Source: Candidatus Eremiobacteraceae bacterium (lineage in GTDB: Bacteria; Vulcanimicrobiota; Vulcanimicrobiia; Eremiobacterales; Eremiobacteraceae). Taken from it: DNA of 64,000 nucleotides. The stretch covers positions 1 through 64,000 of the forward strand of contig DATFYX010000002.1 of NCBI GenBank assembly GCA_035314825.1. The letters are read 5' to 3'. The position numbers and the translations under genes were made by a program. Below the pieces are notes generated by a model. That model did no database searches, had not been told where the DNA came from, and worked only from the letters and a program-made list of their open reading frames with translations. How positions within the stretch are numbered: the first letter of the stretch is position 1; each line of letters opens with the position of its first letter. Below, piece after piece: positions 1 to 64,000 of the stretch.

Positions 1-80
1 TGCGCGTTGTACAGTATGAGCGCTCCGGCGAGCGCCGCGATGGCCGCGCCGCCGGCTATGGGCAGCATCCTTGCGTTCAT
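1..80 (-). CDS. Partial gene, N-terminus only (signal peptide or membrane anchor)
   Basis: A reading frame starts at ATG 80 on the minus strand, six bases after a good Shine-Dalgarno sequence (GGGAGG), and runs off the left edge of the window. The 26 visible residues have a short basic start (MNAR) followed by an uninterrupted stretch of Ala, Gly, Leu and Ile, so they form a signal peptide or N-terminal membrane anchor. Nothing more can be said about function. It is divergent from the sigma/anti-sigma pair and could be one of its targets, which is only a guess. Confidence 0.55.
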   Translation of the reverse strand, partial: MNARMLPIAGGAAIAALAGALILYNA

Positions 81-286
81 TGGTCGCCTCCCTGGTGGCA
101 AGTGACACCCGCATAACGGGCCGCGATGAATGTCGGATGAGAGGTGCTGACAGCTGCCATCCGCGCACTGGCTCGCGCCGTTCCATAGAGGACATGTGCA
201 CGCTCGGGCTGGCGCAACGACCCACGCTGATCGGAACCTGGCACACACCGGGAGATGCGCCGCGCGCGCTCGAACCGCGCCGCTAC

Positions 287-823
287 ATGAGCGATGACGC
301 CGCGCTGATCGAGCGCGTGAGCCGTGGCGACGGAGATGCGTTTGCGCAGCTCTACGACCGCCACGCGGCGCTGGTCTTCGGCGTGGCGCGGCGCATCCTC
401 GGCAACCCGACTCAGGCCGAGGATGTCGCCCAATCCGTGTTCCTCCAGGTCTGGTCGCGGCCGGCCTCGTTCCAAGGCGGCAACTTCTCGGCGTGGGTGG
501 CGACCGTGGCGCGCAACGCCTCGATCGATATCTTGCGCAGCGCCGCCGTGCGCACGCGCGAGCCTGAGATGCCGGTGGACCTGCCCTCCGATGTCGATCT
601 CGATGACGAAGTGTTCGGACGAGTGCGCGCGTCCGCGGTCAACAGCGCGCTCGCGTCGCTGCCGACGGATCAGCGCGAGGCGATCGAACGCGCGTATTTC
701 GAAGGGCTGTCATACCGCGAGGTCGCCGAGAAACTCGGCGAACCGCTGGGCACCATCAAGAGCCGCATCCGCGCCGGGTTGCGCCGCTTGATGGATGCGC
801 TCGGCGAGGTGCAGACGACGTGA
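287..823 (+). CDS. ECF-type RNA polymerase sigma factor
   Basis: 178 residues, the usual size for an extracytoplasmic-function sigma factor. Region 2 spans about residues 15-80, with the AEDVAQSVFLQVW core-binding segment near 44-56. Region 4 spans about 124-168, with a helix-turn-helix running through LSYREVAEKLGEPLGTIKSR. The open frame reaches upstream to 71, but those residues do not look like a sigma factor, so I start at ATG 287 (MSDDAAL). The stop overlaps the start of the anti-sigma gene (TGATG), the normal arrangement for a sigma/anti-sigma pair. It probably responds to an envelope or oxidative signal relayed by its partner; the signal cannot be read from the sequence. Confidence 0.92.
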   Translation: MSDDAALIERVSRGDGDAFAQLYDRHAALVFGVARRILGNPTQAEDVAQSVFLQVWSRPASFQGGNFSAWVATVARNASIDILRSAAVRTREPEMPVDLPSDVDLDDEVFGRVRASAVNSALASLPTDQREAIERAYFEGLSYREVAEKLGEPLGTIKSRIRAGLRRLMDALGEVQTT

Positions 824-1503
824 TGGACGAGCGCGATCAGCAGATGCAAGAACTCATCGAGCTCTATGCCCTGGGCGGCTTAGAGCCGGAAGAGCGCGCG
901 TTGGTGGAAGCTTATCTAAAGAAGGAAGGCAGCGCGCAGGTGCTCGCCCGCGGGCGGCTGGCCGCATATGCGTTGTCCGTCAGCGTCGAGCAGCAGCCGC
1001 CAGCGGCGCTGCGCGAGCGCATCCTGTCGGCCGCGGCGGCGGCGGCACGCAAGGCCCCCGCGACCGTGACACCGCTTCGACCGGCGTTTTGGATGCAGCC
1101 CGGTTGGCTCGCCGCGGCGGCAGCGGTCGTCATCGTCGTGTTCGCCGCGACGTGGGCGTTCGAATCGGGCATGTTCGGCGGACGCAGCTGGGCGGTGGGG
1201 TGTACGACGACTGCGACGCCGTGCACGGTCAACGGTCGCGTGGTCGCGGCCGGCGGCGCGTTGCGGCTTGAGACGCATGGTCTGCAGCCGCTGCCTGCGG
1301 GTAAAGTATATCAAGCGTGGTACATCCGCGCCGGCGCCAAGCCGACGCCCGCGCCGACGTTCAATCCCGACGCACATGGCGATGCGACGGTCGTGCTTCC
1401 GGTCGGTGCCGAAAAAGGTTTGACGGTCGCGGTGACGATCGAACCCCCCGGCGGGTCAACGGCGCCGACGACCAAGCCGATACTGGTGGCGTCCATCAAT
1501 TAG
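823..1503 (+). CDS. RskA-type transmembrane anti-sigma factor
   Basis: 226 residues. The cytoplasmic N-terminus (about 1-85, with ELIELYALGGLEPEE near the start) resembles the anti-sigma domain of the RskA/anti-sigma-K family and lacks the zinc motif of ZAS proteins. One membrane helix lies at about 92-113 (Ala/Val-rich). The remaining ~110 residues are extracytoplasmic and contain the YQAWYI and PTF-NPDAHGDATV pattern typical of RskA C-terminal domains. ATG 823 overlaps the sigma factor stop, so the two are translationally coupled. Family knowledge says it holds the sigma factor inactive at the membrane until proteolysed. Confidence 0.88.
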   Translation: MDERDQQMQELIELYALGGLEPEERALVEAYLKKEGSAQVLARGRLAAYALSVSVEQQPPAALRERILSAAAAAARKAPATVTPLRPAFWMQPGWLAAAAAVVIVVFAATWAFESGMFGGRSWAVGCTTTATPCTVNGRVVAAGGALRLETHGLQPLPAGKVYQAWYIRAGAKPTPAPTFNPDAHGDATVVLPVGAEKGLTVAVTIEPPGGSTAPTTKPILVASIN

Positions 1504-1593
1504 CGGCCCGCGGTCCGCAGGGTAATCGAGCGCCGCCCAGCAAGCCAGCGCTCCGAAATCGAGCGCGGGGCGGGGATTGGGAGACACCACATC

Positions 1594-2865
1594 ATGGCGA
1601 TCACATTAGCGAAGACGGGCCGGTCGAATTTCGCGGACTGGTATGTCGAGAATCGGCGCCGTTCGGCGTCGCTCTTCGACATGGTGTCGCCGGAGGCGTA
1701 CGCGAGCCGTCCGATCCCGCTGCGCCATCCCGTCCGCTTCTACGAAGGCCATCTGCCGGCGTTCAGCTTCATCACGCTTGCCAAAGATGCGGTCGGCGAA
1801 CCGAGCATTGACGAGCCGATGGAGCGGCTCTTTTATCGCGGCATCGACCCGTCGACCGCCGATGCCGCAAAACAGAGCGCGCCGCAGCAGTGGCCGGAAC
1901 GAGCTGCAGTGCAAGCGCTGGCGCAGCGCTGGGATGCGGCGGTGTTGCAGATCCTGGCCAAGGCCGATGCCGACCCCGTGGTGGTGACGCCGCGCGTCAA
2001 AGAAGCGATCTACACGATCCTCGAGCACGAGCCGATGCATCACGAGACGCTCTTGTACATGCTGCACCGCTTGCCGTTGGCAGAGAAACGCCGCCCGCAC
2101 GACGTCCTGGCGCCGATTCCCGGCGGCAAACCCCCTGCGCAGGCGCGCCTGCGCGTGCCCGCTGGGCGTGCGACGTTGGGCGCATCGCCCGAACAAGCCG
2201 AATTCGGCTGGGATAACGAGTTCCGAGAGACCGTCGTCGACGTGCCGGCCTTTGAGATCGACAAGCACAGCGTGACCAACGCCGACTACCTCGAGTTCGT
2301 CGAAAAGGGCGGCGGCGCGATTCCGCCGTTTTGGATCCAGCGCGACGGCAGGTGGATGCAGACGACGATGTTCTCGGAGCTCCCGCTGCCGCCCGCATGG
2401 CCGGTCTACGTGTCGCAAGAGCAGGCCAGCGCGTATGCCCGTTGGCGCGGCGCGCGTCTGATGACCGAGCCCGAATTCCATCGCGCGGCCTACGGCACGC
2501 CCGAGGGCACTGAGCGCAGCCAGCCTTGGGGCGATGAGGCGCCGTCATCGAAACGCGGCAACTTCGGATTCGATCACTGGGATCCGGTCGCAGCCGGGTC
2601 CTATCCCGATGGCGCGAGCGCGTGGGGCGTCGAGGACCTGGTCGGGAACGGATGGGAGTGGACCTCGACGGTCTTCGCCCCGTTGCCCGGCTTCGAGCGC
2701 ATGGTCTCCTATCCGGGCTACTCGGCGGACTTCTTCGATGGCGAGCACTATGTGATGAAAGGTGCGTCGCCGGTCACAGCGCGCGAGCTCGTCCGGCGCA
2801 GCTTGCGGAATTGGTTCCGGCCGAACTATCCGTACGTCTACGCGAAGTTCCGCCTGACCTATTGA
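1594..2865 (+). CDS. egtB: EgtB-like sulfoxide synthase (DinB plus FGE-sulfatase domains)
   Basis: 423 residues. An N-terminal DinB-like helical domain (about 5-160) is followed by a formylglycine-generating-enzyme fold (about 165-420). The three histidines that hold iron in EgtB enzymes appear with the right spacing: His53 in FYEGHLPAF, and His145 and His149 in EHEPMHHETLLYM. EgtB joins cysteine or gamma-glutamylcysteine to trimethylhistidine in ergothioneine synthesis. No egtD methyltransferase, egtA, egtC or egtE lies nearby, and no senB or senC selenoneine genes either, so the exact substrate is open. It stands alone, 90 bases after the anti-sigma gene and possibly under the same sigma factor. 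Confidence 0.82.
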   Translation: MAITLAKTGRSNFADWYVENRRRSASLFDMVSPEAYASRPIPLRHPVRFYEGHLPAFSFITLAKDAVGEPSIDEPMERLFYRGIDPSTADAAKQSAPQQWPERAAVQALAQRWDAAVLQILAKADADPVVVTPRVKEAIYTILEHEPMHHETLLYMLHRLPLAEKRRPHDVLAPIPGGKPPAQARLRVPAGRATLGASPEQAEFGWDNEFRETVVDVPAFEIDKHSVTNADYLEFVEKGGGAIPPFWIQRDGRWMQTTMFSELPLPPAWPVYVSQEQASAYARWRGARLMTEPEFHRAAYGTPEGTERSQPWGDEAPSSKRGNFGFDHWDPVAAGSYPDGASAWGVEDLVGNGWEWTSTVFAPLPGFERMVSYPGYSADFFDGEHYVMKGASPVTARELVRRSLRNWFRPNYPYVYAKFRLTY

Positions 2866-2878
2866 CCTCTGCGCTGCG

Positions 2879-2902
2879 CGTCACGCACGGGCGAGCGTGA
2901 CG
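2879..2902. repeat. Inverted repeat after egtB
   Basis: CGTCACGC at 2879-2886 is the exact reverse complement of GCGTGACG at 2895-2902, giving an 8-bp stem with an 8-base loop, 13 bases after the egtB stop. There is no T-run, so it is at best a weak terminator or an mRNA 3'-end stabiliser. Confidence 0.4.
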
Positions 2903-2912
2903 TGCGTTCAAG

Positions 2913-2940
2913 TTGACGCAGCTTTCCGCTCTGCGACAAT
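2913..2940 (+). promoter_or_regulatory. Sigma-70-like promoter for the 97-residue gene
   Basis: TTGACG (2913-2918), a 16-base spacer and GACAAT (2935-2940) form a plausible housekeeping promoter. Transcription would start near 2947, about 47 bases before the ATG at 2994. Confidence 0.45.
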
Positions 2941-2993
2941 ACCCCCGGGGATTTTGGCCGACCGGCCGATATACGGTTCATGGGGGTACGCAC

Positions 2994-3287
2994 ATGAACG
3001 ACATCAACGACACATGGCCGTACGAAAGCGCGAGAGCCGACCTGATCGCCGAGGTCCGCAAGCATAGGGCAAGCCCGGCGGTTCTACAGTTCTGCATCGA
3101 CGCGTGCAGGCGGCACCTGACCGAGAATACGATAAGCCGCGCCGCAGAGCGCGGCGACGATCCCAATTGGGTGATGAACAAGGCGATCGTCGAAACTATC
3201 TTGGAGCTCGAGAACGAATTCAGTTCGAGTCACGACGGCGCGCTGCAGCAAGCGCTCAAGATCATCCGAGACATCAGCGCGAAGTAG
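2994..3287 (+). CDS. Small hypothetical protein
   Basis: 97 residues, predicted cytosolic and mostly helical. It has an acidic/basic mix and one possible charged pair-rich helix (AERGDDPNWVMNKAIVET). I do not recognise a family. The start at ATG 2994 is preceded by a G-rich segment (GGGGG) and lies downstream of a promoter-like sequence. The longer frame from 2913 would begin inside that promoter, so it was rejected. The gene is convergent with the ketosynthase gene, 6 bases apart. Confidence 0.6.
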   Translation: MNDINDTWPYESARADLIAEVRKHRASPAVLQFCIDACRRHLTENTISRAAERGDDPNWVMNKAIVETILELENEFSSSHDGALQQALKIIRDISAK

Positions 3288-3293
3288 CCGGCG

Positions 3294-4526
3294 TCACGCC
3301 GCCTTGAAGACGAGCGCGGCGTTGAGCCCGCCGAATCCGAAGCTGTTCGAGAGCACCACTTTTTGCCGCAGCGGCATCGGCACCGCCGGCGAATAACGCA
3401 GGTCGCATCCGTCTGCCGGCGTCTCCAGATTGACGGTCGGCACCACGACGCTCTCGCGCAGTCCGAGCGCGCACAGCGCAGCCTCGACCGAGCCGGTCGC
3501 CCCAAGCGCGTGGCCCATCATCCCCTTGATGCCAGACACGATCACGCGGTCGGCCGCATCGCCGAACACCTCGCGGATCGCGCGGCTTTCGGTTGGATCG
3601 TTGAGCGGCGTCGACGAACCGTGCGCGTTGATGTGGTCGACGTCGCTGGGTCGCACCGCCGCGTCGGCCAGCGCGAGCTGCATGGCGCGTTTGGCTTCGC
3701 GCCCATCTTCGCGAGGCGCCGCCATGTGCTGGCCGTCGTTGGTCAGGGCATAGCCGCACAGCTCTGCGTACGGCGTCGCACCGCGCGCGACGACGTCTTC
3801 CTCGCGTTCGAGCAGCATCAGGCACGCCGCTTCAGCCATCACGAAGCCGTCGCGCTGCGCGTCGAACGGCCGGCTAGCGCTTGAGGGATCGCCGTTGCGC
3901 TGCGACATCGACTTGATCACGTCGAACGCGCCGAAGATGAGCGGGGTGAGCGGTACCTCGACGCCGCCGGCCAGCGCGCGGCGCGCGTAGCCGGAGCGCA
4001 CCGCGCGAAACGCCTCGCCGAGCGCGACGGCGCCCGCCGCGCACGAGTTCGAGTTCGAGACCGTCGGCCCATGGATGCCGAACTGGATCGCGATGTTGCA
4101 GCAGGCCGCCGCAGGGAACACCGACAGCGCAAGCATCGGATGCACCGCCTTGATGCCGCGTTCGATGAAGTTGCGGTTCTGCGCCTCGCCGTACGCGGCG
4201 CCGCCAAGCGCGCTTCCGACCCACACGCCGAAGTCGCCGTCATCGCCATTGGGCTCGAAGCGCGCATCTTCGAACGCGAGCCGTGCGGCGGCCAACGAGA
4301 ACTGCGCGAAACGTTCGGAGCGCGCCAGCGCGCGGCGCTCGAGAAATGCGGCCGGATCGAAGTCCTCGACCTGGCCCGCGACTTTGGAACGGAACGGTGC
4401 GGGATCGAAACGATCGAGACTGCGCACGCCGCGTTTGCCCTCAAGCGCGCCGCGCCACAAGCTTTCGCGTCCGATGCCGATCGGCGTGATGGCGCCGATA
4501 CCGGTGATGTAGACCCTGTTATTCAC
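3294..4526 (-). CDS. Beta-ketoacyl-ACP synthase II-like (FabF/KAS family)
   Basis: 410 residues, the full length of FabF-type condensing enzymes. The catalytic triad is Cys162 (in SNSCAAGAVALG), His302 (INAHGSSTPLND) and His339 (GMMGHALGATGS), matching the FabF numbering almost exactly. These enzymes condense malonyl-ACP onto an acyl chain. The start is GTG 4526, which overlaps the stop of the SRPBCC gene (GTGA). It is the last gene of a coupled trio with an FAD oxidoreductase and an SRPBCC cyclase-like protein and has no other fatty-acid genes beside it. A specialised polyketide or modified-lipid role is therefore more likely than general fatty-acid elongation, although that is inference. 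Confidence 0.9.
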   Translation of the reverse strand: MNNRVYITGIGAITPIGIGRESLWRGALEGKRGVRSLDRFDPAPFRSKVAGQVEDFDPAAFLERRALARSERFAQFSLAAARLAFEDARFEPNGDDGDFGVWVGSALGGAAYGEAQNRNFIERGIKAVHPMLALSVFPAAACCNIAIQFGIHGPTVSNSNSCAAGAVALGEAFRAVRSGYARRALAGGVEVPLTPLIFGAFDVIKSMSQRNGDPSSASRPFDAQRDGFVMAEAACLMLLEREEDVVARGATPYAELCGYALTNDGQHMAAPREDGREAKRAMQLALADAAVRPSDVDHINAHGSSTPLNDPTESRAIREVFGDAADRVIVSGIKGMMGHALGATGSVEAALCALGLRESVVVPTVNLETPADGCDLRYSPAVPMPLRQKVVLSNSFGFGGLNAALVFKAA

Positions 4527-4972
4527 GTCGTCGCCTCTGCTAGCTCTTTCATGCGTGCGAGCGTCTGGCCCGCGATGCTTTGGATGAAGAAATCCCCGAT
4601 GATGCGCTTGCCGATCCACGGGCCGAACACCGGAATGCGTTTGAAATCGAGCTCGTGGATGATGCTGACCCGCGTGCCGCCCTGGATCGGCGCGAACGTC
4701 CACGCGACCTCCATTCCGGCAGTCCAGCCTGAAAGGTGCGTGAATTCGATGCGCGGCGTGCTCGGATCAAGGCGCTGCTCGGTCTCCCAGCGCACGGGGA
4801 TCCAACCGCGCCTCGCCGCCATGACCGCGATCCGCTCGCGCGGCGTCTCACGCGTGACGGTCACGTAGCGGTAGTGCGGCAGCAGTGCCGGCCAGCGGCC
4901 GATGTCCTGTGCGAGCTCGTAGATGCGCTGCGGCGGAGCGGCGATGTCGATGCTGCGCAGCGCATGCATCAT
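4523..4972 (-). CDS. SRPBCC/polyketide-cyclase-like protein
   Basis: 149 residues. It has the START/SRPBCC pattern: an N-terminal IDIAAPPQRIYELAQDI segment, alternating strands through the middle and a long amphipathic C-terminal helix (FFIQSIAGQTLARMKELAEA). Relatives include aromatase/cyclases that shape polyketide chains, and RatA/Coq10-like lipid or quinone binders. I start at ATG 4972, which overlaps the oxidoreductase stop (ATGA); the longer frame to 4987 is unlikely. Its position between a flavin oxidoreductase and a ketosynthase favours the cyclase reading. A distant relative lies at 52717-53166. Confidence 0.8.
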   Translation of the reverse strand: MMHALRSIDIAAPPQRIYELAQDIGRWPALLPHYRYVTVTRETPRERIAVMAARRGWIPVRWETEQRLDPSTPRIEFTHLSGWTAGMEVAWTFAPIQGGTRVSIIHELDFKRIPVFGPWIGKRIIGDFFIQSIAGQTLARMKELAEATT

Positions 4973-6126
4973 GCGATGAGATCCCACACCAGCGCGAGCC
5001 TGCGGCTATCCGGGACCGAACCGGCCACGACTTCGAGCAACTGGTCGGCAAGCTCCGGCCGACGCGCGAGCTTGCGCGCCGCGCGTCCGCGCAGCCAGCG
5101 CACGCGAAGCAGCGAGTCCACGGCGCGCGCGATGATGCGCGTCCGGCGCACCGCGGCTGCGCGCACGGAGACGTAGCGCTGGGCCGTGACGCGCCAATCC
5201 CCACCCATCGCAAGCGCCGTCGCCGCATCGGCGGACGCTTCGGACAACTCGAGCGCGAGCGCGATGCCCTGGCCCAGGAATGGATCGAAGAGCTCGGCCG
5301 CATCGCCGGCGAGCACGATGCGCCGTGCTATCTGCGTGCTCGCGCGATACGCGAGCGGACCAACCGCGACCCGCCGCTGCAGCGCGTCGAGCCGTAAGCC
5401 GCAGCGTCCGTCGCTCAGGCGGCGCGCCGCGGCGTCGGCTTGGTCGTCGCCGAGCGGCTCAGGAAGGACGAGCATGACGTTGGTCAATCCGCCGCCCAGC
5501 GGGTTGCGCGCGTAATAGCCGTCCTGGCCCACGAACATCTCGACCTCGTCGCTCTCGGACGGCGTTTCCAGATGGCCGCCCACCGCCCAGCGCCCACCGC
5601 GCCGCTGGCGGCCGGCCATGCGGGTGCGTTGTGCGACGGCCGACCACGCGCCGTCCGCGCCGACGAGCGCGCGGGCGGCGATATGGTGCATTTCGCCGGC
5701 GGCATCGCGGTAGCTCGCAATGATCCCGTCATCGTTCTCGATCGCCGTCACGTACGTTCCGAGCACCACGCGTGCACCGGCCTTCGAAGCCTCATCCGCA
5801 ACTAGCGTGTCAAGATCGGATCGCGCGATCGCAAGGCCGCCCTGGCCGGGAAGCCGCATCAGTACCGGCGCGATGCCGAAGCCGGAGATGCGCAGCGACG
5901 CGAGCGCGTGAGCGCGAGCTCGAACGCACTCGAGCAGTCCTAGGGTTGCGAGGGACGCGAGCGTCGCCGGGCTGAGGTACTCTCCGCATACCTTGGTGCG
6001 CGGCATGCGCGAGCGTTCCATCAGAATCACGTCCGCGCCGCGGCGAGCCAGGCGCAGCGCGACGCTCGCACCGGCGGGGCCCGCACCCACCACGGCGACG
6101 TCGCACCGCAACTCCGTCGGTGCCAT
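4969..6126 (-). CDS. FAD-dependent oxidoreductase, geranylgeranyl-reductase-like
   Basis: 385 residues. An FAD-binding GxGxxG motif (VAVVGAGPAGASVALRLA) starts near residue 10, and the second flavin motif (GDAAELFDPFLGQGIALALE) lies near 283, as in the geranylgeranyl reductase/p-hydroxybenzoate hydroxylase superfamily. The segment KVCGEYLSP near residue 45 is also typical of the reductase group. It could reduce isoprenoid or polyene double bonds, or hydroxylate an aromatic intermediate. It is coupled by a 4-base overlap to the SRPBCC gene, so it probably acts in the same pathway. Confidence 0.85.
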   Translation of the reverse strand: MAPTELRCDVAVVGAGPAGASVALRLARRGADVILMERSRMPRTKVCGEYLSPATLASLATLGLLECVRARAHALASLRISGFGIAPVLMRLPGQGGLAIARSDLDTLVADEASKAGARVVLGTYVTAIENDDGIIASYRDAAGEMHHIAARALVGADGAWSAVAQRTRMAGRQRRGGRWAVGGHLETPSESDEVEMFVGQDGYYARNPLGGGLTNVMLVLPEPLGDDQADAAARRLSDGRCGLRLDALQRRVAVGPLAYRASTQIARRIVLAGDAAELFDPFLGQGIALALELSEASADAATALAMGGDWRVTAQRYVSVRAAAVRRTRIIARAVDSLLRVRWLRGRAARKLARRPELADQLLEVVAGSVPDSRRLALVWDLIA

Positions 6127-6134
6127 ATGCGCCC

Positions 6135-6644
6135 CTAGCCCGCTACTCGTCGCGCCTCGTTTCGTACTGAGCGCGCCGGCATCATCATCGCGATGTAGCC
6201 GGCTCCCCAGAAGACCAGCGCGAGCAGCATCGCGCCGCCTGCCGTCGCTCCCAGCACGACGCTATCGACCGACCCGACGGTGTGGATCTGATACGGATTC
6301 CACTCGCTGCCGTCGCCCGTCGCGGTGTCGATGACGGCCACGACCCGGTACGCGCGCAGATCGGAGAGCGCCGGCGCGACATGGACGGAGGCGGCTTGAG
6401 CATGTGTGCCCACCGGCTCACCGAACTCATACGGCGGCAGGCCATTGCCGTTGGAGATGAACGGCTGAGCGAGGTAATAGCCGCTCACCAGCGCGTAGCC
6501 GCGGTGCGGTGCGTCCGCGCCGGCGATCGACACGATCGAGCGCGGCCACGGCGCAAACCCGGCGAGAGCGAGCGCCGCATACGCCGCTATCAGCACCACC
6601 GCGATGGCGGCAGCCACGCGAAGGCGCGCGGTTACCGGCGCCAT
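6135..6644 (-). CDS. Hypothetical membrane protein with two helices
   Basis: 169 residues: a membrane helix near 8-30 (Ala/Val/Leu-rich), about 95 residues probably outside the membrane, and a second helix near 130-152 (GGAMLLALVFWGAGYIAMMM). A short basic tail follows. No family recognised. ATG 6644 is chosen because GGAG lies five bases upstream; a TTG at 6662 would overlap pruA. It sits between pruA and the oxidoreductase with gaps of about 10 bases on each side, so it belongs to the same transcript. Confidence 0.7.
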   Translation of the reverse strand: MAPVTARLRVAAAIAVVLIAAYAALALAGFAPWPRSIVSIAGADAPHRGYALVSGYYLAQPFISNGNGLPPYEFGEPVGTHAQAASVHVAPALSDLRAYRVVAVIDTATGDGSEWNPYQIHTVGSVDSVVLGATAGGAMLLALVFWGAGYIAMMMPARSVRNEARRVAG

Positions 6645-6654
6645 CTGCGCTCCA

Positions 6655-8223
6655 TCAGCCAACTTTTTCGCTCACGCTCTTCGCCTGCAGGAAGAGCAGC
6701 AGATAGTCGGGTCCGCCGGCTTTGGAGTCGGTCCCGGACATATTGAAGCCGCCGAAAGGATGCGCGCCGACCATCGCGCCCGTGCACTTGCGGTTGAAAT
6801 AGAGGTTGCCGACGTGGAACTCATCGCGTGCGCGCTCGAGCTTCGACTGATCCTTCGAATAGACCGCGCCGGTGAGGCCGAACTCCGTGTTGTTCGCGAT
6901 GCGCAGCGCGTCGTCGTAATCCACGGCCTTGATGACCGCGAGCACGGGACCGAAGATCTCCTCTTGCGCGATCTTCGCGTCCGGTTTGACGTCGGCGATG
7001 ACGGTGGGCTGCACGAAGTATCCGTCGCCCGGCGCGCGTCCTCCGCCGGCGACCAGCCTGCCTTCTTTCTTGCCTTCCTCTATATACGCTTCGATCTTCT
7101 TGCGCGAGCCTTCGTTGACGACCGGACCCATGTAGTTGGCCGGGTCTGCGGGATCGCCGACCGCGATCGACCCGACGCGTTGCGTCAGCCGCTTGACGAA
7201 CTCGTCGTACACCGGCGCCTCGACGATCGCGCGCGAGCACGCTGAGCATTTCTGGCCCTGGAAACCGAACGCCGAAACGGCGACACCCTCGACCGCGGCG
7301 TCCAGATCGGCATCGGCGGCCACCACGATCGAATCCTTGCCGCCCATCTCGGCGACCACGCGCTTGATCCAGATCTGGCCCGGATGAGGCGACGCCGCGA
7401 GCTGGTTGACGCGAAGCCCGACCTCTTTGCTGCCGGTGAACGAGATGAAGCGCACCCGCGGATGCTCGACGAGCAGATCGCCGATCTCCGAGCCCGACCC
7501 GGTGAGCAGATTGACGACGCCTGGCGGCATGCCGGCCTGTTCCAGCAGCTCGACGAACTTGTACGCGATGACCGGCGAATCGCTCGAGGGCTTGAGCACG
7601 ACGGTGTTGCCGGTCACGACCGCGGCCGACGTCATGCCGGCCATAATCGCGAACGCGAAATTCCACGGCGGGATGACCACGCCGACGCCCAGCGGGATGT
7701 ACATCATCGCGTTTTTCTCGCCTGGCACCGGCGTCACTGGGTGCGGTCCGGCGAGGCGCAGCATCTCGCGCGCGTAGTACTCGAGGAAATCGATGCCTTC
7801 GGCGACGTCGCCGTCGGCCTCGGGCCAGCTCTTGCCGACCTCCGCCACGAGCAGCGCGTCCAACTCGAAGCGGCGGCGGCGCACCCGCTCGGCGGCCTTG
7901 AAGAGCAGCTCAGCGCGTTCTTGCGCCGGCGTCTTGGACCACGTCAGGAACGCCTGTTCCGCTGCGGCGACGGCCTCGCGCGCCTGCGCCTGCGTCGCCT
8001 TTTGCAGCTTGCCGATGATCTCGCTGGGCTTGGCGGGATTGCGCGAGTCGAAGGTGCCGGATCCCCGCACGCGCTGCCCATTGATGATGAGATCGTAAGT
8101 CGTGCCGAACCCGGCGCGGACTGACGCAAGGGCCGCTTGCGCCCTCTGCCGGTTGGACGGATCCTTGAAATCGAGGATCGGTTCATTCTTGAATTCCGAG
8201 ATGCGGTGCGCGACAGTCGCCAT
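6655..8223 (-). CDS. pruA: L-glutamate gamma-semialdehyde (P5C) dehydrogenase
   Basis: 522 residues, the size of the RocA/PruA monofunctional group. The aldehyde dehydrogenase catalytic cysteine lies in FQGQKCSACSR and the general-base glutamate in VAEMGGKDSIVV. The enzyme oxidises glutamate semialdehyde to glutamate in proline and arginine breakdown, in the cytosol with NAD. ATG 8223 is chosen because GGAG lies six bases upstream; ATG 8235 has no such site. No proline dehydrogenase gene is visible in the window. Confidence 0.93.
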   Translation of the reverse strand: MATVAHRISEFKNEPILDFKDPSNRQRAQAALASVRAGFGTTYDLIINGQRVRGSGTFDSRNPAKPSEIIGKLQKATQAQAREAVAAAEQAFLTWSKTPAQERAELLFKAAERVRRRRFELDALLVAEVGKSWPEADGDVAEGIDFLEYYAREMLRLAGPHPVTPVPGEKNAMMYIPLGVGVVIPPWNFAFAIMAGMTSAAVVTGNTVVLKPSSDSPVIAYKFVELLEQAGMPPGVVNLLTGSGSEIGDLLVEHPRVRFISFTGSKEVGLRVNQLAASPHPGQIWIKRVVAEMGGKDSIVVAADADLDAAVEGVAVSAFGFQGQKCSACSRAIVEAPVYDEFVKRLTQRVGSIAVGDPADPANYMGPVVNEGSRKKIEAYIEEGKKEGRLVAGGGRAPGDGYFVQPTVIADVKPDAKIAQEEIFGPVLAVIKAVDYDDALRIANNTEFGLTGAVYSKDQSKLERARDEFHVGNLYFNRKCTGAMVGAHPFGGFNMSGTDSKAGGPDYLLLFLQAKSVSEKVG

Positions 8224-8297
8224 CAATGTCTCCATACTTGTGGTGCCCGAGCGCCGCTCGGGGAGGCCCCCGAGTTCGAGAATCCGCCCGCGCGCCC

Positions 8298-9905
8298 CTA
8301 GACCGCCGCGGCGGCCGTCGAGTCCATGTGTTCGCCGTGGTGGCGCTTGCGCGCCGATGCATACGCGCGCACGGCGCGCCCGAAACGCGCCATCGCTTCG
8401 CCGGCGTGTTCTTCAGGAAGTTTGCCGAACGACATGCGCAGCGTGTTGATCGCCGGCGCGGTCGGGTAGAACGGCTGGCCGGGCAAGAACACGACGCCTT
8501 CTTGCGCCGCGTAGCCGAACAGCTCCATCGCCGACCACTGCGGCGGCAGCTCGACCCAGACGTTGAGACCGCCGCGCGGCAACGCCGCGCGCGCGCCGTC
8601 GGGCAGCACGCGCAGCAGGGCTGCGTGCAGGGCGTCGCGCCGCCGGTGGTAGAGGAATCGCGTCGCGCGCAGGTGGCGCGCGGCGGCTTTCGATTCCAAG
8701 AAGCGCAGCAACGCGCGCTGCGCGACGGTCGTGGTGAATGAGTCGGCGCGCAGCTTGGCCGCGTAGAGCGCGTTGAGCGCGGCGCCCTTGGCCGCGATGT
8801 AACCGATGCGCAAGCTGGGCATGAGGAGCTTGCTCATGCTCTCGATGACGACGACCCGCTCGTCTCCGTCGGACGCGATCAGCGGCGGCGGAGCCTCCGC
8901 ATCGTACGAGAGCGGCCAACACGTCTGGTCCTCGACGATCGTGACTTGGCCCTGGCGCGCGACCTCGAGGATCTTGCGATGGCGCGCGCGAGCGGAATAG
9001 GAGCCCGTCGGATTCTGCGCCGCCGTGTTGATGTACGCGACGCGAGGGCCGGCGCGCCGGCATGCCTCGGCGAACGAGGCCGGGATCAGACCGTCTTCAT
9101 CCGCCGCGAGATTGGTCCACGACACGCGGCGTTGGTCGAACACCTCGAGCGCGGAGAAATACGTCGGCGCTTCGGCAGCTGCGGCGCAGCCGTACTCGAG
9201 CAGCGTCTCGGCGACCAGGCTGAGCGCCTGCTGCGCGCCGCTCACGATCAAGATGTCGTCGGCGCCCACGTCGGCGCCGCGGGCGCGCAGCCGTTCGGCG
9301 AAGAACGCGCGCAGCGTCTCGTCGCCGCGATCGGCGCGATACTGATGGATCTCCGGCGGATCGTCGAGGAACGTGCGCGCATAGCACTGCGCGAAGTCGG
9401 CGACCGGATAGGTCTCGGGTGCGGTGTGGCCCGCCGAGATGGCGATCGCGCCCGGACGCACCGCCGAGCGCAGCAGCTGCATGGCCGCGACGCGGCGCGT
9501 TTCGGTCGCGTAGCGATGGATGCCCGGATCCCAGCGCCCGACCGATTGTGCGGGCAGCGGCACGCCGTCCGCCGGCGTCGCCGGCGCAGCGGGCTTGCGA
9601 TCGAAGCGCATCGGTTCGAGCGGATCGAAGGACACAAAAGTGCCGCGCCCGGTGCGCGATTCCACCAACCCCTCGGCGGCGAGGACCTCGTACGCCTGGC
9701 TGGCGGTCACCAGCGCGATGCCGTGCGACCTCGCCATCTCGCGCTGCGGCGGAAGCTTGTCGCCCTTGCCCAGCACGCCGTCGCGGATCTGCGCGGCAAT
9801 GCCCTCGGCGAGCTGCTGGTAGAGCGGCCGGCGGTCGCGGCCGGAGAAGCTGACGGGCTGCAGCGTCCCTTGGGCTGCGTCCTTATTGACACCATTACGT
9901 ACCAT
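8298..9905 (-). CDS. MocR/PdxR-type regulator (GntR HTH fused to aminotransferase)
   Basis: 535 residues. An N-terminal winged-helix GntR domain (about 20-95, with KLPPQREMARSHGIALVTAS) is joined to a class I aminotransferase fold. The PLP lysine is in SMSKLLMPSLRIGY. MocR proteins sense amino acids or PLP and usually regulate a neighbouring gene. pruA lies 74 bases downstream on the same strand, which makes proline or arginine catabolism a sensible target. The region just upstream (9903-9924) carries repeated ATTGC words on the minus strand and a TCTAAT -10-like box (9919-9924), compatible with autoregulation. Confidence 0.87.
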   Translation of the reverse strand: MVRNGVNKDAAQGTLQPVSFSGRDRRPLYQQLAEGIAAQIRDGVLGKGDKLPPQREMARSHGIALVTASQAYEVLAAEGLVESRTGRGTFVSFDPLEPMRFDRKPAAPATPADGVPLPAQSVGRWDPGIHRYATETRRVAAMQLLRSAVRPGAIAISAGHTAPETYPVADFAQCYARTFLDDPPEIHQYRADRGDETLRAFFAERLRARGADVGADDILIVSGAQQALSLVAETLLEYGCAAAAEAPTYFSALEVFDQRRVSWTNLAADEDGLIPASFAEACRRAGPRVAYINTAAQNPTGSYSARARHRKILEVARQGQVTIVEDQTCWPLSYDAEAPPPLIASDGDERVVVIESMSKLLMPSLRIGYIAAKGAALNALYAAKLRADSFTTTVAQRALLRFLESKAAARHLRATRFLYHRRRDALHAALLRVLPDGARAALPRGGLNVWVELPPQWSAMELFGYAAQEGVVFLPGQPFYPTAPAINTLRMSFGKLPEEHAGEAMARFGRAVRAYASARKRHHGEHMDSTAAAAV

Positions 9906-10231
9906 AGCAATGGATGCAATTAGATAGTGACGCTGTGCGCCCTGCTCGAGCCGGCCGGAGAGGCGCTAGCGCTCGGTTTGGGGCGGATCGAACGGGATCG
10001 GCGGATCGCTGCCGGGGAGGGTCACGGTGTGCTTGCGCCGGCGAAGATCGGGAGAACCTGGCTTGGCCATCTCCATACCGGCAGCTTCGATCGGCATCTC
10101 TTTATCGTTGACGCGCCCTATATGGCGCAGATCTAACGAGAAATCAGAATCAGGGTCTTGATCCACCATCGTCGCCGGTAGTACGGGGCAGCCTCGCTGC
10201 CGCCCTGCCGCGCAAGAACCAGAGGAGTCTC
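9906..10231. other. Intergenic region between divergent mocR and sseA genes
   Basis: 326 bases with no convincing gene. The short frames here lack ribosome-binding sites and family resemblance. The left end should hold the mocR promoter and the right end the rhodanese promoter with GAGGAG-type ribosome binding close to 10232. Confidence 0.6.
10108..10137 (+). promoter_or_regulatory. Candidate promoter and operator for the rhodanese gene
   Basis: TTGACG (10108-10113) and TCTAAC (10132-10137) are 18 bases apart. Between them lies an inverted repeat, GCGCC (10113-10117), six bases, GGCGC (10124-10128). It would place a repressor exactly in the promoter spacer. The -10 match is weak. Confidence 0.35.
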
Positions 10232-11080
10232 ATGGCAACCACCATCGCACCCACGCAAACCCTCGTCAGCACCGATTGGGCGCAATCCCATCTCGACGAT
10301 CAGGGACTGCGCTTCGTCGAAATCGACGTCGACACGACCGAGTATGAGAAGGGCCATCTGCCGGGCGCCGTCGGCTTCAATTGGCAATCGCAGCTCAACG
10401 ATCCGATCCGGCGCGACATCCCGTCCAAGGAAGAGTTCGAAGCGCTGCTGTCGTCCGCCGGCATCGGCAACGACACGACGGTCGTGCTCTACGGCGACAA
10501 CAACAACTGGTTCGCCGCGTTCGCGCTCTGGCTGCTCAAGTATTACGGACACGACAAGGTCGTGCTGATCGACGGCGGACGCAAGAAGTGGGTGGCCGAG
10601 AACCGCCCGCTGACGACCGATGTTCCCTCGTATCCCACAACGTCGTACAAGATCGCCAAGGTCGACGAGAAACTTCGCGCCAAGCGCGACTTCGTGCTCG
10701 AGACCGTACGCACGCACGCGCGCAATCTCGTCGACGTCCGCTCCGCGCCTGAGTTCAAAGGCGAGATCATCGCGCCGCCCGGCATGACCGAGACCGCGCA
10801 ACGCGCGGGCCACATACCGGGTGCAATCAACGTGCCATGGAGCCAGGCGGTCAACGAGGACGGCACGTTCAAGTCCCCCGACGAGCTGCGCGTGCTCTAC
10901 ACCAAAGCGGGGCTGGATCCGGGCAAGCCGACGATCGCATACTGCCGCATCGGCGAGCGCTCGTCGCACACGTGGTTCGTTCTGAAGTATCTCCTCGGAC
11001 TAGACGACGTCATCAACTACGACGGATCGTGGACCGAATACGGCAATCTCATCGGCGTCCCGATCGAAAAGAACGTCTGA
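10232..11080 (+). CDS. sseA: Two-domain sulfurtransferase (rhodanese/3-mercaptopyruvate type)
   Basis: 282 residues forming two rhodanese domains. The N-terminal one (about 12-125) is inactive. The C-terminal one (about 155-280) carries the catalytic Cys238 in the loop CRIGERSSHT. A CRxGxR loop is the thiosulfate sulfurtransferase form rather than the CGSGVT loop of mercaptopyruvate enzymes. It moves sulfane sulfur from thiosulfate to thiol acceptors. The AGAGGAGT ribosome-binding site just before ATG 10232 fixes the start. A terminator follows, so the gene is monocistronic. Confidence 0.92.
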   Translation: MATTIAPTQTLVSTDWAQSHLDDQGLRFVEIDVDTTEYEKGHLPGAVGFNWQSQLNDPIRRDIPSKEEFEALLSSAGIGNDTTVVLYGDNNNWFAAFALWLLKYYGHDKVVLIDGGRKKWVAENRPLTTDVPSYPTTSYKIAKVDEKLRAKRDFVLETVRTHARNLVDVRSAPEFKGEIIAPPGMTETAQRAGHIPGAINVPWSQAVNEDGTFKSPDELRVLYTKAGLDPGKPTIAYCRIGERSSHTWFVLKYLLGLDDVINYDGSWTEYGNLIGVPIEKNV

Positions 11081-11112
11081 ACGTAGGAAACCGCACACGA
11101 CGTAAGTAAAGC

Positions 11113-11143
11113 GGCCGGGCATACGCTCGGCCTTTTTTCTTTT
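11113..11143 (+). terminator. Rho-independent terminator after sseA
   Basis: GGCCG (11113-11117) pairs with CGGCC (11128-11132). The inner bases extend the stem to 8 bp with one G-T wobble around an ATAC tetraloop. Six Ts and a further T-rich stretch follow directly. Confidence 0.85.
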
Positions 11144-11152
11144 GGGGGTGCT

Positions 11153-11836
11153 ATGAACCGTTACATCGCGGAATTCGTCGGGACGTTCGTGCTGATGTTC
11201 GTCGGCATCGGCACGGCGCTGTACGACGGCAAGACCATCGGCCACGTCGGCATCTCGCTGGCGTTCGGATTCACGCTGCTCGCCATGGTATACGCCATCG
11301 GATCGATCTCCGGCTGTCATATCAACCCGGCCGTCACGATCGGACTGTGCGTCGCCCGCAAGTTCGCGTGGTCCGACTCGCCGGGTTACATCATCGCCCA
11401 ACTGGTGGGCGGCACGTGCGGCTGGGGCACGCTCGTGTTGGTCCTTTACGCCAGCGGCAAGTACGACTCGAGCATGGCGCAGGCGGTCGCCAACGGATTC
11501 GGCGACAACTCGGCGCTCGGCGTCGGGCTTATCGGCGCGTTCCTCGTCGAGATGATCGCGACGTTCGTACTCATGTTCACGATCTTGGGGTCGACTTCTG
11601 AGGGCGCGCCGGCCGGCTTCGCCGGCATCGCGATCGGCGTCGCGCTCGCGGTGGCGAACTTCGTCGCGATTCCGATCACCAACGCGTCGATCAACCCGGC
11701 GCGCAGCCTCGGCCCGGCGCTGTACGCGGGCGGCGAGTATCTCAGCCAATTATGGCTGTTCTTCGCCGCGCCGATCGTTGGCGCGATCCTGGCGGCGCTC
11801 ATCTGGAACCTGGTCGGTAAGCGCACCGCAGCCTGA
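11153..11836 (+). CDS. Aquaporin/MIP family channel
   Basis: 227 residues with six hydrophobic helices and both half-helix NPA motifs: NPAVTIGLC near residue 63 and NPARSLGPAL near 182. These motifs and the short loops point to an AqpZ-like water channel in the inner membrane. A glycerol facilitator is less likely because the second NPA box is followed by RSLGPAL and no Asp. GGGGGTG lies just upstream of ATG 11153. The gene stands alone between a terminator and a hairpin. Confidence 0.92.
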   Translation: MNRYIAEFVGTFVLMFVGIGTALYDGKTIGHVGISLAFGFTLLAMVYAIGSISGCHINPAVTIGLCVARKFAWSDSPGYIIAQLVGGTCGWGTLVLVLYASGKYDSSMAQAVANGFGDNSALGVGLIGAFLVEMIATFVLMFTILGSTSEGAPAGFAGIAIGVALAVANFVAIPITNASINPARSLGPALYAGGEYLSQLWLFFAAPIVGAILAALIWNLVGKRTAA

Positions 11837-11865
11837 CCTGCGGGCCGCTCCTCTAAGGGCGTACG

Positions 11866-11890
11866 CGGGGCGCGGGTTGACCGCGCCCCG
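11866..11890. repeat. Perfect GC-rich hairpin between aquaporin and moeZ-like gene
   Basis: CGGGGCGCGG (11866-11875) and CCGCGCCCCG (11881-11890) form a perfect 10-bp stem with the loop GTTGA. There is no T-run. It ends 19 bases before the next start codon and could be a U-less terminator for the aquaporin gene or a translational control element. Confidence 0.55.
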
Positions 11891-11909
11891 TGTCGAATAG
11901 CCGGGTTCC

Positions 11910-13067
11910 ATGGCAACGCAGACGTCCACGTTCACCCCGCAAGAGCTCGCGCGCTACGGCCGCCACTTGATCCTGCCCGAGATCGGACAGGACGGCCAGC
12001 GCAAGCTCAAGGAAGCGCGCGTGCTGCTGGTCGGCGCAGGCGGTCTGGGATCGCCCGCGGCGCTCTATCTCGCGGCCGCCGGCGTCGGCACGCTCGGCAT
12101 CGTCGACTACGATCGCGTGGAGCTTTCCAATCTTCATCGCCAGGTGCTGCACGGCACGAGCATGACCGGCCGCTCCAAGGTCGACTCCGCCGTGCGGACG
12201 ATCGCGGAGATCAATCCGAACGTCGCCGTGGAAGGCCATGACGTCCAGATCGACAGCGGCAATGCGTTCGAGCTGCTGCGCTCGTACGACATCGTGGTCG
12301 ACGGCAGCGACAACTTCGCGACGCGCTATCTGGTCAACGACGCGTGCGTGTTGTCGGGCAAACCGAGCGTCTACGGTTCTGTCTATCGCTTCGAGGGCCA
12401 AGCGTCGCTGTTCGATGCGCGCCTCGGTCCGTGTTATCGCTGCGTCTTCCCGGAGCCGCCGCCGCCCGGCGCGATGCCGTCGTGCGCCCAGGCCGGCGTG
12501 CTCGGCGTGCTGCCCGGCATCATCGGGCTGATCCAGGCCACCGAGACGATCAAGCTCATCTGCGGCGTGGGCGAATCGTTGCTCGGGCGGCTGCTGCTGT
12601 TCGACGCGCTTGAGATGCGTTTCCGGGAGCTCAAGCTGCGCAAAGATCCGAATTGCCCGGTGTGCGGCGAGCATCCGACGATCACCGCGCTCGTCGACTA
12701 CGACAAGCTCTGCGGCGACGCGCCGATCGCGAGGAATGGGGACGTGGACGATTTCGAACTGACCGTCGCGCAGCTCAAGGCGAAGCTGGATGCGGGCGAG
12801 CGCATCGAGCTGCTCGACGTGCGCCGGCCCGACGAGTTGGCGGTCGCCGCGCTGCCATACACCAGATGGATCGAGATGCGCGAGCTCGGCGAGCGCATGG
12901 GCGAGCTCGACAAAGCTTCTCAGATCGTGGTCTATTGCCACTCGGGCATGCGCAGCGCGCGGGCGACGCACATGCTGCGTCAAGCCGGCTTCGAAAACGT
13001 GAAAAACCTCGCCGGCGGCATCGACGCGTGGAGCCTAGAGATCGATCCCACGCTGCCGCGATACTAG
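11910..13067 (+). CDS. MoeZ-type adenylyltransferase/sulfurtransferase (ThiF plus rhodanese)
   Basis: 385 residues. The ThiF/MoeB adenylation domain (about 10-265) has the GAGGLGSP nucleotide loop (42-49), zinc cysteines 175, 178, 249 and 252, and Cys192 in the crossover loop. A rhodanese domain (about 285-385) follows, with active Cys343 in YCHSGMRS. Such fusions adenylate and then thiocarboxylate small sulfur-carrier proteins (MoaD, ThiS or CysO types) for molybdopterin, thiamine or cysteine synthesis. No carrier gene is adjacent, so the pathway is not decided here. Confidence 0.9.
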   Translation: MATQTSTFTPQELARYGRHLILPEIGQDGQRKLKEARVLLVGAGGLGSPAALYLAAAGVGTLGIVDYDRVELSNLHRQVLHGTSMTGRSKVDSAVRTIAEINPNVAVEGHDVQIDSGNAFELLRSYDIVVDGSDNFATRYLVNDACVLSGKPSVYGSVYRFEGQASLFDARLGPCYRCVFPEPPPPGAMPSCAQAGVLGVLPGIIGLIQATETIKLICGVGESLLGRLLLFDALEMRFRELKLRKDPNCPVCGEHPTITALVDYDKLCGDAPIARNGDVDDFELTVAQLKAKLDAGERIELLDVRRPDELAVAALPYTRWIEMRELGERMGELDKASQIVVYCHSGMRSARATHMLRQAGFENVKNLAGGIDAWSLEIDPTLPRY

Positions 13068-13068
13068 T

Positions 13069-13740
13069 TCACGCTTGCTGGATGCCAGCGATGAGGACGA
13101 TCACCTCGGCGGGGCCGTGCGCGCCAAGCACGAGTACTTTTTCGATATCCGCGGAGCGGCTCGGACCGGTGATGATGACGCCCTCTCCGCGCGACTTGTC
13201 GCGCGCCGCGCCGTATATGTGCTTGAGCGCCTCGTCATCCATGTGCGGACGCAGCATTGAGACGTCCGCGATCGCGATGCACACGCGCGGAAGGTACGGC
13301 AGCAGCCGCTCGCCGCGATTCTTGAAGATCGCGATGATCGAGCCGGTGTCGGCGAGCAACGCATCGGCCTCGATGATGCCGCAGTCGGCGGCCTCGATGC
13401 GCTCGCTCGAGGCGCCCGCCGCCTGGAAGAAGCGATCGCCGGCGACGTGCGCGAGCGCCGCGCTCACCCTGGTCGAATTCTGCACCGCCGCCGTGTTGAA
13501 CCCGCGCTGGCTCAGCAGCAGCCCGAGCGCGCGAGGCATGGCTTCAGGCGTTGCGACGAAGATCGTCTCGCCTTTGAGGGCTTCGAGCTCCTTGCGGAAC
13601 GACTCGGCCATCGCGACTGGATCGGCTGGCTGTGCCGGAAACACGGGCGCGGGCGCCGGTAACTCGCGCGCGGGTTCACCCGACAAGGCGCTCTTGATCG
13701 CTCGCAAGATCGCGGCGCGCGCCGCCTCCCCGTCCGTCAC
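13069..13740 (-). CDS. lutC: LutC/YkgG-like L-lactate utilisation protein
   Basis: 223 residues with the LUD domain of LutC: DTGSIIAIF and a late ADIEKVLVLGAHGPAEVIVL segment. LutABC together oxidise L-lactate to pyruvate through iron-sulfur clusters. The start is GTG 13740, overlapping the stop of the lipoprotein gene by four bases. It is the last gene of the lutA-lutB-lipoprotein-lutC run and is convergent with the MoeZ-like gene, 1 base apart. Confidence 0.87.
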   Translation of the reverse strand: MTDGEAARAAILRAIKSALSGEPARELPAPAPVFPAQPADPVAMAESFRKELEALKGETIFVATPEAMPRALGLLLSQRGFNTAAVQNSTRVSAALAHVAGDRFFQAAGASSERIEAADCGIIEADALLADTGSIIAIFKNRGERLLPYLPRVCIAIADVSMLRPHMDDEALKHIYGAARDKSRGEGVIITGPSRSADIEKVLVLGAHGPAEVIVLIAGIQQA

Positions 13741-14141
13741 GGCTGCATGATCCAGCGGCCGTCGGACTGCAGTTCGAAATAGTACGGGCGGCCCCCCAGG
13801 CTGTCTCCTGCGTCGGTTTTGGCCATCGCCGCCAAGCTGACGGTGTTGTACTCGGTGCCGACGACGTGCGATTTGTAGGACGCGAAGACGCGGCGCGCTT
13901 CCATCTGCAGGCTCGCCTCATCGTTCATCGGATGATCAGCCATGTAGTCGACCGAGAGGATGGTCTTGCGCACGTGGCTCACGTTGTCGAACGACTGACG
14001 CTGCTCGCGCAGGATGGTGACGCGCTCGCCTGATGGCAACGTGAGCACCCAGGGTGCCGGCGTGCGGGCGCATCCGGCAGCAAGCGCGCTCAGCGCCAGC
14101 GCTGCGACCGTCCCCACGGCGAGCGCGCCGGCGCGACTCAT
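13737..14141 (-). CDS. Small lipoprotein inside the lut operon
   Basis: 134 residues with a lipoprotein signal peptide; the lipobox LAAGC gives Cys24. The mature part begins with RTPAPWVLTLPSGERVTILRE and continues with polar strands (SHVRKTILSVDYMADHPMND, SYKSHVVGTEYNTVSLAAM). I recognise no family. ATG 14141 overlaps the lutB stop and its own stop overlaps the lutC start, both by four bases, so it is translated as part of the lut unit. That is unexpected for a cytosolic lactate-oxidising complex. Confidence 0.78.
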   Translation of the reverse strand: MSRAGALAVGTVAALALSALAAGCARTPAPWVLTLPSGERVTILREQRQSFDNVSHVRKTILSVDYMADHPMNDEASLQMEARRVFASYKSHVVGTEYNTVSLAAMAKTDAGDSLGGRPYYFELQSDGRWIMQP

Positions 14142-15505
14142 GATCGCTTGCTCCACCACTCCTTGAACGTCTCGGGCGCGAGCTGCGGCACGTCGCGGTG
14201 GCGCGCCCACGCTCCGAGGAGCCCTGGCTTCCATCCGATCTTCCCGAACGTATCGGCGCCGAAACGTGCGAATCGCGCCGCACGCTGATATGCCGCCAAG
14301 CTCGCCATGGCGTCGGCCCACAATTTGAACGCCACGCGTTCCGTGCCGGATCCGACGGCCCCGGCATCTACCGCTTTGGCACGCATGTGCACGAGTTGAT
14401 GCGGCAGATCGATGTTGACCGGGCACTCCTCTTGGCACGCGCCGCACAGACTGGACGCGAACGGCAGCTCGCCCGCTTTGTCGAGGCCGATCATCTGCGG
14501 CGTCTCGATCGAGCCGATCGGTCCTGGATACACCCAGCCGTACGACCAGCCGCCGACGCGGCGATAGATCGGACAGACGTTCATGCACGCGCCGCAGCGG
14601 ATGCAATACAGCGACTCGCGGGTCGCCGGATCTGCGAGCACGGCGGTCCTGCCCGCATCGATGATGATGCAATACCACGTGCGACCGTCCTCGGGGCCGA
14701 GGAAATGGTGCGTGTAGACCGACAGCTTCTGGCCGGTCGCCGCGCGCGCGAGCACGTGGAGGAACGGCGGCAAGTCCGCCAAGCGCGGGATGACTTTCTC
14801 GATGCCCATCAACGCGACGTACACCGGCGGCGCGGATGCGGATAGCGCTTGGTTGCCCTCGTTCTCGACCGTGACGATCGTGCCGGTCTCCGCGATCGCG
14901 AAATTCACGCCGGTCATGCCCAAGCCGGCTTCCAGGTAACGGCGGCGCAAGCGCGTGCGCGCGGCGGCGAGCAGCGCTTGTGGATCGTCGGTGTACTTGA
15001 TTCCCAGTTTGTCGGCGAACAGCCGGCCGATGTCTTGGCGCGAAAGATGCAGGGCAGGGGCGATGATGTGCGACGGTTTTTGACCCGCCAACTGCACGAT
15101 GTACTCGCCGAGATCGGTCTCGACCGCGTCGATGCCGGCGGCCTCCAAGCGGTCGTTGAGGTCAAGCTCCTCGGACACCATCGACTTGCCCTTGACCACC
15201 GAGCGTACGCCGTGGCGCCGGCATATATCAAGGAAGAGCGCCGCCGCCTCGTCGGCGCTGCGCGCCCATAGCACGCTGCCGCCGCGCGCGGCGAACTGCT
15301 TCTCGAATTCGACCAGCAGCCAATCGAGATTGGCGATCGCGTACTCTTTGATCGCGTGGACGCGCGCGCGCAGCTCCTGCCAGGGCACTTGCGTCTGTGC
15401 TGCGTGTTTGTCGGCGACGATGCGCTCCATCGTCTGCGGCAGACCCAGCGGACCGTGCGGGTGCGTGAGGTCGGCATGCACCGCGCGCTTGTCGTAGCGC
15501 GTCAT
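14138..15505 (-). CDS. lutB: LutB-like iron-sulfur L-lactate oxidation protein
   Basis: 455 residues. A LUD domain (about 60-290) precedes two cysteine clusters: Cys301, 304, 307 and 311 (CIRCGACMNVCPIY) and Cys354, 357 and 361 (LCGACQEECPVNI), the [4Fe-4S] sites of LutB. ATG 15505 overlaps the lutA stop (ATGA); the longer frame up to 15718 is only antisense read-through of lutA's other frame. It acts with LutA and LutC in electron transfer from lactate, presumably to the quinone pool. Confidence 0.92.
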   Translation of the reverse strand: MTRYDKRAVHADLTHPHGPLGLPQTMERIVADKHAAQTQVPWQELRARVHAIKEYAIANLDWLLVEFEKQFAARGGSVLWARSADEAAALFLDICRRHGVRSVVKGKSMVSEELDLNDRLEAAGIDAVETDLGEYIVQLAGQKPSHIIAPALHLSRQDIGRLFADKLGIKYTDDPQALLAAARTRLRRRYLEAGLGMTGVNFAIAETGTIVTVENEGNQALSASAPPVYVALMGIEKVIPRLADLPPFLHVLARAATGQKLSVYTHHFLGPEDGRTWYCIIIDAGRTAVLADPATRESLYCIRCGACMNVCPIYRRVGGWSYGWVYPGPIGSIETPQMIGLDKAGELPFASSLCGACQEECPVNIDLPHQLVHMRAKAVDAGAVGSGTERVAFKLWADAMASLAAYQRAARFARFGADTFGKIGWKPGLLGAWARHRDVPQLAPETFKEWWSKRS

Positions 15506-16245
15506 GTCGCCGCTAACACTTGCGCGAGATGCAGCGTGCGGATCGTGCGCGTGGAGGGATCGCGCGCCAGCAATCCGCCGATCTGCATGAGGCAGCTCGA
15601 ATCCCCGGAGACGAGCACCTCGGCACCGCTCGCGCGCACGTTCGCGCACTTCGCTTCGCCCATCGAGGCCGAGAGCTCGTCGAACTTGACGCTGAACAGA
15701 CCGCCGAAGCCGCAGCATTCGTCCGGAGCACCCAGATCGACGAGGCGCGCGTCTTTGACGGCGCGCAACAAGCGCAGCGGCGCGTCTCCGACTTTGAGCT
15801 CGCGGCGCGCGTGGCAGCCGTCATGATAGACGATCGTGTGCGGGAAGCGCGCGCCGACGTCCACGACGCCGAGCGCATCCACCAAGAACGTCGACAGCTC
15901 GAACACGCGCGCGCCGACGCCGGCAAGCGCAGGATCGAGCGTCGGATAAAACACCCTGCACATCGCGCCGCACGAGCCGGACGGGACGACGATCCAGTCG
16001 TAGCCGTCGAAGACCTGCGCGAAACGGCGCGCGACCGCAAGCGCCTCGCCCTTGTGACCCGCGTTGAAGGCCGGCTGGCCGCAGCACGTCTGCTCGAGCG
16101 GATAGTCGAGCGGCACGCCAAGCCGAGCGAACAGCGCCACCATGGCGCGTCCGACGTCCGGGAAGATCAGATCGCCGTAGCACGGCAAGAAGAGCGCGAC
16201 GCGCTCTCCGCTCGCGTATCTCCTCGGCGCGACTGCGGCGTCCAT
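15502..16245 (-). CDS. lutA: LutA-like protein with CCG domains
   Basis: 247 residues with two cysteine-rich CCG domains: FLPCYGD...TCCGQPAFNAGH in the first half and DGCHARREL...ECCGFGGLFSVKF in the second. These bind iron-sulfur clusters in LutA, GlcF and heterodisulfide reductase subunits. It is the first gene of the lut operon and is divergent from the SDR gene. The short gap to that gene must hold the lut promoter. Confidence 0.92.
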   Translation of the reverse strand: MDAAVAPRRYASGERVALFLPCYGDLIFPDVGRAMVALFARLGVPLDYPLEQTCCGQPAFNAGHKGEALAVARRFAQVFDGYDWIVVPSGSCGAMCRVFYPTLDPALAGVGARVFELSTFLVDALGVVDVGARFPHTIVYHDGCHARRELKVGDAPLRLLRAVKDARLVDLGAPDECCGFGGLFSVKFDELSASMGEAKCANVRASGAEVLVSGDSSCLMQIGGLLARDPSTRTIRTLHLAQVLAAT

Positions 16246-16302
16246 GCCCGCGCAGTTTTGGTGGGCGCCATGATTTCACCCGCTTTCGTCAAATGGCGGG
16301 TG

Positions 16303-17106
16303 ATGCCCGACTTCACCGGCCAGACCATCATCATCACCGGCGGCGGCACCGGCTTGGGCCGCGCGATGGCGCAGCACCTCGCGGCGCTGGGCGGACGCAT
16401 CATCGTGGCAGGGCGTCGCCCCGAACCGCTTGCGGAGACGGTCGCAGCGATCGCGGCGGCCGGCGGCGCGGCCGAAGCGATACCCACGGACGTGCGCGTG
16501 CCGGAGCAGGTGCAGGCGCTGGTGGACGGCGTCGTGGCTCGGCACGGCCGCGTCGACGGCCTCATCAACAACGCTGCCGGCAACTTCATCGTGCGCGCCG
16601 AAGATCTCTCGCCCAACGGCTGGAACGCGGTGATCAACATCGTACTGAACGGCACGTTTTATTGCTCGCGCGCGGCGGGCAAAGCGATGATCGCGAGCGG
16701 CAAAGGCGGCGCGATCCTCAACATCGTCGCCACCTATGCGTGGACCGGCGGACCGGGGACCATACACTCCGCCGCCGCCAAAGCCGGCGTCGTGTCGCTG
16801 ACCCAGACGCTCGCCGTCGAGTGGGGCCGGTACGGCATCCGTACCAACGCGCTGTGCCCGGGCGTGGTCAATACCCCGGGTTCGGCGGAGAAGCTCTTCC
16901 CAACAGAAGCGATCCGCGCGCGCATCGCCGCTCGCGTGCCGTTGGGCCGGCTCGAGACGCCGGACGAAGTCGCGCGCGCCGCCGCTTTCTTGCTCTCGGA
17001 CGATGCGTCGTATGTGAACGGCGCGGTGCTCGTCGCCGACGGCGGCATGTGGCTCGAGTCCGGTCTGCTCGCGGCGGCGAGCGAAGTGCCCCGATCCACG
17101 CAGTGA
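16303..17106 (+). CDS. SDR-family 2,4-dienoyl-CoA reductase-like enzyme
   Basis: 267 residues. The dinucleotide-binding motif TGGGTGLG is near residue 12 and LINNAAGNF near 88. The usual catalytic YxxxK is replaced by SAAAK in the segment HSAAAKAGVVSLTQTLAVEW. Replacement of that Tyr by Ser is the hallmark of 2,4-dienoyl-CoA reductases (DECR), which reduce polyunsaturated acyl-CoA during beta-oxidation with NADPH. ATG 16303 is chosen (GGCGGG upstream); ATG 16270 in the same frame is possible. No other beta-oxidation gene is adjacent. Confidence 0.85.
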   Translation: MPDFTGQTIIITGGGTGLGRAMAQHLAALGGRIIVAGRRPEPLAETVAAIAAAGGAAEAIPTDVRVPEQVQALVDGVVARHGRVDGLINNAAGNFIVRAEDLSPNGWNAVINIVLNGTFYCSRAAGKAMIASGKGGAILNIVATYAWTGGPGTIHSAAAKAGVVSLTQTLAVEWGRYGIRTNALCPGVVNTPGSAEKLFPTEAIRARIAARVPLGRLETPDEVARAAAFLLSDDASYVNGAVLVADGGMWLESGLLAAASEVPRSTQ

Positions 17107-17112
17107 CGAGGA

Positions 17113-17137
17113 CTTATTGAGATTGATTATCAATAAG
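17113..17137. promoter_or_regulatory. Fur-box-like palindrome upstream of the first TonB cassette
   Basis: A 25-base near-palindrome: arms CTTATTGAGATT and ATTATCAATAAG flank a central G at 17125, with 10 of 12 positions pairing. Its core fits the classical 7-1-7 Fur box (TGATAAT-n-ATTATCA), and the right half (17126-17132) is an exact match. It agrees at 20 of 25 bases with the site at 32364-32388. It lies upstream of the -10 box at 17170. Confidence 0.75.
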
Positions 17138-17169
17138 ACCGGACTGAAATGACGAGCCGGCCGTGACGA

Positions 17170-17175
17170 TATAAT
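17170..17175 (+). promoter_or_regulatory. Consensus -10 box (TATAAT) of the first TonB cassette
   Basis: A perfect TATAAT overlaps the ATG at 17174, so that ATG cannot be used if this promoter is real. Translation must then start at ATG 17180 (nearly leaderless) or ATG 17219. No good -35 box is present, which suggests activator or sigma-factor dependence. Confidence 0.55.
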
Positions 17176-17179
17176 GGGT

Positions 17180-17797
17180 ATGCGCGCACGCCCGGGCGAC
17201 AACACGACGCGAAGCCTCATGCCCGTCTACCTCTGTCTGGTTGGTCTGGGCAGCATCGTCGCGCACATCGCCTCTGAGTTCTTCGCGATGGGCCCGGATG
17301 CCGACAGCATCGCGCTGTCGCCCAAACATTTGTATCTCGGCATCGCCGCGCTCGTCTGCGCTATCGTCGCGGTGCAGCAAGCCGTCGCATTGTGGCGCAG
17401 CTCCAGCAGCGGACGCGATCTCAAACGCCAGCTGCACGTCGGCCTCGAATCGCTGCCCTTCCGCGGCCGCGGCGCGTTTTACGCTTTCACCGCGGCGCTC
17501 CAGTTCGGCATCGGCCTGACGACCCAGATCGGCGAGGGCTGCCCGTTCTGCGGCCACGACATCGGCGCGGGCATCGCGGGAACCATTCTCACCGTTTTCC
17601 TCATGGCGCTCGCGGGGCGCGCCATCGGCCGGCGCCTGCCGACGATCGCAGCCGCGATCGCCGCCTTCTTCGTGCAGCCAAGTTCGCGTCCGCAGGCCTT
17701 GATCGCGACCCGCAACGTCGCCGTCCTCGGCTTGCCACGCTTCATCTGGTTCAGCCAGCTCTATAACCGCCCGCCTCCGTCCCTCTCGATAGCCTGA
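17180..17797 (+). CDS. Multi-pass membrane protein paired with a TonB receptor (copy 1)
   Basis: 205 residues if started at ATG 17180; ATG 17219 would give 192 and begins right at the first helix (PVYLCLVGLGSIVAHIASEF). About four membrane helices are visible, near 18-40, 50-75, 95-118 and 125-150. A conserved-looking His sits in VAHIASEF, and a cysteine/histidine cluster (GEGCPFCGHDIG) lies between helices 3 and 4. It resembles the protein at 22630-23301, which also directly precedes a TonB receptor. A role in metal handling at the inner membrane is inferred from the Cys/His pattern, the Fur-like site upstream and the SCO1 gene downstream. Confidence 0.72.
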   Translation: MRARPGDNTTRSLMPVYLCLVGLGSIVAHIASEFFAMGPDADSIALSPKHLYLGIAALVCAIVAVQQAVALWRSSSSGRDLKRQLHVGLESLPFRGRGAFYAFTAALQFGIGLTTQIGEGCPFCGHDIGAGIAGTILTVFLMALAGRAIGRRLPTIAAAIAAFFVQPSSRPQALIATRNVAVLGLPRFIWFSQLYNRPPPSLSIA

Positions 17798-17821
17798 CGG
17801 TCGAATAACCCAAGGACCGTC
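17796..17821. repeat. Intercistronic inverted repeat
   Basis: GACGGTC (17796-17802) and GACCGTC (17815-17821) form a 7-bp stem with a 12-base loop, starting within the stop region of the membrane-protein gene and ending 59 bases before the TonB receptor. No T-run follows; it may be an mRNA processing or stability element. Confidence 0.4.
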
Positions 17822-17880
17822 GTATCGTCGGATCGGCCGCGACAACCGCCGCGCCGTTCTATCGCGTTCGAGAGGAAATC

Positions 17881-20265
17881 ATGATGTCTATTCGCTTCTG
17901 CCGCGCGCTGTGCGCGGCGCTGACGCTGGCCGCCGTTGTCGCGGCGCCGGTCACGAGTCGTGCCGCGAGCGCCTATCTCGCAGGAAGAGTTATTGCGGAT
18001 GGCAAGCCGGTCGCAGGCGCCGCCGTCACGGCGACGGGCAATAACGTCGTACAAAAGACGAAAACCGATTCGCAAGGCTCATTCGGGTTCAGCACCCTGT
18101 CGCCCGGTACATACACGCTGAGTGCGACGGCTAGCGGTCGAAGCGGCAAGGTGACCGTCGACCTGCCGGCCAGCGGCGCGACCGTTACGCTCGAGTTGCG
18201 TGTGAAAACACTTGCGGTGGTCAACGCGAGCGCGCTGCGCACGGCGCCGGTTCGCGCGTCCGGAACGGACCTGACGATCAACTCGACCATCTTGAGCCGT
18301 ACCCCATCGGCAGGAAGCTTGCCGGAGATGCTCATCCAACTGCCGGGTGCGGCACGCGGCGCCAACGGCGTCGTGCACATCAACGGCGATCACGGCGACA
18401 TCAACTACGTGGTCGACGGCGTCTCGGTGCCGCAAGCGCTCAATCGCGTCATGGGCACTGAGTTCAACCCCGGCGACATCGCCTTCGTCGACGTGCTCGA
18501 GGGCGCGTATCCGGCGCAATATGGCGAGCGCTTCGCCTCCGTGCTCAACATCAGCACGCGCAACGCGCTCAGCATGCAGGCACCCGGCGCCTGGCTGAGC
18601 ATGCAAGGCGGATCCTTCGCCTCGTACGACGCGACGCTCGGCTACCACGATCGCGTCGGACGGGGATCGCTCGTGCTGGCGGTCGAGAACGGCAGCACGG
18701 ACCGCGGACTCGATCCTCCTAACCCGGTGTCGGTCAACAACCAAGCCAGCAACGCCAATCAGTTCTTGCGCTACACGTTGCCGTATGGGAAGGGCGGCGC
18801 CAACTTCGTGAATCTGACGGTGACGCACGCATACCGCACGTTCCAGATCCCGCTCGATATCAATGGCGGCCAGCCCGCGAGTACCGATGACGTCGAGACG
18901 CAGGACGATACGTTCGCCGCGCTCCAGTTTCGCCACGCGATCGGCGACCGCGGCGAGCTCTCGTTCGGCGGCGGATACAAACGCTCGCAGATCCGGGATT
19001 TCGGAGACCCCGTCGACGACTGGATCTACGGCGTGAACGTCAATATCGCCAACGGCGGGGCGCCGACGGACTGCTTCAACGCGTTCTCCATTCCCGCATA
19101 CACGACGACCACGTGCGGCTATTCGTTATACGACAACCGCACGGCGTACGATTACATCGCCAACATCGACTACGCGCTGAGCAGCCGGGTGCACACCGTG
19201 CGTTGGGGAGCGTCATATGACATCGCGGATGTCCCCAAGTATTACGACATCATCCTGCAGCCGGCGAACTACTTGTCGCCGCTGCTCGCGCCCGCCACGC
19301 CGCTGGCACCGTATCCCGTCATCGACAACGCGCCAAACGTCGGCCACACGGAGACGGCGTTTCTCCAGGACAGCTGGCAGATGGGGCCGCGGTACGAGCT
19401 TGACTACGGGCTGCGCTGGACCGCGTTCCAGGTCTTCTCGACGCAATTCGATCAGGGCTTCACGCAGTTCAGCCCTCGGATCAAGTTCACGCGGCTGTTC
19501 TCGGCGCGGGCCAGCGCCTACGTCTACTACGGAAGGTTCTTCACGCCGTTCTCGTTCGAGAACGTGTCGCCGTATGCGGCGTTCCTGCTCAACCTGCCGT
19601 TGCAGCCCACCCCGGCGCAGTTCGACCTTAAGCCGCAGCGCGACTCGGTCTATGAGATCGGCGGGCACCTGCCGCTCGGCGCCGGCGACCTGGGACTGCG
19701 CATCATGCAGAAGAACGCGACCGATCTGATCGACGACACGCAAGTGGGCGTCACGCTGCTGCATCAGGACATCAACTACCAACTCGGCCGCATCGCGACG
19801 CAATCCGCGTATTACCAGCAGCGGCTCGTGCGCAACGGCGAGTGGTACGTCAGCTTCAACCATACGTACTCGGTCAACAAGGGCTGCGAGACACAGCTCT
19901 TAGCCCCGTGCTTCGGCTCGCCGACGGACTGGACGCCGGCGGACCACGAGCAGCGCTGGGGCGCGACGGCCGGCGTGGTCTTCAACGACACGCGCGGCGG
20001 GTGGTTCTCGATGGACGAGGAATACGGCAGCGGCCTCTCTTCGTCGGCCTGTCCGCCCGACACGCCCGGTTTTTGCAAGTACACGCCGCACACGGTGTTC
20101 TCGTTGCAAAAGGGGTTTGGCCTTGGTCACAATGCAGCGCTGTGGGCCGGGATCGACAACTTGCTCAACAACCAGTACTGGATCACGCTTGACAATGCGC
20201 AGGGCAACCACTACGCTGCTGGACGCACGTTCGTCATGGGCGTGCGTATCGGCGCCGGCCAATGA
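17881..20265 (+). CDS. TonB-dependent outer-membrane receptor with N-terminal carboxypeptidase-regulatory-like domain (copy 1)
   Basis: 794 residues. A signal peptide ends near residue 29. A carboxypeptidase-D regulatory-like beta-sandwich follows (about 31-110: AGRVIADGKPVAGAAVTATG, then GSFGFSTLSPGTYTL). The plug domain is at about 120-230 (INYVVDGVSVPQALNR, then ADVLEGAYPAQYGERFASVLN-type strands) and the rest is beta-barrel. GAGAGGAAATC before ATG 17881 is a good ribosome-binding site. The last residues are not aromatic, which is unusual for a barrel protein. The ligand is unknown; overlap with the SCO1 gene and the Fur-like site upstream suggest a metal or metallophore, possibly copper. 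Confidence 0.88.
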   Translation: MMSIRFCRALCAALTLAAVVAAPVTSRAASAYLAGRVIADGKPVAGAAVTATGNNVVQKTKTDSQGSFGFSTLSPGTYTLSATASGRSGKVTVDLPASGATVTLELRVKTLAVVNASALRTAPVRASGTDLTINSTILSRTPSAGSLPEMLIQLPGAARGANGVVHINGDHGDINYVVDGVSVPQALNRVMGTEFNPGDIAFVDVLEGAYPAQYGERFASVLNISTRNALSMQAPGAWLSMQGGSFASYDATLGYHDRVGRGSLVLAVENGSTDRGLDPPNPVSVNNQASNANQFLRYTLPYGKGGANFVNLTVTHAYRTFQIPLDINGGQPASTDDVETQDDTFAALQFRHAIGDRGELSFGGGYKRSQIRDFGDPVDDWIYGVNVNIANGGAPTDCFNAFSIPAYTTTTCGYSLYDNRTAYDYIANIDYALSSRVHTVRWGASYDIADVPKYYDIILQPANYLSPLLAPATPLAPYPVIDNAPNVGHTETAFLQDSWQMGPRYELDYGLRWTAFQVFSTQFDQGFTQFSPRIKFTRLFSARASAYVYYGRFFTPFSFENVSPYAAFLLNLPLQPTPAQFDLKPQRDSVYEIGGHLPLGAGDLGLRIMQKNATDLIDDTQVGVTLLHQDINYQLGRIATQSAYYQQRLVRNGEWYVSFNHTYSVNKGCETQLLAPCFGSPTDWTPADHEQRWGATAGVVFNDTRGGWFSMDEEYGSGLSSSACPPDTPGFCKYTPHTVFSLQKGFGLGHNAALWAGIDNLLNNQYWITLDNAQGNHYAAGRTFVMGVRIGAGQ

Positions 20266-20918
20266 GCTTGGCGGCCTGGAAGTCGTTTGACGCGGCGGAA
20301 AAGCGCATCGTCCTGGGGGGCGCGGCGGTCTTGCTCGTCGGGATGGCATTGTGCGCCTATGCGCTGATACCTCAGCTTCGCGCGTGCGGCAATGCCTTGA
20401 ACGTCTGGCTCAGGGGCGGCACCGTGCAAGCGTCGATGGGGATCGCGGACCCACCACTGAAAGACACCGACAATCACGATTATGTCATCACCAAGCAGCC
20501 CGACGTGACGCAAGTCGTGTACTTCGGCTACACGCACTGTCCGGATGAATGCCCGACAGCCCTCAGCAAGATGGCACGGGCATATGACGAGCTTGGCCAG
20601 CCTCGCAGGCTGCGGCTGGTTTTCGTCAGCTTCGATCCGCAACGCGATACCCCACGAGTGCTCGGCGCGTATGTGCGGCGCTTCAAAGCGCCCATGGTCG
20701 GACTCGGCGGATCGACCGCTGCGGTGCGCGCCGCCATGAAGCGTTTCGGTGCCGACGCCGTGCGCATACCGCCGGAGCAGCCCGGCGCCAGCTATTCCTT
20801 CGCCCACACCAGCTCAGTGATCGTCGTGGGGCCCGACAACTCATCCGAAGCGATGTATCCGATCGAGGACATGGACGTCCACGACTTGGTGAAGACATTG
20901 CACCGCTATCTATGGTAG
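20262..20918 (+). CDS. SCO1/SenC-family copper chaperone
   Basis: 218 residues. One membrane anchor (about 16-36) is followed by a thioredoxin-like domain with the copper ligands of SCO proteins: Cys93 and Cys97 in THCPDECPTA, and His182 in SFAHTSSVIVVG. SCO1 proteins deliver copper to, or reduce, the CuA site of cytochrome c oxidase. ATG 20262 overlaps the TonB receptor stop (ATGA), so the receptor and the chaperone are co-translated. No oxidase genes are in the window. Confidence 0.92.
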   Translation: MSLAAWKSFDAAEKRIVLGGAAVLLVGMALCAYALIPQLRACGNALNVWLRGGTVQASMGIADPPLKDTDNHDYVITKQPDVTQVVYFGYTHCPDECPTALSKMARAYDELGQPRRLRLVFVSFDPQRDTPRVLGAYVRRFKAPMVGLGGSTAAVRAAMKRFGADAVRIPPEQPGASYSFAHTSSVIVVGPDNSSEAMYPIEDMDVHDLVKTLHRYLW

Positions 20919-20986
20919 GCGTGAGGAGTCGGAAGGGCGGTGGCGAAGCATGCGCCCCACCTGCCTCTCTCTTCTGAGGAGGACTC

Positions 20987-21445
20987 ATGCAAAGGGGCAA
21001 GTTTCTCGTTTGTGCACTCGCCGTCGCGGCGGCGGTCAACGGCCTAGCGACGAGCGCGACCATCGCGTGGTCGGCGGACACCCCGGTCATCGTCCAGCCG
21101 GACAACGTAAAGTGGGAACCGGTCAAGGGAATGACCGGTCTTGAGTCCGCGACGTTGTGGGGTGATCCCGACAAGGCCGGTGGCCAATATGCAATACGGT
21201 ACAAATTGCCTGACGGCTTCAAGTTCCCGCCGCACACGCACCCGCAAAGCGAACAGGTCACCGTCTTAAGCGGCACGTTCATGGTGGGCGTCGGCGACAA
21301 GGTAGACGCTGCGAAGATGCTCACCTTGCCGGCGGGATCCTACGTCGAAGTACCCGCCAACCTGCCGCACTACGCGCAAGCGAAAGGCGAGACGATTCTC
21401 GAGGTCCACGGCATCGGGCCCGACACCATCAACATGCTCAAGTAA
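20987..21445 (+). CDS. Exported cupin-domain protein
   Basis: 152 residues with a signal peptide (about 1-30, ending TIAWSADT). A single cupin domain follows, with the metal-binding motif HTHPQSEQVTVLSG near residues 84-97 and a second histidine motif (VPANLPHYAQAKG) near 125. This is the arrangement of small periplasmic cupins with unknown substrates. GAGGAGGA just before ATG 20987 is a strong ribosome-binding site. It lies 68 bases downstream of the SCO1 gene and may share its transcript. Confidence 0.85.
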   Translation: MQRGKFLVCALAVAAAVNGLATSATIAWSADTPVIVQPDNVKWEPVKGMTGLESATLWGDPDKAGGQYAIRYKLPDGFKFPPHTHPQSEQVTVLSGTFMVGVGDKVDAAKMLTLPAGSYVEVPANLPHYAQAKGETILEVHGIGPDTINMLK

Positions 21446-21479
21446 CGAGACCACTCAGGAATGACCGCGAAACCGCAGC

Positions 21480-21914
21480 TCAACCGGGCCGCGGTTTCTC
21501 ATTCCACGACCACCACACGAGATACCCGGCGGGGATGAGGGCGGCGCCGTCGCGGACCACCGTCCACCAAGTGACCGGATCGGTCTCGCGCGGTCCGAAG
21601 CAGCCGCACGGCGTCGGGATGCCGCGCATGACGACCGACGCGAGCGCCGCGATGAAGACGAGCAGCAGTGCGACCGAGACGACTGAGACGATACGCAGCT
21701 GCCAGCCCAGCAGCAGGTACAGGCCCAGCACGATTTCAAACAGCGGGAGAGCGATCGCCGAGAAGCCGACGAACCACGGCGGCAGGTCGAGCCGGAAGGC
21801 GACGATCGTCGAGCCGAGATCGGGTGCGTGGCCGACCTTGAGCACGCCGGCAGCGAGGAAGACCAGGCCGACGATGATGCGCGCGACGAGAGGTACGATT
21901 TGAAGACGGGGCAA
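21480..21914 (-). CDS. MauE/DoxX-like membrane protein
   Basis: 144 residues with four hydrophobic helices. The motifs GVLKVGHAPD near residue 22 and TPCGCFGPRETD near 103 are typical of the MauE/DoxX group, whose members support periplasmic thiol-disulfide chemistry together with thioredoxin-like partners. The only in-frame start is TTG 21914, preceded by GAAGG. It is divergent from the TlpA-like gene at 21948, which supports a shared redox role. Confidence 0.8.
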   Translation of the reverse strand: MPRLQIVPLVARIIVGLVFLAAGVLKVGHAPDLGSTIVAFRLDLPPWFVGFSAIALPLFEIVLGLYLLLGWQLRIVSVVSVALLLVFIAALASVVMRGIPTPCGCFGPRETDPVTWWTVVRDGAALIPAGYLVWWSWNEKPRPG

Positions 21915-21947
21915 TCGACACGACCTTCAGACACGGCACCAAGCGGT

Positions 21948-22541
21948 ATGCCGCTGCGGACCATTTTGCCGATAGTTCTCGGCGTCCTCGTCGTCGGCGC
22001 GATCATCATCTACGCGTGGACGCAGATGCACAAGCTGCCCAGCGCGGCGGTCGCGCCCAACGCGATCCCATCGGTGCCTCCGCCGCACAAGGAAGGCAGC
22101 CTGGCGCCGGCATTTTCTTTGCAGACGCCGCTCGGTCCGATAAGCAACGACACATTCGCCGGCAAGCCGTACATGCTCGAGCTGTTCGCGACGTGGTGTC
22201 CGCATTGCCAACGCATGACGGCCGTGTTGCGCTCGCTGCGCGCCAAGCTGCCCGAGTCGCGTTTCGGCATGGTATCTGTCACCGGCTCGCCCTATGGTGC
22301 AGGTTCGACCGAAGGCAGCCCGGTCGCCGAGAGTCAGGCAGATGTGGATCAGTTCGACAAGTATTTCAACATCACGTGGCCGTCGGCGTTCGATCCCGAT
22401 CTCAAGGTCGCGCAGACGTGGGGGCTCGATGGTTTTCCCACGATCTACATCGTGAACGCCAAGGGCACGATCGTCTTCGCCGGCAGCGGGGAGATGCCGG
22501 AGTCGCGCTTGCTGGAGGCCGCTCGCAAGGCCGGCGCGTGA
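21948..22541 (+). CDS. Membrane-anchored TlpA/ResA-like thioredoxin
   Basis: 197 residues. An N-terminal membrane anchor (about 5-25) precedes a thioredoxin fold with the active site WCPHC in LFATWCPHCQRM and the cis-Pro segment GLDGFPTIYIVN. Such proteins reduce disulfides outside the membrane, for example in cytochrome c or CuA maturation. The start is uncertain: ATG 21948 has a weak site, while TTG 21900 has GAGAGG five bases upstream and would add 16 residues, overlapping the start of the MauE-like gene on the other strand. Confidence 0.88.
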   Translation: MPLRTILPIVLGVLVVGAIIIYAWTQMHKLPSAAVAPNAIPSVPPPHKEGSLAPAFSLQTPLGPISNDTFAGKPYMLELFATWCPHCQRMTAVLRSLRAKLPESRFGMVSVTGSPYGAGSTEGSPVAESQADVDQFDKYFNITWPSAFDPDLKVAQTWGLDGFPTIYIVNAKGTIVFAGSGEMPESRLLEAARKAGA

Positions 22542-22618
22542 GGGCGGCCACAGGCTTTCTGAGAATCGGCTGAAGCCGCTTCGCGGGGTCGGCGGAGGTA
22601 GCACCTCGCGCTTAGCCG

Positions 22619-22624
22619 TATAAT
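22619..22624 (+). promoter_or_regulatory. Consensus -10 box immediately before a start codon
   Basis: TATAAT at 22619-22624 is followed by only five bases (ATCAA) and then the ATG at 22630. Transcription from it would begin at or next to the start codon, giving a leaderless mRNA. No clear -35 is seen. Confidence 0.55.
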
Positions 22625-22629
22625 ATCAA

Positions 22630-23301
22630 ATGGCTCGCCGGGACGTCTGCTGGCTGCTCATCGGGGCGATCGCGCTGATCGCGTCGCTGTTGGGCCACGC
22701 GCTGCAACTGCACATCGAGTCCGCGCACCTGTTCGGCACGGTGCGCGCGCTGTACAGCCACTCGCTGCAGACGCCGTTCGCGTACATCGCCTTCGGCCTC
22801 TTGCTCGTGTCGGCGCTGTTCATCGCGCGCGGAATCATCGAAAGCGTCCGCGACGAGTTCGACGGCGCCGATTGGCTGCTGCCCGCGCTCGATGCCGTGC
22901 GCTCGATATCGCCGGGCCGGCTGGTCGCCATCGTCGTCGGATTGCAGCTCACATCGCTCACGGTCGGTGAGTTGTCCGAACAGGCGCTCTCGTCGTACGA
23001 TGGTTTCGGCCTCGGCGCGATCTTCGGCCCCGGTCACTTGAGCGCTCCGTTCGTCCACATCGCGGTCGGTGCCGTTCTGGCGCTGGCGCTGCGCGCGTTC
23101 GCGCGCGCGGCCTGCGAGCGCGTCGCAGACATCGCGAGCTTCGTCCTCGTCGTGATCGGCCGGCTCGCTCAGCCGGCACCCGTGAACTGTGCTCCGGCGC
23201 TGCGCATCCTGTCGCTGCGCGCGCAGACCACCTCCCCACCGCTGCTGGCGCGCCACATCGCCAGCCGTCCTCCTCCGGTTCGCGCTGCCCTTGTAGCATA
23301 G
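22630..23301 (+). CDS. Multi-pass membrane protein paired with a TonB receptor (copy 2)
   Basis: 223 residues with about four membrane helices, near 8-28, 50-72, 95-120 and 138-160. Histidines are placed as if to bind metal (SLLGHALQLHIESAHLFG in helix 1, LYSHSL, FGPGHLSAPFVHIAVG). It aligns by eye along most of its length with the protein at 17180-17797, for example VGLQLTSLTVGELSEQ with AALQFGIGLTTQIGEG, and it too directly precedes a TonB receptor. I recognise no named family. A TATAAT box five bases before ATG 22630 suggests a leaderless transcript. Confidence 0.72.
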   Translation: MARRDVCWLLIGAIALIASLLGHALQLHIESAHLFGTVRALYSHSLQTPFAYIAFGLLLVSALFIARGIIESVRDEFDGADWLLPALDAVRSISPGRLVAIVVGLQLTSLTVGELSEQALSSYDGFGLGAIFGPGHLSAPFVHIAVGAVLALALRAFARAACERVADIASFVLVVIGRLAQPAPVNCAPALRILSLRAQTTSPPLLARHIASRPPPVRAALVA

Positions 23302-23359
23302 GCGGCCAAAACCGGCTTCCCGCCCTTTGGCCGCCACCTTACTCGGTGGAGGCCTTTCC

Positions 23360-25630
23360 ATGCGTTTTTCTTTCTTGTATTTCTTGGCGTGCATCGCGCT
23401 GGTCGCGGCGATGGCGACGATCGACTGTCTCGCTCCGGCTGCCGCTAGCACGCTTGGCGCGATCCGCGGCGCTGTCGTCGACGATGCGCAACACCCCGTG
23501 GTGCACGCCGCGGTCGTCGCCCAAAGCGGCGAGGGCAGCAAGCAGACGACGACCACCGACAGCGCCGGCCAATACGTCTTCCCGCGCCTTCCCTTCGACA
23601 CGTACACCGTGACCGTCACGGCCGCCGGTCTCGGCGCGCAGAGCGGCGTCGCGACGGTCACCAGCGGCAGCGCCGTCGTGCTGGACTTCCATCTTTCCAA
23701 GAAGACGCTCGCCACGGTCACTGCGGTCGCCAAAGCCGGGCATCCCGTGAGCGTCACGGTGCTCACGCCGCAGATGATCCAGACGCTCCCCGACAACTTC
23801 AAGCTGGCGCACGTGACGCAGACGGTGCCGGGCGTGGTGCCGTTCTCGTACGACGAGCCCGTGGCGCGCGGCTTCCATGGCATCTCGTATCAGATCGACG
23901 GCGTGCCGGTCCCGGACACGACGTCATCGTCGTTCTCCGAAGTGCTCGATCCGCGCGATGTCGGTTCGCTCGAGGTTTACACAGGATCGTTCCCAGCGGA
24001 GTTCGGCGGCAGCCGCATGGGCGGACTGGTCAACATCATCACCAAGCGGCCGTCGAGCAATGGCGGCGATGTCGTGCTGACCGGCGGCAACTACGCATCC
24101 GGTGGCACGCAGATCAGCGATCTGTTCGGGGGCGAGGCATTCAAGGCATACGTCTCGCTCAATCTTCAACGCAGCGATCGAGGCCTCGACACACCGACGC
24201 CCGATCCGCCCGTGCATGACGCCGCAAGTTCGAGCAATGAGTTCATGCGCCTGACCTACGAGCCCGACAAGCGCGATTCGTGGGCGCTGCATTTCTCCAA
24301 CCAGTTGGCGACGTTCCAGATCCCGATCGATACCGACCCTTCCAGCGTCAGCTTCTCGCCGCCCGGCACCGACGACAACCAGTACGAGTACAACCAATAC
24401 GCCAACATCATCTTCAACCGGCTAAGCGCCGACGGACAAGGCTACCTTGAGATCGCGCCGTGGTACAACCGCACGCAGGTCAAGTTCTTTCCCGATCCTG
24501 TGAACGATCTCGCCAGCGCGGCGATGGCATCTACGTTCCAGGACCGGGTCGGGACGTATTACGGCCTCACCACGGCATGGTTCCGCACGGACCCCAAAGA
24601 CAACATCAAGACGGGCTTCACCGCCTACACGGAAAATTTCGCAAGCCAGTTCAACATCCAGTTCATCGATTCGATGGGGATGCAGCAGCGCTTCGACGAC
24701 AACGTCGCGCAGACGGGCACCAACTTTGGCATCTACGCCGAAGACAAACGCATCCTGTCGCCGGTGTTCAGCGCCAACGTCGGCTTGCGCTACGATCGCT
24801 CCACGGGTTTCACGTCCGGCAACCAGGTGAGCCCGCGCATCGAGATCGACGCGCAGGCCCTCAATCCCAGCGACACGCTGCACGTCTACTACGGCCGGCT
24901 CTACGCGGCGCCGGCGCTTGAGGACACGCGCCGCTCTGCGGTCGTCATAAGCGGCGGCAACGGCCTGCCGGTCTACGACCTCAAACCCGAAACCGACTCG
25001 ATCTACGAATTCGGCTTCTCGCATCAGATGACGCCGACGGCGAAATGGTACGTCAACTACTGGGCGCGTGCGGTGGCGAACGTGCTCGACACGACGCAGA
25101 TCGGCTCGACGCCGATCTTCACGATTTTCAATTCGACGTCGGGTCGCGCACAGGGAGTCGAGTTCAGCTTCAGCGGCCAGACCCCGGGCAACGGCGACAG
25201 CTACTTTCTGTCCTATGGTCTCTCGCAAAGTCTCGCGTCAGGCATCTCGGGCGGCACGTTTCTGTTCTCGCCCGCCGATCTCCAGGGTGCGAATGGCTAT
25301 GCGCTCGAGGACCACGACCAGACCAACACGCTCAATGCGGGCTACACCTGGCGCTTCGCGCCCGACCGCTCGACGTATGCCAGCCTGCAGACCGAATACG
25401 GCAGCGGTTTCCCGGTGCAGTTCGAGAACGGCCAAGGACGGCTGCCGGCGCACTGGACGCTCAACGCGTCGTATGGACGCTTCGCATCGCGCGGACGGCT
25501 CGGCTATCAGATCCAGGCGACCAACATCACGAACAACCAATACCTGATCAAGCTCAATAACGGGTTCAACACGACGCAGTACGCGCGCGGACTGCAGATC
25601 ACCGGGCAGATCACCGCGCCCATCCTGTGA
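23360..25630 (+). CDS. TonB-dependent outer-membrane receptor with N-terminal carboxypeptidase-regulatory-like domain (copy 2)
   Basis: 756 residues. The signal peptide ends near 31 (LAPAAAS). A carboxypeptidase-regulatory-like domain follows at about 33-112, then a plug at about 125-235 (YQIDGVPVPDTTSSSFSEVL, FPAEFGGSRMGGLVNIITKR) and a long barrel. ATG 23360 is chosen because GGAGG lies 9 bases upstream; the frame opens at 23327 without such a site. It has the same architecture as the receptor at 17881 and the same kind of neighbour upstream. The substrate is unknown; the adjacent metal transport genes suggest a metal complex. Confidence 0.88.
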   Translation: MRFSFLYFLACIALVAAMATIDCLAPAAASTLGAIRGAVVDDAQHPVVHAAVVAQSGEGSKQTTTTDSAGQYVFPRLPFDTYTVTVTAAGLGAQSGVATVTSGSAVVLDFHLSKKTLATVTAVAKAGHPVSVTVLTPQMIQTLPDNFKLAHVTQTVPGVVPFSYDEPVARGFHGISYQIDGVPVPDTTSSSFSEVLDPRDVGSLEVYTGSFPAEFGGSRMGGLVNIITKRPSSNGGDVVLTGGNYASGGTQISDLFGGEAFKAYVSLNLQRSDRGLDTPTPDPPVHDAASSSNEFMRLTYEPDKRDSWALHFSNQLATFQIPIDTDPSSVSFSPPGTDDNQYEYNQYANIIFNRLSADGQGYLEIAPWYNRTQVKFFPDPVNDLASAAMASTFQDRVGTYYGLTTAWFRTDPKDNIKTGFTAYTENFASQFNIQFIDSMGMQQRFDDNVAQTGTNFGIYAEDKRILSPVFSANVGLRYDRSTGFTSGNQVSPRIEIDAQALNPSDTLHVYYGRLYAAPALEDTRRSAVVISGGNGLPVYDLKPETDSIYEFGFSHQMTPTAKWYVNYWARAVANVLDTTQIGSTPIFTIFNSTSGRAQGVEFSFSGQTPGNGDSYFLSYGLSQSLASGISGGTFLFSPADLQGANGYALEDHDQTNTLNAGYTWRFAPDRSTYASLQTEYGSGFPVQFENGQGRLPAHWTLNASYGRFASRGRLGYQIQATNITNNQYLIKLNNGFNTTQYARGLQITGQITAPIL

Positions 25631-25651
25631 TGGCGCGTTCGCTTGGATGCG

Positions 25652-26305
25652 CTACTGCGCGGTGTTCGCCTGGTTGTGCAGGTAGGCGTTGATGAACGAC
25701 TCGATCTTGGCCTGATCGAGCGTGTCGAGCGTGCCAAGGCGCGTCCATGCGGTCAGCGCGATCTTATGCTTCATGCCCGGGTACGGCGCGACCACGACCG
25801 ATTCGCCGGCTTCCTCCGCGCCCTGCACCTGCGCCGGTGATGCCTGGAGTTGATCCGGCGGGATGAGCCGGCTGTCGTACTTGTACGCGATCTGGTAGAG
25901 CGCGCCGGCGATATCCGGGCAGTTGCAGTTGTACTGCAATAGCACGTTGCCGTGCTCGAGCAGGTGGGCCTGGACGTATGCGGGCAGCGGCGTCGCGTTG
26001 TTGAACGACGTGCTGAAGGCTTCTTTATGCGGGCCTGAGGTCGGCGGATCCGAATTGTAGGCGAACTTCGTCGATTCGCCCTCGTCGAAGTGGCGATGGC
26101 CTTGGGACGGATAGTGCGTGCCAAGGAACTGCAACGTGATCGTCTGCGGGGCGGTGCTCGCCGACGCGGCGCTGGGCGCCGCGGCTGAGGATGAGGATGG
26201 TGGGCTTGCGTCGCCGCCGCCGCTCTTGGAACAGCCGCCCAGCAGCAGAGGACCGGCGAGCAGCAGCGCGGCGAACACGGCGGCGCGCGCGATCGTCTTC
26301 ATCAT
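25652..26305 (-). CDS. DUF3105 lipoprotein
   Basis: 217 residues with a lipoprotein signal (LLLGGC, Cys25). A Ser/Ala/Pro-rich linker is followed by a DUF3105 domain: FAYNSDPPTSGPHKEAF, then AHLLEHGNVLLQYNCNCPD and VVAPYPGMKHKIALTAWTR. The CNC within the normally non-cysteine region after LEHG is unusual. ATG 26305 overlaps the stop of its paralogue upstream. Function of DUF3105 is not established; conserved His, Glu and here two Cys suggest a metal site. It is the last gene of the dtxR-nramp run and converges on the TonB receptor. Confidence 0.82.
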   Translation of the reverse strand: MMKTIARAAVFAALLLAGPLLLGGCSKSGGGDASPPSSSSAAAPSAASASTAPQTITLQFLGTHYPSQGHRHFDEGESTKFAYNSDPPTSGPHKEAFSTSFNNATPLPAYVQAHLLEHGNVLLQYNCNCPDIAGALYQIAYKYDSRLIPPDQLQASPAQVQGAEEAGESVVVAPYPGMKHKIALTAWTRLGTLDTLDQAKIESFINAYLHNQANTAQ

Positions 26306-26997
26306 TGCGCTGCGTTCGTCGTATTCGAGAGGTACGCGTTGATGAATCGGATCATCTTGGCTTGATCGATCGAATCGAACGGCTCCAGGCGCGTCCAGGC
26401 GGTCAGCGCGATCTTGTATTTCATCGGCGGGTACGGCGCGACGATCACGCCCTTGCCGTATTCTTCGATGCGCTGGATATCATCGGACGAGAGCTGGGTC
26501 TCGCCGGGAGACAGCTGCTGGTTGTTGTAGCTCGACGCGATCTGCGCGAGCGCGCCGGCGATGTCCGGGCACTTGCAGTTGTACTGCATGAGCACGTTGC
26601 CGTGTTCGAGCAGATGGACTTGCAGATATTTCGGCAGCGGCGTCGCGTTGATGAGCAGGGGCGAGAACTGCTCCAAATGCATCCCGGACGTCGGCGGATC
26701 CGAGTTGTACGCGAACGTGGCGACCCCGGGTTGCTTCGGATCGGTCTTGTCATGGCCCGGATGCCCTTGGGGTTTAAAATGCATGCCGGGAGTCTCGGCC
26801 GGGCGCGGCAGCGGCGTCGCGGTCGGCGTCGCCGTCGCCGCTGGCCCGAGCGCCACCGGGGCGTTGCGATGCGTGACCGCGAGCGCGATCAGCGCGATCA
26901 GACCGACGACGACCAGCACGCCGAAGCCGAGCGTCATGATGCGGCCGGTTGGATCGACCGGCGCCGGCGTTGGATTTTTCGACATCGGGCGCGTCAT
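26302..26997 (-). CDS. DUF3105 membrane-anchored protein
   Basis: 231 residues. One membrane helix (about 21-43) anchors a DUF3105 domain facing outwards: FAYNSDPPTSGMHLEQF, VHLLEHGNVLMQYNCKCPD and VIVAPYPPMKYKIALTAWTR. It is a clear paralogue of the next gene, also with a CxC motif (CKC). ATG at 26997 may be replaced by ATG 26985 (MSKNP). The tandem arrangement, one copy membrane-anchored and one a lipoprotein, suggests they work on the same extracytoplasmic substrate. Confidence 0.82.
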   Translation of the reverse strand: MTRPMSKNPTPAPVDPTGRIMTLGFGVLVVVGLIALIALAVTHRNAPVALGPAATATPTATPLPRPAETPGMHFKPQGHPGHDKTDPKQPGVATFAYNSDPPTSGMHLEQFSPLLINATPLPKYLQVHLLEHGNVLMQYNCKCPDIAGALAQIASSYNNQQLSPGETQLSSDDIQRIEEYGKGVIVAPYPPMKYKIALTAWTRLEPFDSIDQAKMIRFINAYLSNTTNAAQ

Positions 26998-27024
26998 TCG
27001 CGGCGCCCGCGATGCGCGCCTGTC

Positions 27025-27156
27025 TTAGTGAAGCGCTTTGACGAATGCGTACACGACAAGCGGCACAGCGATCAAGACGTAGATGCGCAGCACCCACAAC
27101 AGCGCCGTTATCCCCGGGCTGAGCTTGCGACGGCCGAAGCGCGGTGTACCGTTCAC
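27025..27156 (-). CDS. 43-residue single-span membrane peptide
   Basis: GTG 27156 overlaps the stop of the Nramp-like gene by four bases (GTGA), and the frame ends at TAA 27025. The peptide has a basic N-terminus (NGTPRFGRRKLSPG), one hydrophobic helix (ITALLWVLRIYVLIAVPLVV) and a short tail (YAFVKALH). Coupling to the transporter and the clear membrane helix make a real gene likely; it could be a small transporter-associated subunit. No homologue recognised. Confidence 0.62.
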   Translation of the reverse strand: MNGTPRFGRRKLSPGITALLWVLRIYVLIAVPLVVYAFVKALH

Positions 27157-28505
27157 TTCGGGATCACCTGCGGGAACACGGTGATGACCCCGTACGCACT
27201 GCCCATCAGCGCGATCGCGATGACGATGGCGCCGCCGATAAGGTTGCTCTTCGGACCGTTGGCGAGCGATCCGATGACCTCGCGATCGTTGGCCAGCAGC
27301 AACAGGAAGAGCAGCGCCGGCGCCATGAGCAGCGTGGCGATGACGTTGACCGCGATGGTGATCGCCAGCAGCGGCGCGTGCGGGATGAGCACGACGGCGG
27401 CGGCGAGTGCCACGGACGCGGCCAAGGACACGTAGAACGCTCGTGCACTGGAGAAACTCGCATTGAGGCTGTGCTTGGCGCGCAGCACTTCGCCGACCGC
27501 ATAGGCGGAGCTGGTCGAGATCGTCATCGCCGCGACCAGCCCGGCCTCGATCATGCCGAGCGCGAACAACGCGGCCCCGACGCTTCCGATGTACGGGTGC
27601 AACGCGGTCGCGAAATCAGCGCCGCCGGCGAACGTCGACGCGACGACGTGGTGCGTGAACAACGGCACGGCTGCCAGGACCGCGGCGATCGCCGCCACGG
27701 CGGCCACGAGCGCGCCCAGCGCGGTGTCGAATCTGCCTTGCGGCAGATCAGCGGCAGTCAACCCTTTGTCAACCACGGCGCTTTGCTGGAAGAAGATCAT
27801 CCATGGCGTGACGGTCGCGCCCACGTCGGCCATGAGCAAGGTGACGAAGCCGGCCGTCACGCCGCCTGCAAGCGGGCTCCACGTGCCGAAAGCGCGGGCG
27901 ACGGCCGCCGCGTCGGGATGCGCGAACATCGCGGCCGGCACGAATAAGAGATTGAACGCCGCCAGGACGAGCACAGCGCGCTCCCAGGTGAAGTAGCGCC
28001 GCGCGCTCACCATGAGGAGCACCAGCGCCGCGCCGACGCCGACCGCGATCGGCGCGGAGATGCCGAAATACGCGGCCCCGGCCCGGATGGCGATGAACTC
28101 GGTGATCAGCGTGAGGATGTTGCCGATCGCGAGATCGAGCATCGAGAAATATCCCCAGAAGGGTCCGAAGCGCTCGAAGATCAGTTCGGCATGGCCGCAG
28201 CGCGTCGCGATGCCCAGCCGGACGGTCATCTCCTGCACGACGAACGCCATCGCGAACGTCAGGACGATGAACGGCAGGAAGAAGCCGATGCCGTAGGCCG
28301 CGCCGGTCGTCGCATACGACAGCATGCTCGGGCCGTCGTTCTCGCCCAGCATGACCAAGATACCGGGGCCCGCCAGCAAGAAGAACAGCCACAGCGGCCG
28401 GTGGCTCGCGCGCGCCTGCGCGACGCGCTGTCTATCGAGCGAACGCAGTTGTTCATCGCGGGCGTCGAGCTCCGTGAATTCCGCCGGCCTGGCGATGTCA
28501 CTCAC
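27153..28505 (-). CDS. Nramp-family metal transporter with altered metal-site motifs
   Basis: 450 residues and about 11 membrane helices, with the Nramp pattern through the middle. The helix-1 motif, normally DPGN, reads NDGPS (56-60). The helix-6 motif, normally MPHN, reads TPWM (233-236), so the metal-coordinating Met is Thr. Classical Nramp proteins import Mn2+ or Fe2+ with protons; loss of the Met is associated with harder ions in characterised relatives. ATG 28505 overlaps the dtxR-like stop by 8 bases, so regulator and transporter are co-expressed. Confidence 0.85.
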   Translation of the reverse strand: MSDIARPAEFTELDARDEQLRSLDRQRVAQARASHRPLWLFFLLAGPGILVMLGENDGPSMLSYATTGAAYGIGFFLPFIVLTFAMAFVVQEMTVRLGIATRCGHAELIFERFGPFWGYFSMLDLAIGNILTLITEFIAIRAGAAYFGISAPIAVGVGAALVLLMVSARRYFTWERAVLVLAAFNLLFVPAAMFAHPDAAAVARAFGTWSPLAGGVTAGFVTLLMADVGATVTPWMIFFQQSAVVDKGLTAADLPQGRFDTALGALVAAVAAIAAVLAAVPLFTHHVVASTFAGGADFATALHPYIGSVGAALFALGMIEAGLVAAMTISTSSAYAVGEVLRAKHSLNASFSSARAFYVSLAASVALAAAVVLIPHAPLLAITIAVNVIATLLMAPALLFLLLLANDREVIGSLANGPKSNLIGGAIVIAIALMGSAYGVITVFPQVIPK

Positions 28506-29169
28506 GGCGGGTACGCTCCACGAGCACCGCGTCGACGATTGCAGCTGCGAGCGTGACCTCGGCGCCGCGCACGCGCAGCGTGGTCGTGCGCGGCGTGCGA
28601 TTCAGGATCTTCACATCGGAGCCGGGCAGCAAGCCGTGACGCGAGAGCGCGCGCACGACGCGTGCGTCGCGATCCGCGATGCGCGTGATGCGCATCGTGC
28701 GGCCGACCGGTGCTTGCGCGAGCGGCCCGTCGCGGCGGCCCTTTCCACCGGTGCCGGGGATGAGATCGCCGTGGGGGTCGAACTGCGGGTGGCCGAGCAG
28801 GTGCTCGAGCCGCTTCGCGACGTCGTCGGAGATCACGTGCTCGATGCGCTCGGCTTCGGCATGAAGGCGCTCCAGCGGCACGCCCAACGCCTGATGCAAG
28901 AAGGTCTCGACGATGCGATGGCGGCGCACCACCGCGAGCGCGAGCTTGCCGCCTTTGGCGCTGAGCTGCAACTGACCGCCGCCCAGCGCGCGCACGTAGC
29001 CGCGGCGCTGCAGATCGCGCGCAAGCTTGCTCACCGATGCGCGCGACACGCCGAGCCGGCGCGCGACGTCGGCCGGCTTGACGGGCTGGCCGTCGCCGAG
29101 CTGAAGGATGGCTTTGCAGTAGTCCTGTCGCGCGCGTTCGGGCGAGCGGTCCTGTCCTGTGTTAACCAT
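28498..29169 (-). CDS. DtxR/MntR-family metal-dependent repressor
   Basis: 223 residues: winged helix-turn-helix (about 14-70, DVARRLGVSRASVSKLARDL), a metal-binding/dimerisation domain (about 75-140, with RRHRIVETFL and AERIEHVISDD supplying the usual His, Glu, Glu-His ligands) and a FeoA/SH3-like C-terminal domain (about 150-222). In the first helix the MntR Glu11 position reads Lys (QDYCKAI), so one ligand may be missing. ATG 29169 lies inside a tandem palindrome that looks like its own operator. It heads the nramp-DUF3105 operon. Confidence 0.9.
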   Translation of the reverse strand: MVNTGQDRSPERARQDYCKAILQLGDGQPVKPADVARRLGVSRASVSKLARDLQRRGYVRALGGGQLQLSAKGGKLALAVVRRHRIVETFLHQALGVPLERLHAEAERIEHVISDDVAKRLEHLLGHPQFDPHGDLIPGTGGKGRRDGPLAQAPVGRTMRITRIADRDARVVRALSRHGLLPGSDVKILNRTPRTTTLRVRGAEVTLAAAIVDAVLVERTRRE

Positions 29170-29192
29170 GGCTAACGTCAACCATGGTTAAC
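29161..29192. promoter_or_regulatory. Tandem 16-bp palindromic operator over the dtxR-like start
   Basis: Two abutting 16-mers, 29161-29176 and 29177-29192, are each a one-mismatch version of the perfect palindrome GTTAACCATGGTTAAC. They cover the start codon and the bases just upstream. Size, symmetry and the TTAACC/GGTTAA half-sites fit DtxR/MntR/SirR operators, so autoregulation by the adjacent repressor is the natural reading. Confidence 0.8.
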
Positions 29193-29224
29193 TATCGGGG
29201 CCGGCACCGCCTGCCGAAGGTTTC

Positions 29225-29674
29225 TTAGGTGTGAGCCTCGTCCGGCGCGCAACGCCGGCACAGTCCGTAGAACTCCAGGCGGTGGCGGCGCAGCTGGAAA
29301 CGCAGCTGCTGGGCCAGGGTCCGCGCGAAGCGGTCCACCGAGCCGCACGGCACGTCGTCGACCTTGCCGCACTCGACGCACACCGCGTGGTGGTGATGCT
29401 GCGCGGGCGGACAGAACAGATACGACGCCTCGCCGTGGTCGCCCGGCTCGCGCGCGGCCGCCCCGATCTTCTCAAGGACCTCGAGCGTGCGGTAGACGGT
29501 GGCCAACGCGACGCCGGGATGCCGGCGCGCGAGGCGCTCGTGCAGCTCTTGCGGCGTCACGTAGCGTCGCAGGCGCGTGAACTCGCCGACGATGGCTTTG
29601 CGCTGGCTCGTCATGCGGCAGCCAGCGCGGGCGAGCTCGGTGTGGACGGCGCCTTCGACCTCGGTCGCGCTCAT
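29225..29674 (-). CDS. fur: Fur-family metalloregulator
   Basis: 149 residues. A winged helix (TPQELHERLARRHPGVALATVYRTLEVL in two parts, about 38-70) is followed by the metal/dimer domain with the HHHH cluster (AQHHHHAVCVECGKV) and two zinc CxxC motifs (CVEC and CRRC). Whether it senses iron, zinc or manganese cannot be told; gene order with a Zn/Mn-type ABC importer favours Zn or Mn. ATG 29674 overlaps the permease stop, so it is the last gene of the importer operon. The Fur-like box at 32364-32388 upstream of that operon would give feedback control. Confidence 0.92.
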   Translation of the reverse strand: MSATEVEGAVHTELARAGCRMTSQRKAIVGEFTRLRRYVTPQELHERLARRHPGVALATVYRTLEVLEKIGAAAREPGDHGEASYLFCPPAQHHHHAVCVECGKVDDVPCGSVDRFARTLAQQLRFQLRRHRLEFYGLCRRCAPDEAHT

Positions 29675-30543
29675 CGCGCCGCCTGCTCCTGCTGCGCGTG
29701 GCGGCGCGCTTCGAGCACCTGCGTGAGCAGCGAGCGACGCTTGGGCGAGAGCGCCATCGCTGCGAAGAAGCACAGCGTGGCGGTGAGCACGATCGTGGAC
29801 CCGGATGCGGCGTTGAGATAATACGACGCATACAGCCCGACCACGGCCGATCCGACGCCGATGCACGCCGAGGTGGCCATCATCGGCCCGAAACGATTGG
29901 TCAGCTGATATGCCGCCGCGGCCGGCGTGACCAGCAGCGCCGCGACGAGCACGATCCCCGCCGCCTGAAGCGACACGACGATGGTCACCGCAAGGATGAC
30001 GAGCAGCAGATTGCTCAGCGCGGTCGTCGGCAGGCCGCTCGCCTGCGCCATGAGCGGATCAAACGACGCGAACAGCAGCTCTTTGTACAGCGCGAAGATC
30101 ACGAGCAGCACGCCGATCGTGAGGCTGGCGACGAGGAAGATGTCGGTGCGGTCGACCGAGAGGACGTTGCCGAACAAGAAGTCCTGCAGATCGACGATAT
30201 AGTTCCGCGCACGCGACATGAGCAGTACGCCGAGCGCGAAGACGGCGGTGAACATGACGCCGATCGCGGTGTCGGTCGAGACTTCGGAGCGACGGCTGAT
30301 GGCGCCGATGCCCAGCGCGGTGAGGATGGCCACGATGAGCCCGCCGACGTACAAGTTGGCCTTGAACAGATATGCGATCACGATGCCGGCGAAGGACGCA
30401 TGCGCGATGCCGTCGCCGATGAACGAAAGGTTGCGCAACACCACGTACACGCCGACCACGCTGCACACCAGACCGATGAGCGTGGACGCGATGAGCGCGC
30501 GCACCATGAACTCTTGTTGCAGCGGCGCGAGCAACCAGTCCAT
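29671..30543 (-). CDS. ABC metal importer permease (ZnuB/MntB type)
   Basis: 290 residues with about eight membrane helices. Family motifs include VLRNLSFIGDGIAHASFAG near residue 36 and the AAGIVLVAALLVTPAAAAYQ segment near 200, typical of the ABC-3 family (ZnuB, MntB, TroC). It forms the channel of a Zn2+/Mn2+ importer with the neighbouring ATPase and binding protein. Three bases separate it from the ATPase gene; its stop overlaps fur. Confidence 0.93.
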   Translation of the reverse strand: MDWLLAPLQQEFMVRALIASTLIGLVCSVVGVYVVLRNLSFIGDGIAHASFAGIVIAYLFKANLYVGGLIVAILTALGIGAISRRSEVSTDTAIGVMFTAVFALGVLLMSRARNYIVDLQDFLFGNVLSVDRTDIFLVASLTIGVLLVIFALYKELLFASFDPLMAQASGLPTTALSNLLLVILAVTIVVSLQAAGIVLVAALLVTPAAAAYQLTNRFGPMMATSACIGVGSAVVGLYASYYLNAASGSTIVLTATLCFFAAMALSPKRRSLLTQVLEARRHAQQEQAAR

Positions 30544-30546
30544 GGG

Positions 30547-31455
30547 CTAGAGCTGCGCCGAACGGACGGCGGCTTGGGCCTCGGGGATGACGAGCACGTG
30601 GCTGCCGAACGTCGCCGACAGCGTCGCATCGGTGAGCACCTCGGTCGGCGGGCCGTATGCGATCACGCGGTGGTTGAGGCACAGCACTTTATCGAACCAG
30701 GTGGCGACGCACGAGAGGTCGTGCGTGGTCGCGACGATGGTCATGCCCTTCTTCTTGCGCTCCTCGAGCAGGGTGAAGATCGCATGCTGGCTGGTCGCGT
30801 CGACGCCTGCGATCGGCTCGTCGAGCAGCAGCAGCTGCGGGTTCTGCACGAGCGAGCGCGCGACGAACACGCGCTGTTGCTGGCCCCCGGAAAGCTCGCC
30901 GATCTGCGATGCCGCGTGATCGGCCATGCCAACTTCTTCGAGCGCGGCCATCGCCGCGCGCTTTTCGGTCTCGCCGGGGCGCCGGAACAGCCCGAGCTTG
31001 CCGTAGACGCCCATGAGCACGACGTCAAAGACCGTGACTGGGAATGACCAATTGACGTCTTCGGTCTGCGGCACGTAGCCGACGCCCGGGCCATGGCCGG
31101 GCGGCGCGCCGAGCACTTCGATCAATCCGCACTGCGGTTCCAATAAACCGGCGATCACTTTGAGCAGCGTCGACTTGCCCGAGCCGTTTGGGCCGATGAT
31201 GCCGACGAACTCACCGCGCACGACCTCGAAGCTGATCTCGTCGAGCACGTCGCGGCCGAAATAGCCCGCGCACATGCCCTCGCACAGGATCGCCGTGCCC
31301 GCCGGGGCCTTGCCCGCCTGGTGCCGCGCGGGATGGTGATCGGCGTGTCGATGAAGATGCGGCGCAACGGCAGGGACCGCGTGGCTGTGATCTTGCGGCG
31401 CGACCGGTGCCGCTGGATCGACGTGCGTGTGGTCGTGCTCGTGGAGTTCGCTCAT
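30547..31455 (-). CDS. ABC metal importer ATPase with His-rich N-terminal extension
   Basis: 302 residues, about 45 more than usual. The extra N-terminus contains 12 histidines between residues 5 and 45 (for example HEHDHTH and HLHRHADHH). The ATPase follows: Walker A GPNGSGKST (88-96), signature LSGGQQQR and Walker B LLLLDEPIAGVD, then the switch His in TTHD. ZnuC/MntA-like ATPases drive import; His-rich tracts in such systems normally store or sense Zn2+ or Ni2+, usually in the binding protein. ATG 31455 overlaps the stop of the binding-protein gene (ATGA). Confidence 0.93.
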   Translation of the reverse strand: MSELHEHDHTHVDPAAPVAPQDHSHAVPAVAPHLHRHADHHPARHQAGKAPAGTAILCEGMCAGYFGRDVLDEISFEVVRGEFVGIIGPNGSGKSTLLKVIAGLLEPQCGLIEVLGAPPGHGPGVGYVPQTEDVNWSFPVTVFDVVLMGVYGKLGLFRRPGETEKRAAMAALEEVGMADHAASQIGELSGGQQQRVFVARSLVQNPQLLLLDEPIAGVDATSQHAIFTLLEERKKKGMTIVATTHDLSCVATWFDKVLCLNHRVIAYGPPTEVLTDATLSATFGSHVLVIPEAQAAVRSAQL

Positions 31456-32378
31456 CTCAAAGCCTGCACGATCGTGTCGACGTCATAGTGCATCATCCCC
31501 TCGTAGGTCTGGAGCTGCGGCGTGGTGCCAAGCGTATCGTCGTAGAGATCGCTCACCGTCTTGATGCCGGCGCTTGTGGCGAGCGCCTGCGCGAGCTTGG
31601 GCGAGAACTGCGGCTCGGCGAACACCGCGCGCACGTGATTGGCGCGCGCCTGCGCGATGAGCGCGGACAGATACGCCGCTGAGGGCTGCTGGCCCGGCGA
31701 TGGTTCGATGGCTCCGATGTCGCGCAAGCCGTAACGCTGGTCGAAATAATACCACGCATCGTGGAACGTGAGCATCGTGCGATTGGCTTGCGGGATGGTC
31801 GCGATCTGTTCGCGGATCCACGCGTCGAGCGCGCGCAGCCGCGCGGTCTCGCGCGTTTCATTCGCGCTGTAGTATGCCGCGTTGGGCGGGTCGACGTCGC
31901 GCAATGCCGCCGCGATCTTATGCACGTACACTTGCGCGTACGTCACATCCAGCCACAGGTGCGGGTTGCCGGGCTCGCCTGCGGCTTTGGCCCCCTCGAC
32001 CGGCATGCCATCCGATAGCACGATCACTTTGGTGCCCGGCTTGGCGACGTTGCGCAGGACCTTGTCGAGCCACAGCTCCAGACCGGCGCCGTTCTTGATG
32101 ATGAGTTGAGCATTCGCCAGCGCCACGAGGTCTTGCGGCGACGGATCGTAGGTCTCGGGTGATGCGCCGATAGGCACGATGCTGATGACATCGGCCTTAT
32201 CGCCGCCGACGGCTTGCGCCAGCGCTTGGATGGTCGAGATCGTGGCGGCCGCCTGGACGCGCCGACTGCCTGCCGGCGAAGGCTCCGCGGCGGGCTTTTG
32301 AGACGAACAGCCCGCGCAAAGTACCGCAAACGCCAGCGCACCGGAGGCCGCGTACGGCCGAACCTTATCGAGAATCAT
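31452..32378 (-). CDS. Metal-binding lipoprotein of ABC importer (ZnuA/TroA family)
   Basis: 308 residues; signal peptide with a lipobox-like CAGC at 21-24. Cluster A-I binding protein: His140 (GNPHLWLDV), His206 (FHDAWYYF) and an Asp in DLYDDTLG fit the Zn-type site. The first ligand, normally His in a PHxY segment, is Glu75 (SPETYDPSPQD). There is no His-rich loop; the His-rich stretch is on the partner ATPase instead. ATG 32378 has no Shine-Dalgarno sequence and is read from an apparently leaderless promoter that overlaps a Fur-like palindrome. Confidence 0.9.
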   Translation of the reverse strand: MILDKVRPYAASGALAFAVLCAGCSSQKPAAEPSPAGSRRVQAAATISTIQALAQAVGGDKADVISIVPIGASPETYDPSPQDLVALANAQLIIKNGAGLELWLDKVLRNVAKPGTKVIVLSDGMPVEGAKAAGEPGNPHLWLDVTYAQVYVHKIAAALRDVDPPNAAYYSANETRETARLRALDAWIREQIATIPQANRTMLTFHDAWYYFDQRYGLRDIGAIEPSPGQQPSAAYLSALIAQARANHVRAVFAEPQFSPKLAQALATSAGIKTVSDLYDDTLGTTPQLQTYEGMMHYDVDTIVQALR

Positions 32379-32388
32379 TCTCGATAAG
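32364..32388. promoter_or_regulatory. Perfect Fur-box-like palindrome at the importer promoter
   Basis: Left arm CTTATCGAGAAT (32364-32375) is the exact reverse complement of the right arm (32377-32388), with C32376 at the centre: a perfect 12-1-12 palindrome. The core fits the 7-1-7 Fur box at 5 of 7 bases per half. It covers the -10 box edge and the start codon of the binding-protein gene, so a bound repressor would block transcription. Confidence 0.85.
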
Positions 32389-32416
32389 TCTAGCCCGCGG
32401 CGCGCCGCTCTGTCAA
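32387..32416 (-). promoter_or_regulatory. Promoter of the metal importer operon, leaderless type
   Basis: On the minus strand TTGACA (32416-32411) and TAGACT (32392-32387) are 18 bases apart. Only eight bases separate the -10 box from ATG 32378, so the transcript should begin at or near the A of the start codon. Confidence 0.7.
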
Positions 32417-32432
32417 GTGCGTTCGCGCCGGG

Positions 32433-33164
32433 TCAGGCGCGCAGGGCGCTGGCCTTGTAGTCGTCGAGGATGGCGTGCACGTAGTTACGGGTTTCGGCGA
32501 ACGGCGGCACGCCATGATACTTGTCGACCGCGCCGCTGCCGGCGTTGTAGGCGGCAAGCGCGAGATCGAGCCGGCCGCCGTATTGATCGATCAAACCGCG
32601 CAGGAGTTTCGCGCCGCCTTCAAGGTTCTGCGCGGGATCGAACGCATCGGTCACGCCGAGCGACTTTGCCGTGTCCGGCATGAGCTGCATCAGCCCCATC
32701 GCTCCCGCGCTTGATCGGGCTTGCGGGTTGAAGCCCGACTCTTGACGGATGACCGCGTTCAAGAGCGCCGGATCGAGATCGTGTCGCTGTGCGGTGCGTC
32801 TGATCATCCCATCGTATGGATTCGCGCCGCGCGGCGCGGTGCCGCTTGGCGCCGCAGCGCTTGACGACGGCGACGACGGAGCGCTTTCGACGCTCTTCGC
32901 GAGTTGTTGCAGCGCTTTCGTGAAGGTCTGCTCGATCGATTTCAGCTGCCGCGAAAGCTGCGCGATGAGCTTCGAGAGGCTCAGCTCGGGCGACGCGCCC
33001 TGCGCGGCCGGCGGAGCGGGCACGCTGTCGGCCGGCGTGCCCTGCGGATCAAGCCACGCCGAGCTCGGCGAGGCGGGCACAGGCGGCCACGGCCGCATGG
33101 CGATGGGAAGAGTACGGCGCGGCTGCTCCGGCATGCCTGTGACGTCGTTGGGTGCCATGTTCAT
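32433..33164 (-). CDS. Lytic transglycosylase (SLT domain) of the flagellar operon
   Basis: 243 residues. A Pro/Ala-rich first half with a short helical stretch (ELSLSKLIAQLSRQLKSIEQ) precedes an SLT domain (about 130-235), with the catalytic Glu in NAVIRQESGFNPQA and the AMGLMQLMPDTA motif. It cleaves peptidoglycan, here probably to let the flagellar rod through. No signal peptide is visible, so export may use the flagellar route. AAGGAGGT nine bases before ATG 33164 fixes the start. It is the last gene of the flagellar run. Confidence 0.88.
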   Translation of the reverse strand: MNMAPNDVTGMPEQPRRTLPIAMRPWPPVPASPSSAWLDPQGTPADSVPAPPAAQGASPELSLSKLIAQLSRQLKSIEQTFTKALQQLAKSVESAPSSPSSSAAAPSGTAPRGANPYDGMIRRTAQRHDLDPALLNAVIRQESGFNPQARSSAGAMGLMQLMPDTAKSLGVTDAFDPAQNLEGGAKLLRGLIDQYGGRLDLALAAYNAGSGAVDKYHGVPPFAETRNYVHAILDDYKASALRA

Positions 33165-33192
33165 CTCGCCTGACCTCCTTGCAGCAGCTCTA

Positions 33193-34527
33193 TCACGCGA
33201 TACCGGCGGATCGTCGAGGGGCGCGGCGCAGTTCGACGGCGATCGCCGCAAGCACAGCTACCGGGTCTTCACGCATGCCGGCACCGTCGAAGATCAGATT
33301 TTCGATCGAGTCGCGCAGCGCGACGCATGTGTCCAACCATGCGTCGTTTCCGCTTTTGTACGCGCCCAGTGCGAGCAGGTCGTCGGCGTTCTCAAGCGTC
33401 GCAAGCGCGTGACGGACGATCTCGGCATCGGCCCGGTGCTGGGAGGTCACGATATCGCTCATGGCGCGGCTGAGACAGCGCAAGACGTCGATCGCCGGGT
33501 AGCGTGCGGCATCCGCGTGGCGTCGCGAAAGACTGATCTGGCCGTCAAGCAGCGCCCGCACCGCATCGGTGACGGGTTCGGTCGGATCGTCGCCTTCGAC
33601 GAGGACCGTGTAGACGGCGCTGATGGAGCCGTCGCGCCGCGCGCCCGCGACCTCGACGAGCTTGGCGAGCGCAGCTGCCAGCGATGGCGGGTAGCCGCGT
33701 GCCGCCAACGGTTCATCCGCGGCAAGCGCGAGCTCGCGCCATGCCGTCGCTGCGCGCGAGAGCGAATCGACGACGAGCAGGATGCGCCGGCCATCACGGC
33801 AGAGCCGCTGCGCTTGTGCGCTGGCGCTGCGCGCTGCCGTGAAGCGCTCCAGCGCGCCGGTCTCCGAGGTCGCGCAGTAGAGCGACGTCGACGACCAGGA
33901 TGGCGAGGCGCGCAACCGCCGCACGGTCTCCTCCAGCTCCCGGCCCCGTTCGCCCACCAGCGCGACCACCCGCGCGTCCACGTCGGCGTTCTCGACGATA
34001 CGGCGCAACAACGTGGTCTTGCCGACTCCAGCTCCGGCAGCCAGCGCCACCCGCTGGCCGTGCCCGAGCGTGGCGAACGCGTCGATGGCTGCGACTCCGG
34101 TGTGCAGCACCCGTTCGATCGGCACGCGCGACGCCGGCGGAATTGGCCGGGTATCGAGCGGAGCGATCGATCGGCCAGGGACGCGGGCGCCGTCAACACA
34201 GCGACCCCACGCGTCGAGCACGTGCCCGAGCAACGCGGCTCCCACATACGCGCCGAGACGCCCGCCGTCGCAGCATGTCGGGGCACCGGTGCGGATGCCG
34301 GCTACCGGCTCAAGCGGCGTGCAGCGCGCGCCGTCGCCGTCGACCGCGTTGACCTGTGCCAGCACGGGCAGCGCGTTGTCGCGAGCGATCGTGACGACGT
34401 CGCCGGGCGAGAGCGCGGGCCCGGCGACGTCGATCGAATCGCGCTGCGCACGGCGCACTTCGCCGCGACGCACGAATCCGTCGGCATGCGCGTAGGTGAT
34501 GGGAAAGGCGCTTCGCGCTCGTCTCAC
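33193..34527 (-). CDS. fliI: Flagellar export ATPase FliI
   Basis: 444 residues, the normal FliI length. Walker A AGAGVGKT is at 164-171, Walker B in RILLVVDSLSRAA, and the SRAxRE-like motif in SLSRAATAWREL. The family is related to the F1 beta subunit and energises export of flagellar proteins. GTG 34527 overlaps the fliH stop (GTGA). The frame is open to 34722, but that part is fliH in another frame. The N-terminal domain is short and Arg-rich. Confidence 0.9.
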   Translation of the reverse strand: MRRARSAFPITYAHADGFVRRGEVRRAQRDSIDVAGPALSPGDVVTIARDNALPVLAQVNAVDGDGARCTPLEPVAGIRTGAPTCCDGGRLGAYVGAALLGHVLDAWGRCVDGARVPGRSIAPLDTRPIPPASRVPIERVLHTGVAAIDAFATLGHGQRVALAAGAGVGKTTLLRRIVENADVDARVVALVGERGRELEETVRRLRASPSWSSTSLYCATSETGALERFTAARSASAQAQRLCRDGRRILLVVDSLSRAATAWRELALAADEPLAARGYPPSLAAALAKLVEVAGARRDGSISAVYTVLVEGDDPTEPVTDAVRALLDGQISLSRRHADAARYPAIDVLRCLSRAMSDIVTSQHRADAEIVRHALATLENADDLLALGAYKSGNDAWLDTCVALRDSIENLIFDGAGMREDPVAVLAAIAVELRRAPRRSAGIA

Positions 34528-35021
34528 GCATGCGCCGCCGCGCGGGCGAGCAGCTCGGCGCATTCTTCGATCGTCGCTCCGACCTCGCCGCCGCGCGCTT
34601 CGATACGGACCTCGCCCCGGGCGCAGCCGGCGTCGGCGATGACCTCGACCCCTCGTTGCGCGCGATATGCGTTCGCATCGTGGGGATGAAGCCGCACGAC
34701 TTGGCGCTGGGCGCGCCCGCACGCGCGCAGTGCGCTGTCGACGTACGCCGTCAGCACGTCGGGATCGCGCAGCCGCTCGCGCAAGGCGCGTGCGACGGCG
34801 ATCGCCGCGAATCGTATGGCCTCGTCGCGCACGGCGGCCGCGAACGCCTCTCCACTGAACCCCGCGTCGTCGGGCCGCGTCTTCTCTTCGCCGAGCGCCT
34901 GCGCAGACGCAGGGACGGGAAGCACCTGCGGATCCTCGATTGGCGGTGCGGCTACTGCATCGTCCGGCGCGGACGGCGCCGTCACAGGCTCTGGAATTTG
35001 AATCGGCGTCTCTTGAGCCAT
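34524..35021 (-). CDS. fliH: FliH-like flagellar export regulator
   Basis: 165 residues. The first 60 are Pro/Ala-rich and disordered; a helical part (AFAAAVRDEAIRFAAIAVAR) and a C-terminal FliH/HrpE-like fold (QVVRLHPHDANAYRAQRG, then ARGEVRIEARGGEVGAT) follow. FliH binds FliI and tethers it to the export gate. ATG 35021 is chosen. Identification rests on the C-terminal pattern plus position directly before fliI. Confidence 0.78.
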   Translation of the reverse strand: MAQETPIQIPEPVTAPSAPDDAVAAPPIEDPQVLPVPASAQALGEEKTRPDDAGFSGEAFAAAVRDEAIRFAAIAVARALRERLRDPDVLTAYVDSALRACGRAQRQVVRLHPHDANAYRAQRGVEVIADAGCARGEVRIEARGGEVGATIEECAELLARAAAHA

Positions 35022-35061
35022 AACCGCGCTTCGCCGGCGCCGGGGGCGCAGCGGCGTGAAC

Positions 35062-36474
35062 TCAGCGCGCTCGCCGCTCACGCAGACATGCTTCGATCGA
35101 CGCGCGCCGCAGCGGTCCATACGATTGCAGGACGCGTTCGCGCAGTGAGCTCGGCAGCGTCGACAAGACGTATGCGGCGGTTCGCGGGGACTCGCGCTCG
35201 AGCGATGATCTCAACCCTGCGATTGCGGGATCGGGAGTCTTCCTGTGACGTTGCGGCCACAGCGTGAAGCCGAACGCCACCGCGACCAACGCCAGGGCGG
35301 CTGCTGGAAGCACGGCACGCGCCAGCGGCATAGGCGCGGCGGCGATGGCCGGTTTGGTACGAACCGCGAAAGGCACCGACTCGACGACCACATCGTCGCC
35401 CGCATCGAGATCGGCGCCCGCTGCGGCGCGGACCAGCGATGCGATCGCCGGTTGATGGCTGGCATCTGTCCGCGCGGCATCCAGAAAGACGGCGACCGAC
35501 ATGCGCACGAGCGCGTCGGCTGCCGTGGTGCGCCGCTCGACGATGGTGTCGTACGCATAGTGGCGCGTCGTGCGTTCCTTGTCGAGCTTGCGTCCGCTCT
35601 CGGTGCCATTCTCGCGCCCGGTGTCCGCGTCGAGGAGCCCATGCGGCACGACGCGCGTGCTTTGGGTTGATTGCTCCGAACCCGCGCTGCGCATGCTCAC
35701 CCGGACGATCGCGGCGCCGGGGCCGAGCGCAGCGTCGAGCGCGCTCTGGACGTTCGATTGGATGCGCGCCTCGCGGCTCGCCCCGCGATCGGGCGGCGAG
35801 CCGATCAATTCGCCCGAGCCGTCGACCACTGCCACCTTGTCGGTGCTCAAACCCGGATATCCCGCGGCCACGAAGCGCTTGATGCCGGCGACCGCTACGG
35901 CGCTGAGCGCAACTCCCGGGCCGAGGATGAGTTGCACGCTGGCGCTGGGCGGCGAGCGCTCGCCTGAGTCCGCGAACGCGTCTGCCGAGGCGGGCGCGAT
36001 GACCACCGTCGCATCGGCGACGCCGTCGATGCGGCGCAGCCCTGCGACGAGGTCTCCCTCGATGCCCGCGCGCCGGCGATCGTCGACGATCTCCGGCGGC
36101 GTCAGCGGATTGTCTTGCGCGGCCAAGACGTCGGCGGTCGTCGGGACGTAGCCGTGCGGCAGATCCGCCAGCGCGAGCCTGACCAGCAGTTCGCGCCTCA
36201 GGCGCGCAGGCACGTACAACTGCGTGCCCTGCACGTTCGCGCTGAACGGCTCGTTCCAGAGCGTCAAGGCCTGTTCGACTTCGGCTGCCTGACGAGGATG
36301 AAGCGGCACGTCGAACAGCGGCACCGGCGCCGTGTTGTGTGCGAATAGCGCGCCAGCCAGCACGGTGACGATCACGCCGCATGTCACGGCGGCGACCGGA
36401 CGGCGGCGATGGTGCAGCCAGATCGTGCAATCTTCGACCAGTCTGGGGACGGACGCCGGCAGTCGCGCCAGCAC
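35062..36474 (-). CDS. fliF: Flagellar MS-ring protein FliF with FliG-like tail
   Basis: 470 residues, shorter than the usual ~550. A membrane helix at about 27-45 is followed by the ring-building motif region (VPLHPRQAAEVEQALTLW; a GIEGDLVAGLRRIDGV segment near 140). The second helix is near 390-408. The 62-residue cytosolic tail contains ESPRTAAYVLSTLPSSLRER, which looks like the helical repeat of FliG or MgtE N-domains rather than a normal FliF tail. No fliG lies between fliF and fliH where it is usually found. Confidence 0.82.
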   Translation of the reverse strand: MLARLPASVPRLVEDCTIWLHHRRRPVAAVTCGVIVTVLAGALFAHNTAPVPLFDVPLHPRQAAEVEQALTLWNEPFSANVQGTQLYVPARLRRELLVRLALADLPHGYVPTTADVLAAQDNPLTPPEIVDDRRRAGIEGDLVAGLRRIDGVADATVVIAPASADAFADSGERSPPSASVQLILGPGVALSAVAVAGIKRFVAAGYPGLSTDKVAVVDGSGELIGSPPDRGASREARIQSNVQSALDAALGPGAAIVRVSMRSAGSEQSTQSTRVVPHGLLDADTGRENGTESGRKLDKERTTRHYAYDTIVERRTTAADALVRMSVAVFLDAARTDASHQPAIASLVRAAAGADLDAGDDVVVESVPFAVRTKPAIAAAPMPLARAVLPAAALALVAVAFGFTLWPQRHRKTPDPAIAGLRSSLERESPRTAAYVLSTLPSSLRERVLQSYGPLRRASIEACLRERRAR

Positions 36475-36477
36475 GCA

Positions 36478-36765
36478 TCACACCTGCGTTTGGAGCAGTG
36501 CGGTGACGGCACCGCTCACGCGCGAAGCGGTGATCGCAGCCACCTCGAGCGCCACGTCGGCTTTGGCTCGCGCGATGGCCGCTTGCGCGATGCTTCCACG
36601 GCCGGCCGCGAGCAGTGCGGTCTCGTCGTCGGCGCGCTGCAACGACGAAGCGGCCGTGTCGAGCAGCGCCGCGAACGAGGACCCGCCGCCGGCCGGCGCG
36701 GCTTGATCGGTTTCGATCAGCACCGCTGGACGAAGCGGCCCGATCGCCTCGATGCTCGGCGTCAT
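36478..36765 (-). CDS. fliE: Flagellar hook-basal body protein FliE
   Basis: 95 residues, the size of FliE, which joins the MS ring to the rod. The central SSFAALLDTAASSLQRADDE and the C-terminal ALEVAAITASRVSGAVTALL match the family pattern. ATG 36765 directly follows GTG 36768, and either could be the start; both overlap the flgC stop. Confidence 0.82.
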   Translation of the reverse strand: MTPSIEAIGPLRPAVLIETDQAAPAGGGSSFAALLDTAASSLQRADDETALLAAGRGSIAQAAIARAKADVALEVAAITASRVSGAVTALLQTQV

Positions 36766-37238
36766 CACAACTGCTCGATGTCCATCGCTTCGGTATCCAT
36801 CTGTTTGGCGGCTTGCAAAGCAGAGACGTCCGCGTCATACGTGCGCCCGGCTGCCACCAAGCCGACCATCTGCGCGATCGGATCGACATCTGAGACCTCG
36901 ACGTACCCTTTGTGCGGGCCGCTGGCCGGCGCGAGCGGATTGGTCGGATCGAGGCGATACGCAGCTTGCGACGGCTGCTCGATCAGACCCGCGAAGCGCA
37001 CGCCCGCGGGCGTCGCATCGTCATCCAACGCGGTGTCGAAGTCTGCGTCGACAGCGGTCTGCATCGCGTCCGAGAACGACGTCGATGGTTCGAAGATCGC
37101 CGTGCGCGCGCGATAGACCGAGCCGTCCGCTTGCTGCACGTTCGCGTTCGCCAGGTTCTGCGCGATGACGTCCATCGAGAGGCGTTGGGCCGCCATGCCG
37201 CTTGCGGCGATGTCGAATGCGGATGGGCCGTCGTTCAT
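36765..37238 (-). CDS. flgC: Flagellar proximal rod protein FlgC
   Basis: 157 residues. The N-terminal rod motif (FDIAASGMAAQRLSMDVIAQ followed by NLANANVQQADGSVYR) and the C-terminal helix (AQMVGLVAAGRTYDADVSAL) are typical of FlgC. ATG 37238 overlaps the flgB stop. It polymerises outside the inner membrane after export through the flagellar secretion system. Confidence 0.9.
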   Translation of the reverse strand: MNDGPSAFDIAASGMAAQRLSMDVIAQNLANANVQQADGSVYRARTAIFEPSTSFSDAMQTAVDADFDTALDDDATPAGVRFAGLIEQPSQAAYRLDPTNPLAPASGPHKGYVEVSDVDPIAQMVGLVAAGRTYDADVSALQAAKQMDTEAMDIEQL

Positions 37239-37549
37239 CGGCGCTCTTCCTCTGCGACGGTGCGGAATTCGCGCAGCAGAGCGCGCGTCTGTTGGGTCAG
37301 CGCGCGATACCAGATGGCGTTCTTGGCGATCGCGCCCATCGCATACTCGACCGTCGAGACCGGGTCGGCCGTGGACACGTCGTGCATGGCCGACGCAAAG
37401 CGCAGACCTCCGTCGCCGGGGCCGGCCGTGAGCGTGACATCTTTCGGCGCAAAGCCGGTCGAACCGGCATTGGCGACGTCGCCGGCGAGCACCGCCGCGC
37501 GATACCGTGCGAACTGCATCGCGCCTTCCACCATGCGAAGTGCCGTCAT
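37235..37549 (-). CDS. flgB: Flagellar rod protein FlgB
   Basis: 104 residues, a little shorter than most FlgB proteins. The rod-protein N-terminal pattern is seen (MQFARYRAAVLAGDVANAGS), with a C-terminal AIAKNAIWYRALTQQTRALL helix. ATG 37549 is chosen because GAGG lies eight bases upstream; GTG 37558 is the alternative. It is the first gene of the flgB-flgC-fliE-fliF-fliH-fliI run. Confidence 0.85.
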   Translation of the reverse strand: MTALRMVEGAMQFARYRAAVLAGDVANAGSTGFAPKDVTLTAGPGDGGLRFASAMHDVSTADPVSTVEYAMGAIAKNAIWYRALTQQTRALLREFRTVAEEERR

Positions 37550-37642
37550 GAAGTTCACCTCGTGTTGCTGAATGCGGGCTTAAAGCTATCCTCAGAATGT
37601 GAGCGGGATTGGTCCGAGAGGTGGGCAAACCAAGTATCCGTT

Positions 37643-38098
37643 ATGAACCGGCGTTTGATTCCAACCCTGATGTGCGCGGCCGCATGCCTCGCGATCGCGG
37701 CGGCAGCTCGCGCAGACAACAACGACCAAGACACCTCGGTGCAAGTCCAGCTGCCCAACGGATTTTGGGCCACCTCGAGCTACGCTATCCCCGGCCCGAG
37801 CGCCGACACGAAATACATCGTCATCTATGAGATGCACATGTCCAATCAGAGCCGCACCTCGCCGCTCAACGTGGACTACAAGGACTTCGTGCTGCGCTCG
37901 GACGGCTATGGCACCGACGACGGCTACCACGTCGATCGCAAGAAGACCGCATCGCTGGTCACCTCCCTCTCCGAGGGGGTGCTCGGGCCGGGCCAAGGGC
38001 AAAGCGGCTCGCTGGTCTTTCTCGTCCCGGCCGGCATGCGCCGTGCCACCTTGTGGTACTACGTCGTCCAGTTCGACGCCACGTACCCCTCGTATTAG
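37643..38098 (+). CDS. Secreted protein with DUF4352-like beta-sandwich
   Basis: 151 residues. A signal peptide (about 1-24, ending AARA) is followed by a beta-rich domain with VNYKDFVLRSDGYG-like strands (VDYKDFVLRSDGYGTDDGYH) and LVFLVPAGMRRATLWYY. This pattern (conserved ligand-like domain with F-x-L and LVFxVP) resembles DUF4352 extracellular domains of unknown role. The long upstream frame is the antisense of flagellar genes and was rejected. Confidence 0.72.
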   Translation: MNRRLIPTLMCAAACLAIAAAARADNNDQDTSVQVQLPNGFWATSSYAIPGPSADTKYIVIYEMHMSNQSRTSPLNVDYKDFVLRSDGYGTDDGYHVDRKKTASLVTSLSEGVLGPGQGQSGSLVFLVPAGMRRATLWYYVVQFDATYPSY

Positions 38099-38130
38099 GC
38101 TCCCCCGGCCCGTGCGCCGATGTAGTAAGC

Positions 38131-39918
38131 ATGGAGCACGACCGGCGGGATAACCCGTGGGAGCGCATCGCCGCGCGGCTGGATGAGGCGCTTGACGACG
38201 CCCGCAGTCTGGCCGGACGCTCGGCCGCGCCCCGTTCCTCGGCCTCGACCGCCAACAAATTGCTCGACCTCCTCGCGCGGGCGCGCAGCGAGGTCCACGC
38301 CCGCGAGTTAGAGGCCAGCGTCGCTTCGGCGCGGGCGCAACGCCTGCAAAGCGAACTCGAGACCCAGCGGCGCCGGGCCGATACGCTGGTGCGCATCGGC
38401 AAGGCCATCAACGTCGTGCGCCGGCTTGACCAATTGCTGCAGCTCATCGTCGACCTTGCGGTGGAAGCGGCGGGCGCGGAGCGGGGATTGATCGTCGTGC
38501 CCGATCAAGCGGGCGGGCGCCAAGAATATAGCGCCGGCGCGAATCTCGACCCGGACGCCGTCACGCGTCCGGAATTCTCGGTCAGCCGCTCGATCATCGA
38601 GCGCGTCTTCAAAGAAGGTGCGCCGCTGGTCACGACCGACGCGCAGAACGATCCGGAAGTCAACGCGTCGCCGAGCATCCGCTCGCTGCACATCCGCTCG
38701 ATCAACTGCGTGCCCATCGTCGGCAAGGGCGGCACGATCGGCGTGATCTACGTCGACTCGCGCATCCGTACGGACAGCCTTTTCCAGCACGATCCCGAAC
38801 TGCTGGCGACGATCGCCGATCAGGCCGCGGTCGCGATCGACAACGCGCGCCTGTACGACGATTGGAGCCGCAACTTCGAAGATCTTTCGAACATCAAGTC
38901 GCAGACCGACGAGATCCTCGAGTCGATCGCGTCAGGCGTCATCATGCTCGACGGCAACGACACGATCGCGCAGTTCAACCGCGCCGCCGAGATCACGTTC
39001 GGACTGTCGGCCTCGACGCTCGAAGGGCGGCACGCGCGCATCCTCAACTCGTGGCTGCCCGGCTTCACCACCTTGCTCGAGCAGTACAAGTCGATTCCGG
39101 AAGGGCGCGCCGAGGTCGAGATGCGCGGCACGCACTTCGTGCGCGGTCCGATCGTGCTGCAATCCACCTTCCTGCGCGTGCACTCGCTGACCGGCGAAGG
39201 CGTTGGCACGGCCGTCGTCCTCAACGACCTCACTGCACGGCGCAAGCTCGAAGCCGAGAACAAAGCGCAGATCGAACGCAGCGAGCGGGTGGCACGGTCC
39301 TTTGAGAGGTATCTGGCGCCGCATGTCGTCAGCGAGCTGCTGCTGGACCCGGACAACGTGCCCCTTGGCGGTACCCGCCTGACCGCCACCATGCTGTTCG
39401 CCGATATCCGCGGCTTCACCGAATTGTCCGAGCGCCTCATGCCTGAAGAGGTCGTCGATATGCTCAACCGCTATCTCGCGCCGACGGTCGACGTCGTGCT
39501 CGCCAACCTCGGCCTCTTGGACAAGTACTACGGCGACGGCATCATGGCTGTGTTCGGCGCGCCCCGGCCTGCGGCTGACGACCCGAATCGCGCCGTGCTC
39601 GCCGCGCGCCAGATCCTCGAACAGGTCGAACTGCTCAACGCTCAGCCCGGCGTGCACTGGCCGCTGTCGGTCAGCATCGGGCTTGCGACGGGCGACGTCG
39701 TCGCCGGCAACATCGGCTCAGAGCGCCGGGTCGAATACACCGTTGTCGGCAGCGCGGTCAATCTCGCGCAGCGGCTGCAATCGATCGCCGAGCCCAATCA
39801 GATCCTCGCCGACGCGCGGACCTACGAGAAAGTGCGCGGCCAAGTGGCGGCGACACGCCGCCAGGCGCGCATCAAAGGGCGCGCAGGCCTCACCACGGTC
39901 TACGTCCTGCACGGATAG
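38131..39918 (+). CDS. Adenylate/guanylate cyclase with GAF and PAS domains
   Basis: 595 residues. A coiled coil (about 60-85) precedes a GAF domain (about 100-240), a PAS domain (about 265-380, ILESIASGVIMLDGNDTIAQ) and a class III cyclase domain (about 430-590). The two metal-binding aspartates are in LFADIRGFTELSER and DKYYGDGIMAVFG; the transition-state Asn/Arg are in SAVNLAQRLQ. It should make cAMP or cGMP in the cytosol in response to a ligand or redox cue. The substrate-selecting Lys is plausibly in DKYYGD, favouring ATP. Confidence 0.9.
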   Translation: MEHDRRDNPWERIAARLDEALDDARSLAGRSAAPRSSASTANKLLDLLARARSEVHARELEASVASARAQRLQSELETQRRRADTLVRIGKAINVVRRLDQLLQLIVDLAVEAAGAERGLIVVPDQAGGRQEYSAGANLDPDAVTRPEFSVSRSIIERVFKEGAPLVTTDAQNDPEVNASPSIRSLHIRSINCVPIVGKGGTIGVIYVDSRIRTDSLFQHDPELLATIADQAAVAIDNARLYDDWSRNFEDLSNIKSQTDEILESIASGVIMLDGNDTIAQFNRAAEITFGLSASTLEGRHARILNSWLPGFTTLLEQYKSIPEGRAEVEMRGTHFVRGPIVLQSTFLRVHSLTGEGVGTAVVLNDLTARRKLEAENKAQIERSERVARSFERYLAPHVVSELLLDPDNVPLGGTRLTATMLFADIRGFTELSERLMPEEVVDMLNRYLAPTVDVVLANLGLLDKYYGDGIMAVFGAPRPAADDPNRAVLAARQILEQVELLNAQPGVHWPLSVSIGLATGDVVAGNIGSERRVEYTVVGSAVNLAQRLQSIAEPNQILADARTYEKVRGQVAATRRQARIKGRAGLTTVYVLHG

Positions 39919-39926
39919 CGGCGCCC

Positions 39927-40409
39927 GTGGTCGCTCGCGTCCTCAAAGCCATCGGCTGGGCCGCGCTGCTCGGCTTCACGGTCGGAGCCGGAATCTACAT
40001 CATCGCCGCGCTGCTCGCCCAGCTCTATGGGCCGGTGTTCTACGCGATGACGTTCGCCAACCACGTGGGCTTCCTGATCCTCTACGGACTGGGAGGCGCG
40101 GTGATCGTCGGCGGCGCGCTACTCGTCGGATACGCGATCTTCTTGCACGGCCTGCCGGTGTCGGCAAGCATGGCGCGGCTGGCAGCCGTTGCATTCGCTG
40201 GGCAACTCCTCGAACTCGGAGCGCTCGAAGCATTCGCGATCCGCGAACCGCAAAGCCTGACCTGGCCGATCGCGGAGCAGCTCATGCCGTTCAACATCGG
40301 TTTGTTCAGGCCGGTCGGGATCTGGGAAGGCAGGCCTGACGCCGCCTTCTTCTGGTTCTCGGCGGCGCTCGTCGCGGTCAGCTATGCTTGGTGGAGCCGC
40401 AAGCGCTAG
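39927..40409 (+). CDS. Hypothetical four-helix membrane protein
   Basis: 160 residues with hydrophobic helices near 8-32, 42-70, 80-100 and 133-153. No recognised motif. It starts at GTG 39927, eight bases after the cyclase stop, so it is probably co-transcribed with the cyclase and could be a membrane partner, though nothing else supports that. Confidence 0.68.
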   Translation: MVARVLKAIGWAALLGFTVGAGIYIIAALLAQLYGPVFYAMTFANHVGFLILYGLGGAVIVGGALLVGYAIFLHGLPVSASMARLAAVAFAGQLLELGALEAFAIREPQSLTWPIAEQLMPFNIGLFRPVGIWEGRPDAAFFWFSAALVAVSYAWWSRKR

Positions 40410-40420
40410 GCGTTCTTTGG

Positions 40421-40669
40421 CTAGGGTTTGCAGCCTTGCGTTTGCCACGCCTTGAAACGCGCGCACATCTGCGGCGTCCATTGCGCGCCGGTTCCCTTCG
40501 GCGGCATGCTCCCGTCGCTCACCGCGGCATAGATCGCGTCCGCGTGCTGCACGACCTCGTCGAAGCTGCTGAGGTCCATGCCGTACGCTTCCATGTGCTC
40601 GACGTCGGTGTCGGTGAACATCGGCCGGATGTCGCGCGCGAACGACAGGGCCGGATCGTTGCTGCTCAT
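40421..40669 (-). CDS. Small soluble protein, cytochrome-c-like without haem motif
   Basis: 82 residues. The pattern SFARDIRPMFTDTDVEHMEA, then SMPPKGTGAQWTPQMCARFK and a Cys near the C-terminus (TQGCKP) is that of small proteins found beside oxidoreductases and annotated as cytochrome-c-like. There is no CxxCH. ATG 40669 is chosen; the frame to 40777 runs through the rpsI terminator. It converges with the membrane protein gene. Confidence 0.65.
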   Translation of the reverse strand: MSSNDPALSFARDIRPMFTDTDVEHMEAYGMDLSSFDEVVQHADAIYAAVSDGSMPPKGTGAQWTPQMCARFKAWQTQGCKP

Positions 40670-40712
40670 AGGTGGCGGCTGATTCCGCCGAGCCGGGCCG
40701 TGCCCCTGTCCG

Positions 40713-40749
40713 AAAAAACGAAGAGGCCCGAGCTGGCGGCTCGAGCCTC
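40713..40749 (-). terminator. Rho-independent terminator of the rplM-rpsI operon
   Basis: On the minus strand an 11-base arm (40749-40739) pairs with 40733-40723 around a CGCCA loop, with one mismatch, and is followed by a run of six Ts (40718-40713). It lies 45 bases past the rpsI stop. Confidence 0.88.
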
Positions 40750-40793
40750 TGAATTCCCACGCAGCGCCCGCGATCAAGATCGCGGGACTACAA

Positions 40794-41195
40794 TTAGCGT
40801 TTGCTGAACTGGAAGCGTTTGCGGGCGCGTTTGCGGCCGTACTTCTTCGATTCTTTCTCGCGCGGATCGCGCGTGAGCAAGCCTGCCTTGCGCAGCACGG
40901 GGCGCAGCGATTCGTCAGCAGAGACCAGCGCGCGCGCGATGCCGTGGCGGATCGCGCCGGCCTGGCCGGTGAGGCCGCCGCCGAACGCGTTGACGATCAC
41001 GTTGAAGCGCCCGACGCTGTTGGTCGCATCGAATGGCTGGCGCACGATCTGCATGAGGGTCGCGCGGCCGAGATACTTATCCGCCGGCTTGCCGTTGATC
41101 GTGATGTCGCCCGTGCCGGGCGCGAGACGCACGCGTACGACGGCGCGTTTGCGCCGGCCGGTGCCTCTGGGTACGCTGGGAGCGGTGATCGCCAT
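40794..41195 (-). CDS. rpsI: 30S ribosomal protein S9
   Basis: 133 residues, the normal length. Family features: [14 protein letters not shown] near the start, [19 protein letters not shown] in the middle, and the basic tail [16 protein letters not shown] that reaches the ribosomal P site. It follows rplM directly (adjacent stop and start) in the conserved L13-S9 pair. Confidence 0.98.
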
Positions 41196-41639
41196 CTAGT
41201 CTACCTTTATCGGCTGCGGCAACGGCTGCGGTTTGTGCGCGCCGTGCTCGTGCTCGGCGCCGGCGAACACGCGCAAACGCTTCATGCGCTGCGCGCGGAT
41301 CTTGTTCAGCGGCAACATCCCGCGCACGGCCAGCTCGATGAGACGCTCGGGGTGCTTGGCTCTGATGTCTCCGGCGGTCTGCGTGAGGAGCCCGCCCGGG
41401 TACTGCGTGTGGTGTTGATACAGCTTCTCGGTCCACTTCTTGCCGGTGAGGTGGACCTGGCCCGCATTGACGACGATGACGAAGTCGCCGCAATCCGCAT
41501 GCGGCGTGAAGTCGGGCTTATGCTTGCCGATCAGCACCGCGGCGATGCGCGTCGCTAGACGGCCAAGCGTCAGGCCCTTTGCGTCGATGATGAACCACTG
41601 CCGTTTGCCGGCATCTTTCGCTAGGAGCGGGGTGCGCAT
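41196..41639 (-). CDS. rplM: 50S ribosomal protein L13
   Basis: 147 residues. The conserved AKGLTLGRLATRIAAVLIGK segment, the DFVIVVNAGQVHLTGKKW core and the VRGMLPLNKIRAQRMKRL segment are all present. It is the first gene of the L13-S9 operon, with its own strong promoter and a structured leader. Confidence 0.98.
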   Translation of the reverse strand: MRTPLLAKDAGKRQWFIIDAKGLTLGRLATRIAAVLIGKHKPDFTPHADCGDFVIVVNAGQVHLTGKKWTEKLYQHHTQYPGGLLTQTAGDIRAKHPERLIELAVRGMLPLNKIRAQRMKRLRVFAGAEHEHGAHKPQPLPQPIKVD

Positions 41640-41668
41640 TGAGATTGAGATGTCCTGTCAGAAAGAAA

Positions 41669-41689
41669 CCCTACCCCGGCGGGGAGGGA
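41669..41689 (-). promoter_or_regulatory. GC-rich hairpin in the rplM leader
   Basis: In the 5' leader of rplM, CCCTCCCC and GGGGTAGGG can pair around a short loop, about 30 bases before the start codon. Several bacterial phyla carry an L13-binding leader at this place that represses the operon, so this may be the same kind of element; the fold alone does not prove it. Confidence 0.45.
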
Positions 41690-41697
41690 CAACGACA

Positions 41698-41727
41698 ATA
41701 ATACGCGAGCGCGCGGTCCGGCGTCAA
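41698..41727 (-). promoter_or_regulatory. Strong promoter of rplM-rpsI
   Basis: TTGACG (41727-41722) and TATTAT (41703-41698) are 18 bases apart on the minus strand, close to the housekeeping consensus. Transcription should start near 41691, leaving a leader of about 50 bases. Confidence 0.85.
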
Positions 41728-41783
41728 GTTTTGATCATGGTTTCGACGCATGTCCCTCATGGCGGTTTGTCTGGTGGCGGCCA

Positions 41784-42500
41784 TCACTGGGGTGCTATCC
41801 GCACCGCATGCCCCGCTATCTGCCACAGCGCAAGCAGCGCGACAGCCAGACCGACGTACGCGGCGCCGATCGCCGCTCGCTCCTGCATCGACATCGGTGA
41901 CGTGCGCGCCCACAGCGCGTGCGCCACCCAACCGCCGTCGAGCGGCACGATCGGGATAAGATTGAACAGATTGATGAAGAACATCGTCGACGCGAGCGCA
42001 AGCCAGAACGGATTGCCGGTCTGCATCCCGATCGCGAAACACGCAAGCGCACCGACACCGCCGAGCAGCGGGCCAGCCAGCGAGACCACCGCCGACGCCT
42101 TCGAATCCCGCGGCAGATTCTTGATGGAGACGGCTGCTCCGAGAAATGGGATGAAGATCGGCAAGCTCACCGGGAGACCGTAGGCGCGCGCCGCGATGAA
42201 GTGGCCCATCTCGTGCACCAGGATCAGCAGGACGAAACCGACCGCGAATGTCCAGCCGAAGACCAACGCCCACGCCCAGATGCTCAGCACGAGCGAGCCG
42301 AACGGCAGCAAGAACTTCGCTCCGATCGCGAGCCATTTGAACTTGAGCAGCAGTGCGAGCAGCACCGCGCCGATACCGACCGCGCCGCCGGTGCGCGTCT
42401 TGCTCGGCCGCGGTTGGAGCTCGAACGATTTAGGCTGCGCCATCCCAGGCGGCAGCAGATGCTGGTATTGCGCGAGAGGGTCTGGAGTGGGGTCGCTCAT
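41784..42500 (-). CDS. M50 site-2-protease-family membrane metalloprotease
   Basis: 238 residues with about six membrane helices. The zinc motif HEMGH lies in LILVHEMGHFIAARAYGLPV, and the second motif NLIPIVPLDGGW lies late, with its Asp as third ligand. This is the SpoIVFB/YwhC-like form without a PDZ domain. Substrates are unknown; anti-sigma factors are typical for the family. It lies in the same direction as truA and rplM, with its own start at ATG 42500. Confidence 0.9.
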   Translation of the reverse strand: MSDPTPDPLAQYQHLLPPGMAQPKSFELQPRPSKTRTGGAVGIGAVLLALLLKFKWLAIGAKFLLPFGSLVLSIWAWALVFGWTFAVGFVLLILVHEMGHFIAARAYGLPVSLPIFIPFLGAAVSIKNLPRDSKASAVVSLAGPLLGGVGALACFAIGMQTGNPFWLALASTMFFINLFNLIPIVPLDGGWVAHALWARTSPMSMQERAAIGAAYVGLAVALLALWQIAGHAVRIAPQ

Positions 42501-42517
42501 TTCAAACCCTTATTCGA

Positions 42518-42562
42518 CGGTCGAATGAATTCGACCGCTCCATAAGACTATGAATTCGACCG
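42518..42562. repeat. GGAG-type REP palindrome (copy 1) plus half copy
   Basis: CGGTCGAAT (42518-42526), a two-base loop and ATTCGACCG (42529-42537) form a perfect 9-bp stem followed by CTCC (GGAG on the other strand). A half copy, GAATTCGACCG, follows at 42552-42562 and touches the truA stop. It fits the family consensus CGGYCGARTRAAYTCGRCCG. Confidence 0.85.
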
Positions 42563-43312
42563 CTATAGAGGGTCGCCGTAGCGGACGTGCGTGAGGTAGA
42601 GCCCGTGCGGCGGGGCGGTCGGGCCTGCCGCAACGCGATCGCGCGCCGCGAGTATCGCCGCCATCGCAGCGTGTTCGCGTCTGCCGCGGCCGATGTCGAT
42701 GAGCGTGCCCACGATGATGCGCACCATCTGATGCAGGAACGAATCGGCCACGATGGTCAGCTCGATGAGATCGTCGCGCCGCTCGAGCACGAGCCGCTCG
42801 ACGACGCGGACCGGGCGCCCGCGCTCCGGCAGCTCCGCGCAGAACGAGCTGAAATCATGCTCGCCGAGCAGCGGGGTACACGCGGCGTTCATGACCCCGA
42901 GATCGAGCGCGGCGCGCACGAAGAGCGCGCGGCGTTCGCGCAACGGTGACGGCGAGAGGCGATTCAGGATCAGATACTCGTACGTGCGAGCGCGCGCATC
43001 GTAGCGAGCCGAAAAACCAGGCGCCCGCTCAACCGCACGAAGCACGGCGATCCCCTCACCGCGCAGCATGCCCGTCAGAGCCAGTGGCATGCGCTCGACC
43101 GGCCCCTCGTACGACGTCTCGAAGCTGACGACCTGACCGGTGGCGTGCACGCCGGCATCGGTCCTACCTGCTCCGACGATCTGCACGGGATGGCCGCACA
43201 ATGTCGTGAGCGCGCGCTCGAGCTCGCCCGCGACTGTGCGCTGCGAAGTCTGGCGTTGAAATCCGTGGAACAGCGTACCGTCGTACTCGACGATCAGCGC
43301 GATCGTGCGCAC
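42563..43312 (-). CDS. truA: tRNA pseudouridine(38-40) synthase
   Basis: 249 residues. The catalytic Asp is in GAGRTDAGVHATGQV near residue 50; IVEYDGTLFHGFQRQ marks the N-terminus and FLHQMVRIIVGTL the late conserved helix. TruA modifies uridines 38-40 of the anticodon stem. It starts at GTG 43312. Confidence 0.96.
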   Translation of the reverse strand: MRTIALIVEYDGTLFHGFQRQTSQRTVAGELERALTTLCGHPVQIVGAGRTDAGVHATGQVVSFETSYEGPVERMPLALTGMLRGEGIAVLRAVERAPGFSARYDARARTYEYLILNRLSPSPLRERRALFVRAALDLGVMNAACTPLLGEHDFSSFCAELPERGRPVRVVERLVLERRDDLIELTIVADSFLHQMVRIIVGTLIDIGRGRREHAAMAAILAARDRVAAGPTAPPHGLYLTHVRYGDPL

Positions 43313-43363
43313 ACCGGAACGTCCGCTAAAGGAAGGCGGCTGCCCTGCCCGCTGCCCTCGCGG

Positions 43364-43573
43364 TCAGCGCGGCGTCACGCTCCACACCAAGAGAACGATG
43401 AGCGCGAACGCTGACGCACACGTGGCGACGAAGAGCGCGGTGGCGATCCCCTCCTGCGCCGCTCGATCCTCCGGCGACGCTCGAGACGCGAGTTCGATCT
43501 CCGGAACGAACGACTGCGGCGGCGCATGCTCGACCTCCTCGGCCCCGCCGAGCCCACCGTTTTCAAGAACCAT
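43364..43573 (-). CDS. Small single-span membrane protein
   Basis: 69 residues: an acidic soluble N-terminus (about 1-40) and one membrane helix (IATALFVATCASAFALIVLL) with a short tail. No family recognised. ATG 43573 follows GTG 43576 and both overlap the stop of the upstream secreted-protein gene, so it is coupled to it. It ends 51 bases before truA. Confidence 0.65.
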   Translation of the reverse strand: MVLENGGLGGAEEVEHAPPQSFVPEIELASRASPEDRAAQEGIATALFVATCASAFALIVLLVWSVTPR

Positions 43574-44388
43574 CACTGCAGCGCGATGTCTTCGGTGTTC
43601 GTGGTCGTGCCCGGCATTGCGCTGTTCGTCTGTTGGCTCTCCTCATGAAAGCGGACGACGATGTGTTGTGCCGGGTCGTAGTCGCCGGTCGCGTTCTGCT
43701 TCGACGTCATATTCGATGTAAGACTGCTCGTGCTCATCGTGACGACGACGACGTTATGACCTGCGACCTGATCGGTTCCGGTGACGGCGAAGGTCCACGT
43801 CGTCGACCCATCCACGAGACGCCAAGCATCACCCGCTTTGAACGAGCTTCGCTTCGAGCAGCCCAGCGCGAACTCGTTGAAATCGCCGACGTGACCTTTG
43901 ACGAGTCCGCCCGCATAGTTGGCGTTGGACTGGTTCGCCATGGCGACCTGTTGCGCGTGTGACATCGTTGCCATGGTCGTCGGATCCACATCGGGCGCCT
44001 CGTACTTGGGAACGATCGCCCCGTCGGCCATGATGGTCGCCGTCAAGTCCTTGGGCTGCGAGGCCATGGTCTTGACCAGCATCGGACTTGTCCCTGGGGG
44101 CATCGTCACCTCGGCGGTACCGGTCGCATGCGCGCTTCCGTCCGGGTTCAGCGCGTCGACGTGGAGCGTCAACGTCGTGACCATGCTGTTCGCCAGCGCC
44201 CTTTGCGACTCGTATTGACCCCGCATGTATGCCGGCATGTTGTCGGGGATCGGCGCTTGCGTGACGTTCTTGAGCGTGTAGACGAATTGGTCACCGACGG
44301 CATGCCCAGCAGCGCTCGCCGGTGCGGCTATGGCCATGAAAACGAGAGCGGTTAGGATGAAATCCCGCATCGAGCGGCCACGTATCAT
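43573..44388 (-). CDS. Hypothetical secreted protein A
   Basis: 271 residues with a signal peptide (about 1-26, ending APASAAG). The mature part is beta-rich and Thr/Ser/Met-rich, with repeated TATIMADG/TLTLHVDAL-like strands and a single Cys (FALGCSKRSS). No family recognised. GGAGG nine bases before ATG 44388 supports the start. It lies one base after the stop of the next secreted protein gene, in a run of five small or secreted proteins. Confidence 0.7.
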   Translation of the reverse strand: MIRGRSMRDFILTALVFMAIAAPASAAGHAVGDQFVYTLKNVTQAPIPDNMPAYMRGQYESQRALANSMVTTLTLHVDALNPDGSAHATGTAEVTMPPGTSPMLVKTMASQPKDLTATIMADGAIVPKYEAPDVDPTTMATMSHAQQVAMANQSNANYAGGLVKGHVGDFNEFALGCSKRSSFKAGDAWRLVDGSTTWTFAVTGTDQVAGHNVVVVTMSTSSLTSNMTSKQNATGDYDPAQHIVVRFHEESQQTNSAMPGTTTNTEDIALQ

Positions 44389-44389
44389 T

Positions 44390-45421
44390 TCAGTGCTCCT
44401 CCGTGAAGTCGGATGGGGGTGAGAACAGCGCGTTGTCGCGCTCGTCGAGCGTGCGGATGTTGCCCAGCTCAAACGCGATGATGAGATCTCCGGCTATGCT
44501 TGGCCGGATCGCGAGCGAGCGGTAGAGCACCAACTTGCCCGGCTCAAAGCTTGACGCTGAAGTCGAAGGCTGGCACACGCTCGCAAGTGCCGTCGAAGAA
44601 TCGGGTGCCTTTGCAAGCTGATTGTCCGGATCGCGCAGATCGGAGACGTACTCGACGATTTCGATATCGTGGCGCCCAGGTTGGCACCAGCCGACCGCTT
44701 GCGCCGTCTCGAGCGTGCCGCTGAGGCGATATCCGCGGACCCGCCTATGTTCGATCGTGGTCGGCGACAATGTCACGACGGTCGGCGACCCGATGATCGC
44801 GGGTATCGGCGCTGGCGTCGCATCCACTGTATAGGTCGGGATGTCGGGGTCGACGCGTTGCGATGTGTAGGTGCGCTTGGCGTAGTCCAGCGCCATCGTC
44901 AGTCCTTGATCCGGTTTCGTGATCGCGACGTATTGCCCGGTCGCGACGCGTCTCCAGCCGTGATAGTACGCGAGCTGTGAGATCCTGCCGATTCTCATCC
45001 ATGCATTGCCTTCTTCCGTGACCGCTGCTTGAGCACGTTTTTGCGCCGCATTAGCAGCAGCGCTCGCTGCCGCGGAAGCACCCATGGCGAGCAGCGGACC
45101 CACGCCCGGTATGGAACCGAGCAGGCCGCCGAGCAGGCCGGTGGCCATCCCTGCTGTTGCACTGGGAGCGGCCGGGGTGTGCATGGGAGGGCGTTTCGCG
45201 ATCAGGTCAGCGTCGGAAACGAAGTTGTCCGGCGGCGGCGGCGTGCCCGATATGATGACCTTGGCGATATCGTCGTAGGCGAGCCCGACCTCCGCCTTGG
45301 CGGGCGTCGGCGATATGGGCGTCGAGGCGGTCGCTGCCGGGGATGGCGCGCCGATCGCCGTGCTCGGTCCAAAGCACGCAGCGAGGAGGCCGATGCAAAC
45401 CGCGATCAACTGCGTTCGCAT
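44390..45421 (-). CDS. Hypothetical secreted protein B
   Basis: 343 residues with a signal peptide (about 1-24). A Gly/Ala-rich hydrophobic hairpin near 90-125 (GMATGLLGGLLGSIPGVGPL) could insert into a membrane. The second half is beta-rich with two Cys (VGWCQPGRHD, ALASVCQP). No family recognised. The start ATG 45421 lies inside the 36-residue gene upstream, so their translation is probably coupled. Confidence 0.68.
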   Translation of the reverse strand: MRTQLIAVCIGLLAACFGPSTAIGAPSPAATASTPISPTPAKAEVGLAYDDIAKVIISGTPPPPDNFVSDADLIAKRPPMHTPAAPSATAGMATGLLGGLLGSIPGVGPLLAMGASAAASAAANAAQKRAQAAVTEEGNAWMRIGRISQLAYYHGWRRVATGQYVAITKPDQGLTMALDYAKRTYTSQRVDPDIPTYTVDATPAPIPAIIGSPTVVTLSPTTIEHRRVRGYRLSGTLETAQAVGWCQPGRHDIEIVEYVSDLRDPDNQLAKAPDSSTALASVCQPSTSASSFEPGKLVLYRSLAIRPSIAGDLIIAFELGNIRTLDERDNALFSPPSDFTEEH

Positions 45422-45516
45422 GCTGTATCCTCGCGATCCGGGCCGGGCCGCTGCTCCTCATCGAGGTCCTTTTCGGGCGCGGGAATGGGCGGTATTTCAG
45501 GCGGCCGTTTGCTCAT
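45406..45516 (-). CDS. 36-residue proline-rich peptide
   Basis: ATG 45516 overlaps the stop of the 43-residue membrane protein (ATGA), and TGA at 45406 lies inside the next gene. The peptide (MSKRPPEIPPIPAPEKDLDE and a 16-residue remainder) is proline-rich and acidic with one Cys near the end. Chained overlaps on both sides suggest a genuine coupled gene or a translational leader for the secreted protein. No homologue recognised. Confidence 0.45.
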   Translation of the reverse strand: MSKRPPEIPPIPAPEKDLDEEQRPGPDREDTACERS

Positions 45517-45644
45517 CGGAATCTCCTGGCCGCGATCGCGTCGACGGTATCGGTGAACAGCGCATCGATCATCGTGCACAGCAGCCTGGCGATTCCGAAA
45601 AAAACGACTATGGACAGAAAAACGAGCGAAAGCGACGAGTTCAT
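45513..45644 (-). CDS. 43-residue membrane protein
   Basis: ATG 45644 (MNSSLSLVFLSIVVFFGIAR) begins a single-helix membrane protein with a short charged tail ending ARRFR. The frame opens further upstream to 45734, but that stretch lacks a plausible start. It is the first gene of the secreted-protein run and is divergent from the LAL-type regulator, which may control it. Confidence 0.55.
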   Translation of the reverse strand: MNSSLSLVFLSIVVFFGIARLLCTMIDALFTDTVDAIAARRFR

Positions 45645-45779
45645 GATTGTTGCGGTCCCCTGGTCATAGCGGCCCCTCCTTGCCATATAGCATACGCCTG
45701 CACAGCCGGCTATTGTATCCGGGATACCTCGCAACAGCGGCGAAGCAGCCCCTAGGGCACATCAGGTGGGAGCTCGCAC

Positions 45780-48593
45780 GTGGCTTCACGCGCAGCGCTG
45801 TCCGGACGTTTTGTCGGCCGCAAGGACGAGCTCGACCTGCTGCGGGCTGCGTTCGCTCGCGCGGCTGGCGGCCACGGCTCGACCGTGCTGCTATCGGGCG
45901 ACGCCGGCATCGGCAAGACTCGGCTTATCGGCGAGTGGCGGATTTGGCTTGCGCAGCGTCAAGCGATCGTCGGTCTGGGCGAATGCTTGGACTACGCGCG
46001 AGCTCCCTATGCGCCATTCGTCGACGCGCTGCGCGACGCGCTGACCCAGGCCCCAGATGCGCTGCGCGACGCGCTCGCTGTGCGACGTATCCTGTCGACC
46101 CTGATTCCCGAGCTCGGCGGCGGAAGCGGTCCAAGGGCGGCTGAGGTCTCAAAGCGACAGCTCTTCGATGCGTTCGCCGAGGCCTTTCGGATCATCGCCA
46201 CCGCATCGACCGCGATCATCGCCATCGAAGACCTTCATTGGGCAGATCCGGACTCGCTCGATCTGCTGTTGCACCTGTCGAGGATCGCGCCGCACGAACG
46301 CATCATGCTCGTGGCCACGTTTCGCGACGACGAAGTCGATCGCGGTAAGCTGGCGAGTCTCCGCGCGCGTTTGCAGCGAAGGCCGAACGTCGACGCGGTA
46401 CGATTGTCCCCACTTGAGCGCACGGAGATGCGCATGCTCGCTCGCGAGATGCTCGGCAAGCACCCCCCGACCGGCAGGGAAGCGATAGAGCGGTCCATCA
46501 CGCTCGCGGAAGGCAACCCGTTCTACGCCGAAGAGTTGCTGCGTCACGCGCTCGAGGGCCAGGGCGCTGATATGCCGCTCACATTGCGAGGGGTCATCTT
46601 AGAACGTCTGCGTTCCCTCAGCGCGGATCAACGCACGGCGCTTGTCTATGCCGCGGTCATCGGACGCCGATTCGAACCGGAGCTCTTGGCCGCCGCGCTC
46701 TCTCGCCCGATCGAAGCGATCATCGATGCGCTGCGCGCCGCGAGAGATAACCAGCTGATCATCGAGGAGCCCGGCCAACCAGTCTCCTACCGCTTTCGAC
46801 ACGCGCTCGTGCAAGAGATCCTCTACCGAGAATTGCTCGTACCGGAGGCTCAAGCGGTTCACCTGAAGATCGCACGCGCGCTGGAAAGCGATGGCGGAGC
46901 CACTCGGAGGCGCGCGATGGAGCTGGCGCGCCACTATTGGGAGGCGCGCGATCTCGACAAGACGATGCAGTACGCCGACCTCGCTGGCGATGCGGCGACC
47001 CAAACGCTCGCGCATGCCCAAGCCGCCACGCATTACGAGCGGGCCATCGAGGCCGCGCCGACGCTTTCGCAAAGCGACCGCAGCCGGTTGTATGAGAAGC
47101 TCGCGTTCGCGCTGCTCGACGCAGGCAGCATCGAACGTTCCTTGCGCGCGTTCTCTCTGGCGTTGGAGGGCCTGAGCGGCACGACGCGGCTCGAAGATAT
47201 GGCTAATCTGCACTTAGGCATGTCGCGCGCCGAACGTCTGCTCGGTGACCGGCGGGCCGCGTTGACGCACGCCGACATAGCGATCGCGTCGCTTGCATCG
47301 CTGCCGCAAAGCTCCATCCGCTATCGAGCGCTCGTCTTTCGGGCGAATCTGGCGGCGAATGCGGATGATCTTCCTGGTCTCCTTGCCACCCTAAGCGAGG
47401 CCGAGACATTCTCAGGCGAACCGGACCTCGGCCGTCTCTCTCGCGTGCATGCCTTACGCGCGCACGCATGCATGATCCAAGGCGATTTCGAACGAGCGCG
47501 GCAGGAGTGCGAAACGGCGATCGCCGTCGCGCAAGAAGCCGGCGATCTGGTCGCGTTGGCTGTGAACTTCAACGAAGCCGCTCTGATCTACGAGGAAGAA
47601 GGTGATCTGGACAGCGCGATCAACGTCAGCGAACGCGCCGTCCGGATCGCGCGCGAGCGACTCTTGACACACCCTGAAGTGGTCGCAAATGGAAATCGCG
47701 CTCTCTACCTCTTGATGCTCGGCGATGTGACGGCGGCGCGCGCAGCGATTGATCTCGTCCTGGCAGCCCCCAGCCTGGATGACCAGCCGCTGCTGGCGGG
47801 TGTCGCCATGGGGGTCGGGATATTAGTAGGCGTGCGTCAGGGCGATGCCGCGTTCGTCGCAGGTCTGTTCGACGAAGTCGTGCTGGACCAGATCTTCGCT
47901 TTCGGCGGATCATATTCGGTGATCTCGGGGATGGCGCGCGCAGAGGTGTTCTTCGCCGATGGACGGCTTGGAGATGCGCAGCGCGCCTTTCACGAAGCGC
48001 TCGCGGCGGTGCGGACGCCGACCAACGACCTCGCCCTATTCCTTTGGCCGGCGCGTTTCGCGCGCGCGGAGGATCTGGCGCGGTTGCGAGAATCGCTAGC
48101 ACCGTGGGCCGCTCGGCAGCCGACGGCGCGAGGGCGGGGCTATCTCTCACTGCTCGACGCCCAGGCGGCACGGGGACGCGGCGATGTGAGCGCGGCTAAG
48201 CAGCACGCGGCAGACGCCGCGACGGCCCTCGCGGACATTGGCTACTTGCTTTTCAAAGGGTTTTCGCTCGAGCTCGGTGGCCGAACGCGCGAAGCCGTGG
48301 AAACCTATCGTCGATCAGGAGCTTTGGGTGACGTCGCCCGACTCGACCGGGAACTCGCTCCCCGCGGAAGGCGCGACCGCCACGCCGTCGACCTCAGCAA
48401 GCGCGAGCGCGAGGTCGCGCAGCTCATCAGCAGCGGCAAGTCGAATAAAGCCATCGCGAGCGCGCTTGGGATCAGCGAGCGCACCGTCGAGAATCACGTG
48501 ACCTCGATCTTCAAGAAGTTTGGCGTCGCATCTCGCACCGAACTCGTCGCGCGCATGACTGCGTCACTCGGGTTTTTGGAGCGGAAAAAGTAA
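45780..48593 (+). CDS. LAL-type LuxR-family transcriptional regulator (MalT-like)
   Basis: 937 residues. An AAA-like ATPase domain is at the N-terminus (Walker A SGDAGIGKTRL near 40; Walker B AIIAIEDLHWADPDSLD near 145). A long TPR-like helical region spans the middle (about 400-840), and a LuxR helix-turn-helix the end (about 865-930, LSKREREVAQLISSGKSNKA followed by ASALGISERTVENHVTSIF). This is the large ATP-dependent LuxR group that responds to an inducer. GTG 45780 is preceded by GGTGGGAG. It is divergent from the secreted-protein run. Confidence 0.9.
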   Translation: MASRAALSGRFVGRKDELDLLRAAFARAAGGHGSTVLLSGDAGIGKTRLIGEWRIWLAQRQAIVGLGECLDYARAPYAPFVDALRDALTQAPDALRDALAVRRILSTLIPELGGGSGPRAAEVSKRQLFDAFAEAFRIIATASTAIIAIEDLHWADPDSLDLLLHLSRIAPHERIMLVATFRDDEVDRGKLASLRARLQRRPNVDAVRLSPLERTEMRMLAREMLGKHPPTGREAIERSITLAEGNPFYAEELLRHALEGQGADMPLTLRGVILERLRSLSADQRTALVYAAVIGRRFEPELLAAALSRPIEAIIDALRAARDNQLIIEEPGQPVSYRFRHALVQEILYRELLVPEAQAVHLKIARALESDGGATRRRAMELARHYWEARDLDKTMQYADLAGDAATQTLAHAQAATHYERAIEAAPTLSQSDRSRLYEKLAFALLDAGSIERSLRAFSLALEGLSGTTRLEDMANLHLGMSRAERLLGDRRAALTHADIAIASLASLPQSSIRYRALVFRANLAANADDLPGLLATLSEAETFSGEPDLGRLSRVHALRAHACMIQGDFERARQECETAIAVAQEAGDLVALAVNFNEAALIYEEEGDLDSAINVSERAVRIARERLLTHPEVVANGNRALYLLMLGDVTAARAAIDLVLAAPSLDDQPLLAGVAMGVGILVGVRQGDAAFVAGLFDEVVLDQIFAFGGSYSVISGMARAEVFFADGRLGDAQRAFHEALAAVRTPTNDLALFLWPARFARAEDLARLRESLAPWAARQPTARGRGYLSLLDAQAARGRGDVSAAKQHAADAATALADIGYLLFKGFSLELGGRTREAVETYRRSGALGDVARLDRELAPRGRRDRHAVDLSKREREVAQLISSGKSNKAIASALGISERTVENHVTSIFKKFGVASRTELVARMTASLGFLERKK

Positions 48594-50060
48594 GACGTCG
48601 CGGATCGAGCGTTCGCCGGTCAGCAGCATCACCAACCGGTCCACGCCGCTGCCCAGCCCGCCGGTGGGCGGCATGCCGTACTCGAGCGCCTGCACGTAAT
48701 CCCAATCGGGTTCGGGCGCCTCTTGATCGCCGCGCGCGCGTTCAGCCGCCTGCGCTTCGAATCGCGTGCGCTGATCGTCCGGATCGTTGAGCTCTGAAAA
48801 CGCGTTGACGATCTCCATGTGGCCGATGAACAGCTCGAAGCGTTCGACCAGTTGCGGATCGTCGGCGCGGCGTTTGGCCAACGGCGAGAGCACTACCGGG
48901 AAATCGGTGACGAAGGTCGGGTTGATCAAGTGCGGCTCGGCGACGGCCTCGAAGATCTTGTCGATGACATGCGCGTGGCTGCCGCCGGGATCGATCCTGA
49001 GCTTCAATTCGCCGGCCGCCGTGCGCGCGCGCGCTTCGTCGAGCACGTCGGCGCGCGTGAGCCCGCCCCATTTCTCCAACGCCTCGAGATAGGCGATGCG
49101 CGCGAACGGGCGCTCCAACGCGATCGTCTCGCCGCCGATCTGATGCTCGCCGCGCACCCCCGCCACCGCGGCCAGATGCAAGATCCAATCCTCCGACAAC
49201 TCCATCATCGTGTTGACGTCGCCGTAGGCCTGATACAGCTCGAGCATGGTGAACTCGGGGTTGTGGGTGCGGTCGACGCCCTCGTTGCGGAAGATGCGCC
49301 CGATCTCGTAGACCTTCTCGATGCCGCCGACGATGCAGCGCTTGAGGTTGAGCTCGGTCGCGATACGCATCTGCAGCTTGATGTCGAGGGCATTCGAGTG
49401 TGTGACGAACGGCCGCGCATTGGCGCCGCCGGCGATCGAGAGCAAGACCGGTGTCTCGACCTCGACGAAGCCGCGATCGTCGAGATAACGGCGAGTCGCC
49501 GCGACAAGCCGGCTGCGCAGCAGCATCGTCTCGAGCACAGGACGGTTGACGATCAGGTCGACATAGCGCCGCCGATAGCGCGCTTCGTGATCCACCAGCC
49601 CGTGCCACTTCTCGGGCAGCGGGCGCAGCGATTTCGAGAGCACCGCTACGTGCTTGACCGCGATCGTCAGCTCGCCCGTCTTGGTGACGAACGGCTCGCC
49701 CTCGACTCCGACGATGTCGCCGCGGTCGAGCGTGTCCGCCATCGCGAAGTCGTCGCCCAACGCATCTGCGCGCAGGTAGATCTGGATGCGTCCGGACTGG
49801 TCGGAGATGTCCGAGAAGACCGCTTTTTTGCCCATCCATCGGACCGTGCCGAGCCGTCCGGCGGCACTGACCTTCGCCTGCGCGTGCTCGCCGGCTTTGA
49901 GCCCTTCGAACGTGTCGTGGAGCTGGCGCGCATCGTGCGTGCGCCCGAACGACGTGATCGCGAACGGATCGCGGCCGAATGAACGGAGCGCGTCGAGCTT
50001 GGCTCGACGCGCCTTGATGAGTTCGGCCTCGGTCGAACCGAGGTCGTGGTCGTCGCTCAA
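48564..50060 (-). CDS. lysS: Lysyl-tRNA synthetase, class II
   Basis: 498 residues. The OB-fold anticodon-binding domain is at about 60-150 and the class II catalytic core follows, with the terminal motif GLGSGVDRLVMLLTGERSIR. The start is TTG 50060, four bases overlapping the greA stop (TTGA). Its 3' end overlaps that of the LuxR-type gene by 30 bases, tail to tail. greA-lysS is a common bacterial pair. Confidence 0.97.
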   Translation of the reverse strand: MSDDHDLGSTEAELIKARRAKLDALRSFGRDPFAITSFGRTHDARQLHDTFEGLKAGEHAQAKVSAAGRLGTVRWMGKKAVFSDISDQSGRIQIYLRADALGDDFAMADTLDRGDIVGVEGEPFVTKTGELTIAVKHVAVLSKSLRPLPEKWHGLVDHEARYRRRYVDLIVNRPVLETMLLRSRLVAATRRYLDDRGFVEVETPVLLSIAGGANARPFVTHSNALDIKLQMRIATELNLKRCIVGGIEKVYEIGRIFRNEGVDRTHNPEFTMLELYQAYGDVNTMMELSEDWILHLAAVAGVRGEHQIGGETIALERPFARIAYLEALEKWGGLTRADVLDEARARTAAGELKLRIDPGGSHAHVIDKIFEAVAEPHLINPTFVTDFPVVLSPLAKRRADDPQLVERFELFIGHMEIVNAFSELNDPDDQRTRFEAQAAERARGDQEAPEPDWDYVQALEYGMPPTGGLGSGVDRLVMLLTGERSIRDVLLFPLQKPE

Positions 50061-50566
50061 CGTGCTTTCGCTTTGCCGCTCTTACGATTCGCCTTGATCG
50101 AGATGATCTTGAGCTGCACGTCGCCGCTCGGGGTCGTCGCCGTCACGGTCTGACCGGGTTTCGCGCCGATGAGCGCGATGCCGATCGGCGATTCGTTGGA
50201 GATCTTCGCACGCAGCGGATCGCTTTCGGCGCTGCCCACGATCGTGTACTCGCCTTCAAAGCCGCTGGTCAAGTTCTTGACCTTGACCGTGCTCGCCAAG
50301 TGCACTTCGTCCGCGCCGCCCTCGCCCTCGACGATGATCTTGGCATTGCGGATCATCGTCTCGAGCTTCATGATGCGGCCTTCGATGAACGCCTGCTCCT
50401 GCTTGGCGTCTTCGTATTCCGCGTTTTCGGAGATGTCGCCGAATTCTTTGGCCTGGCGGATCCGGTCGTTCACCTCTTTGCGGTGGACGGTCTTGAGCTC
50501 GTCGAGCTCAGCCTCCAGCTTTTTCAATCCGTCCGCTGTGAGTACGGTCTCTTTCTCTTGCATCAT
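50057..50566 (-). CDS. greA: Transcript cleavage factor GreA
   Basis: 169 residues. The N-terminal coiled coil has acidic tip residues (GDISENAEYEDAKQEQ) that enter the RNA polymerase channel, and the C-terminal FKBP-like domain ends with SPIGIALIGAKPGQTVTATT. GreA rescues backtracked polymerase. ATG 50566 overlaps the stop of the upstream gene. Confidence 0.96.
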   Translation of the reverse strand: MMQEKETVLTADGLKKLEAELDELKTVHRKEVNDRIRQAKEFGDISENAEYEDAKQEQAFIEGRIMKLETMIRNAKIIVEGEGGADEVHLASTVKVKNLTSGFEGEYTIVGSAESDPLRAKISNESPIGIALIGAKPGQTVTATTPSGDVQLKIISIKANRKSGKAKAR

Positions 50567-51489
50567 GTCCTTTCAAGTGCGGGGAAGGTCTCGATCCGAG
50601 GCGCGAACCTCAGCTCGTGCAGTAGCCGCAGGTAGTCATCTTCGGTCACGTCTTGCCAACGCTTGCCCAGCAGCGCGAGCAGCGCCGCCTCCATCACGTT
50701 GGTGCCGAACGATCGTCCGCCGAGATTGGGCGTGCTGGTCACGAGTCTGGCGGCGCCGCGCTCGCGCAGCTCGTCGACGTTGGCCTGCGTCACGGTGTTG
50801 GTGAGGATGGTCTTGCCGCGCAGATCGTCCGGCATATGCTGGCGGATGAAATGGAAGTCGCCGGCGATCACGTCCGCGGCGGCGTAGTAATGGGAGAATT
50901 TCGGCTCGGGCTCAGGCGGCTTCTCCTGTTTCTTGCCCGTCGGATAGAAGAATTGGAAGGGCAGCTTGCACGCGTCGGGCAGATACTTCTCGGCCAGCGC
51001 TTCGAACTCGGGCAACGAGGTGACCGGCTTGTCCACTCCAAGCGCGAAGATGAAGTCGCCGAAGGTCACGCGCGCGCCCGCCTCGACCAGCGCTTGCGCC
51101 ATGCCGAAGCGGTCGAGCGCGCTCACCATGAGCACCGGCAGGCCGCGGAAGTCGATGACGCCTTCGGATTGCAGCCGGAGCACGGTTTCGCGCTCCAACG
51201 TGTTCTTGAGACCGCTGCCATCCACCACCGGCGTGATCTTGGCCGCCTCGAGCATGCGCAGTCCGTCGCGCAGCGCGTAGCGCTTCTTGCCGGCGTAGAG
51301 ATACACGTCGATGCCGCCGAGCCCGATCGCGTCGACGGTCCCGTCCAGCTCGTGCAGCTTCGCGATCGCGCGATCCAGCGACCCGTCGAAGCCGATGCGG
51401 CTGATATCGAAGCGCTCGCCGAGCCATTCGACTTCGACGCGGTGATCGCGCGTCGACGAGCCAAGACTGACCGAGACGATCTTCTTCAT
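50563..51489 (-). CDS. Quinate 5-dehydrogenase-like protein
   Basis: 308 residues. The N-terminal VSVSLGSSTRDHRVEVEWLG, the IGLGGIDVYLYAGKKRYALRD segment and VVDGSGLKNTLERETV match a conserved bacterial family usually labelled quinate 5-dehydrogenase, whose activity is poorly documented. ATG 51489 is chosen; TTG 51495 would overlap the previous stop (TTGA). The gene is coupled to the acyl-ACP-reductase-like gene upstream, so the pair may catalyse consecutive steps. Confidence 0.7.
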   Translation of the reverse strand: MKKIVSVSLGSSTRDHRVEVEWLGERFDISRIGFDGSLDRAIAKLHELDGTVDAIGLGGIDVYLYAGKKRYALRDGLRMLEAAKITPVVDGSGLKNTLERETVLRLQSEGVIDFRGLPVLMVSALDRFGMAQALVEAGARVTFGDFIFALGVDKPVTSLPEFEALAEKYLPDACKLPFQFFYPTGKKQEKPPEPEPKFSHYYAAADVIAGDFHFIRQHMPDDLRGKTILTNTVTQANVDELRERGAARLVTSTPNLGGRSFGTNVMEAALLALLGKRWQDVTEDDYLRLLHELRFAPRIETFPALERT

Positions 51490-51491
51490 CG

Positions 51492-52598
51492 TCAACGCAC
51501 CGCCGGAACCGTTGCCGTCGCGCGTGCGGCGAGCGCCGCCTCGCGCGTGCGCGCGATCTGCTCGTCGCTCACCGGTTTGTCGAACGCGCGCATGCTGGCG
51601 AGCTTGAAGCCGTGCTTGTCGGCGAGACGTTCGATCTCGAGCACCTTGTCGAGGTGGATGCCGCGGCCCAACGAGTAGTTCACGAACTTGCCCTCGAGCG
51701 TGAGGATCATGGTCTCCGACATGCAGGCGAGCGCCGTGCGCGGCGGCAGGCCGAAGTCGAAGTTGAAATTCGGCTCGCCGGGCACGAGGATGTTGCCGCC
51801 CTCGCTGACCAGCACGTCCGGGCGTTCGGTAGCGACGCGGCGCGAGACGTCATGCGGCAGCGAGACTTCGCTGATCACCGCGCCAGGTCGCAGATCTTCA
51901 GGCTCGACGATCGCCGATACCGCTGAGGTCGCAGTGAGCACGAGATCGGCGGAGCGCACCGCTTGGCGGATGTCGGTGGTCCAGTCCAACGTCGCGCTGA
52001 CGTGCGGCTGCATCGCGTGCGCGAGGTTCTTCAACCGCGTGGCGTTGCGCGCGGCCAGCGTCACGCGCGGGACCTTGTTGCCCAGGATCTGGGCGCAGGC
52101 CGAACCGATGCTGCCGGTCGCGCCGATGACGACGGCGGACGCGCTGGCCAGATCGATGTCCAAGTCGTGCGCCGCGCGATACAGACTTTGGATGCCCGAG
52201 GCGATGGTGTACGAATTGCCGGTCGTGATGGCGATGTCGGGAACTGTTTCGGCCAGCGTGATGCCGCCGTCACCGACCACCGATGAGAAGCCGCCCAAGC
52301 CGAGGATGCCGCAGCCCAGCTGCTTGGCGAGCTCGGCCGCGCCGACAAGGCGATTCATGATATCGGCGCGCGGCAACTCGAGCCATTGCTCCGGCATGAG
52401 CGGCACGCCGATGAAGTGGCCGGTGATCTCCTCGCCGGTGGACGCGCTGCGCACGCCGACGATATCAGAGACGCGATAGGGCGGTATCCATTCCAGGATC
52501 TTCTTTATGATAGGCCGGCCCTTGCCGACCGCGCCCGGATCGTAGCGCTCGACGTCGTCGTAGGACAGCGGGTGGACGAGGAAACCGAACTTGCGCAA
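51492..52598 (-). CDS. Acyl-ACP-reductase-like protein (AAR family)
   Basis: 368 residues. It shares the fingerprint of cyanobacterial long-chain acyl-ACP reductase: LGLGGFSSVVGDGG, TTGNSYTIASGIQSL, the nucleotide loop VVIGATGSIGSACAQILG, and ALACMSETMILTLEGKFVNY, in which the Cys matches the catalytic Cys of AAR. AAR reduces acyl-ACP or acyl-CoA to aldehyde with NADPH. No aldehyde-deformylating oxygenase follows; the partner gene is quinate dehydrogenase-like. The nucleotide fold also resembles shikimate dehydrogenase, so substrate is uncertain. Confidence 0.75.
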   Translation of the reverse strand: MRKFGFLVHPLSYDDVERYDPGAVGKGRPIIKKILEWIPPYRVSDIVGVRSASTGEEITGHFIGVPLMPEQWLELPRADIMNRLVGAAELAKQLGCGILGLGGFSSVVGDGGITLAETVPDIAITTGNSYTIASGIQSLYRAAHDLDIDLASASAVVIGATGSIGSACAQILGNKVPRVTLAARNATRLKNLAHAMQPHVSATLDWTTDIRQAVRSADLVLTATSAVSAIVEPEDLRPGAVISEVSLPHDVSRRVATERPDVLVSEGGNILVPGEPNFNFDFGLPPRTALACMSETMILTLEGKFVNYSLGRGIHLDKVLEIERLADKHGFKLASMRAFDKPVSDEQIARTREAALAARATATVPAVR

Positions 52599-52703
52599 TG
52601 GAGGGCTAACCTCTGGAAGAGCCCGGTCGCAAAGCGGCCGGGTCGGTTCTTCTGCGTTTCGAAGAAGGGGACGGACGCTCCTCTGGAACGACGGAGCTCA
52701 TTT

Positions 52704-52727
52704 GGAGCGGTCGAGTTTACTCGACCG
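52704..52727. repeat. GGAG-type REP palindrome (copy 2)
   Basis: GGAG (52704-52707) precedes CGGTCGAGT (52708-52716), a TT loop and ACTCGACCG (52719-52727), a perfect 9-bp stem. The stop codon of the SRPBCC gene (52719-52717, minus strand) falls in it. It is inverted relative to copy 3 on the other side of that gene. Confidence 0.88.
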
Positions 52728-53166
52728 ATACGCTCTTCTCTGCGCGCGTCTTGAGCGCGGTCAGCATCATGAGCGAGTTCTCTTCGACCTTCTTGCGCAA
52801 CGTCGGGCCGATGAGCTCGGCCAGGGTCGGCACGCCGAAGTCATAGTCGACGCCGAGCACCACGTGCGTGACGCCGTCGCGTTCCTCGAACGTCCACGCG
52901 CCCTCGAACTTATCGAGATCACCCTCGATGAGCCGGTAGTCGATGCGCGCCCGCGCGTCGTCGAAGACATCCACTTCGGTCCATTCGATCGGGGCTTCTT
53001 CGACCAGCGTCTTCCAACGCGTTGTCGTGCTGTTGCCGTCGCGCTTGAGGACTTTGACGGACTCGACGTCGGGCATGAACTCCGGGTAGCGCTCCATGTC
53101 CTTGGCGAGCTCGTAGATGACGCGCGCAGGAGCGGCGATGTCGATCGCGGTTTCTACATAGGGCAT
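52717..53166 (-). CDS. SRPBCC-family protein (cyclase/RatA-like)
   Basis: 149 residues with the SRPBCC pattern: ETAIDIAAPARVIYELAKDM at the start, ERYPEFMPDVESVKVL, and a C-terminal helix KKVEENSLMMLTALKTR. This form is close to RatA/Coq10-like and aromatase-like proteins that bind hydrophobic ligands. It is flanked on both sides by inverted REP palindromes and its stop codon lies in one of them. A relative is at 4523-4972. Confidence 0.82.
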   Translation of the reverse strand: MPYVETAIDIAAPARVIYELAKDMERYPEFMPDVESVKVLKRDGNSTTTRWKTLVEEAPIEWTEVDVFDDARARIDYRLIEGDLDKFEGAWTFEERDGVTHVVLGVDYDFGVPTLAELIGPTLRKKVEENSLMMLTALKTRAEKSVSVE

Positions 53167-53199
53167 GGATCGATGTGCGTTCCCCGCGAGTGCGTAAAA

Positions 53200-53223
53200 C
53201 GGCCGAGTAAACTCGGCCGCTCC
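53200..53223. repeat. GGAG-type REP palindrome (copy 3)
   Basis: CGGCCGAGT (53200-53208), an AA loop and ACTCGGCCG (53211-53219) form a 9-bp stem followed by CTCC (53220-53223). Compared with copies 2 and 4, T to C and A to G changes at paired positions keep the stem intact. Confidence 0.88.
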
Positions 53224-53236
53224 AAGGCGACGCTCG

Positions 53237-54496
53237 TCAGTTGGTTCGTGCCAGCTCCCCGAGTTTTTCCTTCGCCTTGACCACTCCTTGTCCGAGCAGC
53301 GCGAGCGCCTCGTCGATCTCGTCTTTGGTGACGATAAGCGGCGGCTCGAGGCGGATGACCTTTTGCTGGTTGAGCGTATAGGCCGCGGTAAGCCCTAGTT
53401 TCAGACATTCGGGGATGATGACGCCGCCGTAGCCTTCGTTGGTGAGCTCGACGCCGACGACGAGCCCGCGCCCGCGCACCTGCGCGATCACGTCGGGATG
53501 ACGCGCCATCAGTTGGCTCGCGCCCTCGAGCATGTACGCGCCCATCTCGCGCGAGCGTTGGACGAGACCCTCTTCTTCCAGCACTTGGAGCGCGGCGAGG
53601 CCCGCGGTGCACGCGAGGGGGTTGCCGCCGAAAGTCGAGGTGTGCAGCAGCGGCGCGTGGCCGAAGGCGGCCATCCAGACATCGTGGCGCGTGATGGTGG
53701 CGCCGATCGGCACGACGCCGCCGGATAGGCCCTTGGCAGCGGCGATGATGTCCGGCACGACGTCATCGTGATCGACGCCCCACAGATAGCCGGTACGTCC
53801 AAGACCCGTCTGCACTTCGTCTGCGATGAACAGCGCGCCGTGCGTGTCGCACAGATCGCGCACGCCGCGCAAGTAACCGTCGGGCGGGACCACCACGCCG
53901 CCTTCGCACTGCACCGGCTCGACGATGAACGCGGCCGCACCGGGCAGCGCTCGATCGAGCGCGTCGAGATCGCCGAACGGCACGTGGCAGAACTCCGGCA
54001 CGAGCGGCTTGAACGAATCTTTGAGCAGATCGCGGCCGGTCGCGGTGAGGCTGCCCATCGTCTTGCCGTGGAAGGCGTTATGCGTGGCGACGATCATCGT
54101 GCGCTTGGTCGAGAGGCGCGCGGTCTTGAGAGCCGCTTCGACCGCTTCCGTGCCGCTATTCGAAAAGAAACTGATCTGCAAGTCGCCGGGGGCGATGCGG
54201 GCGAGCTCCTTAGCCAGCGCCGCGGTCCTGGCGTTGAAGAACACGCGCGACGAGAGCGCCATGTGGTTGAGCTGTTCGCGCACGGCCCCCACGACTCTGG
54301 GATGCATGTAGCCCAACGTAAATACGCCGTAGCCGCCGCAGAAATCGAGATACGACTTGCCGTTCTCGTCATACACGCGGACGCCGCGCGATTCGGTCTC
54401 CACCGTCGCACCGGCGAGCTTCATGAAGCGCGCCAGCGGCGGATTGATATAATCCTTGTAGGCGGCGTAGACCTCGTCGAAAGTTCCGCTCATCAT
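53237..54496 (-). CDS. Class III aminotransferase (ornithine/putrescine type)
   Basis: 419 residues. PLP-binding lysine is in IIAAAKGLSGGVVPIG, the Asp before it in ALFIADEVQTGLGRTG, and the phosphate-binding FFSNSGTEAVEAALK near residue 110. The family contains ornithine, acetylornithine, putrescine and GABA aminotransferases; the substrate cannot be assigned here. ATG 54496 is followed by ATG 54493; the longer frame to 54565 was rejected because it lacks a family counterpart. No clear ribosome-binding site is visible. Confidence 0.87.
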   Translation of the reverse strand: MMSGTFDEVYAAYKDYINPPLARFMKLAGATVETESRGVRVYDENGKSYLDFCGGYGVFTLGYMHPRVVGAVREQLNHMALSSRVFFNARTAALAKELARIAPGDLQISFFSNSGTEAVEAALKTARLSTKRTMIVATHNAFHGKTMGSLTATGRDLLKDSFKPLVPEFCHVPFGDLDALDRALPGAAAFIVEPVQCEGGVVVPPDGYLRGVRDLCDTHGALFIADEVQTGLGRTGYLWGVDHDDVVPDIIAAAKGLSGGVVPIGATITRHDVWMAAFGHAPLLHTSTFGGNPLACTAGLAALQVLEEEGLVQRSREMGAYMLEGASQLMARHPDVIAQVRGRGLVVGVELTNEGYGGVIIPECLKLGLTAAYTLNQQKVIRLEPPLIVTKDEIDEALALLGQGVVKAKEKLGELARTN

Positions 54497-54579
54497 GGCG
54501 TGGTTCTGTGACGCAGGGGCGGCATCCCGCGCGCAGCAACGCAACTTGCCGACATCAGAAGCCACGACGTTGAGATTTT

Positions 54580-55251
54580 TCAGCGATAGTCCGCCAAGTC
54601 AAAAGGCAGGGAAAACTTGCGCCCGTCCGGATCGGTGAAGAAGAGGGTGCCCTTGGGGCCTGCCGCCCCCGCAACCGCACACAAGCCGAACCGGTACGCG
54701 ACGTGTCCGATCCAGCGATCCGCATTTCCGCCATTGGGAAGCAAAAACGTGTCCAACGTGGAGCCTCGTCCGACGTCCGTAGTCGTCGGTGCAAGCGTCA
54801 TGCCGCCCGCTCGTACGCGGACCTCCGCAAAGCGCGCCAAGAACGAACGATCGGACTTGTCCGCCCCATGCGCGAAGAGGATGAAATCGACGGTGCAAGG
54901 AGCAGACGCTTTCGCGATCAGCGAGGCCGTCGGGGCGAGCCGGTCTACCGCTGATTCGTAGCCGACGTATGCGACTCGCTCGTACGGCGTGCCGACGACG
55001 ACCGCGTCGACGGAACTGCGCACCGGCTGCAGCGAGAGCGCGTCGTGCACCGAGTATAGCGTGTAGGCGCGCACGTCGAACCCTCGATGCGCGCGCGCCA
55101 TCGCGCCGCCGGCATCAAGCGCCTGCCGGATGTCGGGCTGCGAGAGCGCCGGCTCGAAGGCGAGCGAAGGCGTGGCCATCGACAGCACGGCCGCCACCAA
55201 CCCAACGGTCGAGTGAACTCGACCGCTCCATCCTTCGTCTCGTCGAGTCAT
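54580..55251 (-). CDS. Hypothetical secreted protein with REP in its 5' end
   Basis: 223 residues. ATG 55251 overlaps the quinoprotein stop (ATGA). A hydrophobic signal segment (VGLVAAVLSMATPSLAFEPA) starts at residue 16. Residues about 9-15 are encoded by a REP palindrome (copy 4). The mature part has a short Cys-containing segment (ASAPCTVDFILFAHGADKSD) and a late FFTDPDGRKFSLPFD strand. I recognise no family. Alternative starts after the repeat (TTG or GTG near 55200) would leave the REP untranslated. Confidence 0.62.
   Translation of the reverse strand: MTRRDEGWSGRVHSTVGLVAAVLSMATPSLAFEPALSQPDIRQALDAGGAMARAHRGFDVRAYTLYSVHDALSLQPVRSSVDAVVVGTPYERVAYVGYESAVDRLAPTASLIAKASAPCTVDFILFAHGADKSDRSFLARFAEVRVRAGGMTLAPTTTDVGRGSTLDTFLLPNGGNADRWIGHVAYRFGLCAVAGAAGPKGTLFFTDPDGRKFSLPFDLADYR
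55206..55229. repeat. GGAG-type REP palindrome (copy 4)
   Basis: CGGTCGAGT (55206-55214), a GA loop and ACTCGACCG (55217-55225) form a 9-bp stem followed by CTCC (55226-55229). It lies within the first codons of the gene that starts at 55251, unless a later start is used. Confidence 0.88.
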
Positions 55252-56810
55252 AGGCCGAAGACGTAGATTGTCGAGGCGCCGTTGGACCAGCCCGTGCGTG
55301 ACACGTTGCCGGACGTGACGGCGAGCAGCTGTTTGCCATCAACCGTGTACGTCACGACCCCGCCCGCGAGGCTGCCGGGCGTCTTGTACTTGAAGAGCAA
55401 CGCGCCCGACTTGGCATCGAAGACGAGCAGCTGGCCCGTCATGTCGCCGGTGAACACCAGCCCTCCGGCGGTCGGCGTGATCGCCGCGACGAGCGGGCCG
55501 CCGCTGTGATAGCGCCAGTTGACCTTGCCGGTGTCCGCATCGATGGCGTAGAGCCAACCGCGCGCCGACGAGAACGGATCGGGGATTACCGCTCCGCCCA
55601 AGAACAGCCGACCGGCGACGTAGCGGCCCGGCGTCAGCACGTATTTCCCGCACCAATCGTCGGAATTGACGAGCAGCTGATCGTTCGCGGCGTCGTACGC
55701 CGGGCCGTTCCATTCGACACCGCCGGTCCACGTCGGGCACACGTGCGTGCCTTGCGGCGTCGGCGCCGCGCTCTGATTGACGATCGTCGTGACCGCCACT
55801 TTGTAGAGCGGCTTGTGCGTCAGGCGATCGATGCCGTAGAGATATCCGTTCTTGCCCGCAACGACGGCCAGGTTCTTGCCGCCCGAGGTCGTGACGAGCG
55901 CAGCCGGCGCACCGAGATCGTAATCGAAGACGTCGTGCGGCACGAGCTGGTACCACCATTTGAGCTTGCCGGTCTTCGCATCGAGCACCACGAGAGAATC
56001 GGTGAAGAGATTGGCGCCGGGCCGGTAATCCCCCGAGAAATCAGGGCCCGGATTGCCAACCGGCACGAACAGCTCGCCGGTCGAAGAATCGAGCGTGTAC
56101 GAGGTCCAGGTGGAGCCGCCGCCGGTGGCCGCTTCTTGCGCGTTGGCCCATGTGTTGCCGCCGACGTCGTGCGGCCCTGGGATCGGATCGAATGTCCACA
56201 CCACGTGGCCGGTGGCGGTGTCGAACGCGAACATCTTGCCGCGCACGCCGAACTCGGCGCCGGCCAGACCGATGTAGGCGAGGCCGTCCCAGACGATCGG
56301 CGCAGCGCTCAAGAACGCGCCGAACGAAGAATTCGCGACTTTGACATCCCAGATCGTCTTGCCCGTTTTGGCGTTGATGGCGATGAAGTGCGCGTCGGGT
56401 GTGCCGCGGTAGACATTGACGCCGTCGTAGGCGACGCCGCGATTCACCGGCGTGAGCACTTTGCCCACCGGCTGATATTCGTTCTTCCAGAGCAGCTCGC
56501 ACGTCTTGGCGTTGACGGCGTACGTGTTGTCCGGCGTCGTGAAATACATCACGCCGGCGGCTATCACGATGCCGGCCTGGAACGCGCCTGCCTCACCGGT
56601 CGCGTAGTGGCACAACGGCTTGAGGCCGGCGACGTTCTTCGCCGTGATCTCCGACAGCGCTGAGAAGCGCTCGCCGGTCAGAGTGCGGTTATAGGTCGGC
56701 CAATCGGCTGATGACGAGAGGGGCGCGCCGACGGGTGATTGCGGCGCCGAGCACGCGGACGCGCCGATCGCCAACGCGGACGCGAGCACGACAGCGCGAG
56801 GTGCACGCAT
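55248..56810 (-). CDS. PQQ-type quinoprotein dehydrogenase lipoprotein
   Basis: 520 residues. A lipoprotein signal ends at about Cys20 (IGASACSA). An eight-bladed PQQ-like propeller follows, with tryptophan-docking repeats (for example GKTIWDVKVANSSFGAFLSA and GWLYAIDADTGKVNWRY) and the catalytic-type segment YQLVPHDVFDYDLGAPAALV typical of PQQ alcohol dehydrogenases. The vicinal Cys pair of many such enzymes is not seen. It probably oxidises an alcohol or sugar outside the inner membrane. ATG 56810 is preceded by AAGGCGG; the frame opens at 56837. Confidence 0.82.
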   Translation of the reverse strand: MRAPRAVVLASALAIGASACSAPQSPVGAPLSSSADWPTYNRTLTGERFSALSEITAKNVAGLKPLCHYATGEAGAFQAGIVIAAGVMYFTTPDNTYAVNAKTCELLWKNEYQPVGKVLTPVNRGVAYDGVNVYRGTPDAHFIAINAKTGKTIWDVKVANSSFGAFLSAAPIVWDGLAYIGLAGAEFGVRGKMFAFDTATGHVVWTFDPIPGPHDVGGNTWANAQEAATGGGSTWTSYTLDSSTGELFVPVGNPGPDFSGDYRPGANLFTDSLVVLDAKTGKLKWWYQLVPHDVFDYDLGAPAALVTTSGGKNLAVVAGKNGYLYGIDRLTHKPLYKVAVTTIVNQSAAPTPQGTHVCPTWTGGVEWNGPAYDAANDQLLVNSDDWCGKYVLTPGRYVAGRLFLGGAVIPDPFSSARGWLYAIDADTGKVNWRYHSGGPLVAAITPTAGGLVFTGDMTGQLLVFDAKSGALLFKYKTPGSLAGGVVTYTVDGKQLLAVTSGNVSRTGWSNGASTIYVFGL

Positions 56811-56853
56811 GGTGCCGCCTTGGCCACCCGCGCGCACGCATCCTAGGCTGCGC

Positions 56854-57927
56854 TTAGGCTAGTTTGGTACCGCAGTTCCCGCAGAACTTCGCGCCGGCCG
56901 GATTCTGCTGATGGCAGCTCGGACACTCGACCGTTTGCGCCACCGCCTTGCCGCATTCCGGACAGAACTTCGAACCTGCCGGGATTTTGGCCTGACAATT
57001 CGGACAGGCGATCATCGCCACCGTTGCGCCCGCGGTGGCGCCGGCGGCCGCCGTGTTGGCGGCGTTCGCCTGCGCCTGCTGCTGCATCGCGGCGTTGATC
57101 ATGCCCGGCACGGCGAAGCCGAGTCCCGCGCCCATGCCGATGCCGGCGGCCGCACCCGCGGCGCCGCCCGGATTCTGCGCAGCGTCCTCGAGCGACTTGG
57201 CCGCTTTGAACTGCATGTACTGGTTCATGTTGCCGACGACGCCCATGCCGGTGCGCTCGTCGATGACCTTCTGCACGTCGTCCGGCGGCGTGATCGCATT
57301 GATGAGGAAGTCGATCAGCTCCACGCCGTACTGCGCGAAATCGTCCTTGACGCGCGTCTTGGCTGCCGCGTCGAGCGCGTCGTAGTACTTGGCCAGGTCG
57401 AGCAGGCTCTTGACCGTCTCACCCAACAGGTTGTTCAGGCGCGAGACGATGATGTTGCGGAAGAAGTCCTGCAGCGACTCTTGCGTGTAGACGTTCTGCG
57501 TGCCGACGATCTTGTTCACGAACAGCTGCGCGTCGTTCACGCGCACGCTGAAGATGCCGTACGCGCGCAGGCGGACCATCGAGAACTCGGCGTCGCGGAA
57601 CAGGATCGGCTCGGCCGTGCCCCAGTGCAGGTTGGTGAACACGTTCATGCTCACGAAGTAGACCTGCGATTGGAACGGCGACGTGCCACCGAACGGGATC
57701 GACAGGAACTTCGTCAGGACCGGCATGTTCTGCGTCGACAGCGTGTAGCGGCCGGGCGTGAACGTGTCGAGCGCGCGGCCGTCGCGGAAGAACACCGCGG
57801 CCTGGCTCTCCTGGACGATCAGCTGGCTGCCCCACTTGATGTCGGTGGAGCCGGCTTCGGGCCAGCGATGCACGATCTGCTGCCCGCTGTCGTCGAAGAA
57901 TTCGATGACGGAAAGACCGAGTGCCAT
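56854..57927 (-). CDS. SPFH-domain protein with two C-terminal zinc ribbons
   Basis: 357 residues. The SPFH/YdjI-like domain spans about 20-240 (for example [20 protein letters not shown] and [20 protein letters not shown]). A Gly/Ala-rich low-complexity linker follows (about 245-300), then two zinc ribbons: [19 protein letters not shown] and [19 protein letters not shown]. Such proteins scaffold membrane microdomains or stress responses. The next gene upstream (58037-58669) encodes a possible partner. GAGG lies upstream of ATG 57927. Confidence 0.85.
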
Positions 57928-58036
57928 GACTAGATACCTACCTCGCGCTCACGCCGTTTGAGTACAACGGGTTCTACCTAGTAGCGTCGGCTGGTGTTTC
58001 AAGGGTTCGGAGTTGTTGTCCCGCGTCCCGCGGGCG

Positions 58037-58669
58037 TTAGGTCTGCGGCGCGGTGAGCGGGTCGAACAGATGCTGGCGCGCTTCGAAGCGCCTGTCGAAC
58101 TCGGCGGTGAGCGCATCGAAGCTCTGCAGCGCCTGCGCGAGCTTGGTCGGATCGCCCGCCGCACCTTCGACGCCGGCGACGGCTGAATCGAACGACGGCA
58201 GCTCGTTCATGATGCCGGTATCGTACTGATACAGACGCGCGAGCTCCGGCTCGCCGAGCTGCACGCGGTCGAACACCGCTGAGTACCCGTAGTCGGCGAA
58301 GCGCATGCGGTCGATGAGCCGGCCGAGGCGCCGTTTGCTCTGATCGATCAGCGCGAGACCATCCAGACTGCCCGAGCGCGAGGCAGCGTCGACGACCGCG
58401 TCAAGCCGCTCTTGCACGCCGGTCAGCCGCTCGCCGATGACCGCGCGCAGTTGCTTGTCGGCGATGCGCCGGTCCTCAACCGCTTTGTAGCCGGCAAACC
58501 CCGGGATCAAGTGAGCCAGGTTGGCCAACGCTTCGCCGACCGGCGGCAGATGCAGGCCGGCGCTCGTAGCGGCAGACGCCTGTGCGGGCGCTTGCTCTTG
58601 CGCGGGCACGGCGGCCGGGGTTGCGGGCGTAATGGTCGCAGGGGTCTGAGGCGCGTTCTGGTCAGGCAT
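58037..58669 (-). CDS. Hypothetical helical protein beside the SPFH gene
   Basis: 210 residues. A Pro/Ala/Gln-rich N-terminus (about 1-50) is followed by a helical domain with KQLRAVIGERLTGVQERLDA and LALIDQSKRRLGRLIDRMRF, and an acidic-aromatic stretch (RLYQYDTGIMNELPSFDSAV). No family recognised, though the helical part resembles toxic-anion- or PspA-like partners. ATG 58669 is preceded by GGAG. It is followed 109 bases later by the SPFH gene on the same strand. Confidence 0.65.
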   Translation of the reverse strand: MPDQNAPQTPATITPATPAAVPAQEQAPAQASAATSAGLHLPPVGEALANLAHLIPGFAGYKAVEDRRIADKQLRAVIGERLTGVQERLDAVVDAASRSGSLDGLALIDQSKRRLGRLIDRMRFADYGYSAVFDRVQLGEPELARLYQYDTGIMNELPSFDSAVAGVEGAAGDPTKLAQALQSFDALTAEFDRRFEARQHLFDPLTAPQT

Positions 58670-58761
58670 GTAACGGTGGCTCCTTATCGGCTGGCTCGTG
58701 CGGCCGACGTTCCGCCTACTATATCGGCATACCCGTCGAAAGGTTTCCGGGATGTCCCGTT

Positions 58762-59790
58762 TCAGCCCGCGAGCGCTTCCTCGCAATCGGCGTCGCCGAC
58801 GGGCTCGAGGTCGCGCGAGCGCGCCTCCTCGAGGATCGCGCGCACGTCATCGGCCGAGGGCGCGTGATTGATGCGTTCGCGAAGCGTCGACGCGTCGCGC
58901 ACGCCTTTGAGATACCAACCGAGGTGCTTGCGCATCTGCAGCACGCCGGACTTCTCGCCGTAGCGCTCGACCATCGCATCGAGGTGCGCGCGCGCGAAGT
59001 CGACGCGCTCTTGCACGCTCGGCGGCGGGGGCGGCGGCTCGCCGCGCATCGCAGCCGCTATCTCGGCGATGAGCCATGGGTCGCCAAGCGTCGCGCGGCC
59101 CACCATGATCGCGTCGACGCCCGTCTCGCGCAGCCGGCGCATCGCATCCGCGGCGCTCGCGATATCGCCGTTGCCGATGACGGGAACGTGCAGCGCTTCC
59201 TTGAGGCGCGCGATGTAGGACCAATCGGCGCTTCCTTTATAGAACTGTTTGCCGTAACGCCCGTGCAGCGTGAACGCGTCGATGCCCACGGCCTCCGCGC
59301 GTTTTGCGATATCGAGATGGGTGAAGTTGTCCGACTCCCATCCCAAACGCATCTTCACCGTGACCGGCACCTTGAGGACCGCTTTGCGCACCGCTGCGCA
59401 GATGCTCACCGCCAGATCCGGATCGCGCAGAACCGCCGCGCCGTCGCCGCCTTTGACGATCTTAGGCGCCGGACAGCCGAAGTTGATGTCGACGATGTCC
59501 GCGCCGCACTCTTCGACGAAGCGCGCCGCGCGGGCCATGACGTCGGGATCGCTGCCGTGCAGCTGGACCGCGGTCGGGCGCTCCTGCGCGTACACGTCGA
59601 TCATCTCGAGCGTGCGCGCGTTCATGCGCACGAGCGACTGCGCCGACACGAATTCGCTCACCGTCAAGCCCAGGCCGAACGGTTTGAACAGCCGCCGGAA
59701 CAGCGCGTTGGTCACGCCCGCCATCGGCGCGAGCGCCAGCGGCGGGAACATCTCGATTCCGCCGATCGTGAGGGGACGCACGGCTGCCAT
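58762..59790 (-). CDS. tRNA-dihydrouridine synthase
   Basis: 342 residues. FMN-binding TIM barrel with the family signatures LAPMAGVTNALFRRLF, VDINFGCPAPKIVKGGDGAA (catalytic Cys in GCPAPK), TLHGRYGKQFYKGSADW and VIGNGDIASAADA. It reduces uridines in tRNA D-loops. DusB is the closest bacterial type. ATG 59790 is chosen because the barrel starts a few residues later; the long frame upstream is antisense of the Ycf48-like gene. Confidence 0.93.
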   Translation of the reverse strand: MAAVRPLTIGGIEMFPPLALAPMAGVTNALFRRLFKPFGLGLTVSEFVSAQSLVRMNARTLEMIDVYAQERPTAVQLHGSDPDVMARAARFVEECGADIVDINFGCPAPKIVKGGDGAAVLRDPDLAVSICAAVRKAVLKVPVTVKMRLGWESDNFTHLDIAKRAEAVGIDAFTLHGRYGKQFYKGSADWSYIARLKEALHVPVIGNGDIASAADAMRRLRETGVDAIMVGRATLGDPWLIAEIAAAMRGEPPPPPPSVQERVDFARAHLDAMVERYGEKSGVLQMRKHLGWYLKGVRDASTLRERINHAPSADDVRAILEEARSRDLEPVGDADCEEALAG

Positions 59791-59869
59791 CAAGACATGT
59801 GTTCGACTCGGCCGCGCGCGGCGCCTCGACGCGGTAGGGCGTCGCCGATCCGCTCCTGAACGTGGACGC

Positions 59870-60991
59870 ATGGGCACATATCGTACTGCGGTCGCTTGCG
59901 CCGTCATCGCGACCGCATGTTTCGCTTTCATCGCCGCGCCCGCACCGGCATCCGCTGCACTGCGCGCGGTCGCGTTCGTCTCGTCGACCACCGGGTGGGT
60001 CGGCGGCGACGGCACGATCCTCGCCACGACCGACGGCGGCAAGACGTGGCAGCGCCAGTACAGCGGTCGCGCGCAGATATCGGCGCTGAGCTTCATCAGT
60101 CCGGCGGTCGGTTGGGCGGCAGGCGTCGATCCGATCCCGGGAACCGGCGTGCTGCTCGGCACGCGCGACGGCGGGCATACGTGGTCGCCGCTCGGCGAGC
60201 CGCACAGTCCGGCGCGCCAGATCAGTTTCGCGAGCGCGCTCGTCGGCTTTGCGATGGCGGGCGGCTCGCCGCTTCAGGCCAGCGGCGCTACCGAACGCAT
60301 TCCGCCATTCTTCGGCGGCAGGCTCGCCGCGACGGCCGACGGCGGGCGCTCGTGGCACGTGCTCGACGCGCCGATGCTCGTCGATTCGACCTGCGCCTCG
60401 AACACGCAGCATATGTGGGCGGCGTATCAGGCCGCGGTGCTGCGCTCGGACGATGCCGGCGACTCGTTCTCCAACGTCTTCTCTCCGATGATCGACACCA
60501 AGCGCGTATGGTACGCGACGATCGAGTGCGCCGGCGCAGACGTGGCGTGGGTGCAGTTCGCCGGTGTCGCGACGGGCGAGCAGCGCGCGTACGTGGTGTT
60601 CCGGACCAGCGACGCCGGTCTGCATTGGCTGACGGTGCTCGCGAACAAACGCACACCCGACGCCTATCCGCATCTCGAGGGCGCACCGGCCGACGGACCG
60701 GGACCGTGGCCTGGACCGTTCTCCGTCGTGGACGCGAACAGCGCGTTCTTCCTGGGTGCGTGCCCGCAGTGCGGTTCGCATGGCGCCGTCTCCGTCATCG
60801 GCACCAACGACGGCGGGAAGACCTGGCAATCTATCTCGACCGTTCCTGATGTGACGCTCGCCGGGCCCGTCGCGGTATCATTTCCCGATTCGCAGCACGG
60901 CTGGGTCGTCGGTACGTCGGCCAGCGGCGCGCCGGTCATCGCTGCCAGCGCCGACGGCGGCATCACCTGGACGGAACAGGGCGCGCGATGA
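59870..60991 (+). CDS. Exported Ycf48-like beta-propeller protein
   Basis: 373 residues with a signal peptide (about 1-29). BNR/Asp-box repeats recur every ~45 residues (TILATTDGGKTWQRQ, LLGTRDGGHTWSPL, LAATADGGRSWHVL, VIGTNDGGKTWQSI, IAASADGGITWTEQ), as in Ycf48 and sialidase-like propellers. Its partner and role are unknown; it overlaps the amidohydrolase start (ATGA), so the two are coupled. The long frame upstream from 59270 is antisense to the Dus gene. Confidence 0.85.
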   Translation: MGTYRTAVACAVIATACFAFIAAPAPASAALRAVAFVSSTTGWVGGDGTILATTDGGKTWQRQYSGRAQISALSFISPAVGWAAGVDPIPGTGVLLGTRDGGHTWSPLGEPHSPARQISFASALVGFAMAGGSPLQASGATERIPPFFGGRLAATADGGRSWHVLDAPMLVDSTCASNTQHMWAAYQAAVLRSDDAGDSFSNVFSPMIDTKRVWYATIECAGADVAWVQFAGVATGEQRAYVVFRTSDAGLHWLTVLANKRTPDAYPHLEGAPADGPGPWPGPFSVVDANSAFFLGACPQCGSHGAVSVIGTNDGGKTWQSISTVPDVTLAGPVAVSFPDSQHGWVVGTSASGAPVIAASADGGITWTEQGAR

Positions 60992-62166
60992 GCCTCGACC
61001 TGTTGACGGTTCCGGAGCCCGTCGTGCGCGACGTCATCGCGTTGCGCCGCGATTTCCACGTGCATCCCGAGCTCGGCTTCGAAGAAGTGCGCACCGCCGG
61101 TATCGTCGCGGGACGGCTCAAGTCGTTGGGTTATGAAGTGCGCACCGGGATCGGGCAGACCGGCGTCGTCGGCATCTTGCGTACGAAGCGGCCGGGCAAG
61201 ACGATCTTACTGCGCGCCGACATGGACTGCTTGCCGATCCAGGAGCGCAGCGGGGTCGAGTTCTCCTCGCAGGCGGCGGGCAAGATGCACGCGTGCGGAC
61301 ACGACGGCCACACCGCGATGCTGCTGGGCGCGGCGCAGATGATCATGGAGCGGCGCGATGTCATCCACGGCACGATCGTTTTGTGCTTCCAACCGGCCGA
61401 GGAAGGTAAGGGTGGCGCGCGCGCGATGATAGAGGACGGCGTGCTCGACGACCCGCACGTCGATCGCGTCTACGGCCTTCATCTGACGTCATTGTATCCG
61501 ACCGGCCAGGTGCTCGTGCGTCCGGGGCCGGTCATGGCTTCGAGCGACTCGATCGAAGTGACCATCCGCGGGCGCGGCGGTCACGGCGCAGCGCCGCACC
61601 AAACCGTGGATCCGATTCTCACGTCTGCATATTTCGTGTCTCAATTACAATCGGTGGTCAGCCGCAACGTCGACCCGATAGAACCGGCGGTCGTCACGGT
61701 CGGCGCGATCCACGGCGGCACGATCCACAACGTCATACCCGACGCCGTCGAGCTGCTCGGCACCGTGCGCGCCTTCTCCGAACCGGAGCGGGAGGAGATG
61801 AAACCGCGCATCGAGCGCGTGCTGGCGGGCTGCTGCGCAGCGCAGGGCGCCTCATATGAGTACCGTTACATCAACCGCTATCCGGTCACGGTCAACGACG
61901 CGGCCGAGGCAGCGTACGTGCGCGATCTGGCCGAGCGCACGGTCGGCGCCACGCGTCTGGGGCAGCTGGCGCAGACCATGGGCGCGGAGGACTTCTCGTT
62001 CATGCTGCTGCGCCGGCCGGGCTGCTTCTTCTTCGTCGGATCGCAGTCGGGCGAGAGCACCGCCGTCGCCCACCACAACGCGCGCTTCGCGATCGACGAG
62101 GCCTGCTTGCCTGCCGGCGTCCAGATGATGGTCGCGCTCGCGCTCGACGCGCCGCAGCGCGCATAG
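60988..62166 (+). CDS. M20D-family amidohydrolase (hippurate/N-acyl amino acid hydrolase type)
   Basis: 392 residues. Metal ligands are in KMHACGHDGHTAMLLGAAQM near residue 90 and FQPAEEGKGGARAMIEDGVL near 132. The dimerisation domain (about 180-290) contains GRGGHGAAPHQTVDPILTSA, and the last metal His is in SVFMLL-type context near 335 (EDFSFMLLRRPGCFFFVG). Substrates are typically N-acyl amino acids or indole-amino-acid conjugates. It is coupled to the Ycf48-like gene. Confidence 0.9.
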   Translation: MSLDLLTVPEPVVRDVIALRRDFHVHPELGFEEVRTAGIVAGRLKSLGYEVRTGIGQTGVVGILRTKRPGKTILLRADMDCLPIQERSGVEFSSQAAGKMHACGHDGHTAMLLGAAQMIMERRDVIHGTIVLCFQPAEEGKGGARAMIEDGVLDDPHVDRVYGLHLTSLYPTGQVLVRPGPVMASSDSIEVTIRGRGGHGAAPHQTVDPILTSAYFVSQLQSVVSRNVDPIEPAVVTVGAIHGGTIHNVIPDAVELLGTVRAFSEPEREEMKPRIERVLAGCCAAQGASYEYRYINRYPVTVNDAAEAAYVRDLAERTVGATRLGQLAQTMGAEDFSFMLLRRPGCFFFVGSQSGESTAVAHHNARFAIDEACLPAGVQMMVALALDAPQRA

Positions 62167-62221
62167 GTCACACACGCTCGGACGAGCAAGGCGTTTGGGA
62201 GCAGGGTTCGAACAACGCTAG

Positions 62222-62986
62222 GTGGCGCGAGCGCTCTCGATCGACACGGATTTCGTCTACCGGCCGCCCAGCGGTTCGCGTCCGCACGTCGTGCTGTTGC
62301 CGGGTCTGGTCGCCGGCCGGTGGATGTGGGAGCCGACGCTCCAGGCGCTGGCGGCAAACGGCTACGGGTTCCTCACGCTCGAGCACCCGCTCGCCGGAGA
62401 GCACGATTCGGTCGAACCGATCACGCACGGCGTGATCGATCTCATGGACCGTTGCGGGATCGCGTCGGCGGTGATGGTGGGCGGCTCGTTCGGCTCGCGC
62501 ATCGCGATCGACTGCGCATTGAAATTCCCAAAGCGCGTCGACATGCTCGCGCTCTCAGGCGCGCCAGGTTCTGTCACGACCACGCAGCTCGGCGTCGGAT
62601 TTCAGGGCAAGGCGACGCGCGCGTTCTGCCTGTTCCTCGTCGACAAGATCTTCTACGACCGCCGCCACGTCGACGAGGCGGAGATAGAGGCGATGATACG
62701 GCTCTTCAGAGATACGCGGCGGACGGTCAACGCGATGCGCCTTATGAAAGAGTGCAGCGGCTTCGATTATGCGAGCGCGCTCGCGCGCATCGATCCAGCG
62801 GTGCTGATGATCTGGGGAGCGTACGATCAGATAAGCCCGTGCGAGACCTGGCAGCGCGATCTGGCGCCCAGCGCGCGGCGCGGGTCGTTCTTCCGCATCG
62901 AACGCTGCGGCCACGTGCCGATGATCGAGCGCCCACGGATCTTCAACGCGCTGCTGCTCGACCGTCTGCAACCCGCGCTCTCCTAG
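62222..62986 (+). CDS. Alpha/beta hydrolase
   Basis: 254 residues. Nucleophile Ser is in MVGGSFGSRIAID near residue 83, the acid Asp in WGAYDQISP near 201, and the His in RCGHVPMIERP near 227, giving a full Ser-Asp-His triad. Substrate unknown. It starts at GTG 62222. Its TAG stop overlaps the opposite-strand stop of the ABC ATPase gene on the shared CTAG. Confidence 0.85.
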   Translation: MARALSIDTDFVYRPPSGSRPHVVLLPGLVAGRWMWEPTLQALAANGYGFLTLEHPLAGEHDSVEPITHGVIDLMDRCGIASAVMVGGSFGSRIAIDCALKFPKRVDMLALSGAPGSVTTTQLGVGFQGKATRAFCLFLVDKIFYDRRHVDEAEIEAMIRLFRDTRRTVNAMRLMKECSGFDYASALARIDPAVLMIWGAYDQISPCETWQRDLAPSARRGSFFRIERCGHVPMIERPRIFNALLLDRLQPALS

Positions 62987-63663
62987 GCTTGTAACACTCC
63001 GTCTTCGAGGCGCACGATGCGATCGGCGAAGTGAACGATGCGCGGGTCGTGCGTCACCGTCAAGACGGCCGCGCCGCGCGACTTGGTAAGCGCCCGCAGC
63101 AATTCCGTGACGTGCCGGCCGTTCTCCGCGTCGAGCGACGCGGTCGGTTCGTCTGCCATGATGAGCGGCGGCGAACCGGCCAGCGCGCGCGCGATCGCGA
63201 CGCGCTGCTTCTCGCCCGCCGAGAGATCATGCGGTTTGCGATTCGACTTGTCGCCCAAGCCGACTTCATCGAGCAACGCCAGGGCCTGCGCACGCGAGTC
63301 CGTTTTGCCCGCACCCTTGAGCGCCAGCGCAAGCTCGACGTTTTCTCGCGCGGTCAGCGCGCCGAACAGATTGAAGCCTTGGAAGATGAAGCCGACGTGC
63401 AGGAGGCGGAAGCGCGCGAGCGCGCGCGAGCGCAACGAGGTGAGCTGGAAGCCGCAAGCCATGACGGCGCCCTTCGTCGGCGTGAGGATCCCTCCAAGGA
63501 TCGACACCAGCGTCGTCTTGCCCGAGCCCGAGGGACCCATGAGCAGCAAGAACTCGCCCGGCATGACGTCGAGCGTCACTCCGCGCAGCGCATGGACGTC
63601 CGATCCGCCGTTGTGGTAGGTCATGTACAGATCGCGCGCGGCGACCGCGACCGGATCGCTCAT
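62983..63663 (-). CDS. ABC exporter ATPase (LolD/MacB type)
   Basis: 226 residues. Walker A GPSGSGKTT, Q-loop FIFQGFNLFGALTARENVEL, signature LSAGEKQRVAIARALAG and Walker B LIMADEPTASLD are all present. The size and the partner FtsX-like permease mark a LolCDE/MacB-type exporter for lipoproteins, peptides or drugs. ATG 63663 overlaps the permease stop (ATGA); the open frame to 63732 was rejected. Confidence 0.92.
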   Translation of the reverse strand: MSDPVAVAARDLYMTYHNGGSDVHALRGVTLDVMPGEFLLLMGPSGSGKTTLVSILGGILTPTKGAVMACGFQLTSLRSRALARFRLLHVGFIFQGFNLFGALTARENVELALALKGAGKTDSRAQALALLDEVGLGDKSNRKPHDLSAGEKQRVAIARALAGSPPLIMADEPTASLDAENGRHVTELLRALTKSRGAAVLTVTHDPRIVHFADRIVRLEDGVLQA

Positions 63664-64000
63664 GCCTTGAACACTATCGCGGGATCGACGCGCAAGGCCC
63701 GCTGCACTGCGAAGATGCCCGACGCGACACACATGACCGCGATCACCGCCAGCGTGAGCAACGCGCTTGTCGGGGTGATGAGGATAAGAATGCCTTTATG
63801 CGCCTGAGACCACGCAGCGATGACGAGGCTCAGCGCGATGCCGGGCACGAAACCGAGCAGCGCCATCAGCAGCGCCTGTTCGGCGACCACCGCGTAGAAC
63901 AGCGAATCCGGCGCACCCATCGCCCGCAATGTGCCGTACTCTTTGATGTGCTCGACGATCGAGGTGTACAGGATCTGTCCGGCGACCGTCACGCCGACGA
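63660..64000 (-). CDS. FtsX-like ABC permease, C-terminal part (cut by window end)
   Basis: About 113 C-terminal residues are visible; the 5' end lies beyond the window. Three hydrophobic helices match the last part of a MacB/LolC FtsX domain, with EYGTLRAMGAPDSLFYAVVA before helix 2 and the end VQRALRVDPAIVFKA. It forms the exporter with the ATPase downstream. Confidence 0.88.
   Translation of the reverse strand, partial: VGVTVAGQILYTSIVEHIKEYGTLRAMGAPDSLFYAVVAEQALLMALLGFVPGIALSLVIAAWSQAHKGILILITPTSALLTLAVIAVMCVASGIFAVQRALRVDPAIVFKA

Follow-up and report, generated by a model that had tools for sequence, protein, structure and literature searches.

A predicted two-locus, probably zinc-responsive FUR-family regulon joining a ZnuABC-type importer and a TonB receptor cassette in Candidatus Eremiobacteraceae

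In the genome of an uncultured soil bacterium, a Candidatus Eremiobacteraceae MAG (Candidatus Eremiobacterota; G000, 2.55 Mb, 97% complete), two matching palindromes are, judging from sequence, probably operators through which a FUR-family protein, most likely responding to zinc (Zur), controls a small regulon; this regulon comprises znuABC and the pair MP1-TBDT1, an unnamed membrane protein and a TonB-dependent receptor. Both palindromes lie in the window, that is, the whole stretch of 64,000 nucleotides that was analyzed, and enclose an island of 15 kb. The box is conserved in front of the same two gene sets in relatives, and the genes in between vary.

Two palindromes at the heads of convergent gene runs

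Operator 1 (17113-17137), CTTATTGAGATTGATTATCAATAAG, has 10 of 12 complementary pairs, and operator 2 (32364-32388), CTTATCGAGAATCATTCTCGATAAG, all 12. A recount confirmed the positions given by the first-pass annotation and the identity of the two sites at 20 of 25 positions; with one site reverse-complemented, the agreement is 21 of 25. In a whole-genome search with a degenerate 25-mer allowing up to 3 mismatches, these two sites were the sole matches (reversed control, 0). Against the classical 7-1-7 Fur box TGATAATNATTATCA, operator 1 scores 12/14 and operator 2 10/14, a value that three further places in the window reach as well, so that the earlier claim of two Fur boxes holds only loosely.

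The island consists of two convergent gene runs with one box at the front of each, and it is in this sense that it is “bounded” by palindromes. The plus-strand run (17174-25630) comprises MP1 (17174-17797), TBDT1 (17881-20265), a SCO1/SenC protein (20262-20918), a cupin protein (20987-21445) that is also found in the sister genome G001, a TlpA/Redoxin thiol-disulfide protein (21828-22541, with the true start probably at ~21948), the MP1 paralogue MP2 (22630-23301) and a second TonB-dependent receptor, TBDT2 (23327-25630); a MauE/DoxX-type membrane protein (21480-21914, E=1.7e-23) lies inside this run on the minus strand. The minus-strand run (32378-25652) comprises a ZnuA-type lipoprotein (31452-32378), a ZnuC-type ATPase (30547-31455), a ZnuB-type ABC permease (29671-30543), the FUR-family regulator (29225-29671), a DtxR/MntR-type regulator with a FeoA domain (28498-29181), an Nramp-family transporter (27153-28505) and two DUF3105 proteins (b, 26302-26997; a, 25652-26305). 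Domain matches, namely, CarboxypepD_reg plus Plug/barrel in the receptors (the CarboxypepD_reg domain is present in TBDT1), ABC-3, ABC_tran and ZnuA in the importer, and Pfam or other family matches for the rest, bear out the original gene calls for the TonB receptors, SCO1, TlpA, MauE, both DUF3105 proteins, Nramp, DtxR, FUR and the importer. No site was found upstream of the middle genes of the 15 kb.

Conservation of the box in related genomes

The 25-mer was present in 10 of 61 related genomes, all from the same GTDB family, in which the box consensus is TATCGAGAATNATTCTCGATA. Using a position-specific score trained on the znuA sites and scanning wider stretches around the loci, we detected the box upstream of znuA in all 13 family genomes that have the znuABC-fur operon, and upstream of MP1-TBDT1 in 8 of the 10 with this adjacent pair (G000, G003, G004, G009, G010, G011, G012 and G013), where it lies between or upstream of MP1/MP2. 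The MP1 sites, which had no part in training the score, provide an independent test, and each of the 8 upstream scores exceeds those of all 300 randomised sequences; operator 1 itself has a PWM score of 28.5, reached by 0 of 300 randomised upstream regions. By the same score, G001 and G006 encode MP1-TBDT1 with no recognisable site upstream. The 492 kb of family sequence scanned contain a single additional position above 8, scoring 9.2. Genome-wide matches with 0-1 mismatch, among the matches listed, are all located at the znuA and MP1 gene sets, and in G005 and G007, which have no MP1, the znuA site stands alone among the strong matches. The two-locus extent of the regulon is defined by this site scan, with COG0523 and the L31/L36 paralogues covered through sites only.

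The enrichment of the palindrome upstream of metal genes in relatives, on which the first-pass annotation depended, was thus found, and its placement of one box before a TonB-receptor unit and the other before a metal ABC importer with a regulator is upheld by the conserved sites. The bounding geometry, in contrast, is not kept: in several relatives, the MP1-TBDT1 and MP2-TBDT2 pairs diverge from a single box that lies between them. In a second family (f2), no box upstream of MP1 was recognisable with the PWM of the first, except for G112, which has a half-site-like match scoring 10.3.

The FUR-family regulator and the proposed mechanism

The only FUR-family gene of the genome (29225-29671, minus strand; Pfam FUR, E=9.5e-27) starts within the end of znuB. 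The structural Cys4 motif CxxC...CxxC is present in the 13 aligned FUR members, and all 13 family proteins carry a Cys a few residues before HHHH, aligned with a Cys of both ScZur and MtFurB and located at what we take to be the Asp85 ligand position of PerR. The ligands D65 of ScZur and H77 of EcZur are not conserved; by residue count, the position varies within the alignments. These ligands are not strictly shared even by EcZur and the actinobacterial Zurs, and in ScZur, promoter binding is almost completely lost in the C79S mutant (PMC6103462). Zur and PerR are not told apart by overall similarity: among solved relatives, PerR (2fe3) scores highest, with Zur marginally lower, and none of the NCBIfam Zur/Fur models reached its cut-off. 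Given the alignment of the Zur-type Cys with ScZur and MtFurB, together with the presence of two DtxR-family proteins in the genome, Zur is favoured. In our reading, the box is more probably an operator for Zur, the zinc regulator, than a Fur box for iron, and the regulator, originally called fur, is better read as a Zur. Other bacteria are known to have Zur boxes of the 7-1-7 type and TonB receptors controlled by Zur (PMC6103462).

In the mechanism that we infer, a dimer of the metal-bound regulator, the metal presumably being zinc, would bind operator 2, covering the znuA start codon and probably the transcription start, and the regulator would likewise occupy operator 1 upstream of MP1-TBDT1, so that both units, each presumably co-transcribed within its run, would be silenced. 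Upon metal starvation, the protein would be released from both operators; TBDT1 and its putative membrane partner MP1 would then bring the metal, the likely receptor substrate, into the periplasm, from where ZnuABC would move it into the cytosol. Because its gene is the fourth in the znu operon, the regulator would be autoregulated.

The importer and its operator-embedded start codon

Operator 2 overlaps the start codon of znuA: the ATG at the center of the palindrome opens an in-frame ZnuA in 13 of 13 genomes, all with the N-terminus M(I/V)L(D/G) ahead of a lipoprotein signal, and in 7 of the 13, there is no other ATG, GTG or TTG within the next 21 codons. By inspection, no Shine-Dalgarno-like sequence is apparent before this ATG, and in several genomes, including G000, TTGACA occurs near znuA ~18 bases before a TANNNT-like hexamer. 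The simplest reading is that znuA has a leaderless message, the start of which would lie under the operator.

In all aligned ZnuA members, the first His ligand is replaced by Glu (GASPETY; PETY/PETF), and the resulting set, E-H-H-D, is neither the usual Zn set nor the usual Mn set. The top NCBIfam model is Deinococcus MntC for ZnuA, level with the zinc protein AztC, and Deinococcus MntA for ZnuC, for which the closest solved ATPase belongs to a manganese importer. In all 8 genomes inspected, ZnuC carries a His-rich N-terminal tail of ~45 aa (HDHTHV...HSHAV...HLHxHxxH, with small variations); such a tail on the ATPase side of a transporter (ZnuC, 30547-31455, minus strand) is unusual. As a separate observation, a gene without a Pfam family lies just 3' of fur at locus L084 (5540-6334), with similar genes in G004, G005, G007, G012 and G013; it is missing in G000.

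A membrane protein family preceding TonB receptors

At E<=0.001 or 0.01, neither MP1 nor MP2 had a match in Pfam or NCBIfam, and MP1 alone as a query against genome contigs gave no match. The two proteins are related (hhalign E=3.7e-6, probability 87%), and share with their family a conserved His/Glu in the first helix (HxxxEF in MP1, which also contains GEGCPFCGHD) and a C-terminal R(P/A/G)PP present in most members (NRPPP in MP1, SRPPP near the C-terminus of MP2). MP1 was found in 19 of 149 Eremiobacterota genomes and MP2-like proteins in 31 of 148. Across the phylum, the MP family usually directly precedes a TonB receptor: in the second family, the TBDT1 orthologue is directly 3' of MP1 at 8 of 10 loci, and at least 7 of the distant MP2-like proteins fetched stand before receptors containing CarboxypepD_reg and/or TonB-barrel domains; for three, a CopC/CopD-like region follows, and for two, a c-type cytochrome. 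G124 has a FUR-family gene of another type oriented divergently from MP1-TBDT1 (L112, 8520-9638). An assignment of MP1 or MP2 to MauE/DoxX was rejected: neither matches PF07291 or PF07681, and the real MauE is the minus-strand gene at 21480-21914.

We suggest that MP is an inner-membrane partner of the TonB receptor. A broader and more tentative proposal, which we regard as possible rather than probable, is that MP1 and MP2 represent an undescribed, phylum-wide family of ~210 aa, the members of which would be dedicated inner-membrane partners of one class of TonB receptors and of related metal or cytochrome modules, with one such pair here serving as the outer-membrane arm of the zinc regulon. 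AlphaFold models built on 4-row alignments have mean pLDDT of 50 (MP1) and 54 (MP2), too low for a fold search, and among solved structures, no relative of TBDT1 identifies a substrate.

Variable genes between the operators

The fixed 15-kb unit is rejected because the genes between the boxes differ between relatives. Among the family genomes surveyed, SCO1 adjoins the MP1-TBDT1 cassette in G000 alone; in another family, G089 has SCO1 and TlpA near MP1-TBDT1. Close to the second receptor cassette, G004 encodes CopC and CopD, beside MP2, and G008 encodes NicO with a CsoR/RcnR-type repressor. Beside DtxR, the genomes G001, G012 and G005 encode an Nramp of the canonical type, with a DPGN motif in G001. 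Overall, the Nramp type, DtxR, the position of TlpA, CopC/CopD and NicO all differ, and some relatives have none of these genes. A fixed core around which metal genes gather is a better description of the region; SCO1, TlpA, MauE, DtxR/Nramp and DUF3105 are passengers that vary, or read-through members, and do not belong to the conserved regulon. MauE/DoxX and TlpA point away from each other, ~34 bases apart (21480-21948), an arrangement that looks kept in G001 and G005.

The “Nramp-like transporter” of the first-pass annotation does belong to the Nramp family, with the qualification that it is non-canonical and NRMT-like: the only solved relative found is EleNRMT (7qia), and the binding site of the G000 protein, DxxS-AxxT by alignment reading, does not match the NRMT magnesium signature DxxG-TxxA/T. 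This gene (27153-28505, minus strand) occupies the place of the canonical DPGN Nramp of the sister genome G001.

Alternative explanations

It is unlikely, although less so than the other alternatives, that the regulator is a Mn or Fe sensor (Mur/Fur-like), the boxes a Mn/Fe operator and the importer a Mn/Fe ABC system. The MntC and MntA models, the manganese-importer ATPase, the Mn-site composition of E-H-H-D, the resemblance of operator 1 to the Fur box and the DtxR-Nramp genes next on the same strand all point this way, against which stand the Zur-type Cys in 13/13 proteins, the two DtxR-type regulators already available for Mn/Fe and the His-rich ZnuC tail. We therefore retain the zinc-responsive regulon as the preferred, if provisional, reading.

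The co-directional runs, with SCO1, TlpA and MauE close by, originally suggested one dedicated pathway from the outer membrane to the cytosol and on to copper-enzyme assembly, and CopC/CopD beside MP2 in G004, the CopC/CopD-like genes beside MP paralogues at three loci, and SCO1 and TlpA near MP1-TBDT1 in G089 are compatible with it. Because the intervening genes change from genome to genome (NicO, CopC/D, a canonical Nramp or none), no such conserved pathway is apparent; moreover, SCO1 is absent from the other family cassettes, and the middle genes lack sites, so that we consider a dedicated pathway very improbable. As for chance similarity or unrelated repeats, a notion that could draw on there being two copies only, one with two mismatched pairs, it is hardly credible, being refuted by conservation: throughout the GTDB family, the box stands before the same orthologous genes, and there are no strong matches elsewhere.

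Significance and comparison with known systems

A literature search combining Zur, TonB-dependent and zinc with Eremiobacterota found, among the papers listed, none on the phylum. The present analysis offers a testable candidate regulon for metal uptake in a phylum that is largely uncultured, together with a consensus for its operator and one candidate regulator. In addition, a family without a Pfam or NCBIfam entry that is found repeatedly 5' of TonB receptors might be a missing component of receptor function, and the center of an operator coincides with the start codon of the gene that it probably controls, znuA.

With respect to the Nramp, NRMTs have DxxG-TxxA/T and canonical Nramps DxxN-A/CxxM at the binding site (PMC8806188); the G000 protein, with DxxS-AxxT, differs from both and shares with the NRMT branch (EleNRMT) the lack of the transition-metal Met. 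The regulator shares with actinobacterial Zur (ScZur, 3mwm; MtFurB, 2o03) the Cys before HHHH and the Cys4 CxxC...CxxC, and differs in that Asp65 of ScZur is not conserved and in having one more invariant Cys, located in V(D/E)(D/E)VPC.

Because Zur control of TonB receptors is well documented in other bacteria (PMC6103462, PMC4176598), this is a system of a known kind. The Zur regulons of Caulobacter (znuGHI/znuK), Neisseria (znuABC/TonB receptors) and Pseudomonas (znuD) likewise combine a FUR-family regulator, a palindromic operator and an ABC importer with an outer-membrane receptor (PMC6103462, PMC4176598). The G000 system differs from these in belonging to another phylum, in its box, TATCGAGAATNATTCTCGATA, in having two target loci only, in the location of the znuA start codon in the operator, and in the pairing of the receptor with an unnamed membrane protein. 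What is new here is the box, the operator-embedded znuA start and the MP partner.

Follow-up and report, generated by a model that had tools for sequence, protein, structure and literature searches.

Gene Organization of the Duplicated Cassette

The window, a 64,000-nucleotide stretch of a Candidatus Eremiobacterota genome, carries a duplicated cassette, in which two distantly related four-transmembrane (4-TM) proteins, A1 and A2, are each encoded directly 5' of a TonB-dependent receptor gene on the same strand, as the first-pass annotation had described. A1 (17174..17797, + strand) comprises 207 aa with a CPFCGHD sequence in the TM3–TM4 loop, and A2 (22630..23301, +) comprises 223 aa. Coding scores support both open reading frames, which we annotate as putative arrest-peptide uORFs of TonB receptors 1 and 2, respectively.

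The first receptor gene, R1, spans 17881..20265 (+), and its stop overlaps the start of an SCO1/SenC copper-chaperone gene (20262..20918, +). The genes for a cupin-domain protein (20987..21445, +), a MauE/DoxX-family membrane protein (21480..21914, −), and a TlpA/ResA-like thioredoxin-fold protein of uncertain start (21948..22541, +) follow. The second receptor gene, R2 (23360..25630, +), was restarted at ATG 23360 rather than TTG 23327, since the Shine-Dalgarno (SD) sequence GGTGGAGG (23345..23352, +) makes this ATG the better start. The A2–R2 interval contains a 10-bp hairpin, GGCGGCCAAA/TTTGGCCGCC (23301..23335, +), which is also present in the sister genome (L043); an Rfam search across 16–27 kb gave no match. 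R1 and R2 are full-length paralogues (26% identity, E 2e-44). As to the domain design attributed to both receptors, each contains the carboxypeptidase-regulatory-like domain; plug and barrel are clear in R2, and the R1 plug scores slightly under the Pfam cut-off (23.4 vs 23.9 bits).

Relationship between A1 and A2

Direct BLAST found no homology between A1 and A2. The homology suspected in the first-pass annotation emerged from profile–profile comparison, which aligned the two families in register over about 190 columns with 93–95% probability (E about 1e-7), compared with 0.6% for the reversed control and at most 1.8% for nine other membrane families. Part of this signal derives from the shared C-terminus, without which the score was 34% (E 4e-4). 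Neither protein matches a named family, in line with the initial impression: Pfam, NCBIfam, and PDB sequence searches gave nothing above threshold. Among transporter families, only a sub-threshold match to Sulfate_transp (16.6 vs 23.2 bits) was obtained, and no PDB relative was found. No member of any A1/A2 alignment matched PF11162 (DUF2946) at E 1, and the genome contained no DUF2946 protein; a tblastn search against plasmids also gave no match. Related copies occur throughout this bacterial class (Eremiobacteria).

The relatives mostly have three to five hydrophobic segments, with about 50 residues between TM4 and the arginine of the C-terminal motif described below, and the C-terminal tail is predicted from its charge to be cytosolic. 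Structure models, built from four sequences per protein, were weak (pLDDT 55 for A1 and 69 for A2), and a Foldseek search of the PDB with the A2 model returned nothing credible (best E 0.47). An ExbB-like energiser, the top Foldseek match, was rejected (probability 0.13).

A Conserved C-Terminal RxPP Motif

The strongest feature of both proteins, absent from the first reading, lies at their ends: A1 and A2 both terminate in Arg-Pro-Pro-Pro, 5–7 residues ahead of the stop. The motif codons occupy 17768..17779 (+) in A1, where the motif is invariant among relatives with an intact C-terminus, and 23266..23277 (+) in A2. We detected R-[P/A/G/S]-P-P within the last 20 residues, 3–11 residues ahead of the stop, in 70 of the 74 A1/A2 relatives, and this end is their most conserved part, above any intramembrane residue. 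Among 909 other proteins encoded at the relatives' loci, the motif occurred eight times, three of them C-terminal. Two of those three led to a third 4-TM family. In this held-out family, represented by 21 loci (5 of 21 under a stricter filter), the motif was present in 21/21. A close codirectional gene lies downstream in 68 of the 70 motif-bearing relatives; the other two have no codirectional neighbour in the stretch.

RAPP-type ribosome arrest peptides have this R-[P/A/G/S]-P-P motif as their core. RPPP is partly permissive in ApdA/ApdP, and of the XPPP stalls in E. coli NlpD it is the strongest (PMC4176338). Two points speak against arrest: EF-P can relieve RPPP alone, and of the natural RAPP-like sequences from E. 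coli and B. subtilis that have been tested, most gave no arrest (PMC10987492).

Complementarity between Tail Codons and the Downstream SD

In the A1 tail, CCTCTCGA (17782..17789, +) is an 8-bp complement of TCGAGAGG (17868..17875, +), the SD region of TonB receptor 1, and forms the anti-SD strand. In the minimum-energy fold, CCTCC within the A2 motif codons is paired to the receptor-2 SD. Across 68 relative/downstream-gene pairs, the motif codons and those shortly after them complement the cognate downstream SD region: the longest match averaged 6.66 nt for cognate versus 4.79 nt for swapped pairs (z 14.5), compared with z 0.1 for 211 ordinary gene pairs. The signal persisted in 39 dereplicated pairs (z 9.1), upon exclusion of the motif codons (z 8.1), and in the third family (z = 5.4).

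Complementarity peaked at nt 6–23 from the Arg codon (z 16.5), with none upstream and none past nt 23. For matches of at least 8 nt, its position is tied to the Arg codon (sd 3.3) and not to the stop (sd 6.5), which matches the expectation for a ribosome that stalls while the third motif residue is in the P-site (PMC10987492, PMC10951233), and the complementary stretch falls inside the footprint of such a ribosome. The co-variation between uORF-tail codons and ribosome-binding site predicts, from sequence, the position of the stall with nearly single-nucleotide precision, and testing other genomes for such pairing could reveal further arrest peptides.

The predicted SD accessibility of the relatives was 0.25 in the free state and 0.40 with a stalled ribosome, compared with 0.38 and 0.41 for ordinary pairs (p 3e-8 for the difference). 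In the window itself, the gain is modest and depends on the folding window (R1, 0.34 to 0.38 or 0.20 to 0.46; R2, 0.13 to 0.22), and the R2 SD stays partly held by a local hairpin even with a modelled stalled ribosome. The whole A1–R1 leader is not exceptionally stable (z −0.7).

Gene Neighbourhood and a Probable Link to Copper

The pairing with TonB receptors is conserved: it is seen in 19/22 A1 relatives whose motif is intact, in roughly half of the A2 relatives, and in most of the third family. The genes downstream of the relatives encode TonB receptors, CusA-type pumps, CopC/CopD, multicopper oxidase, CsoR, and LytR-CpsA-Psr proteins. Where the receptor is missing, copper genes mostly occupy its position, and the copper contexts include SCO1, CopC, CopD, CusA-type RND, multicopper oxidase, and CsoR. 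A1/A2 relatives are probably often copper-linked, and the earlier suggestions of a sensor and of metal are supported in spirit.

Polar and His/Cys residues are conserved in or near the periplasmic loops, and the third family has a conserved His set. Conservation of the Cys/His loop clusters noted earlier was not borne out for both small proteins: the cysteines of the C-x-x-C-x-H in the A1 TM3–TM4 loop are missing from several distant relatives, A2 has no C-x-x-C, and none of its cysteines is among the conserved columns of the wider A2 family. C126 and R199 of A1 lie 72 residues apart. Against a metal signal, conservation of the metal ligands is not strict, and in 15 A2 relatives the gene that follows is a LytR-CpsA-Psr gene with no metal link. 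Copper sensing by the A1/A2 families is inferred.

Proposed Mechanism and Alternatives

A1 and A2 are very probably regulatory uORFs, namely polytopic nascent-chain arrest peptides of the RAPP kind, which would switch on the receptor behind them in a SecM/CutF-like manner. From the motif, the co-variation and position of the codon/SD pairing, and the gene order, all observed here, we infer the arrest, its ligand, and its polarity as follows. By the time translation reaches the final codons, all four helices would already sit in the membrane, with about 50 residues of cytosolic tail threaded through the ribosome tunnel. A ribosome can stall on R-P-P-P when the third motif codon occupies its P-site. 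Should it instead finish translation and depart, the stretch beginning at the motif codons would pair with the SD of the next gene, which would be off. If it stays stalled, it would cover exactly the pairing codons and free the SD, and the receptor and the downstream copper-chaperone genes would be made. Presumably, co-translational insertion or folding of the helix bundle determines release, with tuning by a ligand that binds close to the periplasmic face; copper or another transition metal is the most likely ligand.

The first-pass annotation had instead proposed a dedicated inner-membrane partner or metal permease for each receptor, which would handle imported metal at the inner membrane and leave the motif incidental. 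The conserved pairing with TonB receptors and the conserved polar and His/Cys residues around the periplasmic loops would suit such a role. However, this reading is unsupported, because the same proteins precede pumps, CopC/CopD, multicopper oxidase, CsoR, and LytR-CpsA-Psr genes. Moreover, the R-x-P-P end is conserved above any intramembrane residue, the codons beside it change in step with the downstream SD, and no transporter family matches. The partner or permease reading is probably wrong, and we give it hardly any credence. Plain translational coupling, in which the uORF end sequesters the SD and any translating ribosome opens it without a programmed stall, also appears highly improbable. 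The codon/SD pairing by itself would suffice for coupling, but the position of the pairing is set by the Arg codon and not by the stop codon, the pairing ends where the front of a stalled ribosome would be expected, and coupling leaves the R-x-P-P conservation unexplained.

MifM and SecM are arrest peptides that sense insertion or export status. A1 and A2 could likewise report on insertion or export instead of metal, a variant of our preferred explanation that differs only in the signal. Their polytopic architecture, the LytR-CpsA-Psr and generic TonB-receptor contexts, and the variable metal ligands favour this variant, whereas the neighbours are mainly copper genes and not sec or yidC, and A1 carries C-x-x-C-x-H and the third family its conserved His set. 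We consider it less likely than not.

The arrest-peptide reading makes a testable candidate gene switch, with over 80 natural variants, out of an unknown membrane protein ahead of a TonB receptor. More tentatively, the arrest peptides proposed here might form a class-wide, multi-paralogue superfamily in Eremiobacteria, in which a ligand (metal) bound to the half-made four-helix bundle tunes the pulling force on RxPP, and separate Cys, Glu/His, and His-rich subfamilies connect different signals to different TonB receptors and copper genes.

Comparison with Known Systems

ApdA/ApdP/SecM-type peptides resemble A1/A2, as proposed here, in their R-[A/G]-[P/G]-P core, in stalling while the third residue occupies the P-site, and in regulating a downstream gene; unlike A1/A2, these peptides serve to monitor Sec/YidC capacity, and they carry a signal sequence and no four-helix bundle (PMC10987492, PMC10951233). 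CutF of the Rhodobacter capsulatus cutFOG operon, a uORF with a proline-rich C-terminus, precedes a multicopper oxidase gene; as proposed for A1/A2, its translation is proposed to open an SD-masking stem-loop ahead of copper genes (PMC9973294). CutF has one signal sequence and C-x-x-x-C, whereas A1/A2 are polytopic and their own last codons form the anti-SD strand.

CruR, the DUF2946 uORF of the TonB receptor gene bfrG in Bordetella pertussis (PMC9426467), for which arrest was demonstrated (PMC12992588), is likewise a small uORF directly ahead of a TonB receptor, with R-x-P-P near the stop and a copper context; C-x-x-C is common to CruR and A1. However, CruR is exported, uses Rho-dependent termination, and has 45 residues from C-x-x-C to RAPP, whereas A1/A2 have four TM helices, RPPP, SD pairing, and no DUF2946 match, and in A1 the motif lies about 72 residues past C126.

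By architecture, A1/A2 resemble the Streptomyces lividans RAPP/RGPP peptides SLIV_18480, SLIV_27375, and SLIV_33595/33605, which have four predicted TM helices, a C-terminal RxPP, and codirectional downstream genes, and which arrest in vitro and in vivo (PMC12992588). These actinomycete peptides differ in carrying RAPP/RGPP only and in lacking TonB receptors, and SD pairing is not described for them (PMC12992588). A1/A2 would extend arrest-peptide control to polytopic proteins ahead of TonB receptors, to RPPP, a variant that the published RAPP/RGPP survey does not cover, and to this phylum, for which we found no earlier report. The genes downstream of the S. lividans peptides include metal-related and sigma-factor genes (PMC12992588).

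A1 and A2 Are Related Four-Helix Proteins Ending in an Arrest-Type Motif

The genome containing the window is a 2.5-Mb, 97%-complete assembly, and its closest named relatives are Candidatus Eremiobacterota MAGs. Using a codon-usage gene caller that had these loci as its training set, we placed A1 (207 aa) at 17174-17797 and A2 (223 aa) at 22630-23301, both on the plus strand. As the first-pass annotation had noted, a TonB receptor lies directly behind each on the same strand: R1 at 17881-20265, and R2 from a better start, the ATG at 23360, to 25630. R1 and R2 are themselves paralogous (26% identity, E 2e-44). The surroundings include SCO1, cupin, MauE, and TlpA genes, with SCO1 overlapping the R1 stop.

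BLAST detected no similarity between A1 and A2, and neither matched any family in Pfam, NCBIfam, or the PDB. Despite this, profiles built from relatives gathered within the same class gave a match probability of 93-95% (E about 1e-7), and the alignment stayed in register across about 190 columns; a reversed control scored 0.6%, and none of nine other membrane families exceeded 1.8%. Removing the C-terminus weakened the match (34%, E 4e-4), which still scored higher than all controls, and the A2 profile matched A1 members directly (best E 3e-9). By profile-profile comparison, A1 and A2 are thus related. Four TM helices per protein are indicated both by hydropathy and by AlphaFold models, the latter weak (pLDDT 55 and 69), and charge predicts a cytosolic C-terminal tail.

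In 70 of 74 A1/A2-family members, the sequence R-[P/A/G/S]-P-P lies at the C-terminus, with 3-11 residues behind it. It occurred eight times in 909 other proteins of the same loci, at the C-terminus in only three, and RAPP was depleted among them (1 seen vs 8 expected). RAPP-type arrest peptides have this motif as their core and stall the ribosome with its third residue in the P-site (PMC10987492, PMC10951233). In ApdA/ApdP, RPPP is partly permissive (PMC12992588); when EF-P is absent, it stalls more strongly than any other XPPP in E. coli NlpD (PMC4176338).

Tail Codons Pair with the Downstream Shine-Dalgarno Region

Codons spanning the motif and the positions just beyond it complement the cognate downstream Shine-Dalgarno (SD) region (67-68 pairs). 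The mean longest match was 6.66 nt for cognate vs 4.79 nt for swapped partners (z 14.5), and the duplex energy was -17.7 vs -13.3 kcal/mol (z -13.2); 211 ordinary codirectional gene pairs from the same loci gave z 0.1 and -1.1, respectively. Dereplicating to 39 pairs left the effect in place (z 9.1), as did removing the motif codons (z 8.1). Along the uORF 3' end, the signal peaked at nt 6-23, counted from the Arg codon of the motif (z 16.5), was absent upstream, and was zero beyond nt 23, though most tails are longer. Matches of at least 8 nt tracked the Arg codon, with an sd of 3.3 nt in position, and not the stop codon, for which the sd was 6.5. Given the usual toeprint spacing of 16-17 nt, a ribosome stalled while the third codon (nt 6-8) occupies the P-site should have its leading edge at nt 22-23. 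Masking the paired stretch raised the predicted SD accessibility from 0.25 to 0.40; ordinary pairs moved from 0.38 to 0.41 (p 3e-8).

In the window, the A1 tail CCTCTCGA (17782-17789, plus strand) pairs with TCGAGAGG in the R1 SD region (17868-17875), and the R2 SD GGTGGAGG (23345-23352, plus strand) pairs with the A2 RPPP codons, enclosing a conserved hairpin; for both leaders the model predicts a modest gain in accessibility. A perfect 10-bp hairpin (23301-23335) separates the A2 stop from the R2 SD, which is held by a CCACC/GGTGG stem. Since the sister genome conserves this structure, the A2-R2 leader may contain a second lock.

A Third Family Serves as a Held-Out Test

Two of the three C-terminal motif matches outside A1/A2 belong to a further four-TM family, which we used as a held-out test. 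It is present in 57 of 117 class genomes (e.g., L052:7573-8154 and L173-L192). Each of the 21 members retrieved ends in R-P-P-P, in many cases as part of a string such as RRRFARPPP, and their tail/SD pairing far exceeds that of swapped pairs (z 5.4). The family profile aligns end to end with those of A1 and A2 (about 89% probability), with support dropping when the latter are trimmed of their C-terminus. Most members precede a protein whose start resembles the regulatory domain of the receptors; the family lies mostly ahead of TonB receptors. Conserved histidines and His-rich loops (HA..YG..H..GG.YH; E-PHH) were observed.

Gene Neighbourhood and Proposed Switch

The annotation had suggested that A1 and A2 are dedicated inner-membrane partners of the receptors, perhaps metal permeases or sensors. 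Profile searches found A1-type proteins in 25 of 117 class genomes. Among 22 relatives with an intact motif, a receptor lies downstream in 19, CusA-type RND pump operons in two, and the remaining one sits after a sigma/anti-sigma pair. A2-type proteins occur in 74 of the 117, often in multiple copies, and precede a TonB receptor in about half of the cases, a LytR-CpsA-Psr gene in 15, and elsewhere a CopC and CopD-cytochrome c operon, cytochrome c with a multicopper oxidase, CsoR, or DJ-1 followed by a SCO-like gene. The A1-R1 and A2-R2 units are back to back in most of the family. Retention of the small protein while its partner gene varies thus favours a controller over a subunit.

We infer the ligand, arrest, and polarity of such switches as follows. 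A stalled ribosome would cover the tail codons complementary to the SD, turning the receptor on; its release would let the stem form, turning the receptor off. At importer genes, the ribosome would be stalled when the sensor is in its apo state, with the opposite polarity at detoxification genes. The model for importer polarity is CruR, whose arrest is relieved by copper (PMC9426467), and the proposed polarity of CutF parallels the detoxification case (PMC9973294). Gene context moderately favours copper as the sensed signal; the main alternative is that insertion status is sensed instead.

CruR and CutF, together with the Streptomyces four-TM peptides (PMC12992588), already establish this kind of switch. 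The uORFs here are polytopic ahead of TonB receptors, whereas almost all receptor uORFs in the published survey carry a signal sequence. A literature search of open-access journal papers found no earlier report of the superfamily itself, polytopic receptor uORFs, the RPPP class, or codon/SD co-variation anchored at the stall codon, which we consider new.

At 25652-26997, DUF3105 proteins in tandem, carrying a C-N-C or C-K-C motif, adjoin the cassette, as they do in several relatives. Behind the cassette, 27153-32378 by eye encodes further metal genes, namely an NRAMP-type transporter, DtxR-type and Fur-type regulators, and an ABC metal importer, partly retained in relatives. An additional A2 paralogue encoded by this genome (L133:6360-6983) ends in GERAPP and precedes a LytR-CpsA-Psr-cluster gene; a metal link was not evident for the 15 such pairs in the class. 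Two A1 relatives without C-x-x-C (L056:8015-8608 and L060:8053-8655), lie immediately 5' of the CusA-type RND efflux operons, an arrangement reminiscent of CzcI ahead of czcCBA. Another (L057:1206-1772) lies immediately 3' of an ECF sigma/zf-HC2 anti-sigma pair, and the Streptomyces four-TM arrest peptides likewise neighbour sigma-factor genes.
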